Assembly (NCBI GenBank): GCA_009746045.1
Contig: RPFO01002013.1
Location: 7,501 to 71,500 of the forward strand
DNA length: 64,000 nt
Source of the DNA: Mesostigma viride
Taxonomy: Eukaryota > Streptophyta > Mesostigmatophyceae > Mesostigmatales > Mesostigmataceae
Direction: 5' to 3'
Shown: piece after piece, positions 1 through 64,000 of the stretch
Layout of the letters: each line of letters opens with the position of its first letter
How positions within the stretch are numbered: the first letter of the stretch is position 1
The notes under the pieces: model-generated
The model's database searches: none
Seen by the model: the letters and a program-made list of their open reading frames with translations, nothing else
What the model was told of the DNA's origin: nothing
Program-made: the position numbers and the translations under genes

Positions 1-817
<817 letters not shown>

Positions 818-2034
818 TGCCAGGCTGCCATGCAGGCGAGCGGGCAAGCAAGCAGGCGAGCGGGCACGCTGGGAAACGGCCACACAAGAAACCTTTCGCG
901 GTCATGGTCTTTGCAAGAGCCAGCATGGGCAACAGATGGCACTGCTGTCACTATACATGGCAGCAAGACTCCAGCACAACATGGGGTAAACCCATCTTGA
1001 ACAGTCAAAGCACTTCCATATTACAAATACAGGCACCGCATCACACCTAACAGAAATGGATCACAGCCGTAGGGACCATGCACCCTTTCACATGCAGCAT
1101 GCAGCCCTCCTGGTTCAAGGCAAAGGGGTAAGCTGGCACTGCAGCCTGTTACTTCTATTGCACCGTTTGTAGTTACTTCCTACATGCTGAACTCAGGAAG
1201 TTCAACAAGAGCACTCACAGCGGTGAGCACTGAACAGAATACATGACATCAAACCACATGCAACCTTAATTGATCCCTGGCATGGGCATCTATCAGAGTC
1301 AGCTTCAATGCACAACGGAACCCGTGTACCATATGTAAGAGCCTGTTTGCTATCATGAGGATAGTAATATTAGTACTGTATAAAAGGATTCTACAGTACA
1401 TAAATACTTCCAGATTCGACAGCTAGCGACGCACATGCGCAGTGGCTCCCGCCACCATAATCTCCATCGCTTGCCCCCCCATCGACACAATAGGGAGTGG
1501 CGCGGTCATTGCACCCCGTATCTTTTCCTGCGCCAGGTGCATCATCCAGGCAATCTGAGCTCAACAAGGAAAAAGATACAAACGATCACAGCCAATGATG
1601 AACAGAAGGATGAGATCGAGCAATGCCAAACCTTGATATACCACAGTGTAACCATACAATTGATTGTCTATACAGTCTGGTCTCAGGCATCAGCAACATG
1701 CATCCATTCAAATTTATCCGCAGAGCCGTGAACAGCACAAGAGCGAGGAAACATGCCATAGCTAAAAAAAAAAATGTATATGTGCAACCCAGAAAGTAAG
1801 CAAAAGTAACGAGACACATTGAAAACACCGCAGAAGAAGATTTCTGCACAGGAATCATGTCAGTCTGATCGATCAGTATACTTGCTCTGAGCTGGTCCAG
1901 TGCAGCTATCACATGCACCTCTTCTACATATTAGCAGGACCAGTTGCCTTAATGAACTGACACTGCATAATGTACAAGCAAGCAAGCGTGAACCCCTAAG
2001 ACCAACCACTCAGGCACCCGCATGGCCTTGCAGG
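818..2034. repeat. Unit A of a tandem segmental duplication
   Basis: About 1.2 kb of unique-looking sequence that recurs almost unchanged at 3254-4470 (unit B) and more diverged at 4500-5650 (unit C). Shared landmarks are the array-exit sequence CTGCCATGCAGG, a GGCACCGCATCA segment, the stretch ending in the cysteine-rich exon, and GCAAGCGTGAACCC just before the next CAGG array. The repeating unit therefore contains one exon plus one microsatellite locus. Apart from the exon I see no gene in it. Confidence 0.85.
1435..1554 (-). CDS. Cysteine-rich DGG exon, copy A (internal exon, secreted-protein gene)
   Basis: A 120-nt internal exon bounded by a pyrimidine-rich acceptor ending CTCAG (on + at 1555-1559) and a GTGCGT donor (+ strand ACGCAC at 1429-1434). 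It begins with two bases, then TGC, and ends one base into a codon, so it is a phase 1-1 symmetric exon encoding about 40 residues. The peptide has the layout CLDD...DTGC...TPYCVDGGASDGDYGGG..C. Four other copies in the window keep the same phase, cysteine spacing and PxC-DGG core. I do not recognise a named domain; it loosely resembles short algal extracellular Cys-rich modules. It is probably part of the minus-strand gene that starts at 9751. It has no internal stop and looks functional. Confidence 0.75.
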
Positions 2035-3253
<1,219 letters not shown>

Positions 3254-4470
3254 GCCATGCAGGCCAGCGGGCAAGCAGGCAGGCGAGCGGGCAAGCAGGC
3301 AGGCGAGCGGGCAGGCAGGCAAACAACCACACGAGAAACCTTTAGCGGTCATGGTCTTTGCAAGAGCCAGCATGGGCAACAGATGGCACTGCTGTCACCA
3401 TGCATGGCAGCAAGTTTCCAGCTCAACGTGGGGTAAACCCATCTTGTCCAGTCAAAGCACTTCCATATTACAAATACAGGCACCGCATCACACCTAACAG
3501 AAATGGATCACAGCCGTAGGGACCATGCACCCTTTCACATGCAGCATGCGGCCCTCCTGGTTCAAGGCAAAGCGATAAGCTGGCACTGCAGCCTGTGACT
3601 TCTATTACACAGTTTGTAATTACTTCCTACATGCTGAACTCAGGAAGTTCAACAAGAGCACTCACAGCGGTGAGCACTGAACAGAATACATGACATCAAA
3701 CCACATGCAACCTTAATTGATCCCTGGCATGGGCATCTATCTATCAGAGTCAGCTTCAATGCACGACGGAGCCCGTGTACCATATGTAAGACCCTGTCTG
3801 CTATTATGATGCTAGTATTGTTAGTACTGTAACAGGGTACTACATAAATATTTCCAGATTTGACAGCCCGCACGTACATGCGCAGTGGCTCCCTCCAGCA
3901 TAATCTGCATCGCTGGCCCCCCCATCGACGCAAATGGGGTGAACAGCGTAAGGCCAGCACCCCGAATCATATCCGTCGTCTGGCATATCGTCCAGGCAAT
4001 CTGACCTCAATAAGGAAAAAGATACAAACGATCACAGCCAATGATGAACAGAAGGATGAGATCGAGCAATGCCAAACCTTGATATACCACAATGTAACCA
4101 TGCGATTGATTGTCTATACAGTCTGGTCTCAGGCATCAGCAACATGCATCCATTCAAATTTATCCGCAGAGCCGTGAACATCACAAGAGCAAGGAAACAT
4201 GCCAAAGCCCAAAATCAATATGCATATGTGCAACCCAAAAAGTATGTAAGCAGAAGTAACAAGACACATTGAAAACACTGCAGAAGAAGATTTCTGCACA
4301 GGAATCATGTCAGTCTAATCGATCAGTACTTGCTCTGAGCTGGTCCAGTGCAGCCATCACATGTGCACCTCTTCAAGCAGGACCAGTTGCCTTAATGAAC
4401 TGTGCATAATGTACAAGCAAGCAAGCGTGAACCCCCAAGCCCAAGCCCTCAGGCACCTAGGCATGGCCTT
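3254..4470. repeat. Unit B of the tandem segmental duplication
   Basis: Close copy of unit A, colinear over its whole length with small differences. It contains the cysteine-rich exon copy B. The unit ends at the short CAGG locus at 4471-4500. Nothing else gene-like is visible in it. Confidence 0.85.
3878..4000 (-). CDS. Cysteine-rich DGG exon, copy B
   Basis: A 123-nt phase 1-1 exon with acceptor ...TTATTGAGGTCAG and donor GTACGT, at the same relative place as copy A. The encoded ~41 residues read CLDD...DSGC...HPICVDGGASDADYAGG..C. Both splice sites, the frame and all cysteines of the motif are kept although the middle (about 10 codons before PIC) has diverged strongly from copy A. That pattern fits selection on the frame rather than neutral decay. 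Likely the fourth recognisable exon of the minus-strand gene. Confidence 0.75.
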
Positions 4471-4500
4471 GCAGGCAGGCAGGGTGGGCGGACGGGCGGG
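4471..4500. repeat. Unexpanded CAGG locus between units B and C
   Basis: At the position where units A and B are joined by a 1.2-kb array, this junction has only GCAGGCAGGCAGGGTGGGCGG-like sequence, about three CAGG units. It is the short allele-like paralogue of the expanded arrays. Confidence 0.8.
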
Positions 4501-5650
4501 GAAACGGCCACACAAGAAACCTTCAGCGGTCATGCTCTTTGCAAGAGCCAGCATGGGCAACAGATGGCACTGCTGTCACCATGCAAGGCAGCAAGTTTCC
4601 AGCACAACATGCGGTAAACCCATCTTGTCCAGTCAAAGCACTTCCATATTACAAATACAGGCACCGCATCAAATCGCAATTCACAGATACAATTTGCAAC
4701 CAAAAACAGCTCAAGTGCAGAAATTTGTAAGATCGAACTTGATTACTGCCACAATATAGCTGAGACTTCGAAAGAGCCGGTACCGACGGTCCTTCCTTTG
4801 CATGGTGGCCCATGGGAGCAGTGCAGCCATTAAAAGCACCCCGCACACCCCTCCTCCCAGATTACCCAGAACTTTGATGCGTTGTGGCTAATAGACGCAA
4901 GCAGGCTCTTGGCCAGACAACCTGAGGCATGCAGCACGTGGGTGGCAGTGCTCACATCTATATAATACAGTATCGCAGCAGTAAAGGGACCACCCCCTCA
5001 CATGCATGCAGCACCTGCCCTCCTGGTTCAAGGCAAAGCAGTAATCGGGCACTGCAGTGCAGCCTGTGACTTCTGTTGCACCGTTTGCAACCTCCCTATG
5101 TACCATGTGCTGAACAGTCTGTTGCACCGTTTGCGACCTGAGTCCCTACAATGAGCTGAATTAAGGAAGAAAGGAATGCTTGAATCAGCCATGAACAGCA
5201 CGAAAAGCAGAAAACATGTTAAACAACAACATGCAACCTTAGTATGTACCATGGCGATGGCATCTATGTATCAGCGAAAGCGCTAGAGACCATGTACCAG
5301 AGGTAGAAGCCATTGTTACTGCTAGTATTTTAGTATCGGATACACACACAAAAACTCAAGAGATATGACAGCCAGCACGCACATGCGCAGTACTGGCCCT
5401 CAGCATAAGTCTCCGTGCTAGGCCCGCCAGTTATGCAAACGGGCGACGTGGGATATTCACAGTCAAGGTCTGTGTAACCATACAACCCGGTGTCAAAACA
5501 ACGTGCTGGTCGCAGGAAGACACAAGCACGTACGCACAGCCAGGAACAGCAGGAATGATAGAAATGTCAAACCGCAATCTAAAAAGAGAGCAACCAAGAC
5601 AGTCTATGTATGAGAAGAACTAACGAGAAATCTTGTGCGACACACGAAGA
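4501..5650. repeat. Unit C of the tandem segmental duplication (diverged)
   Basis: Starts with the same array-exit segment (AAACGGCCACACAAGAAACC) as units A and B, then diverges by substitutions and indels. It contains exon copy C at 5383-5505. No other gene seen. Confidence 0.7.
5383..5505 (-). CDS. Cysteine-rich DGG exon, copy C
   Basis: A 123-nt phase 1-1 exon. The acceptor is GACCAG (intron side at 5506-5511) and the donor GTGCGT. The peptide contains CFDTG near the start, then LDCEYPTSPVCITGG and a tail ending YCA. The second cysteine is preceded by D instead of G, and DGG has become TGG, so it is the most diverged copy. It stays open and keeps length divisible by three. Probably the third exon of the minus-strand gene. 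Confidence 0.65.
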
Positions 5651-7446
5651 AGCTATATTCCACTTTTCTATGGTTAATTAACCGTCTTAATCGGGCGCGG
5701 TCTACTGTAGACCTCAGCTGTCAGCTGAAATTAGCCGACATCGGGTTAATTGCTTGTACAGTGTACAACAAACAGAGGGTTCACTAGAGATATAAGGCCC
5801 TGACCAGAGAAGTACCACGTGCGTACAAGACATTGGTACCTCATGAACATCTATATCAAGGGAAAAAGTATTATATGTCTCTATTGATATACTGGTACAT
5901 TAGTAACAATGGAAGCAATAATAGCACAGCAGCTATTGAATGTTATATTATTATGGTTATGCACATTCTAGTACAATCTATTATTTTTTTATCTGCATAT
6001 GTATATCTCGAATGATGTAAATGTGATACACTCATAGTAGTATTATATTGTATAGCTCATATTATACCGTCTTCGTCAAACCAAGCGCACGGCATTTTTC
6101 GGTGTTTTCACATGATAGGGGTTGATTTCGGGGAAGTCGGGTGAACCCATCGTCCGTAAACTACCTGACATGTCTGGTAGTTTGACCAACAGTCGAATTT
6201 CGGCCACGCCACTTGTGACGGAAGACAGTTGTCCAGTGGGTCCGGCACACTTAGGGACGAAGGTGATGCATAGGTTTTGGGGTAATATCCGCCATAGCCT
6301 GGTAATTATAGGGCTGCTATCATAGGGGATCACGTGACTTTGGGGGGAAATTTTCGACCGAATGCGCGCACGGATATGGCAGATGCGCTCAAAAAAACGT
6401 GGCTGGGGTGAGTTTTGGGCGTTGACGGAAAGGAATTGGCACTCCGGACACCTACGCAGGCTGTATGACCGATATCGTGTACGCAGGAGGCCATGCTAGG
6501 TATAAATTTTACCTCCATTTCGACGATGACGGCAAGGGTATTACCTGGTACAAGTGAGTGGCCAGGTGACTGGTCTCCTCATTATAATAAGTAAGTTTCC
6601 TTGTGCAGTGCCTGTTCTCTTTACAAGGCGCTACAATTTCTAGCATTCAACAATCACAGCATCCTGAATAGTAAATGCTTGTATTCTATTCAACCTTGGT
6701 CCTTAATTCCTCAAAGTAACAATGATGACCCCTTTTCCAACTTCTACGAGGGAAGGGGCTGCAACGTAAGTTCGACTTCGTGCATTCGGTCCGATCAGAG
6801 ATCACTGGCTTCAGAGCAACTCTCACAAGGGAAAGGGGCGATGAGATCCAATTCAAGTGTGTTTGGAACTTCAAGAAGTCATGTGGCGGCGCTCTTGGTG
6901 CTCTACTTAAGACAATATCGATGGGTGCGATGCATGGACACTCTGCCAATGATGGAATACTGCTGCTGCTGATAATGATGATGATGCTGATGATGATGAT
7001 GATGATGACGACGACGACGACGACGATGATGACAACGAGGATAGTAACATAGACTGCATCATGTTGGTGCCAGTACAGGAACCATCGACCTCGAAACACA
7101 ATGAGAAGGAGATGATGGGATAGGGAAAGAAAACCTGCTTAGTATTAAAGCCTTACAAGTTGGCTTTGTCCTGCAACTAGCAGAGATAGAAGAGGCATTG
7201 CCTCCAAGTCAAAACTAAATAACTAATGACAAGATCCGTTCTAAGGAGACAAGTAGCCTAAGTTGCTTTTTCAAAGTAACTAGGCACCAGGCCAAAAAGC
7301 TACGGCTTAAGTTGGTTATAGTTGAAGTAAGTTGCTTATAAAGCCTTCACATGATAACTCTAAATTATTTTGAACGGGTGTGGGCGGACAAGCCAAGATG
7401 ATGAATGAATATATACTGGGCAGGATCGCGGACATCATCACCGTAC
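5651..7446. other. Intron-like stretch without a recognised gene
   Basis: About 1.8 kb between exon copy C and the PPC-like exon. It contains a short imperfect palindrome near 6157-6183 (ACTACCTGACATGTCTGGTAGT) and a small TGA/TGACGA trinucleotide tract at 6961-7035. Open frames here (for example 6076-6333) show no recognisable protein. I read it as intron sequence. Confidence 0.5.
6961..7035. repeat. ATG/ACG trinucleotide microsatellite
   Basis: TGCTGCTG, then repeated ATGATG, then ACGACG units followed by GATGATGAC. Short imperfect array in the intron-like region. Confidence 0.9.
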
Positions 7447-7836
7447 CTTCAAAGCCTGTGATTTCAAGGAAGAAGGGACCTTGCTGGTCATAGTACCCAT
7501 CCACAACGATGTCCACAGTTGTGTTTGCCGGCAACCAGATGTCCATTTCACTCGCCTTCTCCTCTGCGCAATCTCCGTCGTCATTGCACTCAATCAGGTC
7601 GCCGCCAATATATACGTAGAGTGCCGTGTCAAAAGTGGTGCCACAAAGGGAGATGTGCAACTTGGTGGCACTATCTGTCTTAAACCGGAAGACCACATCG
7701 GGCGCGTTTTGTCCCAAAAACTGGCCTGGCCCAGCATTACACCCTTGGAAAGAGTTGTTGTATACACTTGTATCGCCGGAATAAGAGAACGGCAGGTTTG
7801 CAACCAATATAGGACTCTCCATGGTATCTTCACGCG
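7447..7836 (-). CDS. PPC-like (pre-peptidase C-terminal-like) domain exon
   Basis: A 390-nt (130-codon) exon with an excellent pyrimidine-rich acceptor ending CCTCCCCCAG and a donor GTACGG. Like the DGG exons it is phase 1-1. The domain reads LPFSYSGDTS..., FRFKTDSATKLHISLCG, FDTALYVYIGGDLIECNDD, and ends VDIVVDGYYDQQGPFFLEITG. This is the pattern of PPC-like beta-sandwich domains of secreted proteins (F-D-x-x-L-Y-V, C-N-D-D, Y/VVDGY). Such domains are usually extracellular and assist secretion or binding of carbohydrate or matrix; the exact ligand here is unknown. The pyrimidine tract would itself encode SPPP-rich sequence if read, so an alternative longer exon with a proline-rich linker cannot be excluded, although a stop codon lies about 80 bp upstream. 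Confidence 0.8.
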
Positions 7837-9591
7837 CTGGGGGAGGCGGTGGCGAAGGTGGCGGCGAAGAAGAAGGCGGCGATGGTGTTCCATTTCAAGC
7901 AATCCAGGTGCAGACAGGGGCAAAGGAGATGATAAAAATGGTTAATCTTTATGAACAAGGAAGGACACATTCTTCCAGTCTCTTTATTGCAACCCTATAC
8001 TGCGGAGCAATGACGCAACGGCGTGTCTCCTCATGCCCAACACAGATCCTATACAGAAAAAAAATCACAGCTCAAGCAGCATTGTGTTTACATGGCCCAA
8101 GCCGCGCATGCATATGAAGAAGAACCTTCGCAAGTTAGAACAATGTGTGATTATAAACGAGTGCACACATATAAAAAACGCTAGAACTTAAAGTACCTAA
8201 AGGTGTTACGATGCCCTGCAAAGAATTTGAAATACTAGGGTAGATCCGAAATCTAATTTATATCACACCCCTCTACTCCTTATCTACATTAGAACAGGCA
8301 TTCATCGTGAACATAAACTAATTTAAGCCCTTATCAATGTGCGTTCAGGTGCAACCTAGTAAGATAACATGTCAGCATGTAGTGCACAACCCCAATCAAG
8401 AGAAGGGTGGGTTGTGGGGTAAAAAAGCCTTTAAAACAGTCTTCGGCAACATTCCCCCTTGGCCAAGCAGCGCAGCTGTAGCAAGCATCATGCAAGTTTC
8501 ATGCAAGGATTCACTTGCTCAAGAAACCCTTAAAAAAGGGTGCAGCATAGCGTATATTCTATGTTTACTTTCTCGGCCCTCCACTGACTTGTTTGAGATG
8601 AAAGAAATCTTTGGCTTGATTTCCACTATCTTCTCGGCATATGTAACTGTAATCTTGTGCCCGTGCGTGCCGCACAAATTTTCCTTAGCACCGCCAGACT
8701 GCAAGTGGCAACTATCCAGCAGTGGCCTACGACACATGCAATGATGATCCTCGATGCCATGCAGCCCATTTTCGTAAAAATCCCACTGTCAGCCTTTAAC
8801 AGGCTTGCTATAGCACCAAATGTAAGCTCAGCTGCATACAGCACTTAACCTGACAGTGCTATTCAAAAGCTAACTGCTGGTACTATTAGCTTGGTTTGTG
8901 GACATTATGATGCCAAGCGCTAACTGTCCGCTATTTATAGCAGACAGTTGGGTACCACATAAGGCTAGCAAACAGGCACAACCAGGACTATCTATAATCC
9001 TGACAGTTTCTTTGGAGGAAACTGGTCATGCTGTCCTGAGAGCAGGAACTTTGCAACTTCTGTGTATCCCAGCACTTTTGGCAGCCCTGTGTGGCTGTAT
9101 ACAATGCAGACGTGTGTGGCATGGCATGGATAGCTGCTTACTCGCGCGTAACCCATGTACGTAAGTGAGCGGATAGTATATGTCAGATGGGCTATCCGTG
9201 CAGTGTCACCAAAGGAACGCATGGTGGCACTATCCAAAGAAATTGTCCAATGTTAATAGTGAGGTTCCTAACCCTCCCTGTAGGTTTAATTCTCAATGTT
9301 AGGGGATTTTGCTTGCCTGAAAATGATCCTCTTTCATCCAATTTTGACAGCAAATATCTTGCATTGAGCACTTTATGGACTTGTGATATTATTGCATGTT
9401 CTGGAAGCCCTTGAAGGGTAGATACTCCTAGCATCTTGGAACCTTGGGGTACAGTATATTTGGAGTTGTGGCCTTGAAGTTTTTTTTTTTTGCATTTTCA
9501 GGGGTTAAAAAAATGCCAAAACCTGGTCCCGGCCTGTGGGTTGACATCGGCTGCACAAATATATAATCCCATCTTGACAAACAACACATAC
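7837..9591. other. Intron between start exon and PPC-like exon
   Basis: 1.75 kb with a GTATGT donor at its upstream end (minus strand, 9591-9586) and a CCCCCAG acceptor at 7837-7843. AT-rich, no recognised coding sequence. A 12-T run at 9481-9491 lies just inside it. Confidence 0.55.
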
Positions 9592-9751
9592 CAAGGCAGG
9601 AATAGCCGGGATGAAAACTTCCATTGTCGACCCCTCCGTCATTGCAAATAGGCGTAGAAGCATTGCAACCAGAGTCCATTTGGTCAACAGTGTCGTCAAT
9701 ACAACCTGACATCAGAAAGAAACAGACCACACCGCCATAAGCAAAAGCCAT
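9592..9751 (-). CDS. Probable first exon: signal peptide plus DGG module, copy E
   Basis: Starts with ATG at 9751 and reads MAFAYGGVVCFFLMSG, a short hydrophobic leader that looks like a secretion signal. It continues into CIDDT...DSGC...TPICNDGGVDNGSF..GYSC and stops at a GTATGT donor in phase 1. The internal position 9705/9706 also carries an AG acceptor (TTTCTTTCTGATGTCAG) exactly where the other DGG exons begin, so it may instead be an internal 114-nt phase 1-1 exon (9592-9705). Either reading keeps the frame. I prefer the start-exon model because the upstream extension is open and hydrophobic. The resulting protein would be secreted, with one PPC-like domain and several DGG modules. Confidence 0.65.
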
Positions 9752-10735
9752 GATGCAAGGTATGTCAAGCCTTCATCTACAAAAAATGCAACCACGTATC
9801 TTTCTCATAAGCAGAAAATGACCACACATCTTCACTGTCAACAAGTGTATCGGATCAGGCCTATACGAAAAAAGGGATGATACGAAAAGGCCTAAATGTA
9901 TGAAATAGTAACTAAAGATAGTTATAATATAGCCCTATTAAACTACGCTATATCTTGATATTATGAAAAAGCCTATACGAAAGGGCTGATACAAAAAAGC
10001 CTGAACAAAATATATACTGGTACCAAGAGGGGGTGGTTTTACCGGATTAGGATACATTTTTTTGTCTAGGATACATTTGATGCACTGTGCAGTTTTCAGA
10101 TGTGTTTGTGGGGGTTGATTGCGCCTAGCATGCATTTTATTGAAGCAATGAGTTTCCCAAGATATACATTATATAAACTAAGACAATTGACCCATTAACG
10201 CAATGAGACAACATATGCCAATTGAACGCTGCCCGCAACTTTATTCCAAGCTCATTATTATATGATTCCAAGACCATAACTCTTCCAAGACCGTACATCT
10301 TCAAGATATAGCACTACAGACACCCACGCGGCTTCCGCGGTCATCACGCTCCTCCTCCAAGACAACTCAACCTTACAGGACGTTGGGCCATCATACGTCC
10401 GGAATAATTGTGTCACTTATTACATAACCAAACTTTTTGAGGGATCGCCATGGTTGCATGGTTTCAACACATGCGCCCTGCACTCATGTGCATCAAAGGT
10501 GTTGCGTAGTGCCAACTCAGTGTCAAAGAAATGATTCAATAATATTTCCCGTATGGCCATGAAGGCCCACATGAGTTAAACATGGCCGAGAGTGATTGCA
10601 TCATCCTTCTTGGCGACATCGGTCTTGACGACGTCGATGGGGAAGACGGCAGCACCTGCATGTGAACAAAAGAATCCATGAACTGTGGCATCCAAAGGCA
10701 ACAACATATTAGCATCCCATTGAACACGAAGCCAC
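9752..10735. other. Region upstream of the start exon, no gene seen
   Basis: AT-rich sequence with repeated short phrases such as ATACGAAAAGGCCT / ATACGAAAGGGCTG near 9865-10005. It should contain the promoter of the minus-strand gene but I see no convincing TATA box at a fixed distance. Confidence 0.4.
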
Positions 10736-12380
10736 GCTGACCCGGCCATCCAGCCGCCCACGCAGCCACAGAGCCAGCCAGCCACGCAGTGACGCACCCA
10801 CCCAGCCACACATCCACGCATCCACGCACCCGGCACCCACCCCCCCCCCAGCCAGCCACGCAGCCACGCAGCCACGCAGCAGCGCAGCCACGCAGCCACA
10901 CAGCCACGCACCCTCCTTTCCAGCCACGCAGCCACGCAGCCACGCAGCCACGCAGCCACGCAGCCACGCAGCCACGCAGCCACGCAGCCACGCAGCCACG
11001 CAGCCACGCAGCCACGCAGCAGCGCAGCTACGCAGCCACACAGCCACGCACCCTCCTTTCCAGCCAAGCAGCCACGCAGCCACGCAGCCACGCAGCCACG
11101 CAGCAGCGCAGCCACGCAGCCACACAGCCACGCACCCTCCTTTCCAGCCACGCAGCCACGCAGCCACGCAGCCACGCAGCCACGCAGCCACGCAGCCACG
11201 CAGCCACGCAGCCACGCAGCCACGCAGCCACGCAGCCACGCAGCCACGCAGCAGCGCAGCTACGCAGCCACACAGCCACGCACCCTCCTTTCCAGCCAAG
11301 CAGCCACGCAGCCACGCAGCCACGCAGCCACGCAGCAGCGCAGCCACGCAGCCACACAGCCACGCACCCTCCTTTCCAGCCACGCAGCCACGCAGCAGCG
11401 CAGCCACGCAGCCACACAGCCACGCACCCTCCTTTCCAGCCAAGCAGCCACGCAGCCACGCAGCCACGCAGCCACGCAGCCACGCAGCAGCGCAGCCACG
11501 CAGCCACGCAGCCACACAGCCACGCAGCCACGCAGCCACGCAGCAGCGCAGCCACGCAGCCACGCAGCCACGCAGCCACGCAGCAGCGCAGCCACGCAGC
11601 CACACAGCCACGCACCCTCCTTTCCAGCCAAGCAGCCACGCAGCCACGCAGCCACGCAGCAGCGCAGCCACGCAGCCACACAGCCACGCACCCTCCTTTC
11701 CAGCCAAGCAGCCACGCAGCCACGCAGCAGCGCAGCCACGCAGCCACACAGCCACGCACCCTCCTTTCCAGCCAAGCAGCCACGCAGCCACGCAGCCACG
11801 CAGCAGCGCAGCCACGCAGCCACACAGCCACGCAGCCACGCAGCCACGCAGCCACGCAGCAGCGCAGCCACGCAGCCACGCAGCAGCGCAGCCACGCAGC
11901 CACACAGCCACGCACCCTCCTTTCCAGCCACGCAGCCACGCAGCCACGCAGCCACGCAGCCACGCAGCCACGCAGCAGCGCAGCCACGCAGCCACACAGC
12001 CACGCACCCTCCTTTCCAGCCAAGCAGCCACGCAGCCACGCAGCCACGCAGCAGCGCAGCCACGCAGCCACACAGCCACGCACCCTCCTTTCCAGCCACG
12101 CAGCCACGCAGCCACGCAGCCACGCAGCCACACAGCCACGCAGCCACGCAGCCACGCAGCCACGCAGCCACGCAGCCACGCAGCAGCGCAGCCACGCAGC
12201 CACGCAGCAGCGCAGCCACGCAGCCACACAGCCACGCACCCTCCTTTCCAGCCAAGCAGCCACGCAGCCACGCAGCAGCGCAGCCACGCAGCCACGCAGC
12301 CACGCAGCAGCGCAGCCACGCAGCCACACAGCCACGCACCCTCCTTTCCAGCCAAGCAGCCACGCAGTCACACAGTCAAA
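10736..12380. repeat. CAGCCACGC minisatellite with higher-order structure
   Basis: 1.6 kb of 9-bp CAGCCACGC units. A spacer CACCCTCCTTTCCAGCC appears 14 times, each time preceded by CAGCGCAGCCACGCAGCCACACAGC (with small variation), so the array has a higher-order repeat of variable length (about 60-190 bp). All frames are open on both strands (AAWLRGCV and AATQPRSH peptides), an artefact of a 9-bp repeat without stops. Flanked at the right by a C-rich tract at 12390-12420. Confidence 0.95.
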
Positions 12381-12580
12381 CCCCCCCTACACCCCCCCCC
12401 CCCCACCCACCCACCCCCCACCCACTCAACACTACACGAATGACTCACAAAGAACTGCTGCACCACCGATGATCCCTGCGGGAACTGCTCTGCTGCCGAC
12501 GGTCCCTGCGAAAACTGCTGCAGTGCCGACAATGCCTGTGGAAACTGCGACATTGCCGACGCTGCCTGCGGGAACTGAAG

Positions 12581-12637
<57 letters not shown>

Positions 12638-12674
12638 AGTTGTTGCTGCAGTTGCTGCTGCAGTTGCTGCTGCA

Positions 12675-12713
<39 letters not shown>

Positions 12714-12984
12714 GCTGGACCACTTGTTTCTGCACCTCTTGACGCAGCTGCAAACCAAGCTCTTCAACCTTCTTGCTTTGGTTCTCCATAGCTCGTTGCA
12801 TCTCTCTCATCGTCTGTTCCACGCCCACCAGTACGGGGGTCGGCGGCGGCAGCGGCTGGGTACGCTCTGGCTGGGTGCGCTCTGGCTGCCGTGCAGGACC
12901 TTGCCACATCGGCCGGCGCATTGGTGGTTTGCACCGGCCAAAAAATCTACTTTCATGGCACCAGATTTCTTTCCTAGCACCCAT
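12368..12984 (-). CDS. Putative coiled-coil, glutamine-rich protein fragment
   Basis: ORF from 12984 (stop at 12445) whose first half looks coding: a basic CKPPMRRPMW segment, a PERTQ duplication and a predicted coiled coil (MREMQRAMENQSKKVEELGL then LRQEVQKQVVQLEQ) that runs into about 45 Gln codons broken by Leu. Beyond the CAG tract the frames diverge; a second frame ending at 12368 encodes a 12-13-residue imperfect repeat (QFPQALSALQQFSQG...), so length change in the CAG tract may have shifted the frame. An acidic ORF just upstream (MPDADSRSDDMDELIDLCYA at 13061) may be an earlier exon or frame. No family is recognised; whether it is expressed is uncertain. Confidence 0.4.
12582..12713. 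repeat. CTG/CAG tract with CAGTTG interruptions
   Basis: About 130 bp of CTG triplets on the + strand, interrupted four times by CAGTTG. On the minus strand it encodes Gln with Leu interruptions in the putative coiled-coil ORF. Confidence 0.95.
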
Positions 12985-13224
12985 TTTCTACAATCGTCCC
13001 CGGCATAACACAAATCAATCAATTCGTCCATGTCATCGCTTCGGCTATCAGCATCGGGCATAGTTCCCGTGGCTAGTGCCCATCATTCTTTCCACCTTGA
13101 GCGGGGCGAAGTCACGAATTCAAGCGCGAAGTGCATTTGAATCAAGCGGGAACTGGGTGACACTGCTTGAAGACGTGCAGCTCCAAGGCATGCAAATGAT
13201 GCAATGTATGAAAGATACGATACG

Positions 13225-14232
13225 CAAAGTTCAGGTGTTCAGGTGAAGCCGTGAAGACGTGGTGAAGACAGGTGAAGACGCGGTGAAGACGTGAAGCCGT
13301 GAAGCCGTGAAGACGTGGTGAAGACAGGTGAAGACGCGGTGAAGACGTGAAGACGTGAAGACGTGAAGACGTGAAGACGTGAAGACACGATACGGCAAGT
13401 TCAGGTGAAGTTCAGGTGTTCAGGTGAAGCCGTGAAGACGTGAAGCCGTGAAGCCGTGAAGACGTGGTGAAGACAGGTGAAGACGCGGTGAAGACGTGAA
13501 GACGTGAAGACGTGAAGACGTGAAGACGTGAAGACACGATACGGCAAGTTCAGGTGAAGTTCAGGTGTTCAGGTGAAGCCGTGAAGACGTGAAGCCGTGA
13601 AGCCGTGAAGACGTGGTGAAGACAGGTGAAGACGCGGTGAAGACGTGAAGACGTGAAGACGTGAAGACGTGAAGACGTGAAGACACGATACGGCAAGTTC
13701 AGGTGAAGTTCAGGTGTTCAGGTGAAGCCGTGAAGACGTGAAGACGTGAAGCCGTGAAGACGTGGTGAAGACAGGTGAAGACGCGGTGAAGACGTGAAGA
13801 CGTGAAGACGTGAAGACGTGAAGACACGATACGGCAAGTTCAGGTGAAGTTCAGGTGTTCAGGTGAAGCCGTGAAGACGTGAAGCCGTGAAGCCGTGAAG
13901 ACGTGGTGAAGACAGGTGAAGACGCGGTGAAGACGTGAAGACGTGAAGACGTGAAGACGTGAAGACGTGAAGACACGATACGGCAAGTTCAGGTGAAGTT
14001 CAGGTGTTCAGGTGAAGCCGTGAAGACGTGAAGACGCGAAGACGTGAAGACGTGGTGAAGACAGGTGAAGACGCGGTGAAGACGTGAAGACGTGAAGACG
14101 TGCATGCAAGGTATCAAAGATACGATACGCCGCAAGTTCAGGTGAAGTCGTGAAGACGTGAAGACGTGAAGACGTGAAGACGTGAAGACGTGAAGACGTG
14201 AAGACGTGAAGACGTGAAGACGTGAAGACCAG
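13225..14232. repeat. GTGAAGACG minisatellite with ~149-bp higher-order unit
   Basis: 9-bp GTGAAGACG/GTGAAGCCG units arranged in a higher-order repeat marked by GATACGGCAAGTTCAGGTG at about 13388, 13537, 13687, 13828 and 13977, with a variant at 14124. Spacings are 149, 150, 141 and 149 bp. The last 100 bp is a simple run of the 9-mer. Minus-strand ORFs (VFTSSRLH repeats) are shadows. Confidence 0.95.
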
Positions 14233-14329
14233 GACTGTCACGTGAAGACTGGGACGTGAAGGCAAGTTGCAGCACTCGGCCGCTGCAGTCGCACGCAGGT
14301 AGAAACGAGTATTGCTGCTTGAATCTGTC

Positions 14330-14630
14330 AAGACCCCATCGAATGTAAAACAGGTTTTTCGTAAAGAAATCCGATTTGTGGGCGGGCTTTACATATTGCT
14401 TCTGTCCAAGCACTACCGGATGTAAAACAGTATACTTCTTGAAGAAATAAGTTGGGGCTTTGTTGGGCGTCACATTTGACCGGTGGGCGGAGTTTCCTGC
14501 TTCTGTGAAGGCGCCATCGAATGTAGATCAGTAGATTTTCTAAAGAAATCTGAGTTGTGGGCGGGGCCTTTATTGCTTGTGTCCATCCACCACCGGATGT
14601 AGAACAGTAGACTTATTGAAGGTGAATCAC
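14330..14630. repeat. Duplicated ~180-bp unit with GGATGTA(A/G)AACAGTA motifs
   Basis: The phrase CATCGAATGTA...AGAAATC...GTGGGCGGG...CTTCTGTCC...ACCGGATGTAAAACAGTA...CTT occurs twice (from about 14335 and from about 14512), diverged by substitutions. No coding potential. Confidence 0.7.
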
Positions 14631-14639
14631 GATACAACA

Positions 14640-15714
14640 GCTGTAGTTGACAACATCATGACCGGCACATCTTTCCCCCACCGCTGCTCAACCCGGTCCC
14701 CCCCAAACTCCTCCACACTTGCCCACCTTTCCACCCTCCTCCACGGCCCGTTGTGTTTGCAGGCGTTGGCACAAAGGGAGGAGGCCGTGCGAGCCGGGAA
14801 ACTCACGGTATGGTTTGATTTCTAGTTTTGTATTAGGACCCTAGGGTAGCTATGTTATATAGGCATGTCTGACAGCATAGCTCACCATTTCATTACCATG
14901 GGATGCTGAGCATACCATTTCCAGAGATATCAGTCACTCTTCGCAGTTGACAAGTCAGAGAAAGCAATCAAGTGCAGCGTTCACAACTCTTGCCGCTCGT
15001 AACCTTTTGTCTGCCCGGTTTGGCAGCTCCCTGTCTTTGCTTTCTCTCGTATTTCTTTCTTTTGTCTCTTTTCTACATCTTTCTTTGCTAATTCTTGAAT
15101 ATATGATGCTATTGTAGCATCCTTCTAGCGCGGATCGCTCTTAATATCCTTCTCGCGCACGTTTCCTCGCTTTTTCTCATGTAAGAGCGTCTTCCCTGCC
15201 CATGCAGCGTGTACCTGGTGTGTGTGGCTCTGCCTTGCCAATCACAACTGACCGACATGCTGGTCAGGCACTGCAGGTCGTTGCCCTTGCGTGTGTGAAC
15301 CTGCTGTTTTGGCTGTTCCCATGGCCGCTGCGTGTGTCCGTGAATGATACCATGGGAGGGAGACTTCTCCCATGGGTCCCCTTCGCTGACACTCGTGATG
15401 TAGGTTCGCGTCGACTTGTTTCTCTCACTGTGCCCATATTGGCCTCGCACGGCTTTGTCTCTCATTCCTTGTTTGCATGCGGCGGCGTGTAGACCATCAT
15501 CTTAATCCGAGACCGCAACAGCAAGGGCCAGGAGGTGAGTAATTGCTGAGGGCATGGCTCCTATCCCTTGATGAGTCTAGCGCCATGTACCACCCTCTAT
15601 GCCTGCATATAGGTGACGCATTGAAAATGCAAGCATCTTACTAGAAGTAGCACGGGCCTCCGAGGTGAGATTTTGCGCAGGCCTCATGATCCCAATGGAC
15701 CTGCGAAGCGCATG
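14640..15714. other. No recognised feature
   Basis: About 1.1 kb of ordinary-composition DNA. The open frame at 15202-15492 has no recognisable protein signature and no support from flanking splice sites. A CT-rich stretch lies at 15035-15085. Confidence 0.4.
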
Positions 15715-16690
15715 GCGCGCATGGGCGGCCGGCCGGCGCAGCTGGCATGCGGCGGGGCGGGGCTGTCGACGGGCGGCGGGGCAGGGCCGTCGGCGCGCGG
15801 GGGCCAGCGGCGCTGCCGGTGCGCGCGGGCGGCGGGCCGGCGCACCTGGCATGCGGCGGGGCAGGGCTGTCGACGGGCGGCGGGGCGGGGCAGTCGACGG
15901 GCGGCGGGGCAGGGCCAGCGGCGCTGCCGGCGCGCGTGGGCAGCGGGCCGGCGCAGCTGGCATGCGGCGGGGCGGGGCTGTCGACGGGCGGCGGGGCAGG
16001 GCTGTCGACGGGCGGCGGGGCAGGGCCGTCGGCGCGCGGGGGCCAGCGGCGCTGCCGGCGCGCGCGGGCGGCGGGCCGGCGCACCTGGCATGCGGTGGGT
16101 CGGGGCTGTCGACGGGCGGCGGGGCGGGGCAGTCGACGGGCGGCGGGGCAGGGCCGTCAGCGCGCGGGGGGCCAGCGGCGCTGCCGGCGCGCGTGGGCGG
16201 CGGGCCGGCGCAGCTGGCATGCGGCGGGGCGGGGCAGTCGACGGGCGGCGGGGCGGGGCAGCCGGTGGCGGCGGGGCGGCGCCGTCGGCGGGCGGCGAGG
16301 TGGCGCAGCCAGCGCGCAGCGAGGTGGCAGCGGCGGCGCAGCCTGCATGCGGCGGGGCAGGGCTGTCGACGGGCGGCGGGGCGGGGCAGTCGACGGGCGG
16401 CGGGGCAGGGCCGTCGGCGCGCGGGGGCCAGCGGCGCTGCCGGCGCGCATGGGCGGCGGGCCGGCGCAGCTGGCATGCGGCGGGGCGGGGCTGTCAACGG
16501 GCGGCGGGGCAGGGCCGTCGGCGCGCGGGGGGCCAACGGCGCTGCCGGCGCGCGTGGGCGGCGGGCCGGCGCAGCTGGCATGCGGCGGGGCGGGGCAGCC
16601 TGTCGACGGGCTACGGGGCGGGGCAGCCGGCGCGCGGCGGGCCGGCGGCGCAGCCGGCGGGCGGCGGAGCGGCGGAGCGGCGGAGCGGCA
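15715..16690. repeat. GC-rich ~100-bp minisatellite
   Basis: Roughly eight imperfect copies of a very GC-rich unit containing GGCCGGCGCAGCTGGCATGC, GTCGACGGGCGGCGGGGC and GGGCCGTCGGCGCGCG. Units vary in the number of GTCGACGGGCGG sub-repeats. Stops are almost absent in all frames, so the long ORFs here carry no evidence of coding, although one frame runs into the gene-like sequence that follows. Confidence 0.9.
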
Positions 16691-18249
16691 CAGCCGGTGC
16701 CTGAAAAACGCGGTCGCTCAATGAAGGTGCACCACGCCGTCTTCTTCCAGGTACAGGGCAACACAGAGACCTGGTTGTCCTACCGGACCACGGAGTCCCA
16801 AAAGACGCCGTGGCAGCCCGCGGGGACTCGACAGGAAGGCGCGCCACGGTGGGGAAGGCGATGACACAGCCATACAGGTTTGATGCGGAGGGGCGGCCGC
16901 TGTTTGGCGTCCGACTTGTGGATCCAGACCGCATTCCGATGTTGCAGGACACCCCAGCCTTCGCACCATTGAACATGGAGTTTCTGGGGAAGGAGCTGGA
17001 GTCGATCAAAACAAGGGTCGAGAAGTTGCCCCATGGCATCTGGCAGTGGTACTTTCCGCCCGACACCATCAAGCCAAACAAGGCCTTTTTTCGCAAGTCA
17101 AGTCCCACATGCCCCTGAGGAGGTGCCTGAGGAGTGGCGCCCTTTGCCGTGGCCATCTCGCGCGGACATCTCCGCCCTGCGTGAGCACGATGCAGCGCCT
17201 GAACCACCACCGACGCAAGAAGAGCACTTCATGGCGTTGGTGACGCAGAGGCGGTGCGCGTCACCCCGCTGGTAGACCGAGTTCGTCATGATGGCCACAC
17301 ACAGCAGGAATGGGCGGCAGAAGACAGGGCCATGGCAGCCAAGGTCGCTTACTTGAAGCGCATGCAAGGCGTTGAGAAAGGCTCCGCTGTTCTATACTGG
17401 CACCCTTCAGCTGGTATTCTCTGCAACTCGAAGCTCACGTGGACTCCAGTCCTCGTTGGCATCATCAAGGAGGTGGTTGCGAAGGAGGATGGCGGCCAAC
17501 CTTCTATTGAGCTCTTTGTATACCGCGCTAAGCATTTGCATGACACGTGGCACCCGTGGAATACAGACATTGCGCAATGGCCCCATCCGCCAACCACTGC
17601 GGCGCACACGGTGATCATCACCGCCTCAGACCTCGTCTTGACACAAGTGGTGGGCAAGCGAGGTCAGCCGCCCCATGGAGTCTCCTTGGGTGCGAACAAA
17701 AAGCTCACCAAGGAGTGCCTAAAGGCGCTGAAGGAGGTGCCCTATGACGCGGAACACCCGGTCGTGAAGTGGCAAGATGCTGAATGCTCGAAGGGCATCG
17801 TCGGCATGGCGAAGGCATGCTGGGAAGGCGTAACGCTGCAGGTCAAGAGTGGCAGCCGCAACCTCGTAGGGCAAGTCGTGTGTCATTGGGCGTCGGAGCG
17901 TGTGACATCCGCGGACGGTCGCACCGAAAGCCGGGACGGCAGGTACCATGGTCGTGTCGCTGTTGTCGACACGCAAAACGACATGGTAGCCATGTACTGG
18001 GGTGCCCGTTGGGAGGAGGACGCGGTTTCTTGCGTGCCTCTCCACGAGCTGGAGGCACAGATCTGCGGGTGCCCCGGTGTGGTCGTCCCTGCGTTGCAAG
18101 CGCCGGATATCACCCTGGCCGAGGCTCGATTGCGCGAGATGGTTCCACCCAGCGACGTTGTGGCGGAGAACAACAACGCAGGCGCCTCCCGGCGTCGGAA
18201 GCGAGCGCTCATCCTTGCCGATGACGATGACGACGACGACGACTGCTGA
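16691..18249 (+). pseudogene. Unrecognised protein gene interrupted by frameshifts
   Basis: Codon-like sequence spread over three frame segments: 16691-16860 (VPEKRGRSMKVHH...), 16855-17095 (KAMTQPYRFDAEGRPLFGVR...), 17095-17250 (VPHAPEEVPEEWRPLPWP...), then a long clean ORF 17254-18249 (331 aa). The long part has FVYRAKHLHDTWHPWNTD, a basic RRRKRA patch and an acidic DDDDDDDDC tail at the C-terminus. The joins sit at a T6 run (17089-17094) and near GCAGAGGCGG (17240), so single-base indels explain them. I do not recognise the family. The HDTWHPW segment is reminiscent of BAH/Tudor-like reader modules, but that is only an impression. It lies on the opposite strand to the DGG-exon gene. Confidence 0.5.
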
Positions 18250-18740
18250 AGCGCAAGCAGCGTTGTTGTCATTGAGCTGCTCATGTGCTGCTGCTGCTGC
18301 TGTGCTGCCATGCTATTGCTGCTGCATTGCTGCCGTGCTGCTGCTGTGCTATTGTGCTGATGTGTTGCTGCATTGCTGCCGTGCCGCTGATGTATTGCTG
18401 TCGTGCTGCTGTGTTGATGCACTGCTGCATTGCTGCCGTGCTGCTGAGCTAGTACTGCCTATTAGTGAATTTCCTATCAATGGACTATAGTCCACTGATA
18501 GGAAATTCAGGAATCGGCATACTAAGTTGCTGCTGCGCTGACTTGTGCTCCTGCTATGCGGCCGTGTTGATGTGCTACAGTTGTGCTGCTGCTGTGCTAC
18601 GGTCATGCTGCTGCTGTGTTGCTGGGCTGATGTGTTGTTGCATTGATGTAGTGGCTATTGTTCCGCTACTACAATTTGCTACTGATGCCGCTGCTGGTGC
18701 TTTTTTGCATGTCAGTGCCCGCTATGTTCACACCACTGTT
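18250..18740. repeat. Imperfect CTG/TGCTGC-rich tract
   Basis: GCTGCTG, TTGCTGC, GTGCTGCTG and ATGCTGCTG phrases repeated irregularly after the stop of the 16.7-18.25 kb gene. Likely a degenerate CTG microsatellite; interrupted by the palindrome at 18466-18509. Confidence 0.8.
18466..18509. repeat. 44-bp near-perfect palindrome
   Basis: Two 22-bp arms meet without a spacer at CTATAG; the only mismatch is A/G at the 15th base (arm starts TGAATTTCCTATCA). It is sharply bounded inside the CTG-rich tract. It could be a miniature inverted-repeat element or a cruciform-forming site. Confidence 0.9.
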
Positions 18741-19990
18741 GCCGCGGTTGGTATCGCGTGATTTCCACCGGTTGTGCGTTGACATGTGTTACTCATGCAT
18801 TTGCCCCTATATTTGGTAGCACGCGGTTTCGCGTTAGTTAGGTGCAGACAGCTGCATGTAGACAAACATCTTGTTTAAGTCGGTCAATTAACTGTTCTTG
18901 ACGCATCATGGTCCAAGTCGACCGACCTGTAGGGACCAGTAGAGCAATTGTCTAGGAGAAAGAGCGTGATCGCTGCAGAAGCCGCGTGGCAGCCGTGGCT
19001 GTACCTGTAGTACGACCTGCATATATATGGATACTGTATTTGGATACTGGGTTGTTTATCAATTCTGGTTTTAATTTATTTAGTGTACCTGGTGTTGGCA
19101 TGCCAACTCAGTGCTAAACTACTTTATGCACAATGATGCAACTTGATGCTATAGTGACGTGCCACGATGTAACTTTATTAACTTCACCATTAGTCATGGG
19201 GTCAATAGGATTGCTCATTATGCCATGTTAACATGAACCATGGGTTACGTAATAGTGAAAACAGTAATCATGATGCTCCACTTGAAGTCTCCAACATGGT
19301 CATGTTTGGAATTTTATTGATCATATTCACAATATATGAAAAGAGACAACAAACGTGGAAGCATGGCACGCCGAGGCCGATAATATATGTGTGAAATATG
19401 AAAAGAGACAACATCTTTGGCAAGCATGATCATATCATGCTTGCCAAACATATGAATGATATTGACCATGTCCAGAAACCATGTTTGCCAATGGTGCATT
19501 TAGGATACATTTGAAGCCGTGCAAATGTATCCTAATCCGGTAAAACCACCCAGGGTAGTAACTGTACGAAAGAGAAATTATAAGTAGGACCTTCCTCAGT
19601 TCCTCTGGAGGTCCAGTGCGGCCATCCCTGATATGCAACTTTCCCAGCATATCCTTTACTTGCTCTCTTCTGGCTGATACAAGCATGCAGACTCTGGCGT
19701 TGAGTCAACCACACAGAACATCATGGGTGGCAGCACACCTATACAGTATAACACTGTCAAATCAGAGCAGTTGGAACCACCCCTTCATAACTTAACGCAC
19801 AAGCCCTACATGCCAAGGCAGATCGGAAAGAAGAAGGCATTGCATCCACTGTCTTCGGTTCCATCACTTCTGTACAATCTCGCTACACACTGATCTCAGA
19901 ATATCAAAAAAGCACTCACAGTTGCTTAAGGGTGAAGGAAAATAACACTCCCAAAAATACGTCCACATTTGACGGCCGACACGCACATTT
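18741..19990. other. No recognised feature
   Basis: About 1.25 kb, AT-rich, with a small inverted duplication around TTGCCAAGCATGATCATATCATGCTTGGC-like sequence near 19418-19447 (a perfect hairpin on GCAAGCATGAT). No gene recognised. Confidence 0.4.
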
Positions 19991-20348
19991 ACATTCGACC
20001 ATGCACCCTCTCACATGCAGCATGCAGCTCTCCGAGGTCGTTCCAGGCAAAACGGTGAGCTGGCACTGCCGCCTGTGACTTCTATGTATTGCACCTTTTG
20101 TAATTACTTCCCACATGCTGAACTCAGGAAGAAACAAGAGCACTCACAGCGCGGTGAGCACTGAACAGAATACATGACATCAAACCACATGCATCCATGA
20201 TCCTGGCATGGGCATCTATCAGAGTCAGCCATTGCACAACGGAACCCATGTACCATATGTAAGAGCCTGTTTACTAGTATGCTGCTAGTATCATTAGTAC
20301 TATGAAAAGAGACTACATATATATTTTTCCGGATTTGAAAGCACGCAC

Positions 20349-20468
20349 TGGAGCACACGTCGCCGCTGCCGAAATTGCCATCGCTTGGCCCCCCATCCGC
20401 GCAAATGGGATAGGCAGCGTCGCTGCAGCCAATGTCTTGTTCTGCGTATGATGCAGTGTCTAAACAGG
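20349..20468 (-). CDS. Cysteine-rich DGG exon, copy D, beside the (CAG)513 array
   Basis: A 120-nt phase 1-1 exon: acceptor TTGTTGTTGTTACAG (intron side 20469-20483), donor GTGCGT (20343-20348). Peptide CLDTASYAEQDIGC...YPICADGGPSDGNF..G..C. The 350 bp downstream of it (19990-20348) is homologous to the intron that follows copies A and B, so it was duplicated together with its intron. It is either an upstream exon of the same gene (then the start exon model at 9751 is wrong) or part of a second family member. The CTG expansion lies directly upstream of its acceptor in the intron. Confidence 0.65.
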
Positions 20469-20472
20469 CTGT

Positions 20473-22087
<1,615 letters not shown>

Positions 22088-22612
22088 GGTCGGACAGTGG
22101 CTTGCATTAGAGTGAATGGCGCCCTAAGCGAGGGCCGAGGACACGAGTTGCGACCAGTTGCATGAACTGCAGACGCAGATGAGTCGTGGGATTGCTGGGG
22201 GGGCGCCGGCGATGGGGGAAGAGCAGACGCGTCAGCGTCGGCTCGGGGGGGATGTGGCTTGTTGATATTGTGCTATGGAATCACTAACTATAGTTTTGGC
22301 TGTCTGACAAGGAAAAGGCAGGCTGGGCCCCTGTACGGCCGAGAGTATTAAAACATTAACTACATATTTTGCCGTATCCATAAATTAGTTACTCCTTAAT
22401 ATCGTTTGTATTTAGCCCGGGATCTGACGTGTATCATGCTGCATTCATCGTCCGCATTGTTAATCATAATAATAATAATATAATAATTTTAATTTATTTT
22501 TTATTTTTAATTATAATTATTTATTATTTTAGTACACCACCTGAGAACGCGCCCCCCCCAAATGTAAATAATTAATTCCCGAGTGTACTCCCCTTTCGTT
22601 TTTCCAGCTGTA

Positions 22613-22830
22613 TACCAAACAAACAAAGAAAGCGTGAATAAATATTCTTTGACTGCCACAAGGGCATCTTTCGCGGCAAAAAACAAAGAAGTATGAAATC
22701 TTTGGCTGACGAATGTGCTCTTACTGGCAGTAACAGCAATGCTGCCGGCTGGGTTATACCAAACAAACAAAGAAGTATGAAATTGCGCAGCCAGTTCAAC
22801 GGGTGTTCGGTAACCAAACAAACAAACTAA
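22613..22830. repeat. CCAAACAAACAAAGAA dispersed repeats
   Basis: Four copies of ACCAAACAAACAAA(G/C), three followed by GAAGTATGAAAT or GAAAGCGTGAAT, within 220 bp. A short decayed tandem repeat of about 70 bp. Confidence 0.7.
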
Positions 22831-24302
22831 TAATTAACTATTTGGGCGGGCACAATAGCACTTGCAACCGATAAAACGCTACTGTCTGATTCTGGAGGGA
22901 CTTTCGGCTGAACCGAATTAAAATTAACATTGCGGACGGTGTACTATTCGACGGCGTCCTCACTGTGAAGAACACGCACAACGGCTATTATAAGAGGAAC
23001 AGATAAATGCGTGCAGGCGATTGAAACGCTCAATTACAATCCAGCGGCCATTGTGAGCTGTACAGGGTGCTACTCACAGAATGATCCGTCAACAACCACT
23101 TGTACACGGACCACAGCGCAATAAATTCTGGTTGCACGGCCATTACAGGAACGTCAGATCAATGCGTGCAGGCGATTTTGAAACGCTTCATTGCGATCCA
23201 TTGCGCGGCCATGGTAAGCTGTCCATGGCCAGGATACTCACACAATCATCTGTCAACAACTAGTACATTGACCAAACTGCAACAAATTCTGGTTGCATGT
23301 ACGTCCTCCAAAGACGATTAACGTCTTCCGCCGGCCCAAACAAATACCTTGTGCAGCTGGTATAGATGAAAAGATGACGCCGGCGCAAGCCATGATGCAC
23401 ACCATCAGGACCAGGGCGTGGCATTTTCTTGGAGATGATAGTTGGCGAGTCGGCGAGAACTGAGAAGTGCGAAGGCTCGTGGCGCTCATGGTTGTGTAAT
23501 TGCACTTATAACTCAGATGGGTCCGATGTTGCGACGACTCGCCGCGATAATCAAACAACGACGTGAGTGGACTAGAGTGAGCATAGAAACTCCGCGGACT
23601 GTCGGAACGACCACGCCTCACGAGTGCTCCAAGCAGCGGGTTTCGATGGAGGCAAGATGGAGTATGTGAAGAAGTTATCACAACACTCATCACCCATCAC
23701 TCATCAGTGGTCCCCGCATCACTATCCGCCGCCGCGCCGCACGCACCGAATCACGAATCACGGCACGAATATCTAAACATATTAAATACATATTAAAATA
23801 TCAACTTACAGTCTGCAGTCAGTCTGCAAATGAATGTGATCAGATCATTTGCACCCTGAACGTGCACGTGTTCCAGACACGGTTGGCATTCAGTTCAGTT
23901 GTATCCCACGCCGCACATGGGCCGCAGAGAGTCTATAGTGGCCGAGGGCCAGGGCTGGCAACCCTAGTTGGCGTACTGAGTTCAAGATGCGTCTAATGTC
24001 ATTCCGAGTACCTATTTCATCGCCCGTGCGTTATCCCCAAAATCCCTCAATCCTGTTTGTCGTACCATCTGATCCTAGCCGCAGAGTCAGGAGTTTTGCG
24101 CCAATATCCAGCATCCAATCAGTAGACGCCGGCCAATGAAAATCGTCTCAGCGCGTCTCTCCATATAGATTGGCTTCGCCCTTCAGTTTCTCCGAACCTT
24201 CGTATTTTCCGAAAATGGGTTCCTCCAGATTAACGTCCCAGGATATGTACATGTGTGCGGTTTTTCGCATCCATCTATACAGGCTGCTTAGGCCAGTCCA
24301 GA

Positions 24303-24360
24303 TTCCCTGCCACTCTAGTAGATTCTCTGCCACTCTAGTAGATTCTCTGCCACTCTAGAT
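24303..24360. repeat. 18-bp tandem repeat
   Basis: Three consecutive copies of TTC(C/T)CTGCCACTCTAGTAGA, the last ending in TAGATC. Confidence 0.9.
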
Positions 24361-26520
24361 CAAGCCTCTAGATCGGATACTGTCCTGGCCCTCGGCCGTT
24401 TCCGGGTAAAGAAACTCCGCGGACTGTCGGGACGACCACGCCGGAGAGCAACCCGCAAACTCTTGAGTTAAAAACTCACCCCCGGACCAAAATCAGACCG
24501 GGGATCGTCGCCGCGCCTGGTTGCGAGCTACTCCAAGCAGGCCGTGGACTGCCCTAGCGGCGTATCCAGACGGGAAGTCTGCGTAACCAGCGTAAACCAG
24601 ACTCCAGCATGCCGTAAGTACAGGTAAAAGCCAGAGCTGTTAAGGGGACGGTCCCGGCGCGAATATTTTTGGCGCCGAAAAATTCGCGGTACCCGTCCGT
24701 ACCGTGAAAAAGTGGTGCACGGGGCGCGCACCCCTACCGGAGCTGGCCATGGCGACGTGCTTTCAGGCAGAGTAGAAAAAGATAGCTCGCGGAACGCAGA
24801 GAAACTGAGCGAATCTTAAAGACGATGAGTAAATGATACTACTTCATAGCGGAGTTCGCGTTTTTTGCAGTGTCGATGATTTTATTGATGACCATCGCCA
24901 CGGGGGTCCAATCTGATGTTTTCGTCGAGAGGAATAAATTAGAATGCACGCTGGCGGCGGTGATTGTCAGGTTTTATGGGCTTTACCTAGCGTCAAGGAT
25001 GCGTTTAAATTGTTATTGGTAAAGCTTTAAAAAATTTGCTGGGTTTCGGCAAGATTTCCGTCATGATCGGTAAGACACTCTCCAGGCTCGCGGGATGCGC
25101 GTCTTATTATTCCATGGAATCGAAGGTTGTTCTTTCTTGCGCCGCTGGGCGAAGGACAATTCCGGTAATGGTACGATCGTGTGATCAACGTGACCCTATG
25201 AATGTTTCGCTTCCTTTATGGGTTATCAACGCAAGTTTTCGGCTTTTTTCCGTGCAGTTAGCGCCAGGTAAAATGCCATTCCGTGCTGCGCATCGCCAGA
25301 TTCCTGGCACCTTTCAGTGGGTTTTATGTACGTTGCATGGCTGGGACGTGTCAAAGCGTGACCGTGGCATATCGTCAAGTTGTCAGGGATTTGCTGAGTG
25401 GTTTCTTGGAAGGAGATTGCTAACAGCACTCAGTTTTGTGTGAATATTGACGCGGCCTTTCTTAGCAGAGGCTTCATTGTGGTTAGAGGCTCACAAGCTT
25501 GAGTTTGTTTCTTGGCAAACAATTGCGCTGGAAAGAAAGGTGGCAGTGGTTTTTCTGAGGGGCATACTGCATGGGTGGAACTGCACGTAGGTAGGGATTA
25601 TCGTTGTCTTGTTGGCCTTTCTCCCACTAAAATGGGAGAGCCCTAATTCATATGCTAGCAAGGCAAGGTAACCATGGTGAGAAGCCTTGGCAATCAGCAT
25701 GTATGATAATTCTGCTTTCTCTGTGGACTGTCTGTTGTTACCCTTGTTGGGCAATTAGTGGATATGGCTTTCTAGGGTGTGTTTGAGCTTGGTTTTGGGA
25801 TGATGCCCACACCATAAACCTGGAATATGCTTTAGAAGTGTCGGCTAAGCATGTAGAGCTACCTGCCTCATTGTTGTGCACACACGCAACAGGTTGCCCG
25901 TGTCGAGGTAAGGCAAGGGCACATGACGTGCCCAGCCACCTCCTTGTACATTGTGGTCGAATTGGGCATGGTCAGGAGCCTTTTGGATGGCATAGGAAGT
26001 GTTAGTGTGCCTTAATACTCACTAATGCCTTCCTTAGCGCCTGCACAGGTGGCCAACTGCCAAAATTAATAACTGCTACAGCTGAGCTCAGAATGCCACC
26101 AAACTTTGACAGTGCCTTCTATGGTCATGACAGAATTTGACTATTACTTTTTAGGTCTATTTAAATTGATGTGTTATGAGTGTGTATGGGTACGCCCCGC
26201 CTAAAAAAGCGCATTTTTGGCCCCAAAATTAATAACTCAAAGGGATGTGCTGATTTTGTTGATCCAATTAGGTAGAAACCATGTCCCATGACATTTTTAT
26301 ATGGGTATTACTTTTTTCATGCAACTGGTTCTCCCACTGTTCTGGGCAAGATGTGCCCCGGACAGCGTTTTTTTCTATTTTTAGCTCATAGCCGGTGTAT
26401 GGCTGGGGGTAGTACCCCCAACAAGTGGTGGTATGCATGCCCAAACATCATGTTTATGGTCCCCAAACATCATTCAGTGGTTGTCAGTTGCATTTCTGTA
26501 GTTATTAGGGGGCTTCAGTT

Positions 26521-27200
26521 TTGATACATTTCCATGGGACCCTCCCCTTAACTGAAAACCCCATGCCAGACACCCCCCAAGACATCCTACAATCTGGACA
26601 TGCTTTTTTCTCCACCCTGTTCCGGACAGAACCCGGCCCCTCTGCAAATACAGCCACACAAAAAATCCTAGATGCAATTGCCCACCGCCTCTCTCCGTCA
26701 CAACAAGCTCTACTAGACGCCAGCCCCACTATGGAAGAAACATCTCTAGCACTCCAACATCTCAAAACCGGTAGCGCACCTGGTGCAGATGGCCTTCCTG
26801 TAGAGTTTTTTAAAACGTTCTGGCCCCTCATAGGCAGGGATCTATACCAATGCATCCTAGAAATCTGGAACACCGAATCTGTTGTGGGCCAGTGGTCGGA
26901 AACAATTCTCATCCTCTTACACAAAAAAGGGGATAAAACCAGTTGGAAAAATTATAGACCCATTCGCATGCTCACAGTCCCTTACAAACTAGCCTGCAAA
27001 CTCTTGCAACGCCGCTTCTACAGTGTACTAGATAATCTGATCGGCCCAGAACAAGTTGGATTCAGGTCCAACCTACACTGATGTGGCACATCAGCGACAG
27101 CATCACCATGATCATGGACATTGTTGATGACGCATGGCGCAACAATATTATAGGTCTTATTTTATTTTGGGATTTTGAAAAGGCATTCGACCGCATATCA
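26521..27200 (+). pseudogene. LINE B reverse transcriptase fragment (L1-like)
   Basis: Residues encode the N-terminal half of a non-LTR retrotransposon RT (RVT_1): APGADGLPVEFFKTFW, ILLHKKGD, WKNYRPIRML, then LIGPEQVGFR and, after a one-base frameshift at 27075-27085, HISDSITMIMDI and FDKAF-like WDFEKAFDRIS, the catalytic-region A motif. After 27195 the homology stops, and the YxDD motif, the rest of the RT and a C-terminal domain are missing. The 5' part has no endonuclease in front. This is a dead fragment, broken at its 3' end close to where LINE A begins. Confidence 0.85.
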
Positions 27201-27469
27201 AAGAGACAACCAGCGCAGGCCAGAAATCGGGAGAATCCGGACCACGGTAGCTCGAGCCTGCCGTTATCTTTTCCGCGTTTTCGAGTCGTTCAGGATGATG
27301 AAGATGAATGGTGATGGAAATGTGTATCCTTGTGCATTGAAATTATGGCTGGCTTACGTGTGGAGCGACTAGATGACCTAGACGGTGGGGCCGGAAACAG
27401 CATGCTTGATCAGGGCGTGTGTTTCGAGCGCATATGTTGGAAATACATCGAGGCTATACTATACACTTT

Positions 27470-27470
27470 T

Positions 27471-27507
<37 letters not shown>
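27470..27507. repeat. (TTG)n microsatellite
   Basis: About 12 TTG units between the LINE B fragment and the LINE A ORF1. Confidence 0.95.
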
Positions 27508-27797
27508 CCTCTATGACCTGGGCGGTTTACGGTGTGCCGAGCTATGGATGCCGAGAATGCTCATTTGCACTTTTGACTCCGGGCATGAAATTTGGTCGGG
27601 TAAATTGCAACAGACTCGCTTTTTGATGACGAACACGCTGGTCTAATTTTTGGCCGCCATCGCCCAGGATTTCGCAAGTTATCGCCAGCGGCCTGCCCAG
27701 CAGATATCGCTATTTTTCTGCACGTTATGGCGGCACCACGCACGTGAGCCGTGTACCTGCGCCCCCTGCCATCGTCTAGGAGTGATTAAACGTTGAT

Positions 27798-28324
27798 ATG
27801 GAGGCCCCCGCATCACCTTCAGCTTCTGTCGCCGAGTCTACTGATGCCCAGCTTGCTGCAAACAAAATCGCCAACGACAGCCATGTCGCCGCCGAGAACG
27901 CCGCTCAAAAGCGGCCCAAGACTTCGGAAGCAACTCCGATAGATACTGAAACCTCCTTGCCGGAAGCCATTCCCTCAGCATTCTACATTCCCGAACAGCG
28001 TTTGAGCCTGACCAACATCGCTACCTTACTCGCCTACAACGACGCCGCCGTAACCAGCGTGCTGAAGCTCCGCAGGGACAACGACGCCCCGGTTCGCCAC
28101 CCTTCCACAGGCAAGATTATGGAAGCTCCTGAGGATGAGTGGCGTGATTGGGAGGCGGACCAGCGTCAGCTTGCCTGTCTTATTTCGTGCTGCCCTGCGC
28201 TTGTCGAGCTGCCGGCGACAGCCATCGCCGGGCCAGCCCCCGCGTCCGATATTACCGGGCAACTGCAGAACCTAGCACAGGCTTTTACGACCGTGCAGGG
28301 CGAAATTAACACGTCCCCTGTAGA
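27798..28324 (+). pseudogene. LINE A ORF1, N-terminal part
   Basis: Starts MEAPASPSASVAESTD with an Ala/Ser/Pro-rich, charged N-terminus. Contains FYIPEQRLSLTNIATLLAY and a WRDWEADQRQLACLI segment. ORF1 proteins of LINEs are nucleic-acid chaperones that coat the element RNA; the N-terminal part is usually disordered plus a coiled coil. The frame is cut by the palindromic insertion starting about 28325, which adds a short tail and stop (to 28337). The continuation is at 30466. Confidence 0.6.
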
Positions 28325-28676
28325 AACTCAGTCCTAAAAATAGGACTGAGTATACCATCTTTGAGATTATGTGGCGGTAAGGGTAGGGGGGTACCCCATA
28401 TATTTGATATGCATCATAGCACTCAATATCATGCTAATGCTTGGGCATGTGCTTAAAAAATCATATGTTGACCAAATCATGTAAAATTATACATGACTCT
28501 CAACCCTTACTCGCGATTTTGGAATTTTCTGTGGAAGCACGAGTGTGTAAAATCCAATAAAATCCATATTCACTATTAAAAATCATAGGCGTGTAGATAT
28601 TAGAGTTCTTGAACTGTGGAAAAAAACTGGACTCAATTCGGCCACTGGCACTGCCTGAAACATGCAAAACACTGCC

Positions 28677-28696
28677 AGTCCTATAAATAGGACTGG
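28677..28696. repeat. CAGTCCTATAAATAGGACTG palindrome
   Basis: Perfect 20-bp palindrome inside the 2.1-kb insertion, same family as the palindromes at its two ends. Confidence 0.9.
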
Positions 28697-29020
28697 GCCT
28701 TGGTAACAAAATGCTAGCATGGGAGTGCGGTCGTACTACACACCACCGTGGCCACCAACCATGCCAATCAACTCATTTCCCTTCCAGCATAATAGGACAA
28801 CATGCTTGCATCATCATATTGCAGTTATATTATACCTTATAATGTGTGAGAGCCTATGCAAGCACGTAGGGAATGGGTTTGGATACCTACCCACGAAAGG
28901 TTTTTTTTTGTGTGTTAACCACCAATGTATTGGGCAGGTTAAGCATATTTCAAGTGTCTCTAACAAGAATGGACATGGATGAAACTGTTTTGCCTTGCCA
29001 TGGCATGGCCAACATACTTG

Positions 29021-29469
29021 CCGCGGCCCGACACTGAACGCAAAGGTTTTCACCTTTGCGGAGTGTCTGATCAGAATATACGCTTGGCTGATTTCGATAG
29101 TACCGGCTACGCCCCCTTCTAAAGAAGGATTCAGCCGTGTTCAGCCCGTCTCACGGTGCGAGACTGAACAAGTCTCGCGTGCAGACACGTGTGTAGTACT
29201 CCTACACACAGATCTCGAGTGATTTATCTAGTACCAAATCCGACAGGCTTGCATCACTCCCCGGACAGGAGAAATTTTGCGGATGACTGTAGGTGTAAGT
29301 TGGCGATGCCATGGTAACCGGAGACGTCCGTCCTATTGTCAGCAAAATTTGGTGCGAGAGGTCCCCAGTTCGATTCAGGTCGGATTCATTTGTAGATCGC
29401 GTTTTCCGCGTTTTCCGCGGCCCGACACTGAACGCAAAGGTTTTCACCTTTGCGGAGTGTCTGATCAGA
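29021..29469. mobile_element. 449-bp miniature element with 55-bp terminal direct repeats
   Basis: Two identical 55-bp direct repeats (29021-29075 and 29415-29469, each starting CCGCGGCCCGACACTGAACG) bound the insertion, and a 7-bp duplication ATACTTG lies on each side (29014-29020, 29470-29476). Each repeat is itself a hairpin (GACACT..CGCAAAGGT/ACCTTTGCG..AGTGTC). The related sequence at 36.5 kb shows the empty arrangement. It resembles a TRIM (terminal-repeat retrotransposon in miniature) with unusually short repeats, though the hairpin is atypical. It has no ORF. Confidence 0.7.
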
Positions 29470-30465
29470 ATACTTGCTGGCACATGATGACAGTGGTTTA
29501 CCACCAAGATCTTTCACTCACCCATATAAGCTTGAAAGCACCCTTGACGAGGCCCATGGCCACACAATTATGCAGTATGAACGTAGCAAAAGAACAACTA
29601 ACATCTATGAAGGTGTTTAAACCCATACAGCGCCTAAAAACCTGCACAACTACACCAGGGCAAGGCAAATGCCTGGCAACATCATCTAAAAAGGGGGTTT
29701 TGGAGAGGGGCAGGCAACGGTCAAGAAAGAGCATCAAGACTCGAAACTGGCAACACCTCGCAAGCTTAAACTCATGTAAGAACATCAAGAAATGATGAGA
29801 CAACGATATTCCGGCTTTACCTTGCATGGCTGGCGTTACCTTGGCCCAGGCGGTGCCCGCAAAAGTGGAACTTTGAGGCACACACACCATGAAGTGACAG
29901 AGTGGTCGAAATCATCAAATCTATACTGCCACTAAGTCAATTCTATGACCATGCATGATAACAAGTAGAAAGAAACCTATAAACCCTTTGACTTGCGCCG
30001 GAAAGCAGTTGTAGTAATCAATTCCGTCGGCCTGCCTGATCGCAGCTTTTTCCAGCAAGAACGGTGCCGACACCTAGTAAATCGCATTTCCGCGAGCTGA
30101 AAATTGACTTGTATCATCTCTATGATATATAAAAACTATTTCCTGAGTTTGGCCAGCTATATCGTCGGAAAACGTAAACTGCATGCATGGGCGCAAGCCG
30201 CCATGGCTAGGTCGTGCATTTCCGGAACACACGTTTCACGTGGAAAAGTACCCTTACCACCTGTTCTTTGACCGTACATTTAGCCGCTCATACCAAATCC
30301 AAAAAAATCGCAAAAATATGTCCAAGAAAGATCTTTTCACGTAGTATTTGAATAAATTTTGAGGGAATTTTTTTGACAAACCTTCCGATCGGGGCAAATT
30401 TTCTACGAAACCCCAAATCTCAGTCCTAAATTTAGGACTGAGTTGAACTCAGTCCTAAAAATAGG

Positions 30466-31144
30466 TGTGGCTACAGACGACGTGTTAAGGTCCTGACGGA
30501 GGCGTCTGCAGCTGCGACAGCACAATTGCTGGAGCTGAAGAAAGCCATGGCAGCCCCCGCCAAAACGACCACGTTTGCCGACGTTACCGGCAAGCAGTTG
30601 ACCACCATTGTTCAACAGGCGGCCAAGTCTGCCGCTACCGCTGCGGTCACCCAGAATGCAGTGCAGCAACGCCAACGCAATATGGTAATCAAGAACTTCC
30701 AGAAAGGCGAGGCCCATGAGACAGCACACTCACTTACCGAGGTGCTGCGCGGCCCAGCGTTTCTGGGAAGGCTGCAGCTCCAGAACCGTGTTGCCATTGA
30801 ACGTGCCATTCGGCTGCCAGGCCCGGCCTATGGGCCTGGTCGTCGTCACCATGGCCTCCATGCACGACAAACGCCTCGTTCTGGGAGCACGTCGTCTGCT
30901 CCAGCGCGGTGAGTTCAGCCTCGACGAGGACTACACGCCGGCTCAACTGAAGGCGAGGAGCGCGGTGTGGAACAGCCCCATCGTCCAGGCAACCAAGGAG
31001 CACGAGACCCCGGGTAAGCGCATTAAGTTGCGTCTGCTTCAGGATGGCTCCTTTGCAGCATTAGAATGTTTGCCTAGCTGTGCCAACAAACCTAGTCACG
31101 TGCCGCCAACGCACGGTACACAACCAGCCATAGCCTTAGCCTAG
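30466..31144 (+). pseudogene. LINE A ORF1, C-terminal part
   Basis: Continues after the insertion: coiled-coil-like ASAAATAQLLELKKAMA, a TTTFADVTGKQLT segment, then NRVAIERAIRLPG and, after a frameshift near 30825, GLVVVTMASMHDKRLVLGAR and LDEDYTPAQLKARSAVW. This last block is the RRM-plus-C-terminal-domain signature of L1-type ORF1 proteins (K-x-x-V/I-L-x-A-R-R, D-L/Y-T-P-x-Q). Two single-base shifts plus the insertion make it non-functional as it stands. Confidence 0.65.
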
Positions 31145-31596
31145 TTCTAGTACAGCCATGCTACGCCCTGGCTATGTTCAGATTACTTGCCCACGCTCCT
31201 TGCTATGACATGCTCACATGGGTCTTATTGCACCCACAGTTTGCCGGATCGTTAGCCTGTCCTTTTAGCTAGCCGCGCCCGATTGCAGCTGTGGCATGCC
31301 TTTGGCATGAAGGAGACTGGGGGTCTCTGCCCTTTCTCCTGTAGTGCACACACAGGGATTAAAAGCACTTCGGTGCTCCGTGACTCCCCAACGGGAGCAC
31401 GAGTTTAATTAATTAATTAATTTGCAGCATTCTTCGAGGGGAAGCAGATTAACACCCCCGGAGCGGAGTCTCGTGAGGTGTCTAGCAGGAAAGGTGCTGC
31501 CTCCGGTGCATGGTGTCCGTAGGTAGACAACCCTCCTCGTCGGCTCGCGGCTAACAGGCTTCGGAGACAGCCTCTAAACAGTCCCGTTCCACTACC
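31145..31596. other. Spacer between LINE A ORF1 and ORF2
   Basis: 450 bp without coding signal. Contains an AATTAATTAATTAATTTG tract at 31406-31422 and two GC-rich hairpin-like segments (CGGTGCTCCGTG...AACGGGAGCACGAG). Confidence 0.45.
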
Positions 31597-31803
31597 ATGC
31601 CTCGACCTAACCGTCGGGTGAAAGCCATGGTGGTGCCGGTATTTCGGGCCACAACCTCATCTGTCAAATGTCAGATTCGTAAAACCCAACGTTTGCTAGA
31701 TTACCTACGCCTCGGCGTTGTGCAATCAGCCCCAACCCCGAATACCCCGAGCAAGCGGCAGGCTCGCATCCTACGCTTGCAGGACAAAATCAATGCGATG
31801 AAA
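31597..31803 (+). pseudogene. LINE A ORF2, segment 1 (N-terminus)
   Basis: ATG at 31597; about 68 residues, basic, with a helix-rich SKRQARILRLQDKINAMK end. The TRIM element interrupts right after AAA (Lys). The next ORF2 segment, at 33803, continues in the matching frame with a Pro-rich linker, which supports the assignment. The upstream boundary has no competing ATG in frame nearby. Confidence 0.6.
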
Positions 31804-32319
31804 ATATGTATAATGCGTTACTTGGTCAACATGATAATTGACGTAATTCATTAGAATTAATTAACGCATATTGGCAGCACGGCTATGGCATTGCCCTTGC
31901 CATCGGGCAGCCATTAGCCTAAATTGCTACATTGTCACTTGCTAGCAAGGAAAAGGGGAGAGTTCGTGGAGTTGCCAACCCTAAAATCATGCACGGTGGC
32001 ATGGGGTCGGCACTACCCTTGGCGACAATCTAACGGCTGGCACAAATGACAGATCAGCATCACTAGTGGTGTCGAATGCATGCATACGGTGCACATTCTA
32101 GAAAGTACTGCGCACAGGTGCAGGCGCATCATGACGTGGACATAGGTACGGCCACTCTAATTATCGCCACACATATTGCACGCTCAGTGCCGGAATAGGA
32201 CCATCGGCACTAAATATCTCACTCGCCACTATATAAAATGTGATGCGATAAGTTGGAATAGCACACGGCTAGACTACCTAGCATAAATACACGGCAAGAG
32301 GTGGGCATAACCTCAGACA
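31801..32319 (-). repeat. TRIM-like element 3' LTR
   Basis: 519-bp left copy of the LTR; ends CCTCAGACA followed by CCCCCCTTGC, the complement of the polypurine tract. Offset to the other copy is exactly 1483 bp throughout. Confidence 0.9.
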
Positions 32320-33278
32320 CCCCCCTTGCACAGCTCATGCGTGCTCAAAAGAAACATGACACTCCTTCCTCTCCCCCCTCAATAACTAGGTAGGATAGCC
32401 GGGTACAAAACACCCTGGCATACCCCCCTTACACGGCTAACCATGGTGGGGATAAGGAGGTTCAAACTCAGTACCAGCAAGAAAGATGGGGAATCAGGCA
32501 CCCCCCCTCAAGGAGAAGGTCCTTTCAGGTCAACGGCCAACAAAGGACTAGCTCAACTATGACAAAAAACAATGGCCGGCAGGTCATAAAAAATCCGAAC
32601 TGATTATCAACGAAATCTCGACAAAAGGCGCTCGGCTCATACACCCCCTGGCTCTTGGCTCTAGGCTCCTTGGCTCGGCGGCTCCTGGCTCAGCGGCTCT
32701 TACGGGCTCTCCCGGCACTGGGCTCACGGCACGTGGCTCTCGGGCAGGCACTGGGCGCTCGACATAAAAAGTCGAGTATAATAGTCTAGCGGATCAATGC
32801 CGCTTGCCATAGAAGGCGATATCAGCTCGTAGACTCTGCGAAAATGGGCTTGAATCCTCACGGCTCACTGTGCCAGCAGCGGAATCAGCATCCGGAACAA
32901 TAAATTTGCTGTCGTCGAAAAAATAAAAAAGTTGGCTGTCCCCGCCCAGAACCAAACACGGACTTCAGGCATCCAGCGTCAACGCTTGCACACCATGCAC
33001 ACTGGCAGCTGCGGGTGTGCTCACGAATCTGTTTTACGCAAATATATGCAACACACCGAATCCAGGTCGGCTGGCAGCAACGCCAGCGGCACCAAGTGCT
33101 AGCTGCGCTGTCCTCGTAAATGGCTTGGCGGACTACAACGGCCGTGGCCAGACTCGCGCAAAGGCGAAACTCCAACGAAAGTGCCGGCGATGCAAGCACA
33201 CCTCGTCCTCGAGGTGGGAAGAAAATAATGCTCGCCAGGCAAAGGCTGAAAGACCATGAACCATCACCTCCGATACCA
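32320..33278. other. Internal region of the TRIM-like element
   Basis: 960 bp with GGCTC-rich repeats near 32650-32760 (GGCTCTTGGCTCTAGGCTCC). The open frame here (32885-33334, minus) overlaps an LTR and shows no gag or pol signature, so I treat the element as non-coding. Confidence 0.7.
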
Positions 33279-33802
33279 TGTTTAAAATATGTATAATGCG
33301 TTACTTGGTCAACATGATAATTGACGTAATTCATTAGAATTAATTAACGCATATTGGCAGCACGGCTATGGCATTGCCCTTGCCATCGGGCAGCCATTAG
33401 CCTAAATTGCTACATTGTCACTTGCTAGCAAGGAAAAGGGGAGAGTTCGTGGAGTTGCCAACCCTAAAATCATGCACGGTGGCATGGGGTCGGCACTACC
33501 CTTGGCGACAATCTAACGGCTGGCACAAATGACAGATCAGCATCACTAGTGGTGTCGAATGCATGCATACGGTGCACATTCTAGAAAGTACTGCGCACAG
33601 GTGCAGGCGCATCATGACGTGGACATAGGTACGGCCACTCTAATTATCGCCACACATATTGCACGCTCAGTGCCGGAATAGGACCATCGGCACTAAATAT
33701 CTCACTCGCCACTATATAAAATGTGATGCGATAAGTTGGAATAGCACACGGCTAGACTACCTAGCATAAATACACGGCAAGAGGTGGGCATAACCTCAGA
33801 CA
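33279..33802 (-). repeat. TRIM-like element 5' LTR
   Basis: Right LTR copy, beginning TGTTTAAAATATG on + (LTR end ...TTTAAACA in sense) directly beside the primer-binding site at 33266-33279. Confidence 0.9.
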
Positions 33803-33985
33803 AAAAGCACTATTTCTACCGCTTCCCTTCCCCCCTCCGTTTCACCCCCACCTCCACCCCCCGCCGCACCCACCCCCATCATCCATCGTCGTTCTCCCCT
33901 GGTGGGCCAGCAGGCATCCTTGGCCCTTGCCACTTTCAACGCCCGCACATTGCTAAATGACGACCATAGCTACAGTTACATCGAT
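33803..33985 (+). pseudogene. LINE A ORF2, segment 2 (start of APE endonuclease)
   Basis: Encodes KSTISTASLPPSVSPPPPPP, a proline-rich linker, then QQASLALATFNARTLLND. The LATFNARTL string is the first beta-strand of the APE-type endonuclease of LINEs (consensus ..I.T.N.RGL with the metal-binding Asn). The foldback element interrupts the frame at the ATCGAT site. Confidence 0.75.
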
Positions 33986-34725
33986 GTGAACTTGAGTGTC
34001 CGGCGAGTGGTTATCGCCGGTAATATTGTGCGGAACCTGAGAAGCCCAAGTGGCAAAAGGTTTCCGCACAATATTAACCTAACTAAAACCTAGCCTCTTG
34101 GGGCGAGGACGAATCACTAGGCTCGGAACACCCGTATGCATGAATATGATCGAATATAAGCATCTCGTTGGTGCAAATATCGATATGAATGTGATCGAAT
34201 ATGAGCATCTCCTTGGTGCGCATATGATTAGAGCCGGGTGCCAAATCGGAACGAATTATTCCCCAAATAATCCGCTTCCGAGTGGTGTGAACTTGAGTGT
34301 CCGGCGAGTGGTTATCGCCGGTAATATTGTGCGGAACCTGAGAAGCCCAAGTGGCAAAAGGTTTCCGCACAATATTAACCTAACTAAGACCTGGATCCTT
34401 GCGGGGCGCAGGTTCGAATCCACTCGGAAGCGGATTATTTGGGGAATAATTCGTTCCGATTTGGCACCCGGCTCTAATCATATGCGCACCAAGGAGATGC
34501 TCATATTCGATCACATTCATATCGATATTTGCACCAACGAGATGCTTATATTCGATCATATTCATGCATACGGGTGTTCCGAGCCTAGTGATTCGTCCTC
34601 GCCCCAAGAGGCTAGGTTTTAGTTAGGTTAATATTGTGCGGAAACCTTTTGCCACTTGGGCTTCTCAGGTTCCGCACAATATTACCGGCGATAACCACTC
34701 GCCGGACACTCAAGTTCACATCGAT
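33980..34725. mobile_element. Foldback element with 306-bp arms and a tRNA-like loop
   Basis: Arms 33980-34285 and 34420-34725 are inverted copies, identical as far as I can read, around a 134-bp loop; the symmetry centre is at 34352.5. The outer ends lie on ATCGAT, which may be a 6-bp target duplication. The loop repeats the outer 100 bp of the arm (GTGAACTTGAGTGTCCGGCG...) and contains a box-A-like GGCGAGTGGTTATCGCC and a perfect box B GGTTCGAATCC (34411-34421); the arms contain a decayed version. So it looks like inverted duplication of a tRNA-derived (SINE-like) unit. The ORFs on both strands (174 aa and others) are a by-product of symmetry. Confidence 0.75.
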
Positions 34726-34729
34726 ATTA

Positions 34730-34894
34730 ACCTAACTGCTACCGGGTAGAGGAGCTAGTCGCATTCTGCATTGAGCATCGTGTATCTATATTAGGCGTCC
34801 AGGAGCACCGCCGCACGGTGCCACTTGGCATGGTGAGCACTGATCGCCTGGCGGGTGGCTGGCGGTTTTACTTCGCTGGCAGCGGTACGTCTGG
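34730..34894 (+). pseudogene. LINE A ORF2, segment 3 (APE endonuclease)
   Basis: Continues the endonuclease: EELVAFCIEHRVSILGVQEH contains the Q-E-H/T catalytic-glutamate region (family consensus ..lQET/QEH), followed by RLAGGWRFYFAGSGTSG. The hAT element starts right after the duplicated ACGTCTGG (34887-34894). The segment joins seamlessly to 45601. Confidence 0.8.
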
Positions 34895-35145
34895 CCAGGT
34901 TGGAAAATACGTGTGCGGGGTATAATACGTGGACTTAAAATACGCGTATTATACGTGGGGGGTATAAAATACGCGGTGGTAAAATGCGCGACAGTTTTTG
35001 TGGTCCAATTGTCAGTCACCCAATTAGCACGCTCCTTGATGATGGTCATGCAGTTATTACAACTGAAATTTGGTGTATATGCTTATTTATTAACATCTTC
35101 CATTTATGCCCTGCAATCCTATCTGATTATGATTTGTTAAATGCA

Positions 35146-35151
35146 GGGGGG
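35146..35151. other. Target-site duplication of Copia element 1 (left)
   Basis: G6 immediately outside the left LTR; GGGGG follows the right LTR at 43402-43406. A 5-bp duplication fits an LTR retrotransposon integrase. Confidence 0.7.
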
Positions 35152-35635
35152 AGTTAGGAAATGAGAAATGAACGACGTGGTATATTGCTCGAGAACACGG
35201 AGTGCTGAGAGCAATGAATTGCTTGGTTCATTAGAAAATAGGTTTACCCTTTATCAACGTTCCTCTCACTGGCTGCGCCGCCAGTGACCGTTGGGTGCAG
35301 ACCGTTGGCCCGAGGCCGCACGATGACAGGTAGCAGTCTAGTCACTGCATCGTGTGATCACAGATCAATGCACGCTGCAGTACGGTCCCTATCTAGGATA
35401 CTCTAGTACCGTCCAATGACAGGACACTACGTATACTGGGTACTGACATCTGTCACGTACCCCAGTACCCAAAGTACCTATCTAGGGAAACGTATGCGAC
35501 TCGACTAGCATTCCTATCTGCATAGCCCACGTGGTATTTATATTCACATACCAACGTAGGTTTACAAGGCTTATTCATACGTTGTATTCACAATGCCTTT
35601 GAGACTTAGTCTACAGCAAAGCATGGAGACTAACT
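35152..35635 (-). repeat. Copia element 1 3' LTR
   Basis: 484 bp, no difference seen from the other LTR. Contains, in sense orientation, TATAAATACC at about 35532-35543, which would be the core promoter in the 5' copy. Confidence 0.95.
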
Positions 35636-35843
35636 CCAGTATTGTTTTATTATTTATTTCTTAATGCAGGTCTGCACCCCCAACATTATTGTTATTGTTT
35701 TTAAGTTGATTAGGGGTACAAAAGAGACATGGCTGGTTGAGCCAGGTTGGTTACAGCTGGCTGTTCTGGCCAGGTGTTATATTGCACATTAAATAAGGTG
35801 TACACAGCTGGCTGGTTTGGCCAGTTATTGAAGCACACATTAA

Positions 35844-37532
35844 CCCCTAAATGGTCTGAGATCCTGCCGATAAATCGGCTGGATCTTCACAATTTTGCAA
35901 ACCAGATGCCATCCAACCTACCCATATCCAATGGCTGTCCTTGGGGGCCAAGCATGTCCATGAGTTGCCCTTCGGGTTGGTATATCACAACCTCACATAT
36001 ATGCAGGGTAGGCCATGTTTAACTGCCGTCAAAGTCAGGGGGGTCAAGACGCGCGTTTTCATTTTTGGTAGAATGTGCATTTTGAATTATGTTATAAAAC
36101 CTAGGCACCTACCACTTCAGGGATGATAAACAATTAGTTGCTGAACAGTTTGAGCCATTGGGGTCATCATTTGGGTGGGTATACCAGCAGTTACACCCAG
36201 TACAGCCCATAGGGGTACCGTTGGTAAAAAGCAACCAAGGGAGTAGGGGTGGGCATACGACCTCCTAATATGGCCCCCAACCATGCCAAACAATACATTT
36301 CCCTTCCACAATGATGGGGAAACATAACTGCATCATCACACTGCCCTTACATGGCACCTATGTGCAGGTGCCACCTTGTCCATGCACGTAGGTAACGTGG
36401 TACGGACACCCTACTCAAGGCATGCATTCTAGGAGGCAGCCACCAACAAACTAGTGGTGTTGAGCCTATTTCAGCCTGCCCTAGCAAGGATAAACTAGGC
36501 CTAAGCTGCTATAGCTTGCCAGGTGATGGCCAGCACACCTGGTGGCACATGCTGTCAATGGGAAGCTTTTACTCACCAGTTACGTGCTTGATGATGCCAC
36601 AGAGACCAGCCAACTGCCTCACACTCATGCAATATGTGTATGGGAAATGTATCACAAACATATATGGAGGTATTCAAACCCATACAGCCTCTAAAACTTA
36701 TCACCATCACCCTGTGGCAGGTCAACTGACTGAGGGAAGCATCTAAGAATGGTGTTTTAGAAAGGGGCCAGGCCAGGGTCAAGAAAGAGCATGAATAGTG
36801 CAAAAAGAATGTGCTACACAAGCTAGAACGTATATATAAATGTCAAACATCGATAGGAAAACGATGCTTAAGCTTTACGAGGCATGGATGGCGTTACCTT
36901 GGCCCAGCCGGTGGCCGCAAAATGGCGCATTTCGGCACACCAAAGCTGTGCAGCATGGTCGCTGGATTCGGCGATTTCTGGCCACCCTTGCACGTTTACG
37001 ACTACTATGTATCATAAAAAGTAAAAAGAAACCGATATATCCTTTAAAATACGCCGGAAAGGTATTGCTGTCAACGTTTCTATCGTCCGGCCTGATCGCA
37101 GTTTTTTCCAGCAAGAACGCTGCCGACACCTATCACATGGCATTCCCGCGAACCAAAAATTGGCCTGTATGATCTTTAGGACGTTTAAAATCAATATCCT
37201 AAGTTTGGACAGAAAATTCGAACGCAAACGTAAATGCCATGCGTGGGCGCAAGCCGCCATGGCCAGGTCGTCGTTTTCCGGAATGCACGTTGTACGTGAA
37301 AAAGTACCCTGACCCCTTATACTTTGACCGGCCAGAACACCTCTATAACTTTGTCAAAAGTATGCAAACCCTAGTACCATGCTGTGAAGAATTTTATAAA
37401 CTTTCGATCTTCTCAGCTAAACTTTTTCTAATTCTCAATAGATTTCGCGGCATCTGGTCCCCCGAGAAGGGGCCGATGCATCGGCTGGAACTCGATTTTT
37501 GGCGGAAAATCGGCAGCAAGACCATTTAGGGG
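35844..37532. mobile_element. piggyBac-like MITE, copy 1 (1.69 kb)
   Basis: Flanked by TTAA on both sides (35840-35843, 37533-37536), with terminal inverted repeats CCCCTAAATGGTCT followed by a subterminal CTGCCGAT. TTAA duplication and a CCC-start TIR are the hallmarks of the piggyBac superfamily. No transposase domain is recognisable, so it is non-autonomous. Contains an uninterrupted site CCTCACATATATGCAGG (35991-36007) that is occupied by a half-LINE in the second copy at 52 kb. Sits in the 3' region of Copia element 1. Confidence 0.85.
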
Positions 37533-37702
37533 TTAAGTAAGTGGATACAAAGCTTGTGTCCTCAAGCTGCAAATGGATACAAATCTGACCTAGCCAGCAC
37601 TCACACCCCACAACGAATGTGTTGAATTTTATGGCGCCCAGCAGCTATCGCTGTGGTAAGGGGGTGTGGTGGTTGTGTACTGTGCTATGGCCAGTCATTT
37701 AT

Positions 37703-38262
37703 TCAAACACTGACTCTGATATCATAGGGGTTCATGTTCTGAAAGAGGAGCTGGTACTGTTGGCCAGCAGCATCCCGCAGCTTCGTGAGAGCGTCTGCTG
37801 GGTTGTCCTCATCATCCACATGAGTCCAGCTGGAAAAATAGGTGGCCTCCTGTTTGAGGATCACCCAATCCAAGTCAGTGTGGACAGCAGCAGAAACAGA
37901 TTTCTTGGTTAGAAAACTGATCACAGAGAAGCTGTCAGTGTAGAGATGTGAGATGACATTGCATGTGCTGCCTGCCTGGGTTTGTAGCCAGGTGAGCATG
38001 TGCTGCAGGGAACGAGCATGCAATGCAGCAGACACCACAGCACGACATTCAGCTGAGTTGCTGCTGCCAGGTTTTCTGCGGTGTAGCCTGCTGTACCAGG
38101 AAGTGAGGGACATGTAATCTGACCTGTTGGTGAGAAAAAACAGCCCTGATTCCCGTGCCCCCATCTGATTGATTGTTCTGCTCTCCATGGAGCTGTCCAT
38201 GACACATTGGATGTGGATGTCTTCCATCAGATTCAGGCCATGGAGGATGAGGGGGGGCAGTC
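37703..38262 (-). pseudogene. Copia element 1 RNase H domain (frameshifted end of pol)
   Basis: The RNase H domain follows the RT but in another frame. It contains CVMDSSMESR (first catalytic Asp), SWYSRL, SSNSAECRAV (Glu of the TEAEY-type motif), LYTDSFSVISF (Asp) and DNPADALTKL (the ADxLTK tail typical of Copia). The break is at a C7 run (GGGGGGG on + at 38251-38257): eight Cs would join the two frames. Either a real inactivating deletion or a homopolymer assembly error. Confidence 0.88.
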
Positions 38263-41200
38263 ATTGATTAACTTCCTGATGTGACTGCATTTTATCTTGA
38301 CTAGAACATCATGGGTGACCCTGCTGATGACAGCTAAGGGAGCCCCACAGATGGCTGACCACCACCCCAGTTTGCCCTGAACAGTGGCACACATGTGTAA
38401 GGGGAGGTAGTTGTCTTGCAGCAGATCTAGACAATCTTGGATATATTCTGCAGGAGGAGAGAGAGAGCAGACCCACTGATCTGGCTGCCTGTGCAGCTGC
38501 AACATGATGCCACAGAACTGGATGGGGGTTGTGCTCAATTCCACCTGTTTGCCAATCTCATATGATTCCTGGACCTGCTGAATAAATGTTTCCACCTCAG
38601 CTCTAGGCCCACAAATGAGTTGGTCATCTCCATGCCACACAAAGAGCAGCAGTCCAGAGGGGGTGGGTACAACAAAAAAGCATGGGTCCAGGTCATCATA
38701 CGTGGCCTTGAGCTTTTTGAATACTTCCTCTGCTGAGTCTCTGAAAATTTTGGGGGCACTGACAAGCCCTTCCACCCCAATGTTGATGATAAGGTGGGGC
38801 TCATCAATGTAAGGTTTCCACACAGCTGGGGTGTCTACCACGTACACCTTCCCTTTCCACACAGATTCAGCCTTTTCTGGGTCCCCCCTGAGGAAGGCCC
38901 TTTTAATATCAGTGGCTTTGCAGACATAGTCTTGGCCTGCATTGAGGTTGTGGAGGAATAGGGAGAGCATGATCCTGAGTGAGGTTTGTTGCAGCCCAGG
39001 TGTGTAGGTTTCCCCTTTTGGCAGTGTGGATGTCCCCTTTAATTCTGTGACACATGGTCTGGCATGGAAGATTGGGGAGCCCACTTTTTGGGGTTTTTGT
39101 TTGAGAACAAATTTTAATCTGAGCTTTTTGGCTCCCTCTGGCACGTCCCATGAAGGGGTGACAGGAGGTTTGTATTGAGGGTTTTTGGGGTTGGGCAGGA
39201 CCCATTCCTGCCTGGCTTGGTGGACAATGGCCATCAGCCACTTGGTAAACCCTTTTTGTGTTTTGCATTCTTGTATGACGTGGGAGATTTGGTGGGGTGA
39301 GTGCATGGCTATGTCCCACTTACCCAGCCCAAAGGCTGAGGGATGGAGGAACTGGCTGTGCACTAACTTGTCCAGATCAGGGATCTCCCCTGGTGCATAC
39401 TGAGTGTTGACTGCCTTGATGACAGCATCCATACCAGGGACAATACTGGAGAGAGGGATTTTAAAGTGGTCCAGAGGAACTGCACCCACCCCTGTGACAC
39501 TGAGCTCATTAGCTGAGATAAGCACCCCAGGATAGGATACAAAAGGTTCCCCCAACAAGGTGTTACCAGAGTACCCCTCCACCACCTGGAAGGGTGTCTG
39601 AATACCAAGTATAGGGAGCATCACCTGTCCCACTACATCCAGTGAGCTTTGGCCTGAGAAATCCTGCACCCGTGCCCAAAATGAAGGTGCAATCTCAAGA
39701 CCAGGGATGGCTTGTGCACTGATCACACTGACCTGTGCCTGAGTGTCTATTGCCAGGGTCCAGGGGTCCTGACTAGTGCACACAGCTGAGACTTTTGCCA
39801 ACCCTTCGGCCACAGCAGCTTGTTGCTTATGTGACCTGTGTAATGCTTGCAAGGCGACTGCCAATCTTGACCTCAGAGCGGGAGGGTTGGCAGACAATTT
39901 GGTGCCTTGGGGCTGAGCTAATGCTTCCAACCCAGCTACCTCGTGCCTGGTTAAGCGATCCCCAGGTTGTGAAGTGGGCCTGGCTTCACTGAGGGTGGAA
40001 GGGTTCACAGAGGGTGCTGTGGTGCTGTCAACAGCAGTAATTGGTGGCTCAGGGCTACTGCTGGGCATGCTGGAGTTGCCAGATAGAAGTAGTGAGTCCA
40101 TGCTTAAAGACTCTTCCCCAGGCACGTCTGCCATGGGAGAATAATACTTCTTAATTCTATGACAGCTCACCCTGTGACGCTTCCCATTGATATTGTGCTT
40201 GACCTCCACGGTCTTGCTGTTTTTGGTAAATCCACGGATGGTAACTGGACCTAGCCAAGTTCCAACCTTACCAAAGCTGTTTTCCTTGTAATAGAGAACT
40301 TGATCACCTTTTTGGAATACTGGCCTGGGATGGGTTTTATCTTTTTCTGCCAGTTTTGCTGAGGTTTGTGCACGTGCAGTGTTGTACAGTGCTATCACCT
40401 CTGGGGGATATACACCTGCCTGCAGGCCTGCTGGGATTATTTCACCCCACTTGGCATGCAAGACAGGTCTCATGTTTAGGGTTGTGCACATTTCATGACA
40501 CCAGAGTGCCCTGTCACAATAGACCCCTGAAGTAGCATCCTTGGAAGGATTTTTGGCTAGTAGGGTTTTGACAGATCTGATGGTTCTTTCAATGACCCCC
40601 TGACCCTCATGATCTTCCAGCCCAGCAATCTCTATTGCTTCACACCCTTCCAGGTCAGTCAGACAGGAAAATTGTTGATCAAGCAAAATTCTGTCAACTG
40701 GGTAGAATCTGGGTAAAGCAATCATGAGTGCAACACGTAGCTGCCCTGCAGACATGCCAGGTAGGGGTTCCATTACTGTGAACCTGGACCATGAATCTTT
40801 TAGGATCAGGTAGGGTTGGACATCTTTGTTGATGTGCATCACATCCCCCACTATCATGCCCCTAGTGGTGGAAGGAGTTGCAGTATGCCATTTTTGAGGT
40901 TTGGGGCTATTGAACTGACATTCTTGACAGTGTTGTCTAGCCAGTTTTACTGCATTCCTGAGTTGTTTTCCCATGCTACTACCCCCCAGCCGTCTGGCCA
41001 GTTCCTCAGCCAGTGTTTCATGACCCATGGCTAGGTGCAGCTGATGAGCAAGCTCCTTGATATCTATGGAGTTGTCAACAGTAGGGGTTAGTGCTTTTAT
41101 GTAAGGTTCCAGTACAGGGTGTTGGGAGGACAGTAAGGTTGCTGCCTCAAAATCAATTATGCCCTGGCTGCCATCCCCAATGGTAATGAGATCATCATCC

Positions 41201-41319
41201 TCAGAGTAAGCAAGGTGAGAGAACTCACATTTGTTTGGGTAGCGAGGCCTGTTGCACCGGCTGCCTGGAGCTGGCCAGGTTGTGCCTCGTGTAGTGGCAG
41301 CCTGGGCAGAGATCCACAT
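38233..41319 (-). CDS. Copia element 1 pol: integrase - retropepsin-like - reverse transcriptase
   Basis: 1028 aa. Integrase: zinc-binding HQLHLAMGH...CQEC (residues 92-134), DDE residues D159 (VGDVMHI), D214 (LLDQQF) and E244 (GVIERTIRSVKT), and an SH3-like tail with W-x-GPV (355-392). A Ser/Pro-rich linker (400-450) follows. Residues 521-600 look like a retropepsin: LAIDTQAQVSVIS, LPILG, FQVVEGYSGNTLLGEPF; the usual DTG is DTQ. RT (RVT_2 type): TDIKRAFLRG (D804), GLVSAPKIF, DPCFFV, and HGDD (896-899) in place of YxDD. So the protease-like domain sits between integrase and RT rather than before integrase as in known Copia elements. ATG at 41319 is only the first Met; the natural start is probably a +1 frameshift from the gag ORF, which overlaps it. 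Confidence 0.92.
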   Translation of the reverse strand: MWISAQAATTRGTTWPAPGSRCNRPRYPNKCEFSHLAYSEDDDLITIGDGSQGIIDFEAATLLSSQHPVLEPYIKALTPTVDNSIDIKELAHQLHLAMGHETLAEELARRLGGSSMGKQLRNAVKLARQHCQECQFNSPKPQKWHTATPSTTRGMIVGDVMHINKDVQPYLILKDSWSRFTVMEPLPGMSAGQLRVALMIALPRFYPVDRILLDQQFSCLTDLEGCEAIEIAGLEDHEGQGVIERTIRSVKTLLAKNPSKDATSGVYCDRALWCHEMCTTLNMRPVLHAKWGEIIPAGLQAGVYPPEVIALYNTARAQTSAKLAEKDKTHPRPVFQKGDQVLYYKENSFGKVGTWLGPVTIRGFTKNSKTVEVKHNINGKRHRVSCHRIKKYYSPMADVPGEESLSMDSLLLSGNSSMPSSSPEPPITAVDSTTAPSVNPSTLSEARPTSQPGDRLTRHEVAGLEALAQPQGTKLSANPPALRSRLAVALQALHRSHKQQAAVAEGLAKVSAVCTSQDPWTLAIDTQAQVSVISAQAIPGLEIAPSFWARVQDFSGQSSLDVVGQVMLPILGIQTPFQVVEGYSGNTLLGEPFVSYPGVLISANELSVTGVGAVPLDHFKIPLSSIVPGMDAVIKAVNTQYAPGEIPDLDKLVHSQFLHPSAFGLGKWDIAMHSPHQISHVIQECKTQKGFTKWLMAIVHQARQEWVLPNPKNPQYKPPVTPSWDVPEGAKKLRLKFVLKQKPQKVGSPIFHARPCVTELKGTSTLPKGETYTPGLQQTSLRIMLSLFLHNLNAGQDYVCKATDIKRAFLRGDPEKAESVWKGKVYVVDTPAVWKPYIDEPHLIINIGVEGLVSAPKIFRDSAEEVFKKLKATYDDLDPCFFVVPTPSGLLLFVWHGDDQLICGPRAEVETFIQQVQESYEIGKQVELSTTPIQFCGIMLQLHRQPDQWVCSLSPPAEYIQDCLDLLQDNYLPLHMCATVQGKLGWWSAICGAPLAVISRVTHDVLVKIKCSHIRKLINDCPPSSSMA

Positions 41320-41500
41320 TGTTGCCCAGTGTAGGGTTGTGGTTGCACTGGTTGCGGCTGTGCCCCGTCTGGAAGCACCTCAGGCACCTGACCCTTCCAG
41401 GGTTGCCAGGTTGCCTATTGTTGTTGTTGTTGTTGCCCTGTTGGGGCCGGTTGTTGTTGTTGTTATTGTTAATTAATCGCAGCTTTTCTTGTTTGTTCAT
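41225..41500 (-). CDS. Copia element 1 gag C-terminus (zinc knuckle)
   Basis: 91 aa with Asn-rich runs (NNNNNNN, NNNNNN from TTG/TTA-type triplets on +), then a CCHC zinc knuckle CLRCFQTGHSRNQC and a second, incomplete CPGCHYTRH. Zinc knuckles of the gag nucleocapsid bind the RNA genome. The ORF overlaps pol by 95 bp, with pol one base downstream (+1 frame). The capsid part that should precede it is missing or scrambled by the 70-bp repeats. Confidence 0.8.
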   Translation of the reverse strand: MNKQEKLRLINNNNNNNRPQQGNNNNNNRQPGNPGRVRCLRCFQTGHSRNQCNHNPTLGNNVDLCPGCHYTRHNLASSRQPVQQASLPKQM

Positions 41501-41510
41501 TGTATTGATT

Positions 41511-41875
41511 GAGAGGACAGTATCTTTGCTGCCTCAAAACCCACCATGGTTTGGTAACATTTTCGTTTGTTTGCTTGTAATGAGAGGACAGTAGCTGTGC
41601 TGCCTCAACACCAACCATGGTTTGGTAACAGTTTCGTTTGTTTGTTTGCAGTGAGAGGACAGCATCTGTGCTGCCTCAACACCAACCATGGTTTGGTAAC
41701 AGTTTCGTTTGTTTGCTTGCAGTGAGAGGACAGCATCTGTGCTGCCTCAACACCAACCATGGTTTGGTAACAGTTTCGTTTGTTTGCTTGTAATGAGAGG
41801 ACAGCATCTGTGCTGCCTCAACACCAACCATGGTTTGGTAACAGTTTTGTTTGTTTGTTTGTTTTCTGTTAGTGT
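41511..41875. repeat. ~70-bp tandem repeat in the gag region of Copia element 1
   Basis: Five copies of TGAGAGGACAG(T/C)A(T/G)CT(T/G)TG, CTGCCTCAA(C/A)ACC, CCATGGTTTGGTAACA, ending GTTTGTTTGCTTG. In sense the units read VGVEAAQMLSSHYKQTNE, resembling IIDFEAATLLSSQH at residues 54-67 of the pol just downstream. The unit length is not a multiple of three, so it disrupts the frame. Confidence 0.9.
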
Positions 41876-41879
41876 TTCT

Positions 41880-42826
41880 TGTTATTGCCTCCCGGTGCTG
41901 CTTGAGCGTTAGCACCAGCCATGTCTTTACCCGCAAGTACATGCGTTTGGTAATGGCTTCTGCCACTACTGCATGCGTTATTGATTATGTGCGGCGGCTG
42001 GGCAAGCTCCATGTCTAGGGAGTTGACAGCAGTGGGTTTGATTAAGGGCCCTCAGCCCTGACATAGAGAGGATCAACAGTCTCCCTAGAGGGTAGAGGCT
42101 GTGCTGCCAAGAAAGCAACAATACCCTTACACTCATCCCAAATAAAATGGGGAGATCTGCGTTCAAAAGACATGACATTCATTCAGATAAGTCACGTTGG
42201 GGTGGACGGAGATACTTGTCTCGTTTGCATATGCCGTCCAGCCCAGGCCGCCCACCGCCGGCGATGGGGATAGGCCAGGAGTGCTTTTATCACATAACAG
42301 CTGGAGCGTTTCTATGCTCCTCATGCTGCAGCGATAGCTTTCTGTTTGGTTATGATATGTTGAAAAGATAGCCACCGCTCTTGAGCATTATATCAGAGCA
42401 TGCATGAGGAAAGAAAGCAACGGACTTGCTTACGCTGGAAGCCCCAGGGGCCGGCGCGGGGCCGGTGCCTCCTGGGGGGTTGTTTTCCTGCCGCATTGCC
42501 GCCGCCATGGCTGCTCCAGCAGTGGGTGCTGCTGTCGCAGCCGCCGGGGAAGAGGGTTGGTCGGTGCCCCATAGGGGAACCGGCTCCGCCACCGGCTGGC
42601 GCACAGGGGAGGGGGGTTGTTCGGACTGCCTCGCGGCAGCCGGACCCTCCACCTGGCTGGTATTGTCATGGTTGTTCTTTTGTTTTCTTTTTCTTTGTCT
42701 TCTTTTTGTTTTGTTGTTATTGCATGCAGGCGCACCGACATCAGCCGGTGCCCTGTTGTCTGGCGGACAACGCTGATCATCATCGTCGTCCCCAAGATAT
42801 AGTTTCTTTTTCTCTTTTTTCTTTTC

Positions 42827-42857
<31 letters not shown>

Positions 42858-42917
42858 CCAGTGCCGGTTTGAACCGTTGTTGAGTTTGATGTTGCTGAAG
42901 AGCGTTTATAAAATTCA
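41880..42917 (-). other. Leader and degenerate gag region of Copia element 1
   Basis: Between the 5' LTR and the repeats. Minus-strand frame 42652-42350 (MEGPAAARQSEQPPSPV, Pro/Ala-rich) could be the start of gag, but no capsid-like domain is seen and frames shift. Contains a (TTTTC)n tract at 42805-42855 just inside the LTR. Confidence 0.45.
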
Positions 42918-43401
42918 AGTTAGGAAATGAGAAATGAACGACGTGGTATATTGCTCGAGAACACGGAGTGCTGAGAGCAATGAATTGCTTGGTTCATTAG
43001 AAAATAGGTTTACCCTTTATCAACGTTCCTCTCACTGGCTGCGCCGCCAGTGACCGTTGGGTGCAGACCGTTGGCCCGAGGCCGCACGATGACAGGTAGC
43101 AGTCTAGTCACTGCATCGTGTGATCACAGATCAATGCACGCTGCAGTACGGTCCCTATCTAGGATACTCTAGTACCGTCCAATGACAGGACACTACGTAT
43201 ACTGGGTACTGACATCTGTCACGTACCCCAGTACCCAAAGTACCTATCTAGGGAAACGTATGCGACTCGACTAGCATTCCTATCTGCATAGCCCACGTGG
43301 TATTTATATTCACATACCAACGTAGGTTTACAAGGCTTATTCATACGTTGTATTCACAATGCCTTTGAGACTTAGTCTACAGCAAAGCATGGAGACTAAC
43401 T
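42918..43401 (-). repeat. Copia element 1 5' LTR
   Basis: 484 bp, matching the left copy base for base as far as I can read. Holds the sense TATA-like TATAAATACC (about 43299-43310 on +), the probable promoter. Confidence 0.95.
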
Positions 43402-43546
43402 GGGGGAGCATGCTGCAACGGGAATAGTAAGGATTCAATTAATTAATTGATTGTAAGGAAAGCCATCCACTATATATTAAATGCATGAGAGGACATAAGA
43501 CACAACTTCCGAGAAGGAGGGGTGACGTGCCCTCCTTTGTACTGGA

Positions 43547-44341
43547 TCATGCCGGCCACCATCTGCTTGAAAGAGGCGCTCTCAGCCGCATTGAAGCAAT
43601 GCCGTTCTCGATAAAAAATTCGGCAGCCAGCAGCTGGACACCTTTCTCGTCGACGGGAACCAGCCATTTGGTGATGCTCAGCTGGCCTTTGCTGGGAACC
43701 GACGACAAGTCAGCCGGCGCAGCTGCCCCTCCCATCTCCGCCATTGCCCTGTTCAAATTGTGCTGCTTCTTGGCGTCTGACTGCTGCGACTTGTTGTTAT
43801 ACATCCTGAGAAACCTGCTCCGGATATTCGGTGGAATTTTGTCGCAGGGTAACATCCCTTCCCCTGCGATTCCGGCAAAGTGTGCACGGACTCGGAATAC
43901 GCTGATTGCCCCCGCCCCGTATGAGATCTAGAACTTCTTGTTGCAAAATGAGCAGAACTTATTCGACACAAACTGCGTTTTGTTACTAACAGCATCTGTG
44001 ACTGCTTCTTTCTTCTCGAGAACGAAATCCCATTCAGGCCCTTTCTTCTTCATGGCTGCAAATCGAAAATGGCTGCACACTGTCGCACAGTCGCACTTGT
44101 CCACGGCGTGGGACAAGTGCACAGCCAAATTCCCTGCGATCACTGTGATTCCTTTTTGCCTGGTACCACTCGCAGATTTGACCGTCAGATATTCGGCCCG
44201 CCATTCTGAACTGTCGGATCTTGGGTTCGAAATAAAAGTATGACACTTTTGAAATGTTGGTGGTTTTGGGGAAACTATGGAAAAGGTGGCGCCCTGGCGC
44301 GGTCGTATGCGTGGCCGTAGATCAATCATCGGACGGTTCAA
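43547..44341 (-). pseudogene. hAT transposase N-terminal fragment with BED zinc finger
   Basis: Single frame from 44341 to 43547 with one in-frame TAG (43928-43930). Around it: FCSFCNKKF, stop, then AISVFRVRAHFAGIAGEG and MLPCDKIPPNIRS, matching the BED finger of hAT transposases (C-x2-C ... H, followed by G..V..C..VP). Then a linker and QLSITKWLV plus AEFFIENGIAS, which matches the region preceding the hAT catalytic core. The catalytic core and dimerisation domain are absent, so the element is non-autonomous. Confidence 0.78.
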
Positions 44342-45078
44342 CTGGATGAGCGGAAACCCAGAACGAGAGGTCTGTCGTCAGGATCAATTAAATCAGCGGC
44401 GAAAATCGTTGGTGGAAGGGCGGGGGCGGCGGGGCGGGAGGTGGCCCCCAAGAAAGTCGCCCCAAGAAGCCGCGGCAGACTACGGGCGCGCGGAACCGTT
44501 GTGGAGGGGTGGCCAAGAAACCGCGGCAGTTACAAAAGGCGCCATGACGGCGCGCACTGGACTTGTCAGCCTGGACCTGGTCAACAAGAATATTCTGCCG
44601 GCAGCCTGCTTCTTTTCCGGGCCTGGACACTTTCTAGATCGGAATCTGTTGTCTGGCCCACTCTGGTTCCGGGAGACAATCTCTACTAAAATGGCAGCCT
44701 GAACAAGGCCTGAAGATTCAATCATGGCTCCGGACTGCTCCGGAACTTGGATTCTCCCTTTTTTATTCCCGCGAGGCGGTTACTGTTCAACTGAACTTTT
44801 CACGCGGACAAACAACAGGTAGGTACTGCAATCTGGTTCAAAAGCAACTTCCCCGCCTCCTAGCTGGAAACTGAACCCCCGACGCAGTCGGGGCACGTGT
44901 AGGGTGTAGATTCCGTAACGTCTTTATTTCATGTCCATCTACGGACACGATGGTCCGAAAAATGAAAAATTCATTGCTTTGGACCAACTCTGACCAAATC
45001 TCGGGACAAATCTACCAGTTCGTACTTGTCCCACTGCAGTGGTACAAGTTCCGCACTTGTCCCACTTGTGGACAAGCT
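44342..45078. other. hAT interior without recognised gene
   Basis: GC-rich stretch at 44400-44540; no transposase core motif on either strand. Confidence 0.4.
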
Positions 45079-45227
45079 GCTTGTCTCACTGGACACTCGT
45101 GGGACGCAGCGCTCTAGTGGCCACTCGGGACGACTTGTAGTCACTCGGGCCATGCGGCCCTCGTGACTACAAGTCGGCCCTCGTGACCACTATAGCGCTG
45201 GTCCCACTCGGGTCCAGTGAGACAAGC
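45079..45227. repeat. 149-bp long imperfect palindrome
   Basis: Arms of about 73 bp pair around ATGC at 45152-45155. Outer arm GCTTGTCTCACTGGAC matches GTCCAGTGAGACAAGC; inner arm CGACTTGTAGTCAC matches GTGACTACAAGTCG. It sits about 370 bp inside the right end of the hAT element and could be a subterminal structure or a separate small insertion. Confidence 0.85.
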
Positions 45228-45600
45228 TACACTTGCCTCGTCGTCGCTATATTGCATTACACCGTCAGTAGCACAGCTGGCATTTGCTGGCACACTGTTA
45301 TTTATGCGTTATGTACCTAGTCCTAGCTGTCTCCTACCGGCCAAACATTTTGCAAGGCTTGCGCTTTATGAAAAGAACTGTACGCATCTACTTCTAGTAG
45401 TAAAAATCTCAAATGTGCAGTGAGCGCGCCGCGCCCAGAACCTGGGCACCGCGCCAGTGCCCGCTGCCCGCTGGTACCCCCGAAAAATTCGAAGTCCAAA
45501 CCGCGTGGTCAGACGTAAAATACGCGTAAAATACGTCGAGGCCCATAATATGCTTTATCCCGCATTTTATCGCAAAAGTGCGGCGTACAGACCAACCCGG

Positions 45601-46584
45601 ACGTCTGGCCAAGGTGGTGTTGGTCTTTTGTGCTCGCCGCTGGCAGTTGCTAGCCTCAGCACGCTTACGTTTCTAACCCCACGCCTTATGGTAGCACATT
45701 TCACCTCCGTTGAGGGGCGGTCTAAACACCACCTCACGGTGGGGGTGGGCTACGCACCCCACAGTGGTCTACCTGATTCGGCCCGTGAGGAGTTCTTCGA
45801 ATCTTTGCATGACCTTGAGGGGGTCACTCCGGCCCGCCACTTTTTGGTTATGCTGCTCGACGCCAATGCTACGCTCCCCGTGGGCACTGCTGGCAGTCGC
45901 TTTGCGCCTGCTGACACGGAAGCTAACGCCAACACTCCCCTTTTCTCTGCCTTTTTGCGGGATAGCGGGATGGTTGCTGTCAACTGCCAATTCCAACGTC
46001 CCTCACAGGACTTGGTCACTTTTCGTGGCCCTAACGGCCGTCAGGCCTGTCTGGACTACGTGGTGGTACGGCAGCCCAGGTGCACCTCGGTTCTGGACGC
46101 CCGAGTGTTTGACACGCCCACGGTGTGCTCTGACCACCGGTTGGTGCGCGCGACCCTTCGGCTCCGGTTCCACGTCCCCGCGCGCCGCGCCGCACTGGTC
46201 CGCCCTGACTGGTCTGCTCTACGTCCGGTCAAGGGAGATCCTGAGGACTGGACGGACGCCGAGCACGAGCGGAATCGGTGCCGCCAGGAGTACCTGCCGG
46301 CCCTGGACGCCCGGGCGGACGTCGACGAGCTGGACAAGGGTGCCCCCAACGCAGCCATTTTTGCGGGCTTTGCGGCCCGTGCCCCGTTGCTGGCGGCCCG
46401 GCACCTGCCGGTCATGCCCCGCCGCCGCCCCGGCCCGCTCTACCGCCAGGACCCCAAGGTCTTGGCCGCCCGGCACCGCCTCAAGCGTAACCGGGACCAG
46501 CTGCAGAAACCATTGCTCAAGGCCGCCCTTGTGGAGGCCTACGAGCACGCTCAGGCACTAGGAGTTAATTTGAAGCCCCCATAA
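45601..46584 (+). pseudogene. LINE A ORF2, segment 4 (rest of APE endonuclease)
   Basis: Continues at TSGQGGVGLL and contains the remaining APE signatures: VGVGYAPHSG, FLVMLLDANATLP (the GDFN-type Asp/Asn), ACLDYVVV and TVCSDHRLVRATL (the catalytic SDH). Then an Arg-rich stretch (RRRPGPLYRQ) of the kind found between endonuclease and RT. Ends at PP-stop where GTTACGG-type repeats begin, so RT is missing. Upstream in-frame sequence from 45457 belongs to the hAT element. Confidence 0.85.
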
Positions 46585-46870
46585 CCTGTCCGGTAACTTC
46601 GACGCCCCCGTAACCTGCCCGGTAACTTCGACGGGGCAGGTTACGGGTCCGTATTCGTTGGCGGTTTAGGTTACCGGACCGGTTACGGTACCATTCGGAA
46701 TATTGGCCCCGAGATTCGGTACGGCCCAATAACTGGGCCGGTTATGTTTACGGGGGCGTGAACGGCTTCGGTTCAGGTTACGTTGGGGTATACGGGACGG
46801 GTCAGGTAGTGGGTACGGCGCCATAGCTGCCCCAATATTAGGTACTGGGCTGGTTACGGGGCCGTTATCG
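46585..46870. repeat. GTAACCTG/GGTTACGG-rich palindromic repeats
   Basis: Phrases CCGTAACCTGCCCGGTAAC, GGGGCAGGTTACGGG and GGACCGGTTACGG recur. 46607-46650 forms a hairpin (CCCGTAACCTGCCC / GGGCAGGTTACGGG). It marks the 3' break of LINE A. Confidence 0.8.
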
Positions 46871-47634
46871 TTAACTGGATCGTAAACCGCGACATAGCTG
46901 GCTAGCTACGCATGCACACTGTGGAAGACGTAGAAGACGCGTTAATTGACGACGAAGACATTGGTAATTAAGTCTTTCGCAGTCAGGACAGCCTCTGTTG
47001 TGTATCGATGGAGGACGCGCGGGCCTGGGAAGCACGCTGGGTGGCAAAGCGCACAGCGGCAACCGCATTCGCAGAAGAATCTCTGGCAGCAAAGGTACGT
47101 CGGACCCCTCACAAGACGGCTGCCATGGGAATTAATGAATATAGTAGCTGAGAACGCATATGCGTATATGTCGTCGCCAGGGGACGCTGTCGGAGAGTAT
47201 AGCTTCTCGCAAAGGTTTGAGGGGATTCATAAAACGTATTGTGGCAAGGATATGATGTGGGTATGGTTGTGTTCACCCTATCATCGCAGTTGACCACCCT
47301 ATCGTCGCAGCGGCATCACAGCGCTCAAAAGCTGAGGGGCCGCCATGCAATGTCCCTGTACTTTTTATTGCGCAGATAAGGAAGCGTTGTAGTGAGCACC
47401 ATGTTGCATGGGTTGCATTCGTTATACTGCCTGTAGATAGTGGCCACGACTAGTTTATTTGAGCTTACCCTTGTTGTAATGATGTGACAATACTTCAATG
47501 TGGTGAGCCAACCATGCTTGATATGATCTGCTGCGTGCAAGCTGCCATAATACCGTGATCCTGTTGGATGATCCTACTTGGTTCCCTGTCCTCCAACGTG
47601 TTAAGGATAAGCTAACCCGGGCTGTATGCAGTCC
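46871..47634. other. No recognised feature
   Basis: Short ORFs (for example 46946-47293) show no domain. Left boundary of Copia element 3 lies at about 47635, where homology to gag stops. Confidence 0.4.
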
Positions 47635-48211
47635 TAGCCTTTTCCCTGACACGCTCTGACGAGTCCCTGTTGCACGTGGACGAGTGAAACACTTGCACTA
47701 GGTTGACAGTGGGGTCCAGGGAGAGCACAACCAGCTCCATGTCCTCTAGCCACTTGTCTAGAGCTTCCTGTGCTAGTGGTGGCTTTTGTCCATTCATAAG
47801 AGTGACTGCACTCATGTGAGGTCTCGACCCTGGCAGCGCTTTCACCGGCTCCACCACAGTGGGTGTCACAGCAACAACGCCACTTGGGCCAGCAAGCATA
47901 GGGGAGATCACATCCACATGAAGCCTCTTACCATTGCCGTCAGCGGAGGTGTCCCTCTTACGCTTCTCCACGGCTGGTTGCCCATTCGCCACCGTTATTG
48001 CATCAGATGCCCCTAGCGCCCGCGCCTTGCGCGCCTCCTCCACCGAGTCTTCGTGCCGTCTCTTGCTGCCTGGTCTCTTTCCCCCATCGCCGTCGCTGGC
48101 TGGGATCGCCTCCCCCACCAGCTGCTCCTTGTCTTGCCGAGGCTCCTGGCTCGCCCCAGCCGGTGCCTCCATCTCGCCCTTGTCGCCGTCTCCCGGTTTG
48201 CCACGAGGCAT
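47635..48211 (-). pseudogene. Element 3 gag, N-terminal part
   Basis: Start chosen at MPRGKPGDGDKG (48211), because the element 2 gag has an ATG at the matching place after TATA(T)A. A basic nuclear-signal-like KRPGSKRRHED follows, then the conserved capsid start RPHMSAVTLMNGQKP, LDKWLEDMELV and DPTVNLVQVFHSSTCNRDS. Truncated after the equivalent of residue 190; a short non-homologous tail follows. Confidence 0.8.
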
Positions 48212-48264
48212 TATATACAGTGGGATGGCAAAACAAAACAGGCGATAGACAAGGAAGGACAGGC

Positions 48265-49437
48265 TCAAGCGCTGGTGCTGCCTGAAGAAGCCGCTGGCTG
48301 CTCTCCAGCTACTGCCTCCTCTTCACGCTCCTGCGCTGTGCGCGCCACCGGTGTCCCCACGCGTGGAACTGAGCGGACCTCCTCCGCGTTGTAAGGACCT
48401 AGCACACGGCTTACCGGCCTCCCGGCTGCTGTCTGCTCTACCGGCAGTCTGGGCGCACTGCCTCGGCGATACCACTGAAGATTTCTGACCCACCGGCTAC
48501 CACCACCTCGCCGGTCGTTCCGCGACCCCCGACCAATCTCACCAAAATCGTGTTCCGGCTCAAATGGTATGTTTAACTCTGCTCTACGCCGAGCTGAGTA
48601 TCCCTCGTTTGTGCCGTCACCCTCGTCAATCTGCTGTGACGACCGGGCTATGATGCCCGTTGGTCGGTCCACGAACTGATCGTGGAACTCCTCGTCGGAG
48701 ACGTCCCGACCGGTGATGACTGTCACCGTCGGCCCAGTCGCCCCTGGCCTGCTCTGCAACCTCGGAGTGTCCAAGGTCGACCAAATGCCCGGCGGACGCG
48801 TAGTGATCACCCAGTGATCAGCGTGACCACGCGCCTCTTGGATCAGAATGTTGACCAGGTGCTCACACGTTTGAGCCACCACCTCGGCCGAATCCCACGG
48901 GCTATCGGCCTTGCGCGTCTGCGCGTCCCGTATGATGTGTGACGCGTCGGTCCCCTCCCCCAGCGAGCTTGTCGCCACCCAGTGATTATACAATCTGGTT
49001 CCACCTAAACAGATGGCCACCAGTTGGCCCAGCGTCTCACGCGCTAAGTCAAGTGCCTGGATGGTTACGTGCCCGCCCTGGTACGCAACTTCTAAACTGT
49101 AGATCAACGAAGCAATTTCGTCGCGTATGGCGACGAGGCGCTCCGTGCAGACCCGCCCTGTTTCCCCTGGCGACGTCGTCGCCCGAATCCTCATCACCAC
49201 AGGGTCGTTCGCCGACGGCCCTGCTGCGTTACCGAACACAGCGACCCAACCGCCTTCCGCAAGGCCCCTCGCAACGTAGGCCGCTTGCACAAATGTAGAA
49301 GCGTTGGATTGGTGATTATAGGGGTAGAATGCGTTTTCGCGCGCCGGCAACTCTGGAGCTGCTTCGCGCCTGGGAGATGACTCAGGTGTCTCAACCCGAG
49401 CCTCGGCCGACATGAAACCTTGCAAACAGAAATGCAA
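48265..49437 (-). CDS. Element 3 ORFX, intact unknown protein upstream of gag
   Basis: 390-aa open frame; likely start at the second Met (49413, MSAEARVE), matching the ATG of element 2, giving about 382 aa. Conserved with element 2: NASTFVQAAYVARGLAEGGW, TSPGETGR, LEVAYQGGHVT, LDLARETLGQLVA, TRLYNHWVAT, ITTRPPG and QQIDEGDG. The C-terminal third is Arg/Gly- and Glu-rich and poorly conserved. No integrase, protease, env or RNA-binding motif is recognised and no membrane segment is seen. It ends 53 bp before the gag ATG, as in element 2. Unlike the element 2 copy it is free of frameshifts. Confidence 0.75.
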   Translation of the reverse strand: MHFCLQGFMSAEARVETPESSPRREAAPELPARENAFYPYNHQSNASTFVQAAYVARGLAEGGWVAVFGNAAGPSANDPVVMRIRATTSPGETGRVCTERLVAIRDEIASLIYSLEVAYQGGHVTIQALDLARETLGQLVAICLGGTRLYNHWVATSSLGEGTDASHIIRDAQTRKADSPWDSAEVVAQTCEHLVNILIQEARGHADHWVITTRPPGIWSTLDTPRLQSRPGATGPTVTVITGRDVSDEEFHDQFVDRPTGIIARSSQQIDEGDGTNEGYSARRRAELNIPFEPEHDFGEIGRGSRNDRRGGGSRWVRNLQWYRRGSAPRLPVEQTAAGRPVSRVLGPYNAEEVRSVPRVGTPVARTAQEREEEAVAGEQPAASSGSTSA

Positions 49438-49439
49438 TA

Positions 49440-50110
49440 GTACGAGTTAGCGAGCAGCCAGAACTGTGAGTTCCTGGTCTCTCACGCACACAACGGGATG
49501 AGCCAAAGTTGCAAGGCAGCAACCTTTTAACCCGTGCACCAAGCCACTACCACGGTGAGCGGTTCCACGTCCAATGTGGGAGCCTCGGTTCGTGCTTGCC
49601 AAGCTAGCTGGTCATCCCCCATGACCAAGCTATATCCTTTGCGTTGTTCCTCGTTCCCATCGGCGTGACGAGGCACGTGCAGGCAGGCAAGCAAATCCTC
49701 AACGTCCACTGGCATCAGTGCAGAGCCAGGACGAACTGGATTTGCCTAGACTCTGCAACCTAGGAAGTACAGGACCTGTCACAAGCCTGCAAGGCCTAGT
49801 ATCCTTGCAGACCTGTGCCAGTTCCTGTAGTCCACCAGTCACAGGCTGCTGCTCCTCTGGTCTACGTGGACCACAGTCACGTGATAGTCAGGCTAAGCCT
49901 GTGCAGGCACGGCCTGCCACGTGTCCTGTCCACTATACCAGAGGACTGTACCCTAGTCGGCCACGGACGGCTAGGACTTCGGGACCTCATATCTTTCTCG
50001 TCCCTTGTCTGTTTCAGGCGGTCAGCACGGCGTTGGAAAGGTCTTTCCAAACTGCATCCACTTAGCATATTGGTTGCCCAAAATGCTTACTCCTTAAACG
50101 TGCTGCGATG
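49440..50110 (-). other. Element 3 leader / LTR-like region
   Basis: Homologous to 55884-56400 of element 2. Contains a conserved stem TGCAAGG...CCTTGCA (around 49780-49803) also present at 56160-56183. No second copy is in the window, so LTR borders cannot be set. Confidence 0.6.
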
Positions 50111-51987
50111 AATTATTGTAGCTGCTGCACGGTCGACGGTGCGGCAAAGCCAGTATGGCTGACGATTTCGTAGACATGATGCTAGGTTTTGTTGCTGGAT
50201 AAAACGTAGTATTAACCCTTGGATGGTACTGGTACCTATTTCTAGTTACCAGTTTTACTCGTAACTACAAATAGTGACCAGTTTTAGAACCGAGCTGGCG
50301 CGAATGCCAGTAGATATTTCCGTGATATTTTTAGGTCTGCTGCTAGAGCTAGATGTGTAGTACACCCTGATACCGGACATCACTATGTTCAGACCAAGTT
50401 TGCAGGGACTAATTAACGGTTACAGTACAGGGGGGTACCCTGGTGCACAGCTGCCACTCATTTTTAGCTTGTCATCTTCCAGTTATTTTTAGATAGTACA
50501 GCTGGGTCCCTGGGACAACCAGTGATGTGAGTGTTCAGAAGCCATGCATGGCTACCAATTTAACTGCCTTTCCAAGGCCAGGTCCAATAAAGTTGTTTAA
50601 ACCACATAAAATGCATTTTATAGGTGTATCATGTCTCGCACCCAGCGGATCCCCCTGGGGGGGGGTCCTTAAAATGTACCCATAGGACATTGCAACATGA
50701 CCACCAACATGACCCCCAAGTAACTCAATATATGTGTGTGCTTTGGTCCCAATATGGATAGTAAAATTGTTATTAGGTTGGTTTGTGGACTTTATAGTGC
50801 AAAGTGCAACTGGTAACTACTTTTAGGAACGAGTTAGACACCATCCAAGGGTTAAATATTATCAGTGGAAACGCATAGCAAATTTAGAGCCGATAGCGAC
50901 TAGCCCTGCTTTGGGGGATTTTGCTTGCCTTGGCGTAAAATGCGAACCTGTCGGCTAACGGAACATTGAACATGCCCGGCCAGCAACAATAGGAAAGACT
51001 CTAGTGCAGGAGCGTCCGCCGCAGGCAGACCTAAAGGTATATTAGCGTGGCTCATGCCACACCGTCCACTTTCTCGGCCATGGTCTTTGTCTGAGCCACG
51101 ATCACCATCTCGATCATCTTATTCATCTGGTAAAGCTGGCCGCAGCCTCGATCCTGGCGATGCCATGCATCCGGAAGCAGTGCCTGATCCGACGCCATCG
51201 TCAGGGCATCTACCGCCGCCTGGGAATCTGAGTAATGTCGAAGCTAGCCACAATTCTGAATCTCACGAGAAGAATAGCGGGACAAGCTCTGGGTCGTCTC
51301 TGACACTCACGTCCGCATTCTGACGATATTGCTCGGAATTAAGATCATGGAAAGCATCGCCGTTTTCAACCTAGTAAACCTACATAGCACTTGCCAGTTG
51401 CCCGGCCAATGGCCAATTGGCCATGCCCTCGAGTTTTGGCCCATGTGGCATGTGTGACTTCACTTCATCACTTGTTAGTACAGCGTCATCTAAATTTATT
51501 ATTGTCGCTAGCTGTTAATTTAATGGTTTGACAGTCCTCAATCCTATCGTGCACATTGGATATCGCCACTGTGCCTACTGAAGGGAGTGAAGGCTGTAAC
51601 TATAGTAGTAAGGGCTGTAAGGCCATAAGCCGGTGAGGCATACTGATAATTGCCTTAACAGTGACTGCCATTTTCAATCCACGTCCCACCTAACAATGCC
51701 TATATAATGGTATAGCAACCCCCCCCCCCCCCCATTCCCCAATACAAAGCCGACCTAGGCTAAGCACTCAATGGAGTGTATAACACATCTTGCTTGCAAC
51801 AAAGCTATATGTTGAAAGGTGCGATCGACCGCGGGATTTTGGTGGCTGAGGTCACATTGACCGCAGGATTTTGGGAGCCGTGGTCACACGCGACCGCAGC
51901 CCAAAAACCCTTAGCAGAAACACTGCTTATTACTTTTGGCAAGTTGGCCGACTGACCGTGTGCTATTTACAGACATTAATTCATTTG
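50111..51987. other. No recognised feature
   Basis: 1.9 kb. The 89-aa Ser/Pro-rich ORF at 51054-51323 has no recognisable family. C-runs at 51720-51733 and 50653-50664. Two approximate 50-bp phrases (GTTACCAGTTTTACTCGTAAC...) near 50240. Confidence 0.4.
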
Positions 51988-52146
51988 CCCCTAAATGGGC
52001 AGAAATACTGCCGATGCATCGGCTGTAACTTCACAAGTTTGCAAACCAGATGCCATCCAACCCACCTATATCCAATGGCTGTCCTTGGGGGCCAAGCATG
52101 TCCATGAGTTGCCCTTCGGGTTGGTATATCACAACCTTACATATAT

Positions 52147-52694
52147 TTAAAAAATATAATTACTTACAACAGAGTGAAATCACTCAAACCAAAGCAAACG
52201 CCCAGCTATAAACCTATATACAGAGCCATGTCAAAGCTCTATACTACGATAAGACCAATGGAAACGCCTAACGGGAGGAACCTAATAGCCCTGCTGCACC
52301 GCAAAATCAGCCCGCGTACGGCGGAGCATGATGTCAGCCATGGCCCGAGTCAGCGCCACCGACAAGCGCTGACGCCAATATGACGTCCAGGTCCGCGCCG
52401 ACCATGGGGCCCGCTGGCCCTCCAGGTCCAGCCGGTCCTCCCGGAGCCGGCAACACTCCTTGAAGAAGGCGGAGGTCAGGGGCCCCATGGCCCCAAACTC
52501 CTCCAGGACAAAGGGCACCACACGATGGTGCCCGACGTCGCCATAGGCCAGGAGCTTGGCCCGCTCCGCCCGGTCCGCCGTGTAACCTGCCGTGAGGGAG
52601 GCCCCAGCCACGTGGCTAAGAGCCAAGGGCCGCGCCACCGAAACGTCAATAAGCAGATGCCGTCCACCCCCCTCAAAGTCCAGCACCACGATGC
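52147..52694 (-). mobile_element. Half-LINE insertion, copy 1 (548 bp)
   Basis: Flanked by the 13-bp duplication ACCTTACATATAT (52134-52146 and 52695-52707); the other MITE copy shows the empty site. Minus strand: encodes the last ~165 residues of a LINE ORF2 (ORF 52785-52282) and ends in GTAAGTAATTATATTTTTTAA. Starts at CATCGTGGTGCTGG, the same point at which the second copy (62961) starts. Confidence 0.9.
52282..52680 (-). CDS. LINE ORF2 C-terminal domain in the half-LINE, copy 1
   Basis: Peptide VVLDFEGGGRHLLIDVSVAR...YTADRAERAKLLAYGDVGHH, then VVPFVLEEFGAMGP and LSVALTRAMADIML to a stop. The DVSV, A-x-R-A-K and PFV-E-FG-x-x-G patterns are typical of the extreme C-terminus of LINE ORF2 proteins, beyond the RT. 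Without an RT the copy cannot move itself. The reading frame is intact, as in copy 2. Confidence 0.7.
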   Translation of the reverse strand, partial: DFEGGGRHLLIDVSVARPLALSHVAGASLTAGYTADRAERAKLLAYGDVGHHRVVPFVLEEFGAMGPLTSAFFKECCRLREDRLDLEGQRAPWSARTWTSYWRQRLSVALTRAMADIMLRRTRADFAVQQGY

Positions 52695-54251
52695 ACCTTA
52701 CATATATGCAGGGTAGGCCATGTATAACTGCCGTCAAAGTCAGGGGGGTCAAGACGAGCGTTTTCATTTTTGGTAGAATGTGCATTTTGAATTATGTTGT
52801 AAGAGCTAGGCACCTACCACTTCAGGGATGATAAACAATTAGTTGCTGAACAGTTTGAGCCATTGGGGTCATCATTTGGGTGGGTATACCAGCAGTTACA
52901 TCCAGTACAGCCCATAGGGGTACCGTTGGTAAAAAGCAACCAAGGGGGTAGGAGTGGGCATACTACCTACTAATACCTACTAATATGGCCCCCAACCATG
53001 CCACACAATACATTTCCCTTCCACAATGATGGGGAAACATAACTGCATCATCACACTGCCCTTACATGGCACCTATGTGCAGGTGCCACCTTGTCCATGC
53101 ACGTAGGTAACGTGGTACGGATACCCTACGCAAGGCATGCATTCTAGGAGGCAGCCACCAACAAACTAGTGATTTAAAGCCTATTTCAGCTTGCCCTAGC
53201 AAGGATAAACTAGGCCTAAGCTGCTATAGCTTGCCAGGTGATGGCCAGCACACCTGGTGGCACATGCTGACAATGGGAAGCTTCTACTCACCGGTTACAT
53301 GCTTGATGATGCCACAGAGACCAGCCAACTGCCTCACACTCATGCAATATGTGTGTGGGAAATGTATAACAAACATATATGGAGGTATTCAAACCCATAC
53401 AGCCTCTAAAACTTATCACCATCACCCTGTGGCAGGTCAACTGACTGATGGAAGCATCTAAGAAGGGTGTTTTAGAAAGGGGCCAGGCCAGGGTCAAGAA
53501 AGAGCATGAATAATGCAAAAAGAATGTGCTACACAAGCTAGAACGTATATATAAACGTCAAACAGCGATAGGAAAACGATAACTAAGCTTTACCAGGCAT
53601 GGATGGCGTTACCTTGGCCCAGGCGGTGGCCGCAAAATGGCGCATTTCGGCACACCAAAGTTGTGCAGCATGGTCGCTGGATTCGGCGATTTCTGGCCAC
53701 CCTTGCACGTTTACGACTACGATGTATCATAAAAAGTACAAAGAAACCAATATATCCTTTAAAATACGCCGGAAAGGTATTGCTGTCAACGTTTCTATCG
53801 TCCGGCCTGATCGCAGTTTTTTCCAGCAAGAACGCTGCCGACACCTATCAAATGGCATTCCCGCGAACCAAAAATTGGCCTGTATCATCTTTAGGACGTA
53901 TAAAATCGATTTCCTGAGTTTGGTCAGAAAATTCGAACGAAAACGTAAATGCCATGCGTGGGCGCAAGCCGCCATGGCCAGGTCGTCGTTTTCCGGAATG
54001 CACGTTGTACGTGAAAATGTACCCTGACCCCTTGTACTTTGACCGACCAGAACACCTCTATAACTTTGTCAGAAGTATGCAAACCCGGCCTAGTACCATG
54101 CTGTGAGGAAAATTATAAACTTTCAATCTTCTCAGCTAAACGTTTCCTAATTCTCAATAGTTTTCGCGGCATTTGGTCCCCCGAGAAGGGGCCGACGTGT
54201 CGGCTGTAACTCAGTTTTAGGCGGAAAATCGGCAGCCAGACCATTTAGGGG

Positions 54252-54560
54252 TTAACAACAACAGATGTACAATGCTTGTATTTGTAGGCATGCAGCGACG
54301 GCAACGGCAATATTATGTGATGATGTGTTAAATAAAGGCAAGTCGTGTTGCAAGAACACAAAAAAAACATGCCTGATTGGTCAGAATGTTGAAGAACCCC
54401 CTGAACCATGCCAAAAACAGCATTTTCAAGAGTCCCCGTATGATTTGCGTATTATACCCCGTATGGGCGTATTATACACCATACCCATGGGCCCCGTACG
54501 ATTGCGTATTGCGTATGGCTGTACACTGTTGGTAATATAGATTGTTGATTAAGAGAAGAG
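54252..54560. other. Stretch with GCGTATTATAC-type repeats
   Basis: Contains GCGTATTATACCCC, GCGTATTATACACC and GCGTATTGCGTATGG near 54445-54515, similar to the subterminal repeats of the hAT element. The small ORF 54265-54540 is not recognised. Confidence 0.4.
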
Positions 54561-54570
54561 TTTAGATGTT

Positions 54571-54625
54571 GGCCCGTTGAGGGCGATGACGGTGACGGCG
54601 TCACCGTCATCGCCCTCGACGGGCC
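54571..54625. repeat. 55-bp palindrome, copy 1
   Basis: Arms of 27 bp (GGCCCGTTGAGGGCGATGAC...) around a single G, one T/C mismatch. Confidence 0.93.
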
Positions 54626-54650
54626 GGTCATGAATACGACCTTTTTTATA

Positions 54651-54960
54651 TGCGGCGGCTATTGGTAATATAGGTCGTTGACTATTACTCCAAATAAAGA
54701 GTTAAGAGGTTGGCCCTCGGCATGGCGATCACGGGGCGATGACGGGGCGATGACGGGGCGTTGACGCGCGTGATCGATGAATAGTATCTGTTTGATAGGC
54801 GGCGGCTATTGGTAATATAGATTGTTGATTAAGAGAAGAGTTTAGATGTTGGCCCGTCGAGGGCGATGACGGTGACGGCGTCACCGTCATCGCCCTCGAC
54901 GGGCGTCATGAATACGACCTGTTTGATATGCGGCGGCTATTGGTAATATAGGTCGTTGAT
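54651..54960. repeat. Direct repeats around CGGCGGCTATTGGTAATATA
   Basis: The 20-mer occurs at about 54651, 54800 and 54932. The unit from 54530 to 54655 (GATTGTTGATTAAGAGAAGAG...palindrome...GCGGCGGC) recurs at 54822-54940. The middle unit carries a variant with GATGACGGGGCG repeats instead of the palindrome. Confidence 0.85.
54851..54904. repeat. ~54-bp palindrome, copy 2
   Basis: Near-identical to the palindrome at 54571-54625, here without the T/C mismatch (GGCCCGTCGAGGGCGATGAC arm). Confidence 0.93.
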
Positions 54961-55039
54961 TATGTCCGTCGGTCTTTACATGTAGGGATTAAGAGGTGGG
55001 CCCTCGGGAATTACATCGGGCTGTACTAGGCCGGTCTAG

Positions 55040-55875
55040 TTGTGTACCATCCCCCTCCTTCCCACTGCAGGTACGCAGCAACCCGCTGTTATACTGGCGG
55101 CAGTTGTGTATCACCTGTACGGTATTTGTGTATCACCCCCCTCCTTCCCGCGGCAGGTACGCAGCGACCCGCTGTTGTACTGGCGGCAATTGTGTATCCC
55201 CTGTACGGTATTTGTGTATCACCTGTACGGTATTTGTGTATCACCCCCTCCTTCCCGCGGCAGGTACGCAGCGACCCGCTGTTGTACTGGCGGCAATTGT
55301 GTATCACCTGTACGGTATTTGTGTATCACCTGTACGGTATTTGTGTATCACCCCCCTCCTTCCCGCGGCAGGTACGAAGCGACCCGCTGTTGTACTGGCG
55401 GCAATTGTGTATCACCTGTACGGTATTTGTGTATCACCTGTACGGTATTTGTGTATCACCCCCCTCCTTCCCGCGGCAGGTACGCAGCGACCCGCTGTTG
55501 TACTGGCGGCAATTGTGTATCCCCTGTACGGTATTTGTGTATCACCTGTACGGTATTTGTGTATCACCCCCCTCCTTCCCGCGGCAGGTGCGCAGCGACC
55601 CGCTGTTGTACTGGCGGCAATTGTGTATCACCTGTACGGTATTTGTGTATCACCTGTACGGGATTTGTGTATCACCCCCTCCTTCCCGCGGCAGGTACGA
55701 AGCGACCCGCTGTTGTACTGGCGGCAATTGTGTATCACCTGTACGGTATTTGTGTATCACCTGTACGGTATTTGTGTACCACCTCTACGGTATTTGTGTA
55801 TCACCCCCCTCCTTCCCGCGGCAGGTACGCAGCGACCCGCTGTTGTACTGGCGGCAATTGTGTATCACCTGTACG
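55040..55875. repeat. ~115-140-bp minisatellite with 22-bp sub-repeat
   Basis: About seven units of CACCCCCCTCCTTCCCGCGG, GTACGCAGCGACCCGC, TGTTGTACTGGCGGCAATTG, plus one to three copies of the 22-mer GTATCACCTGTACGGTATTT-GT. All three + frames are open through it (408, 344 and 279 aa), so these are not genes. Ends directly at the start of the element 2 leader. Confidence 0.95.
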
Positions 55876-56552
55876 AGTTAGCATATTGGGGCACCAATGT
55901 GCTAGATGGATGCAGGTTGAGGAGACCTTTCCAACGCCGTGTCAACCGCCTAGAACAGACAAGGGACGAGAAAGTTATCAAGTCCCGAAGTACTGCCGAC
56001 CGGTGGGCGAGGGCGGTGCACACTCAGGGCATAGTGGACAGGACACGTGGCAGGCCATGCCTGCACAGGCTTAGCCTGGACTCTCACGTGACTGGGACAC
56101 AGTGTACTGAGGGCTCAACGGTACTGTGGCTAGTAGAAGCCAGTAACCAGCCAGCAGGTCTGCAAGGATGTAAGTCCTTGCAGGACTGTGGCAGGTCCTG
56201 TGCTGTCCTAGACACAGGATAGCCAGAGATTCCTGTATGCTGCCTGCAACGAGGATGCAAGGCAGCGATACGAGGCTCTGGCAATGTAGCGTTGCCCAGC
56301 GTTGCTCATGACCGAGGAACAAGGATGGAACGAGGTTGCATATAGCTCGAGGCTCAACGAGGCAACGAGCGTCTTCACACACGAACCTTGGTCGTCACGA
56401 CGAGTGGCGAGCCTATCGAGGGTCGTAGGCCTGGTGTGAGGATAAAGGTTGCTAGCCAGCAGCCTAGGGTCATTCCAGCCGGCAAGGACCAGGAGCTCAC
56501 AAGCTCTGCTGACGAGTTGCTGCGCAAATCGTACTATTGCTTCCACGCTTTC

Positions 56553-57675
56553 ATGTCTGGTTCATCGTCAAGCAGCCACGGTGCTGGTGAGGCGAACGAG
56601 CAGAGAGACGCGCAAGCGTTTTTCCCCTACCGTAACCAAGCAAACGCTCCAACATTCGTGCAAGCGGCCTACGTAGCGAGGCACTTGGCAGAAGAGGGGT
56701 GGGTGGCGGTGAGTGGGGGAGGCAACAGGCCAGCGGCGGCGGACCCGATTATTCAACGGGCTCGCGTCGTGATTTCTCCAGGTGAGACGGGGCGAGTGGC
56801 GGTGGAAGAGTTGGTGCGCTACGTGACGCGCTAGCTGAAACTGCTAATCGTGTGGAGGTCGCTTATCAGGGCGCCCATATCACGCTTGCCGGTCTCGACC
56901 TAGCCAGGGAGGCGCTTAGCCAGATTGTGGCAACAGCGCTCGGCAGCACCCGACTGTTCAACCACTGGGTGGCGACAGCAGTGCTAGGAGAGGGGGTACC
57001 AGACGCCGACATCATCCGGAACGCGCGTGCTCGGGAGACGGTAAATCCTTGGAGCACGGCGAGGTATTTGCCCAAACCATTGAGAATCTTGTTGCTGTCC
57101 TTTTGCAAGAGTCGAGAGGGTACGCAGACAGGTTCTATATTACCACGCAGCCTTTCGGGGTATACTCAGGCTTGATACACCGAGGCCGGAAACCACCACT
57201 GCGTGGGGTCCGGAGGTGGAGATTGTCACGGGGTCGAGAAGACGCCTGAAGACGTCCATTTTGAGTGGACTGACAAGCCAGAGGGCTCCGTCAAGCGCTC
57301 AGCCCAGCAGATAAACGAGGGCGACGGCACTACCGAGACCTACGAGGCAAGGCAGAGAGCTGATCTGCATATCCCTCGTGAGGCGACTCACGAGTACGAC
57401 CGTTACGGCCGAGGCGAGCAGAACGAGCTTGTCGGCGGCGGTAAGCGGTGGTTGCGCATCTTGCTTGGCATCGCAACCCAGGCGAGACACAACATCCAGT
57501 CGAACGCAAGGAAGACGGGCGACCTGTGACCTGCGTGCTGGGAGAGTTTAACCCAGACCTCCAGATTGTCGCAGAGGCAGCAGCAGCCACACGGTTGCTG
57601 AGGGTGTTGAGCAGCGTCCAGACCGTGAGGAGGGGCAGGCGAGTGCAAGCCAGGAGGCGGCCTCGTCTGGAGTAA
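56553..57675 (+). pseudogene. Element 2 ORFX, frameshifted
   Basis: Homologous to the intact ORFX of element 3: QANAPTFVQAAYVARHLAEE, SPGETGR, VEVAYQGAHIT, LDLAREALSQIVA, STRLFNHWVAT, ITTQPFGVYSG, QQINEGDG, DGRPVTCVLGEFN. These motifs occur in order but in different frames: breaks near 56821, 57048, 57170, 57230 and 57480. At the first three the simplest explanation is a single missing or extra base. Start ATG at 56553 (MSGSSSSSHGAGEA). Stop 61 bp before the gag ATG, the same spacing as element 3. Confidence 0.75.
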
Positions 57676-57736
57676 GTGCGTGAGCCTGAGTGGGTTCCAG
57701 CGCCATATCTGCGTGTGTTTTCTGTGGTATTCTATA

Positions 57737-59085
57737 ATGCTTCGTAACACGCGCGGGGCGGCAGCGGGAGCGGGGCGGGAGCGGGGGATGGCGGGGGTGA
57801 GGCAAGGGCAGACACGGGAGGCCCCGCCAACGTCGTGCCAGAGGGACAGGCAATCCCAACGGCAGAGGGCGTCAATGGCAGGAGGGCGTCCAACCGGAAG
57901 AGGAAAGAGGTGGCACAAGGGGAGGAGCGTGCAGGGTGGCCAACCGACGGCGTGGTGCTGACGGGGGAGGGCCAGAATGATGCTGAACGGCAAGCACCTG
58001 GTAAGAGACCATGTGTGCCTCCGTCTGGTGTTCCTGCAGCTCATGTTCCTGCGCCATTAGCACCAGTAGGAGCTGCTGTCATTGGCAGTGACCCTCGTGC
58101 TTTGCCTGGGACTAGACCTCATATGAGTGCTGTGGCTGTGATGAATGGCCAGAAGCCTCTCAAGCCTCCTGTGGGACAGGAAGAGCTAGACAAGTGGTTG
58201 GAGGATATGGAGCTAGTTTCATGCTCTGTAGATCCCACTGTCAACCTTGTGCAGGTATTCCACACATCCACGACTAATAGGGATTCAAGTGAGAGGGTGA
58301 GGGACAAGGCTAGGCAGGCTGTCAAGGACAAGCTGACTTGGTCTCAGTTCCTAGAGGGCCTACGTCAGGAGTTTTCTGATAAGGTACTCAACCTCACTAA
58401 TCACTATAAGCTCAGCTATGATACCTTTGAGATCAAGGGCACAATAGCTGAGGAGCTGCAGCGGCTCACACGCATCAGGGAGAAGGGGGCCAAGCATGGC
58501 TTCAATCTGACTGATAGAGCAGTGGCAGATTACTTCCTGGATCGCATGGGGCTGAGTGTGGATGGGAGAAATGCAGCTAGGATGTTTGCTGATCAGACAG
58601 ATGGGACGTGGCCAGCCTTGCAAAAGGTTATTTTCAATATCCGTCCATCTGACAATGCTGCTTGCAAGGCAATCCAGGTGACTGGTGCCCCTTCAGCCTC
58701 CGCTCATCAGGTCCATGGTGACGCCCCTGGGCAGGGTGCTCAGGGAGAAACCAGACCTAGTAGGCGTCAGAGGGCTAACAGGCGCAGGCAGAATGGTAAC
58801 CAGGGTGGCAAGGGCCAGCAGCAGGGATCCAAAGGCAAGGGTCAGCAGCAGGCTGGTGGTCACCAGGGTGGTCAGCAGAACAAGGGTGGCCAAGGGCAAG
58901 GCAAGAGCCAGGGCCAGGGCACCCAGGCCAGTCAGAGCAGCCAGAACCAGGGTGGCCTGAAGAAGGCTGCTGCTGGGAAGGATGACAAGTGCTTTGGATG
59001 TGGCAGGACGGGTCATTGGCGACGTGACTGCCCAGACCAGGCCAAGTCTGCTGGAGCAGGCTCTGGCCAGGTGGGTAAGCCATGA
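57737..59085 (+). CDS. Element 2 gag (capsid-nucleocapsid)
   Basis: Start assigned at 57737 by comparison with element 3; a one-base shift within the G-rich stretch before 57835 separates this ATG from the long clean frame (57835-59085, 416 aa). The body has the conserved RPHMSAVAVMNGQKP, LDKWLEDMELV, DPTVNLVQVFHTSTTNRDS, LTWSQFLEGLRQEF (the W..F...L...F gag capsid pattern) and a Gln/Gly/Lys-rich linker (RRQNGNQGGKG, QGQGKSQGQG). Near the C-terminus is one CCHC zinc knuckle CFGCGRTGHWRRDC. Packages element RNA into virus-like particles. Stop is UGA (59083-59085) in the context CCA UGA CUU, with pol in the same frame. Confidence 0.88.
59083..59085 (+). promoter_or_regulatory. In-frame UGA between gag and pol (possible readthrough site)
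   Basis: gag and pol share a frame and are separated only by UGA CUU GAG before the pol ATG. UGA-CUx contexts are known to permit readthrough in some eukaryotes (best known UGA-CUA). Readthrough would give a gag-pol fusion; alternatively pol starts independently at 59092. Confidence 0.45.
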
Positions 59086-59091
59086 CTTGAG

Positions 59092-62000
59092 ATGTTGTCC
59101 CCTGTAAATAGTCAATCACCCCTAGTGGGACGAACAGTTGTACATAGTAATGGGGGTGTCCCTCTTGTGCAGCAGCAAGGGGTTGGGAATGATGAGGTGC
59201 TTCCACTCAATGATTGCAATAACGCTGCTGCAGCAGTGGAATTCCCTGTGCCTGTGGCAGGTGCAGGGTCTCCAGTTGTTGGGGTTGACTCTGGGAGTCA
59301 AGCCGCCAGACTGGAAGGACCTGCAGCTTCTGTGGGAACCGGGGCTGGCTCTGGGAGCCGAGCTACCTTGGAGGAGGTCCCTGGAGCAAGAGAACAGCAG
59401 GTGGGTCGTGCTATCCCAAGCACACAGTCTTTGTCACGTTCCTCTCTGTGCAGCCAGGCTGACAGGGGGTTGAGCTATGCTCAGGCTGGAAACACTCTAC
59501 ACCATATCTTTGGTCACTCTAAGCAGGCAGAGATGTTTGCTTGGAAGATTGGCAAGGAGCCTTTGCTAGAGGCCTGCAGTGCAGCTGCTCAGAATTGTGT
59601 CTGTCAGGAGAATGCTGTTCGCCTCCCACAGTCCCATGCCAGAGAACCTGCTAGAGAGCGGGGGGATATCCAGGTGGACATCCAACACATCAGGGGCATG
59701 TATCTGTTGGTGGGGGTGGATAGGTTTAGCAGATATAGGTTGCTGACCATTCTTCCTGGAATGCAGGAGCATCAGCTGTTGATGGGTCTCCAGTCTTTGT
59801 TGCCAGGCTTTGGGGTGTACACCAAGGTGCAAGCTGACTTGCAGTTTGACTGCTTGATCAAGCTGGCTGACCAGCTTCCTTGTAAGTTGGTAGTGGTCCC
59901 TAGGGAATGCCATGGGCAGCAGGGAGCTGTAGAGAGATCTATACGTGAAGTAAAAACAGTGGTGCTAGCAGCTAGGAGTGTGCCTGTTGTGGCATCAGCT
60001 CTAGAGAAAGCAGCTTGGTGTAAGGGGATTGAGGAGCAGCTTAACCACAGGGTAACCTATTACTATGATGGTGTGGCAGTCTCTCCCCTGGCATTGCAGT
60101 TTGGTATGCTATCACAGGACGTGGTGGCAGCCTGCCTGAAGAAGGCAGACAGGGTGTTTTCCAGATTGAGGCGTAAGGACAAGGGTTGGAAAATGCTGAG
60201 GCCCCAGGTGGGACTGAGGGTCAGGATGTGGAAGGAACCGTCATTACCAGGCAAGCGTGGCAAGTGGCAAGATGGGCAGGTAACCCATGTTGAGGAAGCT
60301 AACCATTCTTGTCTGGTGGCTTTGGAGAGTAATCCCAAGCACGTGTACAGGCTATCCTGGGCTCACGTCAAGGAGAGAAGGCCAACTGCAATCTGGCCTG
60401 AAGACGGCCCTGATCCTCCCTTGGAGGGAGATGAGCAGGATGAGAGCCAGGCAGCAGATGCTAACCCACCATGCTTGGATTATGGTCTGTCCTGGATGGA
60501 TGAGGGTGAGCAGGAGTCTGCTGAGACGTCTGTCACAAGGCCAGAGGTGGCCAGGGCTGCACCACAGTCCAGGGGGCTGCTTATGGCGGACATCATTCGA
60601 GCTCTGCAGAACAGCAAGCGTGATCCCAAGGTATCTAAGCTCACGGGATGGGGGTCATGTGGGGCACCAGCACTAGAAGTGGATACCAACTCACAGGTGT
60701 CCATTCTAAGGGTAGAGGATGCTGCAGGCTTGCAGTGGTCATCCCCTAGCTGCCTAGCTGTGTCTGATTTCTCTGGGAATGTGTCCATGAAGATCTTGGG
60801 AGAAGTGAGTGTGCCTATCCTGGGGGTGCCCACCACGTTCAGTGTGGTTGAAGGGTATCAGGGGCCTGCCATTCTAGGTCAGAACTTCTTGTGCTTACCA
60901 GGGGTGAGGATATCCTCTGAGGAGCTAGCATTAGAAGGGCAGGGCCGCCTTCCCTTGCAGAGATATCGCTACTCCCAGGGTCTTAGTGTGGCTGTAAGGG
61001 CTGTGAGGGGTCTAGAGGCAGAGGGTCCTGATACAAAGGAGCCCATTGCTGGGGACCTGCTGATCCTCCCTACTACGTTTGACCCACGTGAGTTGGGTGT
61101 GCAGAGGTACCAGATCCCAGGAACGAGTCCTGTACCTTGGCGCAAGCTAGTGGAGATGATGCAAAGCCCCAAGATGGCTAAGGCATGGACTCTTGGCTTT
61201 GTTGCTTCTGGGCATGAGTGGATAGTTGCCAACTGTGCAGAGCCTGTGGATGTCCTCCCTGAGGATCACCAGCTGCTCAGATTGATGTTTGTCCTCAAGC
61301 TCAAGGAGGTAGATGGCGTGCAGGTGCCACATGTTAGACCAGTTGTGACTGAGTACCATGGCACTGGACAGTTAGCAGATGAGGAGCTTTACACACCAGG
61401 GATGCTGCATGATACATGGAGGATTTTGTTGTGCATTTATTTGTCTTTTCTGCAGAAGGGGATACCCTATAGCTCTGTGTTGGTAGATTTCAAGAGGGCT
61501 TTTCTTAAGGGTGATCAGCAGGAAGCACAGGATACTTGGCGCACAATACCCCCTTTCTTTGTTAAGGTGCCTGCAGTGTGGAGGGCAGAGCTGAAGACGA
61601 GGTATTTGAGGATTCTCAAAGGCGTGGAAGGCCTTAGATCGAGTCCCATCATCTGGAGGAAGAGCTTGGAGAAGTACCTCAGGTCTGTCTGTGGTCTCTC
61701 AGTCTCTCCAGTTGATCCTTGTCTGTTTCAGGGTAGCTATGAGGGGCTGCCAGCGTTTGCCTCCCTGCATGGTGATGATCTGCATCTCCTGGGCCATCCC
61801 ACTTGGCAAGAGTTGACTCTGGCCAGGATCCAGAAACGGTTTGAACTGGGTAAGATCCAGTACATGGTTGAGAATGAGCCCATGGTGTTTTGTGGAATGC
61901 AGGCGACCTTGGTCCATCAGCAGGGTACATGGTCCATCCAGCTGGAGGGTGGTAAGGATTATCCTCAGCAGATCATAGATGCCTTGCAGGAGCCCATCAC

Positions 62001-62325
62001 CCAGGCCAGATGTGCAACAATACGAGGTATGTTGGCATGGCTGGCCAGCATTTGTGCTCCTGACCTGTTGGTACTGAGTCGGTTGACCGATTCCCAACTG
62101 GTTGAGGTGGGTGCTGAGAGAGTGGTAGAGGCTGTTCGCATGTCTCCCCCTCTCATGCTGGGTCCTTTGGATTTGTACAGGCCTTTTGACATGATGCTCT
62201 ATGTGGACAGTTCTATGGATAGTAGGAAGGTCACAGAGGTCAGGGGCCGTGCAGCAGCATTAATATCCCTGGTGCAGGAACAGTCCTCTCTGGTCTGCTG
62301 GTACAGTCGGTTGCAAACAGGGTAA
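59092..62325 (+). CDS. Element 2 pol: integrase - retropepsin-like - reverse transcriptase - RNase H start
   Basis: 1077 aa. Short N-terminal part with GVDSGSQ (65-70), a possible relic of a canonical Copia protease. Integrase: HHIFGH...NCVCQ (137-171), DIQVDIQHI (D196), ADLQF (D249), GAVERSIREVKT (E281). An acidic linker (435-480) follows. Retropepsin-like domain 525-600: LEVDTNSQVSIL, VPILGVPTTFSVVEGYQG and AILGQNFL; DTG is DTN here. RT: VDFKRAFLKG (D799), GLRSSPIIWRKSL, DPCLF, and HGDD (893-896). RNase H begins YVDSSMDSR (D1039) and is cut by a frameshift at QTG-stop (62325). Domain order and both unusual motifs agree with element 1. Confidence 0.92.
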   Translation: MLSPVNSQSPLVGRTVVHSNGGVPLVQQQGVGNDEVLPLNDCNNAAAAVEFPVPVAGAGSPVVGVDSGSQAARLEGPAASVGTGAGSGSRATLEEVPGAREQQVGRAIPSTQSLSRSSLCSQADRGLSYAQAGNTLHHIFGHSKQAEMFAWKIGKEPLLEACSAAAQNCVCQENAVRLPQSHAREPARERGDIQVDIQHIRGMYLLVGVDRFSRYRLLTILPGMQEHQLLMGLQSLLPGFGVYTKVQADLQFDCLIKLADQLPCKLVVVPRECHGQQGAVERSIREVKTVVLAARSVPVVASALEKAAWCKGIEEQLNHRVTYYYDGVAVSPLALQFGMLSQDVVAACLKKADRVFSRLRRKDKGWKMLRPQVGLRVRMWKEPSLPGKRGKWQDGQVTHVEEANHSCLVALESNPKHVYRLSWAHVKERRPTAIWPEDGPDPPLEGDEQDESQAADANPPCLDYGLSWMDEGEQESAETSVTRPEVARAAPQSRGLLMADIIRALQNSKRDPKVSKLTGWGSCGAPALEVDTNSQVSILRVEDAAGLQWSSPSCLAVSDFSGNVSMKILGEVSVPILGVPTTFSVVEGYQGPAILGQNFLCLPGVRISSEELALEGQGRLPLQRYRYSQGLSVAVRAVRGLEAEGPDTKEPIAGDLLILPTTFDPRELGVQRYQIPGTSPVPWRKLVEMMQSPKMAKAWTLGFVASGHEWIVANCAEPVDVLPEDHQLLRLMFVLKLKEVDGVQVPHVRPVVTEYHGTGQLADEELYTPGMLHDTWRILLCIYLSFLQKGIPYSSVLVDFKRAFLKGDQQEAQDTWRTIPPFFVKVPAVWRAELKTRYLRILKGVEGLRSSPIIWRKSLEKYLRSVCGLSVSPVDPCLFQGSYEGLPAFASLHGDDLHLLGHPTWQELTLARIQKRFELGKIQYMVENEPMVFCGMQATLVHQQGTWSIQLEGGKDYPQQIIDALQEPITQARCATIRGMLAWLASICAPDLLVLSRLTDSQLVEVGAERVVEAVRMSPPLMLGPLDLYRPFDMMLYVDSSMDSRKVTEVRGRAAALISLVQEQSSLVCWYSRLQTG

Positions 62326-62678
62326 CTCCCAGCAGTGACATTGCTGAGTGCAGGGCAATCTGTGAAGGGCTTCATACTGCTCTTTACTTGAGGGAGCTAT
62401 TTTACCAGCTATGTCAAGTGGCTTCCTGTCGGTTGCAGATGCACACACTGGTAAGAACTGACAGCATGGGCATGGTGCAGTTTGTGCACAGGCAGCTGGC
62501 CAGGAGCAGGGACCTTGATTACTTGTTGCTCAAGGAAATGTCTTGCTTAGCTAACATTGAACATGTGGCTGGCGTGGACAACCCTGCAGATGCTCTCACC
62601 AAGCTGGAGGAGAAGGCTGAGCGGCAATACCCTTTGCTTCGTGGGCTCATGGCCTCCATGGGGGGAGAGCCAGAGTAG
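62326..62678 (+). pseudogene. Element 2 RNase H, C-terminal part in shifted frame
   Basis: After the stop at 62323-62325 the domain continues one base off: TPSSDIAECRAICEGLH (Glu), VRTDSMGMVQF (Asp) and VDNPADALTKL, then LRGLMASMGGEPE-stop. The break is at CAAACAGGGTAACT; one additional base there would join the frames. Same gene region as the frameshift of element 1, but at a different site. Confidence 0.88.
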
Positions 62679-62955
62679 ACCAAACAGCCTTGCTCTAGGT
62701 GGGAGGCATCCCAGTGGGCTGGGCAGCCACGTGGTGGCTGACAGCAGGTCCTTCAGAGTTCAGACACACTCTGCTGGACAGGGGTCAGGGTGGAGTCACT
62801 CCCCTGGCTGAGAATTTCGCCTGGCTCTGTCATGGAGCTGCAGAAGAGTCTTAAGGACTTTGTAATGGGCCTTGGGTCTTCATGGAATGGACCCTGCAAG
62901 GGCAGCCCAAGTGTTGGCTCTAACAGGTTGCTGTACATTTGTATATATTCTCTGT
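62679..62955. other. Element 2 3' untranslated region, first part
   Basis: 277 bp between the RNase H stop and the half-LINE. No LTR repeat detected in the window. Confidence 0.4.
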
Positions 62956-63506
62956 CATCACATCGTGGTGCTGGACTTTGAGGGGGGTGGCCGGCATCTG
63001 CTTATTGACGTTTCGGTGGCGCGGCCCTTGGCTCTTAGCCACGTGGCTGGGGCCTCCCTCACGGCAGGTTACACGGCGGACCGGGCGGAGCGGGCCAAGC
63101 TCCTGGCCTACGGCGACGTCGGGCACCATCGTGTGGTGCCCTTTGTCCTGGAGGAGTTTGGGGCCATGGGGCCCCTGACCTCCGCCTTCTTCAAGGAGTG
63201 TTGCCGGCTCCGGGAGGACCGGCTGGACCTGGAGGGCCAGCGGGCCCCATGGTCGGCGCGGACCTGGACGTCATATTGGCGTCAGCGCTTGTCGGTGGCG
63301 CTGACTCGGGCCATGGCTGACATCATGCTCCGCCGTACGCGGGCTGATTTTGCGGTGCAGCAGGGCTATTAGGTTCCTCCCGTTAGGCGTTTCCATTGGT
63401 CTTATCGTAGTATAGAGCTTTGACATGGCTCTGTCTATAGGTTTATAGCTGGGCGTTTGCTTTGGTTTGAGTGATTTCACTCTGCTGTAAGTAATTATAT
63501 TTTTAA
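62956..63506 (+). mobile_element. Half-LINE insertion, copy 2 (551 bp)
   Basis: Flanked by the 14-bp duplication TATATATTCTCTGT (62942-62955, 63507-63520). Same internal sequence as copy 1 with few substitutions, plus strand, ending GTAAGTAATTATATTTTTAA. Its 5' end has five extra bases (CATCA) before the shared start CATCGTGGTGC. Confidence 0.9.
62974..63372 (+). CDS. LINE ORF2 C-terminal domain in the half-LINE, copy 2
   Basis: Same peptide as copy 1 with the stop at 63372 (FAVQQGY): LLIDVSVARPLALSHVAGAS, DRAERAKLLAY, VPFVLEEFGAMGP. Upstream Met codons lie in element 2 sequence, so no natural start is present. About 133 residues of ORF2 tail. No ATG inside the shared 5' end, so it is likely untranslated or a passenger. 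Confidence 0.65.
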   Translation, partial: DFEGGGRHLLIDVSVARPLALSHVAGASLTAGYTADRAERAKLLAYGDVGHHRVVPFVLEEFGAMGPLTSAFFKECCRLREDRLDLEGQRAPWSARTWTSYWRQRLSVALTRAMADIMLRRTRADFAVQQGY

Positions 63507-64000
63507 TATATATTCTCTGTAACCAACCTGTTGCATGCTAATAAAATCCCTGGTTGTGTGACCATGTTGGACGTGGTTGCCAGGGGCCTCACTATGGGTT
63601 ATACTCCTTTATAATAAAACATAATCTTGTTATTGTCATGTCTTGTTGTTTGTGATGCTCAGTTCCAGGAGCTGATCCAAACCTGGAGGATATGGGGTGG
63701 GGTTCGATTCCCCAGCTGACCTCAGCCTGGCATGTATGAATCCTGAGTGAGACTCAGTGAGGACATGGGCTCCCCATGTGTTGGCTAACATTTGTCAGGG
63801 CTCTCTCAGTCTTTGGAAGGATTTAAAAGATAAAGGAGGCTCCGTGGCGGGCGCCATATGAACGGGCGCCTGTGATAACTGGATGACCAGGAACTCACAA
63901 TAGTACGTTCATGGACTCCTCTATCCAAACTCCTCTGACTAAGTGAAGACCTAACTTTAATCTACACCAGGTTCCCAAAGAAAGGGTTGGGATGTCATGT
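63507..64000. other. Right end of the window, element 2 3' flank
   Basis: Contains AATAAAA-type poly(A) signals (63539-63545, 63614-63620) and the tRNA-like segment at 63648-63725. No gene recognised; homology to other parts of the window is not seen. Confidence 0.4.
63648..63725 (+). ncRNA. tRNA-like segment with A- and B-box signatures (possible SINE head)
   Basis: D-arm-like GCTCAGTTCCAGGAGC (63657-63672), an anticodon-arm-like hairpin TCCAAACCTGGA, and a perfect T-arm TGGGG-TTCGATT-CCCCA (63698-63714) with the B-box GGTTCGATTCC. The acceptor stem does not pair (GTTTGTG versus GCTGACC), so this is not a functional tRNA gene. It may be a tRNA-derived SINE head or a tRNA pseudogene. Confidence 0.45.

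Follow-up and report, generated by a model that had tools for sequence, protein, structure and literature searches.

An integrase–retropepsin-like block–reverse transcriptase order in Copia-related LTR elements of Mesostigma viride

Introduction

Domain order is a main criterion in the classification of LTR retroelements. The locus described here raises the question of whether a protease can be placed between the integrase (INT) and the reverse transcriptase (RT). The window, a 64-kb stretch of DNA, contains two LTR elements. The first-pass annotation reported a Copia pol in element 1, in which a retropepsin-like block follows the integrase core and precedes the RT, and claimed the same order for the strongly diverged element 2. 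In known Copia elements, the order is protease (PR)-INT-RT-RNase H (RH) (PMC3587641, PMC3248453). No description of an INT-PR-RT order was found in searches of an open-licence library.

Structure of the two elements

The features of both elements are given in Table 1. The LTR pair of element 1 has GGGGG on both outer flanks, a 5-bp target duplication. The ORF 38233-41319 (minus strand) of element 1 encodes 1028 amino acids in a 1028-codon frame. According to a script check of this frame, the residues agree with those first annotated: integrase D159/D214/E244, the block TLAIDTQ...VPLDHF at residues 521–619 (Asp at 525, LLGEPF at 588), and RT D804 with GDD at 897. The order in the annotated range 37703..41319 is correct, but the range covers two frames, as the RH part is out of frame. 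The same order was confirmed in the Pol of element 2, with the integrase residues D196, D249 and E281, the block motifs DTNSQV at 531 and ILGQNF at 594, and the RT residues D799 and HGDD at 893.

Table 1. Positions of the features of elements 1 and 2 in the window
Feature	Position	Strand	Basis or remark
Element 1, whole LTR element	35152-43401	-	LTR pair and target duplication
Element 1, 5' LTR, 484 bp, ends AGTTAG...CTAACT	42918..43401	-	100% identity to 35152-35635
Element 1, 3' LTR	35152..35635	-	pair partner of 42918..43401
Element 1, 71-bp tandem repeats, at the Gag-coding place of full-length relatives	41439..41861	-	no Gag match; Gag ORF present in L033/L034
Element 1, zinc knuckle CX2CX4HX4C, frame differs from Pol	41345..41386	-	
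Element 1, Pol open frame, 1048 codons stop to stop	38236..41379	-	
Element 1, integrase: HHCC, D159/D214/E244, C-terminal part	40138..41067	-	
Element 1, retropepsin-like block (DTQAQVS...LLGEPF)	39463..39759	-	
Element 1, reverse transcriptase (WHGDDQ)	38275..39222	-	RVT_2 E 3.2e-5, under cut-off
Element 1, RNase H part, frame differs from Pol	37706..38260	-	
Element 2, 5' LTR (AGTTAG...GCAAAT)	55876..56529	+	basis L012; 3' LTR beyond window
Element 2, Gag open frame; zinc knuckle 58987-59034	57748..59082	+	zf-CCHC E 2.6e-5, passes cut-off
Element 2, TGA separating Gag and Pol, in frame	59083..59085	+	identical junction in L009, L010, L011, L012
Element 2, Pol open frame	59086..62322	+	
Element 2, integrase	59482..60381	+	Foldseek of Pol model to retroviral intasomes, best 6rwl E 2.0e-9; rve E 0.14, under cut-off
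Element 2, retropepsin-like block (DTNSQVS...ILGQNF)	60670..60966	+	the block alone matches no Pfam entry
Element 2, reverse transcriptase (LHGDDL)	61270..62142	+	RVT_2 E 0.002, under cut-off
Element 2, RNase H remainder, other frame in window copy	62226..62675	+	single frame in L009-L011

A Gag capsid was sought in the window copy of element 1 and is absent, though full-length relatives carry one. Element 1 as found in the window is a frame-shifted derivative without gag. The structure of another copy, L037, is the same, and it appears from this copy that the gag-less form has itself transposed or been copied.

The order INT-block-RT-RH is present in element 1, in element 2, in a third family of the genome and in an outside protein, P0001 (ENA, 6224-bp contig). 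The Pols of elements 1 and 2 show 30% identity over 973 alignment columns, and the block ranks with their best conserved regions. Frame changes before or within RH in the window copies of both elements, together with the missing Gag of element 1, could point to a rearrangement or an assembly artefact of the window copy. However, many copies located on other contigs have the identical order; it recurs in all three families and also in an independent record. The artefact was rejected with near certainty, and the earlier statement that the order is not a one-copy rearrangement is borne out.

Copies in the genome

The source assembly comprises 440 Mb in 2243 contigs. The copy lists of the three families are limited to the best candidates, so the following numbers are lower bounds and are biased to intact copies. 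The Pol of element 2 gave at least 44 matches (43 places), 42 of which are stop-free, and in many the frame spans 1197 codons, RNase H included. The Pol of element 1 gave at least 45 matches, all 45 stop-free, with frames of up to 2063 codons. With P0001 as the query, at least 38 matches of the third family were obtained; all 38 are stop-free, have a 1196-codon frame and show 63–64% identity to P0001. In the three families together, 125 of the 127 rows among the matches listed are stop-free. In family 1, Gag and Pol are in a single frame in L034, and Gag (882) and Pol (1381) overlap in L033. The family 1 copies are nearly identical in the block, which leaves too little variation to gauge selection.

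The LTR identity is 97.7–100% in the copies of families 1 and 2 having both LTRs. A 5-bp target duplication is present in all eight copies with both LTRs examined (window element 1, L009, L011, L012, L033, L034, L036 and L037), a count that covers families 1 and 2 and leaves out L010 (single LTR) and L035 (contains N). The LTRs start with AGTTAG in both families, and end with CTAACT in family 1 and GCAAAT in family 2; TG...CA ends are typical of most LTR elements (PMC3701649). Families 1 and 2 carry the two LTRs and the target-site duplication of LTR retrotransposons. The near-identical copies and LTRs and the 5-bp target duplications show that transposition was recent.

In searches of 5.8 billion proteins (about 8000 candidates scored per search), P0001 was the sole relative among the candidates scored, and no relatives were found in viral_contigs and genome_contigs. 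Judging from its identity to the third family, P0001 probably comes from another species. Scans with Ncbifam and Rfam and for tRNAs gave no further information.

Affiliation of the lineage

The RVT_2 search of the genome gave 150 scored matches, from which four canonical Copia elements (L039–L042) were read. All four have the order Gag, Pol_BBD, gag_pre-integrs, rve, SH3 and RVT_2, with Pol_BBD matches of 1.9e-9 or better. The claim that the Copia protease precedes the integrase held in each of them. Their protease motif is DSAA in three cases and DTGA in one.

The RT-RH part of the lineage aligns with the Copia profile over 440 columns (E 6.3e-13). Using hhalign, the RT alone gave E 2.1e-10 to the in-genome Copia RT versus 0.17 to the Gypsy RT. 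The RVT_2 matches of the lineage RTs (E 3.2e-5, 0.002 and 0.014) are all under the cut-off. In the RT tree, with two Gypsy elements (L043 and L044) as the outgroup, the lineage forms one new clade, supported at 99/99, next to the four in-genome Copia elements, a placement that carries a long-branch warning. The RT is of the Copia type and not of the Gypsy type (Ty3/Gypsy including Gmr1), and the pol order in the four families is INT-block-RT-RH and not the PR-INT-RT-RH of Copia. The integrase gave E 0.31 to the Copia INT and 0.011 to the Gypsy INT over 84 columns by hhalign. It is too diverged for placement, yet according to Foldseek of the predicted models it has the integrase fold. The shared order in the four families, the RT clade and the canonical Copia PR before INT support the first-pass proposal that these elements form a lineage of their own, whose protease was relocated or newly acquired.

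The retropepsin-like block

For the four families, represented by L009, L033, L038 and P0001, block identity is 38–47% in distant pairs and reaches 64% for L038 versus P0001. The flanking linkers show 19–30% identity (53 and 72% in the L038/P0001 pair), compared with 30–45% (59%) for the integrase core and 33–57% (74%) for the RT. Of the 99 columns of the block, 28 do not vary among the four families. The block is a conserved island amid fast-evolving linkers.

The block consensus is ...[IV]DT[NQ][AS]QVS...V.DFSG...[IL]LG..F..., and DT[NQ][AS]QVS is kept in all 38 fetched loci L001–L038 (34 distinct places). The Asp and Thr of this motif are invariant across the four families. The hydrophobic-ILG motif before the C-terminal helix is present as ILGQNF, LLGEPF, ILGQNF and ILGQNF in the four families. 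A DT/SG-ILG template is described for clan AA (PMC2642776). The DT/SG active-site motif of retropepsins is absent from the block, as all 38 loci have DTN or DTQ. No copy read retains the usual catalytic Gly, and the activity of the block is therefore uncertain. Human ERV-K variants of DTG, including DTE and DTD, are predicted to be potentially active (PMC6058741).

The profile gag-asp_proteas (PF13975) aligns with the block in register in three of the four families, but every individual match is below the cut-off: E 0.086 for P0001, 0.18 and 0.15 for the element 1 family and 0.13, listed second, for L038. No Pfam match was found for the element 2 block by itself. As a scale, the in-genome Gypsy protease of L043 matches gag-asp_proteas with E 7.4e-12. 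A hand-made block consensus gave 2.4e-4 to gag-asp_proteas and 0.048 to Asp_protease_2, and mechanical consensus lines gave 0.0046, 0.0022 and 0.005 to gag-asp_proteas. Neither the seven shuffled or reversed control sequences nor a consensus with X at undecided positions matched Pfam. In the whole Pol of L033, L009 and L038, no protease match was obtained at E<=1, and no protease profile reached its own cut-off on the block.

AlphaFold prediction for three sequences gave a pLDDT of 33 for the 126-residue block and of 20–30 over the block in the whole Pol, and no model was usable. Among the matches listed, Foldseek of the whole Pol models gave nothing but integrases and RTs. Block profiles found no retropepsin in the PDB, but single unrelated chains (antibody, aminotransferase), and none for A1. 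When the block was aligned with the Gypsy protease by hhalign, DT fell on DT and ILG on IIG, with a score of 12.8 versus a mean of 10.8 and a maximum of 16.5 for 100 shuffles; there was no register with the Copia proteases. The block HMM recovered no protease from 3245 six-frame segments, which included one Gypsy and four Copia proteases. The label 'retropepsin-like' of the first-pass annotation stands on the motifs and the sub-threshold Pfam matches and not on a structure; the structure prediction that it had named as a possible refutation yielded no usable model of the block.

The block could be unrelated to retropepsins, DT...ILG being a chance likeness, and the elements would then have no protease of their own. 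The negative PDB, hhalign and in-genome profile tests, the unusable models and the sub-threshold individual Pfam matches are consistent with this. However, a single Pfam family is found in a single register in three of the four families, and the sequence consensuses reach 2.4e-4 to 0.005 where the controls give nothing. We regard a chance likeness as improbable, and a retropepsin origin of the block as highly probable.

Other candidates for the protease were sought. No clan AA Pfam match was found in Gag or between the zinc knuckle and the integrase, and there is no D[ST]G before the integrase common to the families. A scan for D[ST][GA] gave a single VDSG upstream of the integrase, present in element 2 alone (Pol residue 66), and one SDTA in the family 1 Gag. 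The VDSG was rejected as an upstream canonical protease, because it is missing in L033, L038 and P0001. Pol_BBD, the Copia-type protease, has no match in any of the four families. A canonical protease between the zinc knuckle and the integrase, the observation named in advance as contrary to the proposed order, was looked for and not found.

A block of retropepsin origin may also have lost catalysis and been kept for a dimer contact or as a scaffold for the RT or integrase, with processing by a host protease. The replacement of DT/SG by DT[NQ] in all the loci read suggests such a loss, and a structural role would equally fit the strong conservation. On the other hand, none of the four families departs from this Asp and Thr, and the Gly is also missing in the three in-genome Copia proteases with DSAA, so that Gly loss alone would be no mark of a dead enzyme in this genome. 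A loss of catalysis seems unlikely to us, and the block is more likely than not to be proteolytically active.

Possible mechanism

The data show the order and its recurrence, the recent transposition, the Copia affiliation of the RT and the strong conservation of the block. The best explanation, which we consider probable, is that elements 1 and 2 belong to a Copia-related LTR lineage with the order Gag - zinc knuckle - INT - retropepsin-like block - RT - RNase H and with a relocated or exchanged protease. The block would be a domain of clan AA (retropepsin) which forms a dimer within Gag-Pol and releases Gag, integrase and RT-RH by cleavage, tolerating Asn or Gln at the Gly position of DT/SG. 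It would enter the particles via Gag-Pol, which family 1 would make from one frame or from overlapping frames and family 2 by readthrough of the TGA or restart. In both families, the block would be produced only within Gag-Pol or Pol.

The block may have moved from the usual pre-integrase place, or may have replaced a lost Copia protease. The change may have come about through a shift of INT to a place ahead of PR, a backward move of PR, or loss of PR and its replacement. The Pfam type, gag-asp_proteas and not Pol_BBD, leans to a non-Copia replacement. A more specific scenario is put forward tentatively: a Copia-related lineage lost its own protease, gained a non-Copia retropepsin between INT and RT that works with DT[NQ], and spread in two or more species as several active families.

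A recently active INT-PR-RT lineage would mean that the protease is able to leave the Gag-Pol border, which would bear on the sequence of the polyprotein cuts and on the exchange of modules. An active retropepsin without the Gly of DT/SG would bend an enzyme-family rule.

Comparison with known systems

The block shares the DT...ILG template and an in-register Pfam alignment with the clan AA retropepsins (gag-asp_proteas/Asp_protease_2). It differs in the Gly of DT/SG, which is Asn or Gln, and in its sub-threshold scores, and is retropepsin-like by sequence. In fungal elements, the protease is the fastest-changing pol domain, and module exchange has been raised (PMC3248453), whereas the block is well conserved in the present lineage.

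The lineage resembles Ty1/Copia (Pseudoviridae) in its LTRs, the Gag with a zinc knuckle, the integrase upstream of RT-RH, and the Copia-type RT and RH. The four in-genome Copia elements have PR-INT-RT-RH and VDD in the RT, whereas the present lineage has HGDD and a protease-like block which follows INT and is not of the Pol_BBD type. P0001 has the same order as the lineage, and is 45% identical to the element 2 Pol over 965 columns.

The Gmr1-like Ty3/Gypsy elements are known for an altered pol order (PMC2774666, PMC3587641), and the likeness consists in a changed order within an LTR superfamily. In Gmr1, a Gypsy element, INT has moved before RT, whereas the present lineage has a Copia-like RT and a protease-like block that stands after INT.

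Gag-Pol junction, LTR termini and neighbouring pieces

Gag and Pol of element 2 share one frame, divided by a TGA codon with an ATG nine bases 3' of it. This TGA/ATG junction is identical in all four genomic copies read (L009-L012).

In both families, the LTRs start with AGTTAG and end with CTAACT or GCAAAT, which replace TG...CA. The target duplications of elements with AGTTAG LTRs are 5 bp. These termini and duplications are possibly a signature of the integrase of this lineage. The element 1 derivative without Gag occurs at least twice in the genome (the window and L037) with near-identical LTRs, and may represent a non-autonomous subfamily.

Features and their positions in the window
Feature	Position	Strand	Remark
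TGA dividing Gag from Pol, element 2	59083-59085		
Trinucleotide array	20463-22112		~1.6 kb
LTRs, element 1	35152-35635, 42918-43401		5' terminus AGTTAG
LTR, element 2	55876-56529		5' terminus AGTTAG
71-bp repeats, Gag-less element 1 derivative	41439-41861		also L037
~550-bp stretch, two inverse copies	62961-63513, 52141-52693		98.9% identity
Gag fragment, kin to element 2 Gag	47627-48115	-	phmmer E 3.1e-36
Fragment with weak RVT_1 match	26509-27078	+	E 0.0014, under cut-off

One copy of the ~550-bp stretch splits element 2 downstream of RNase H and overlaps an open frame of 168 codons (62866-63369), itself unclassified, of which it contains a part; the other splits a second copy of the 3' region of element 1 (51982-54255). 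The Gag fragment is accompanied by LTR-like pieces (49760-50092), and no Pol lies beside it within the window. The RVT_1-matching fragment is probably a further retroelement. In the trinucleotide array, several frames are open on both strands, one with 546 Gln codons.

Among the four canonical Copia elements read from the same genome (L039-L042), three have DSAA as the protease motif in place of DS/TG.
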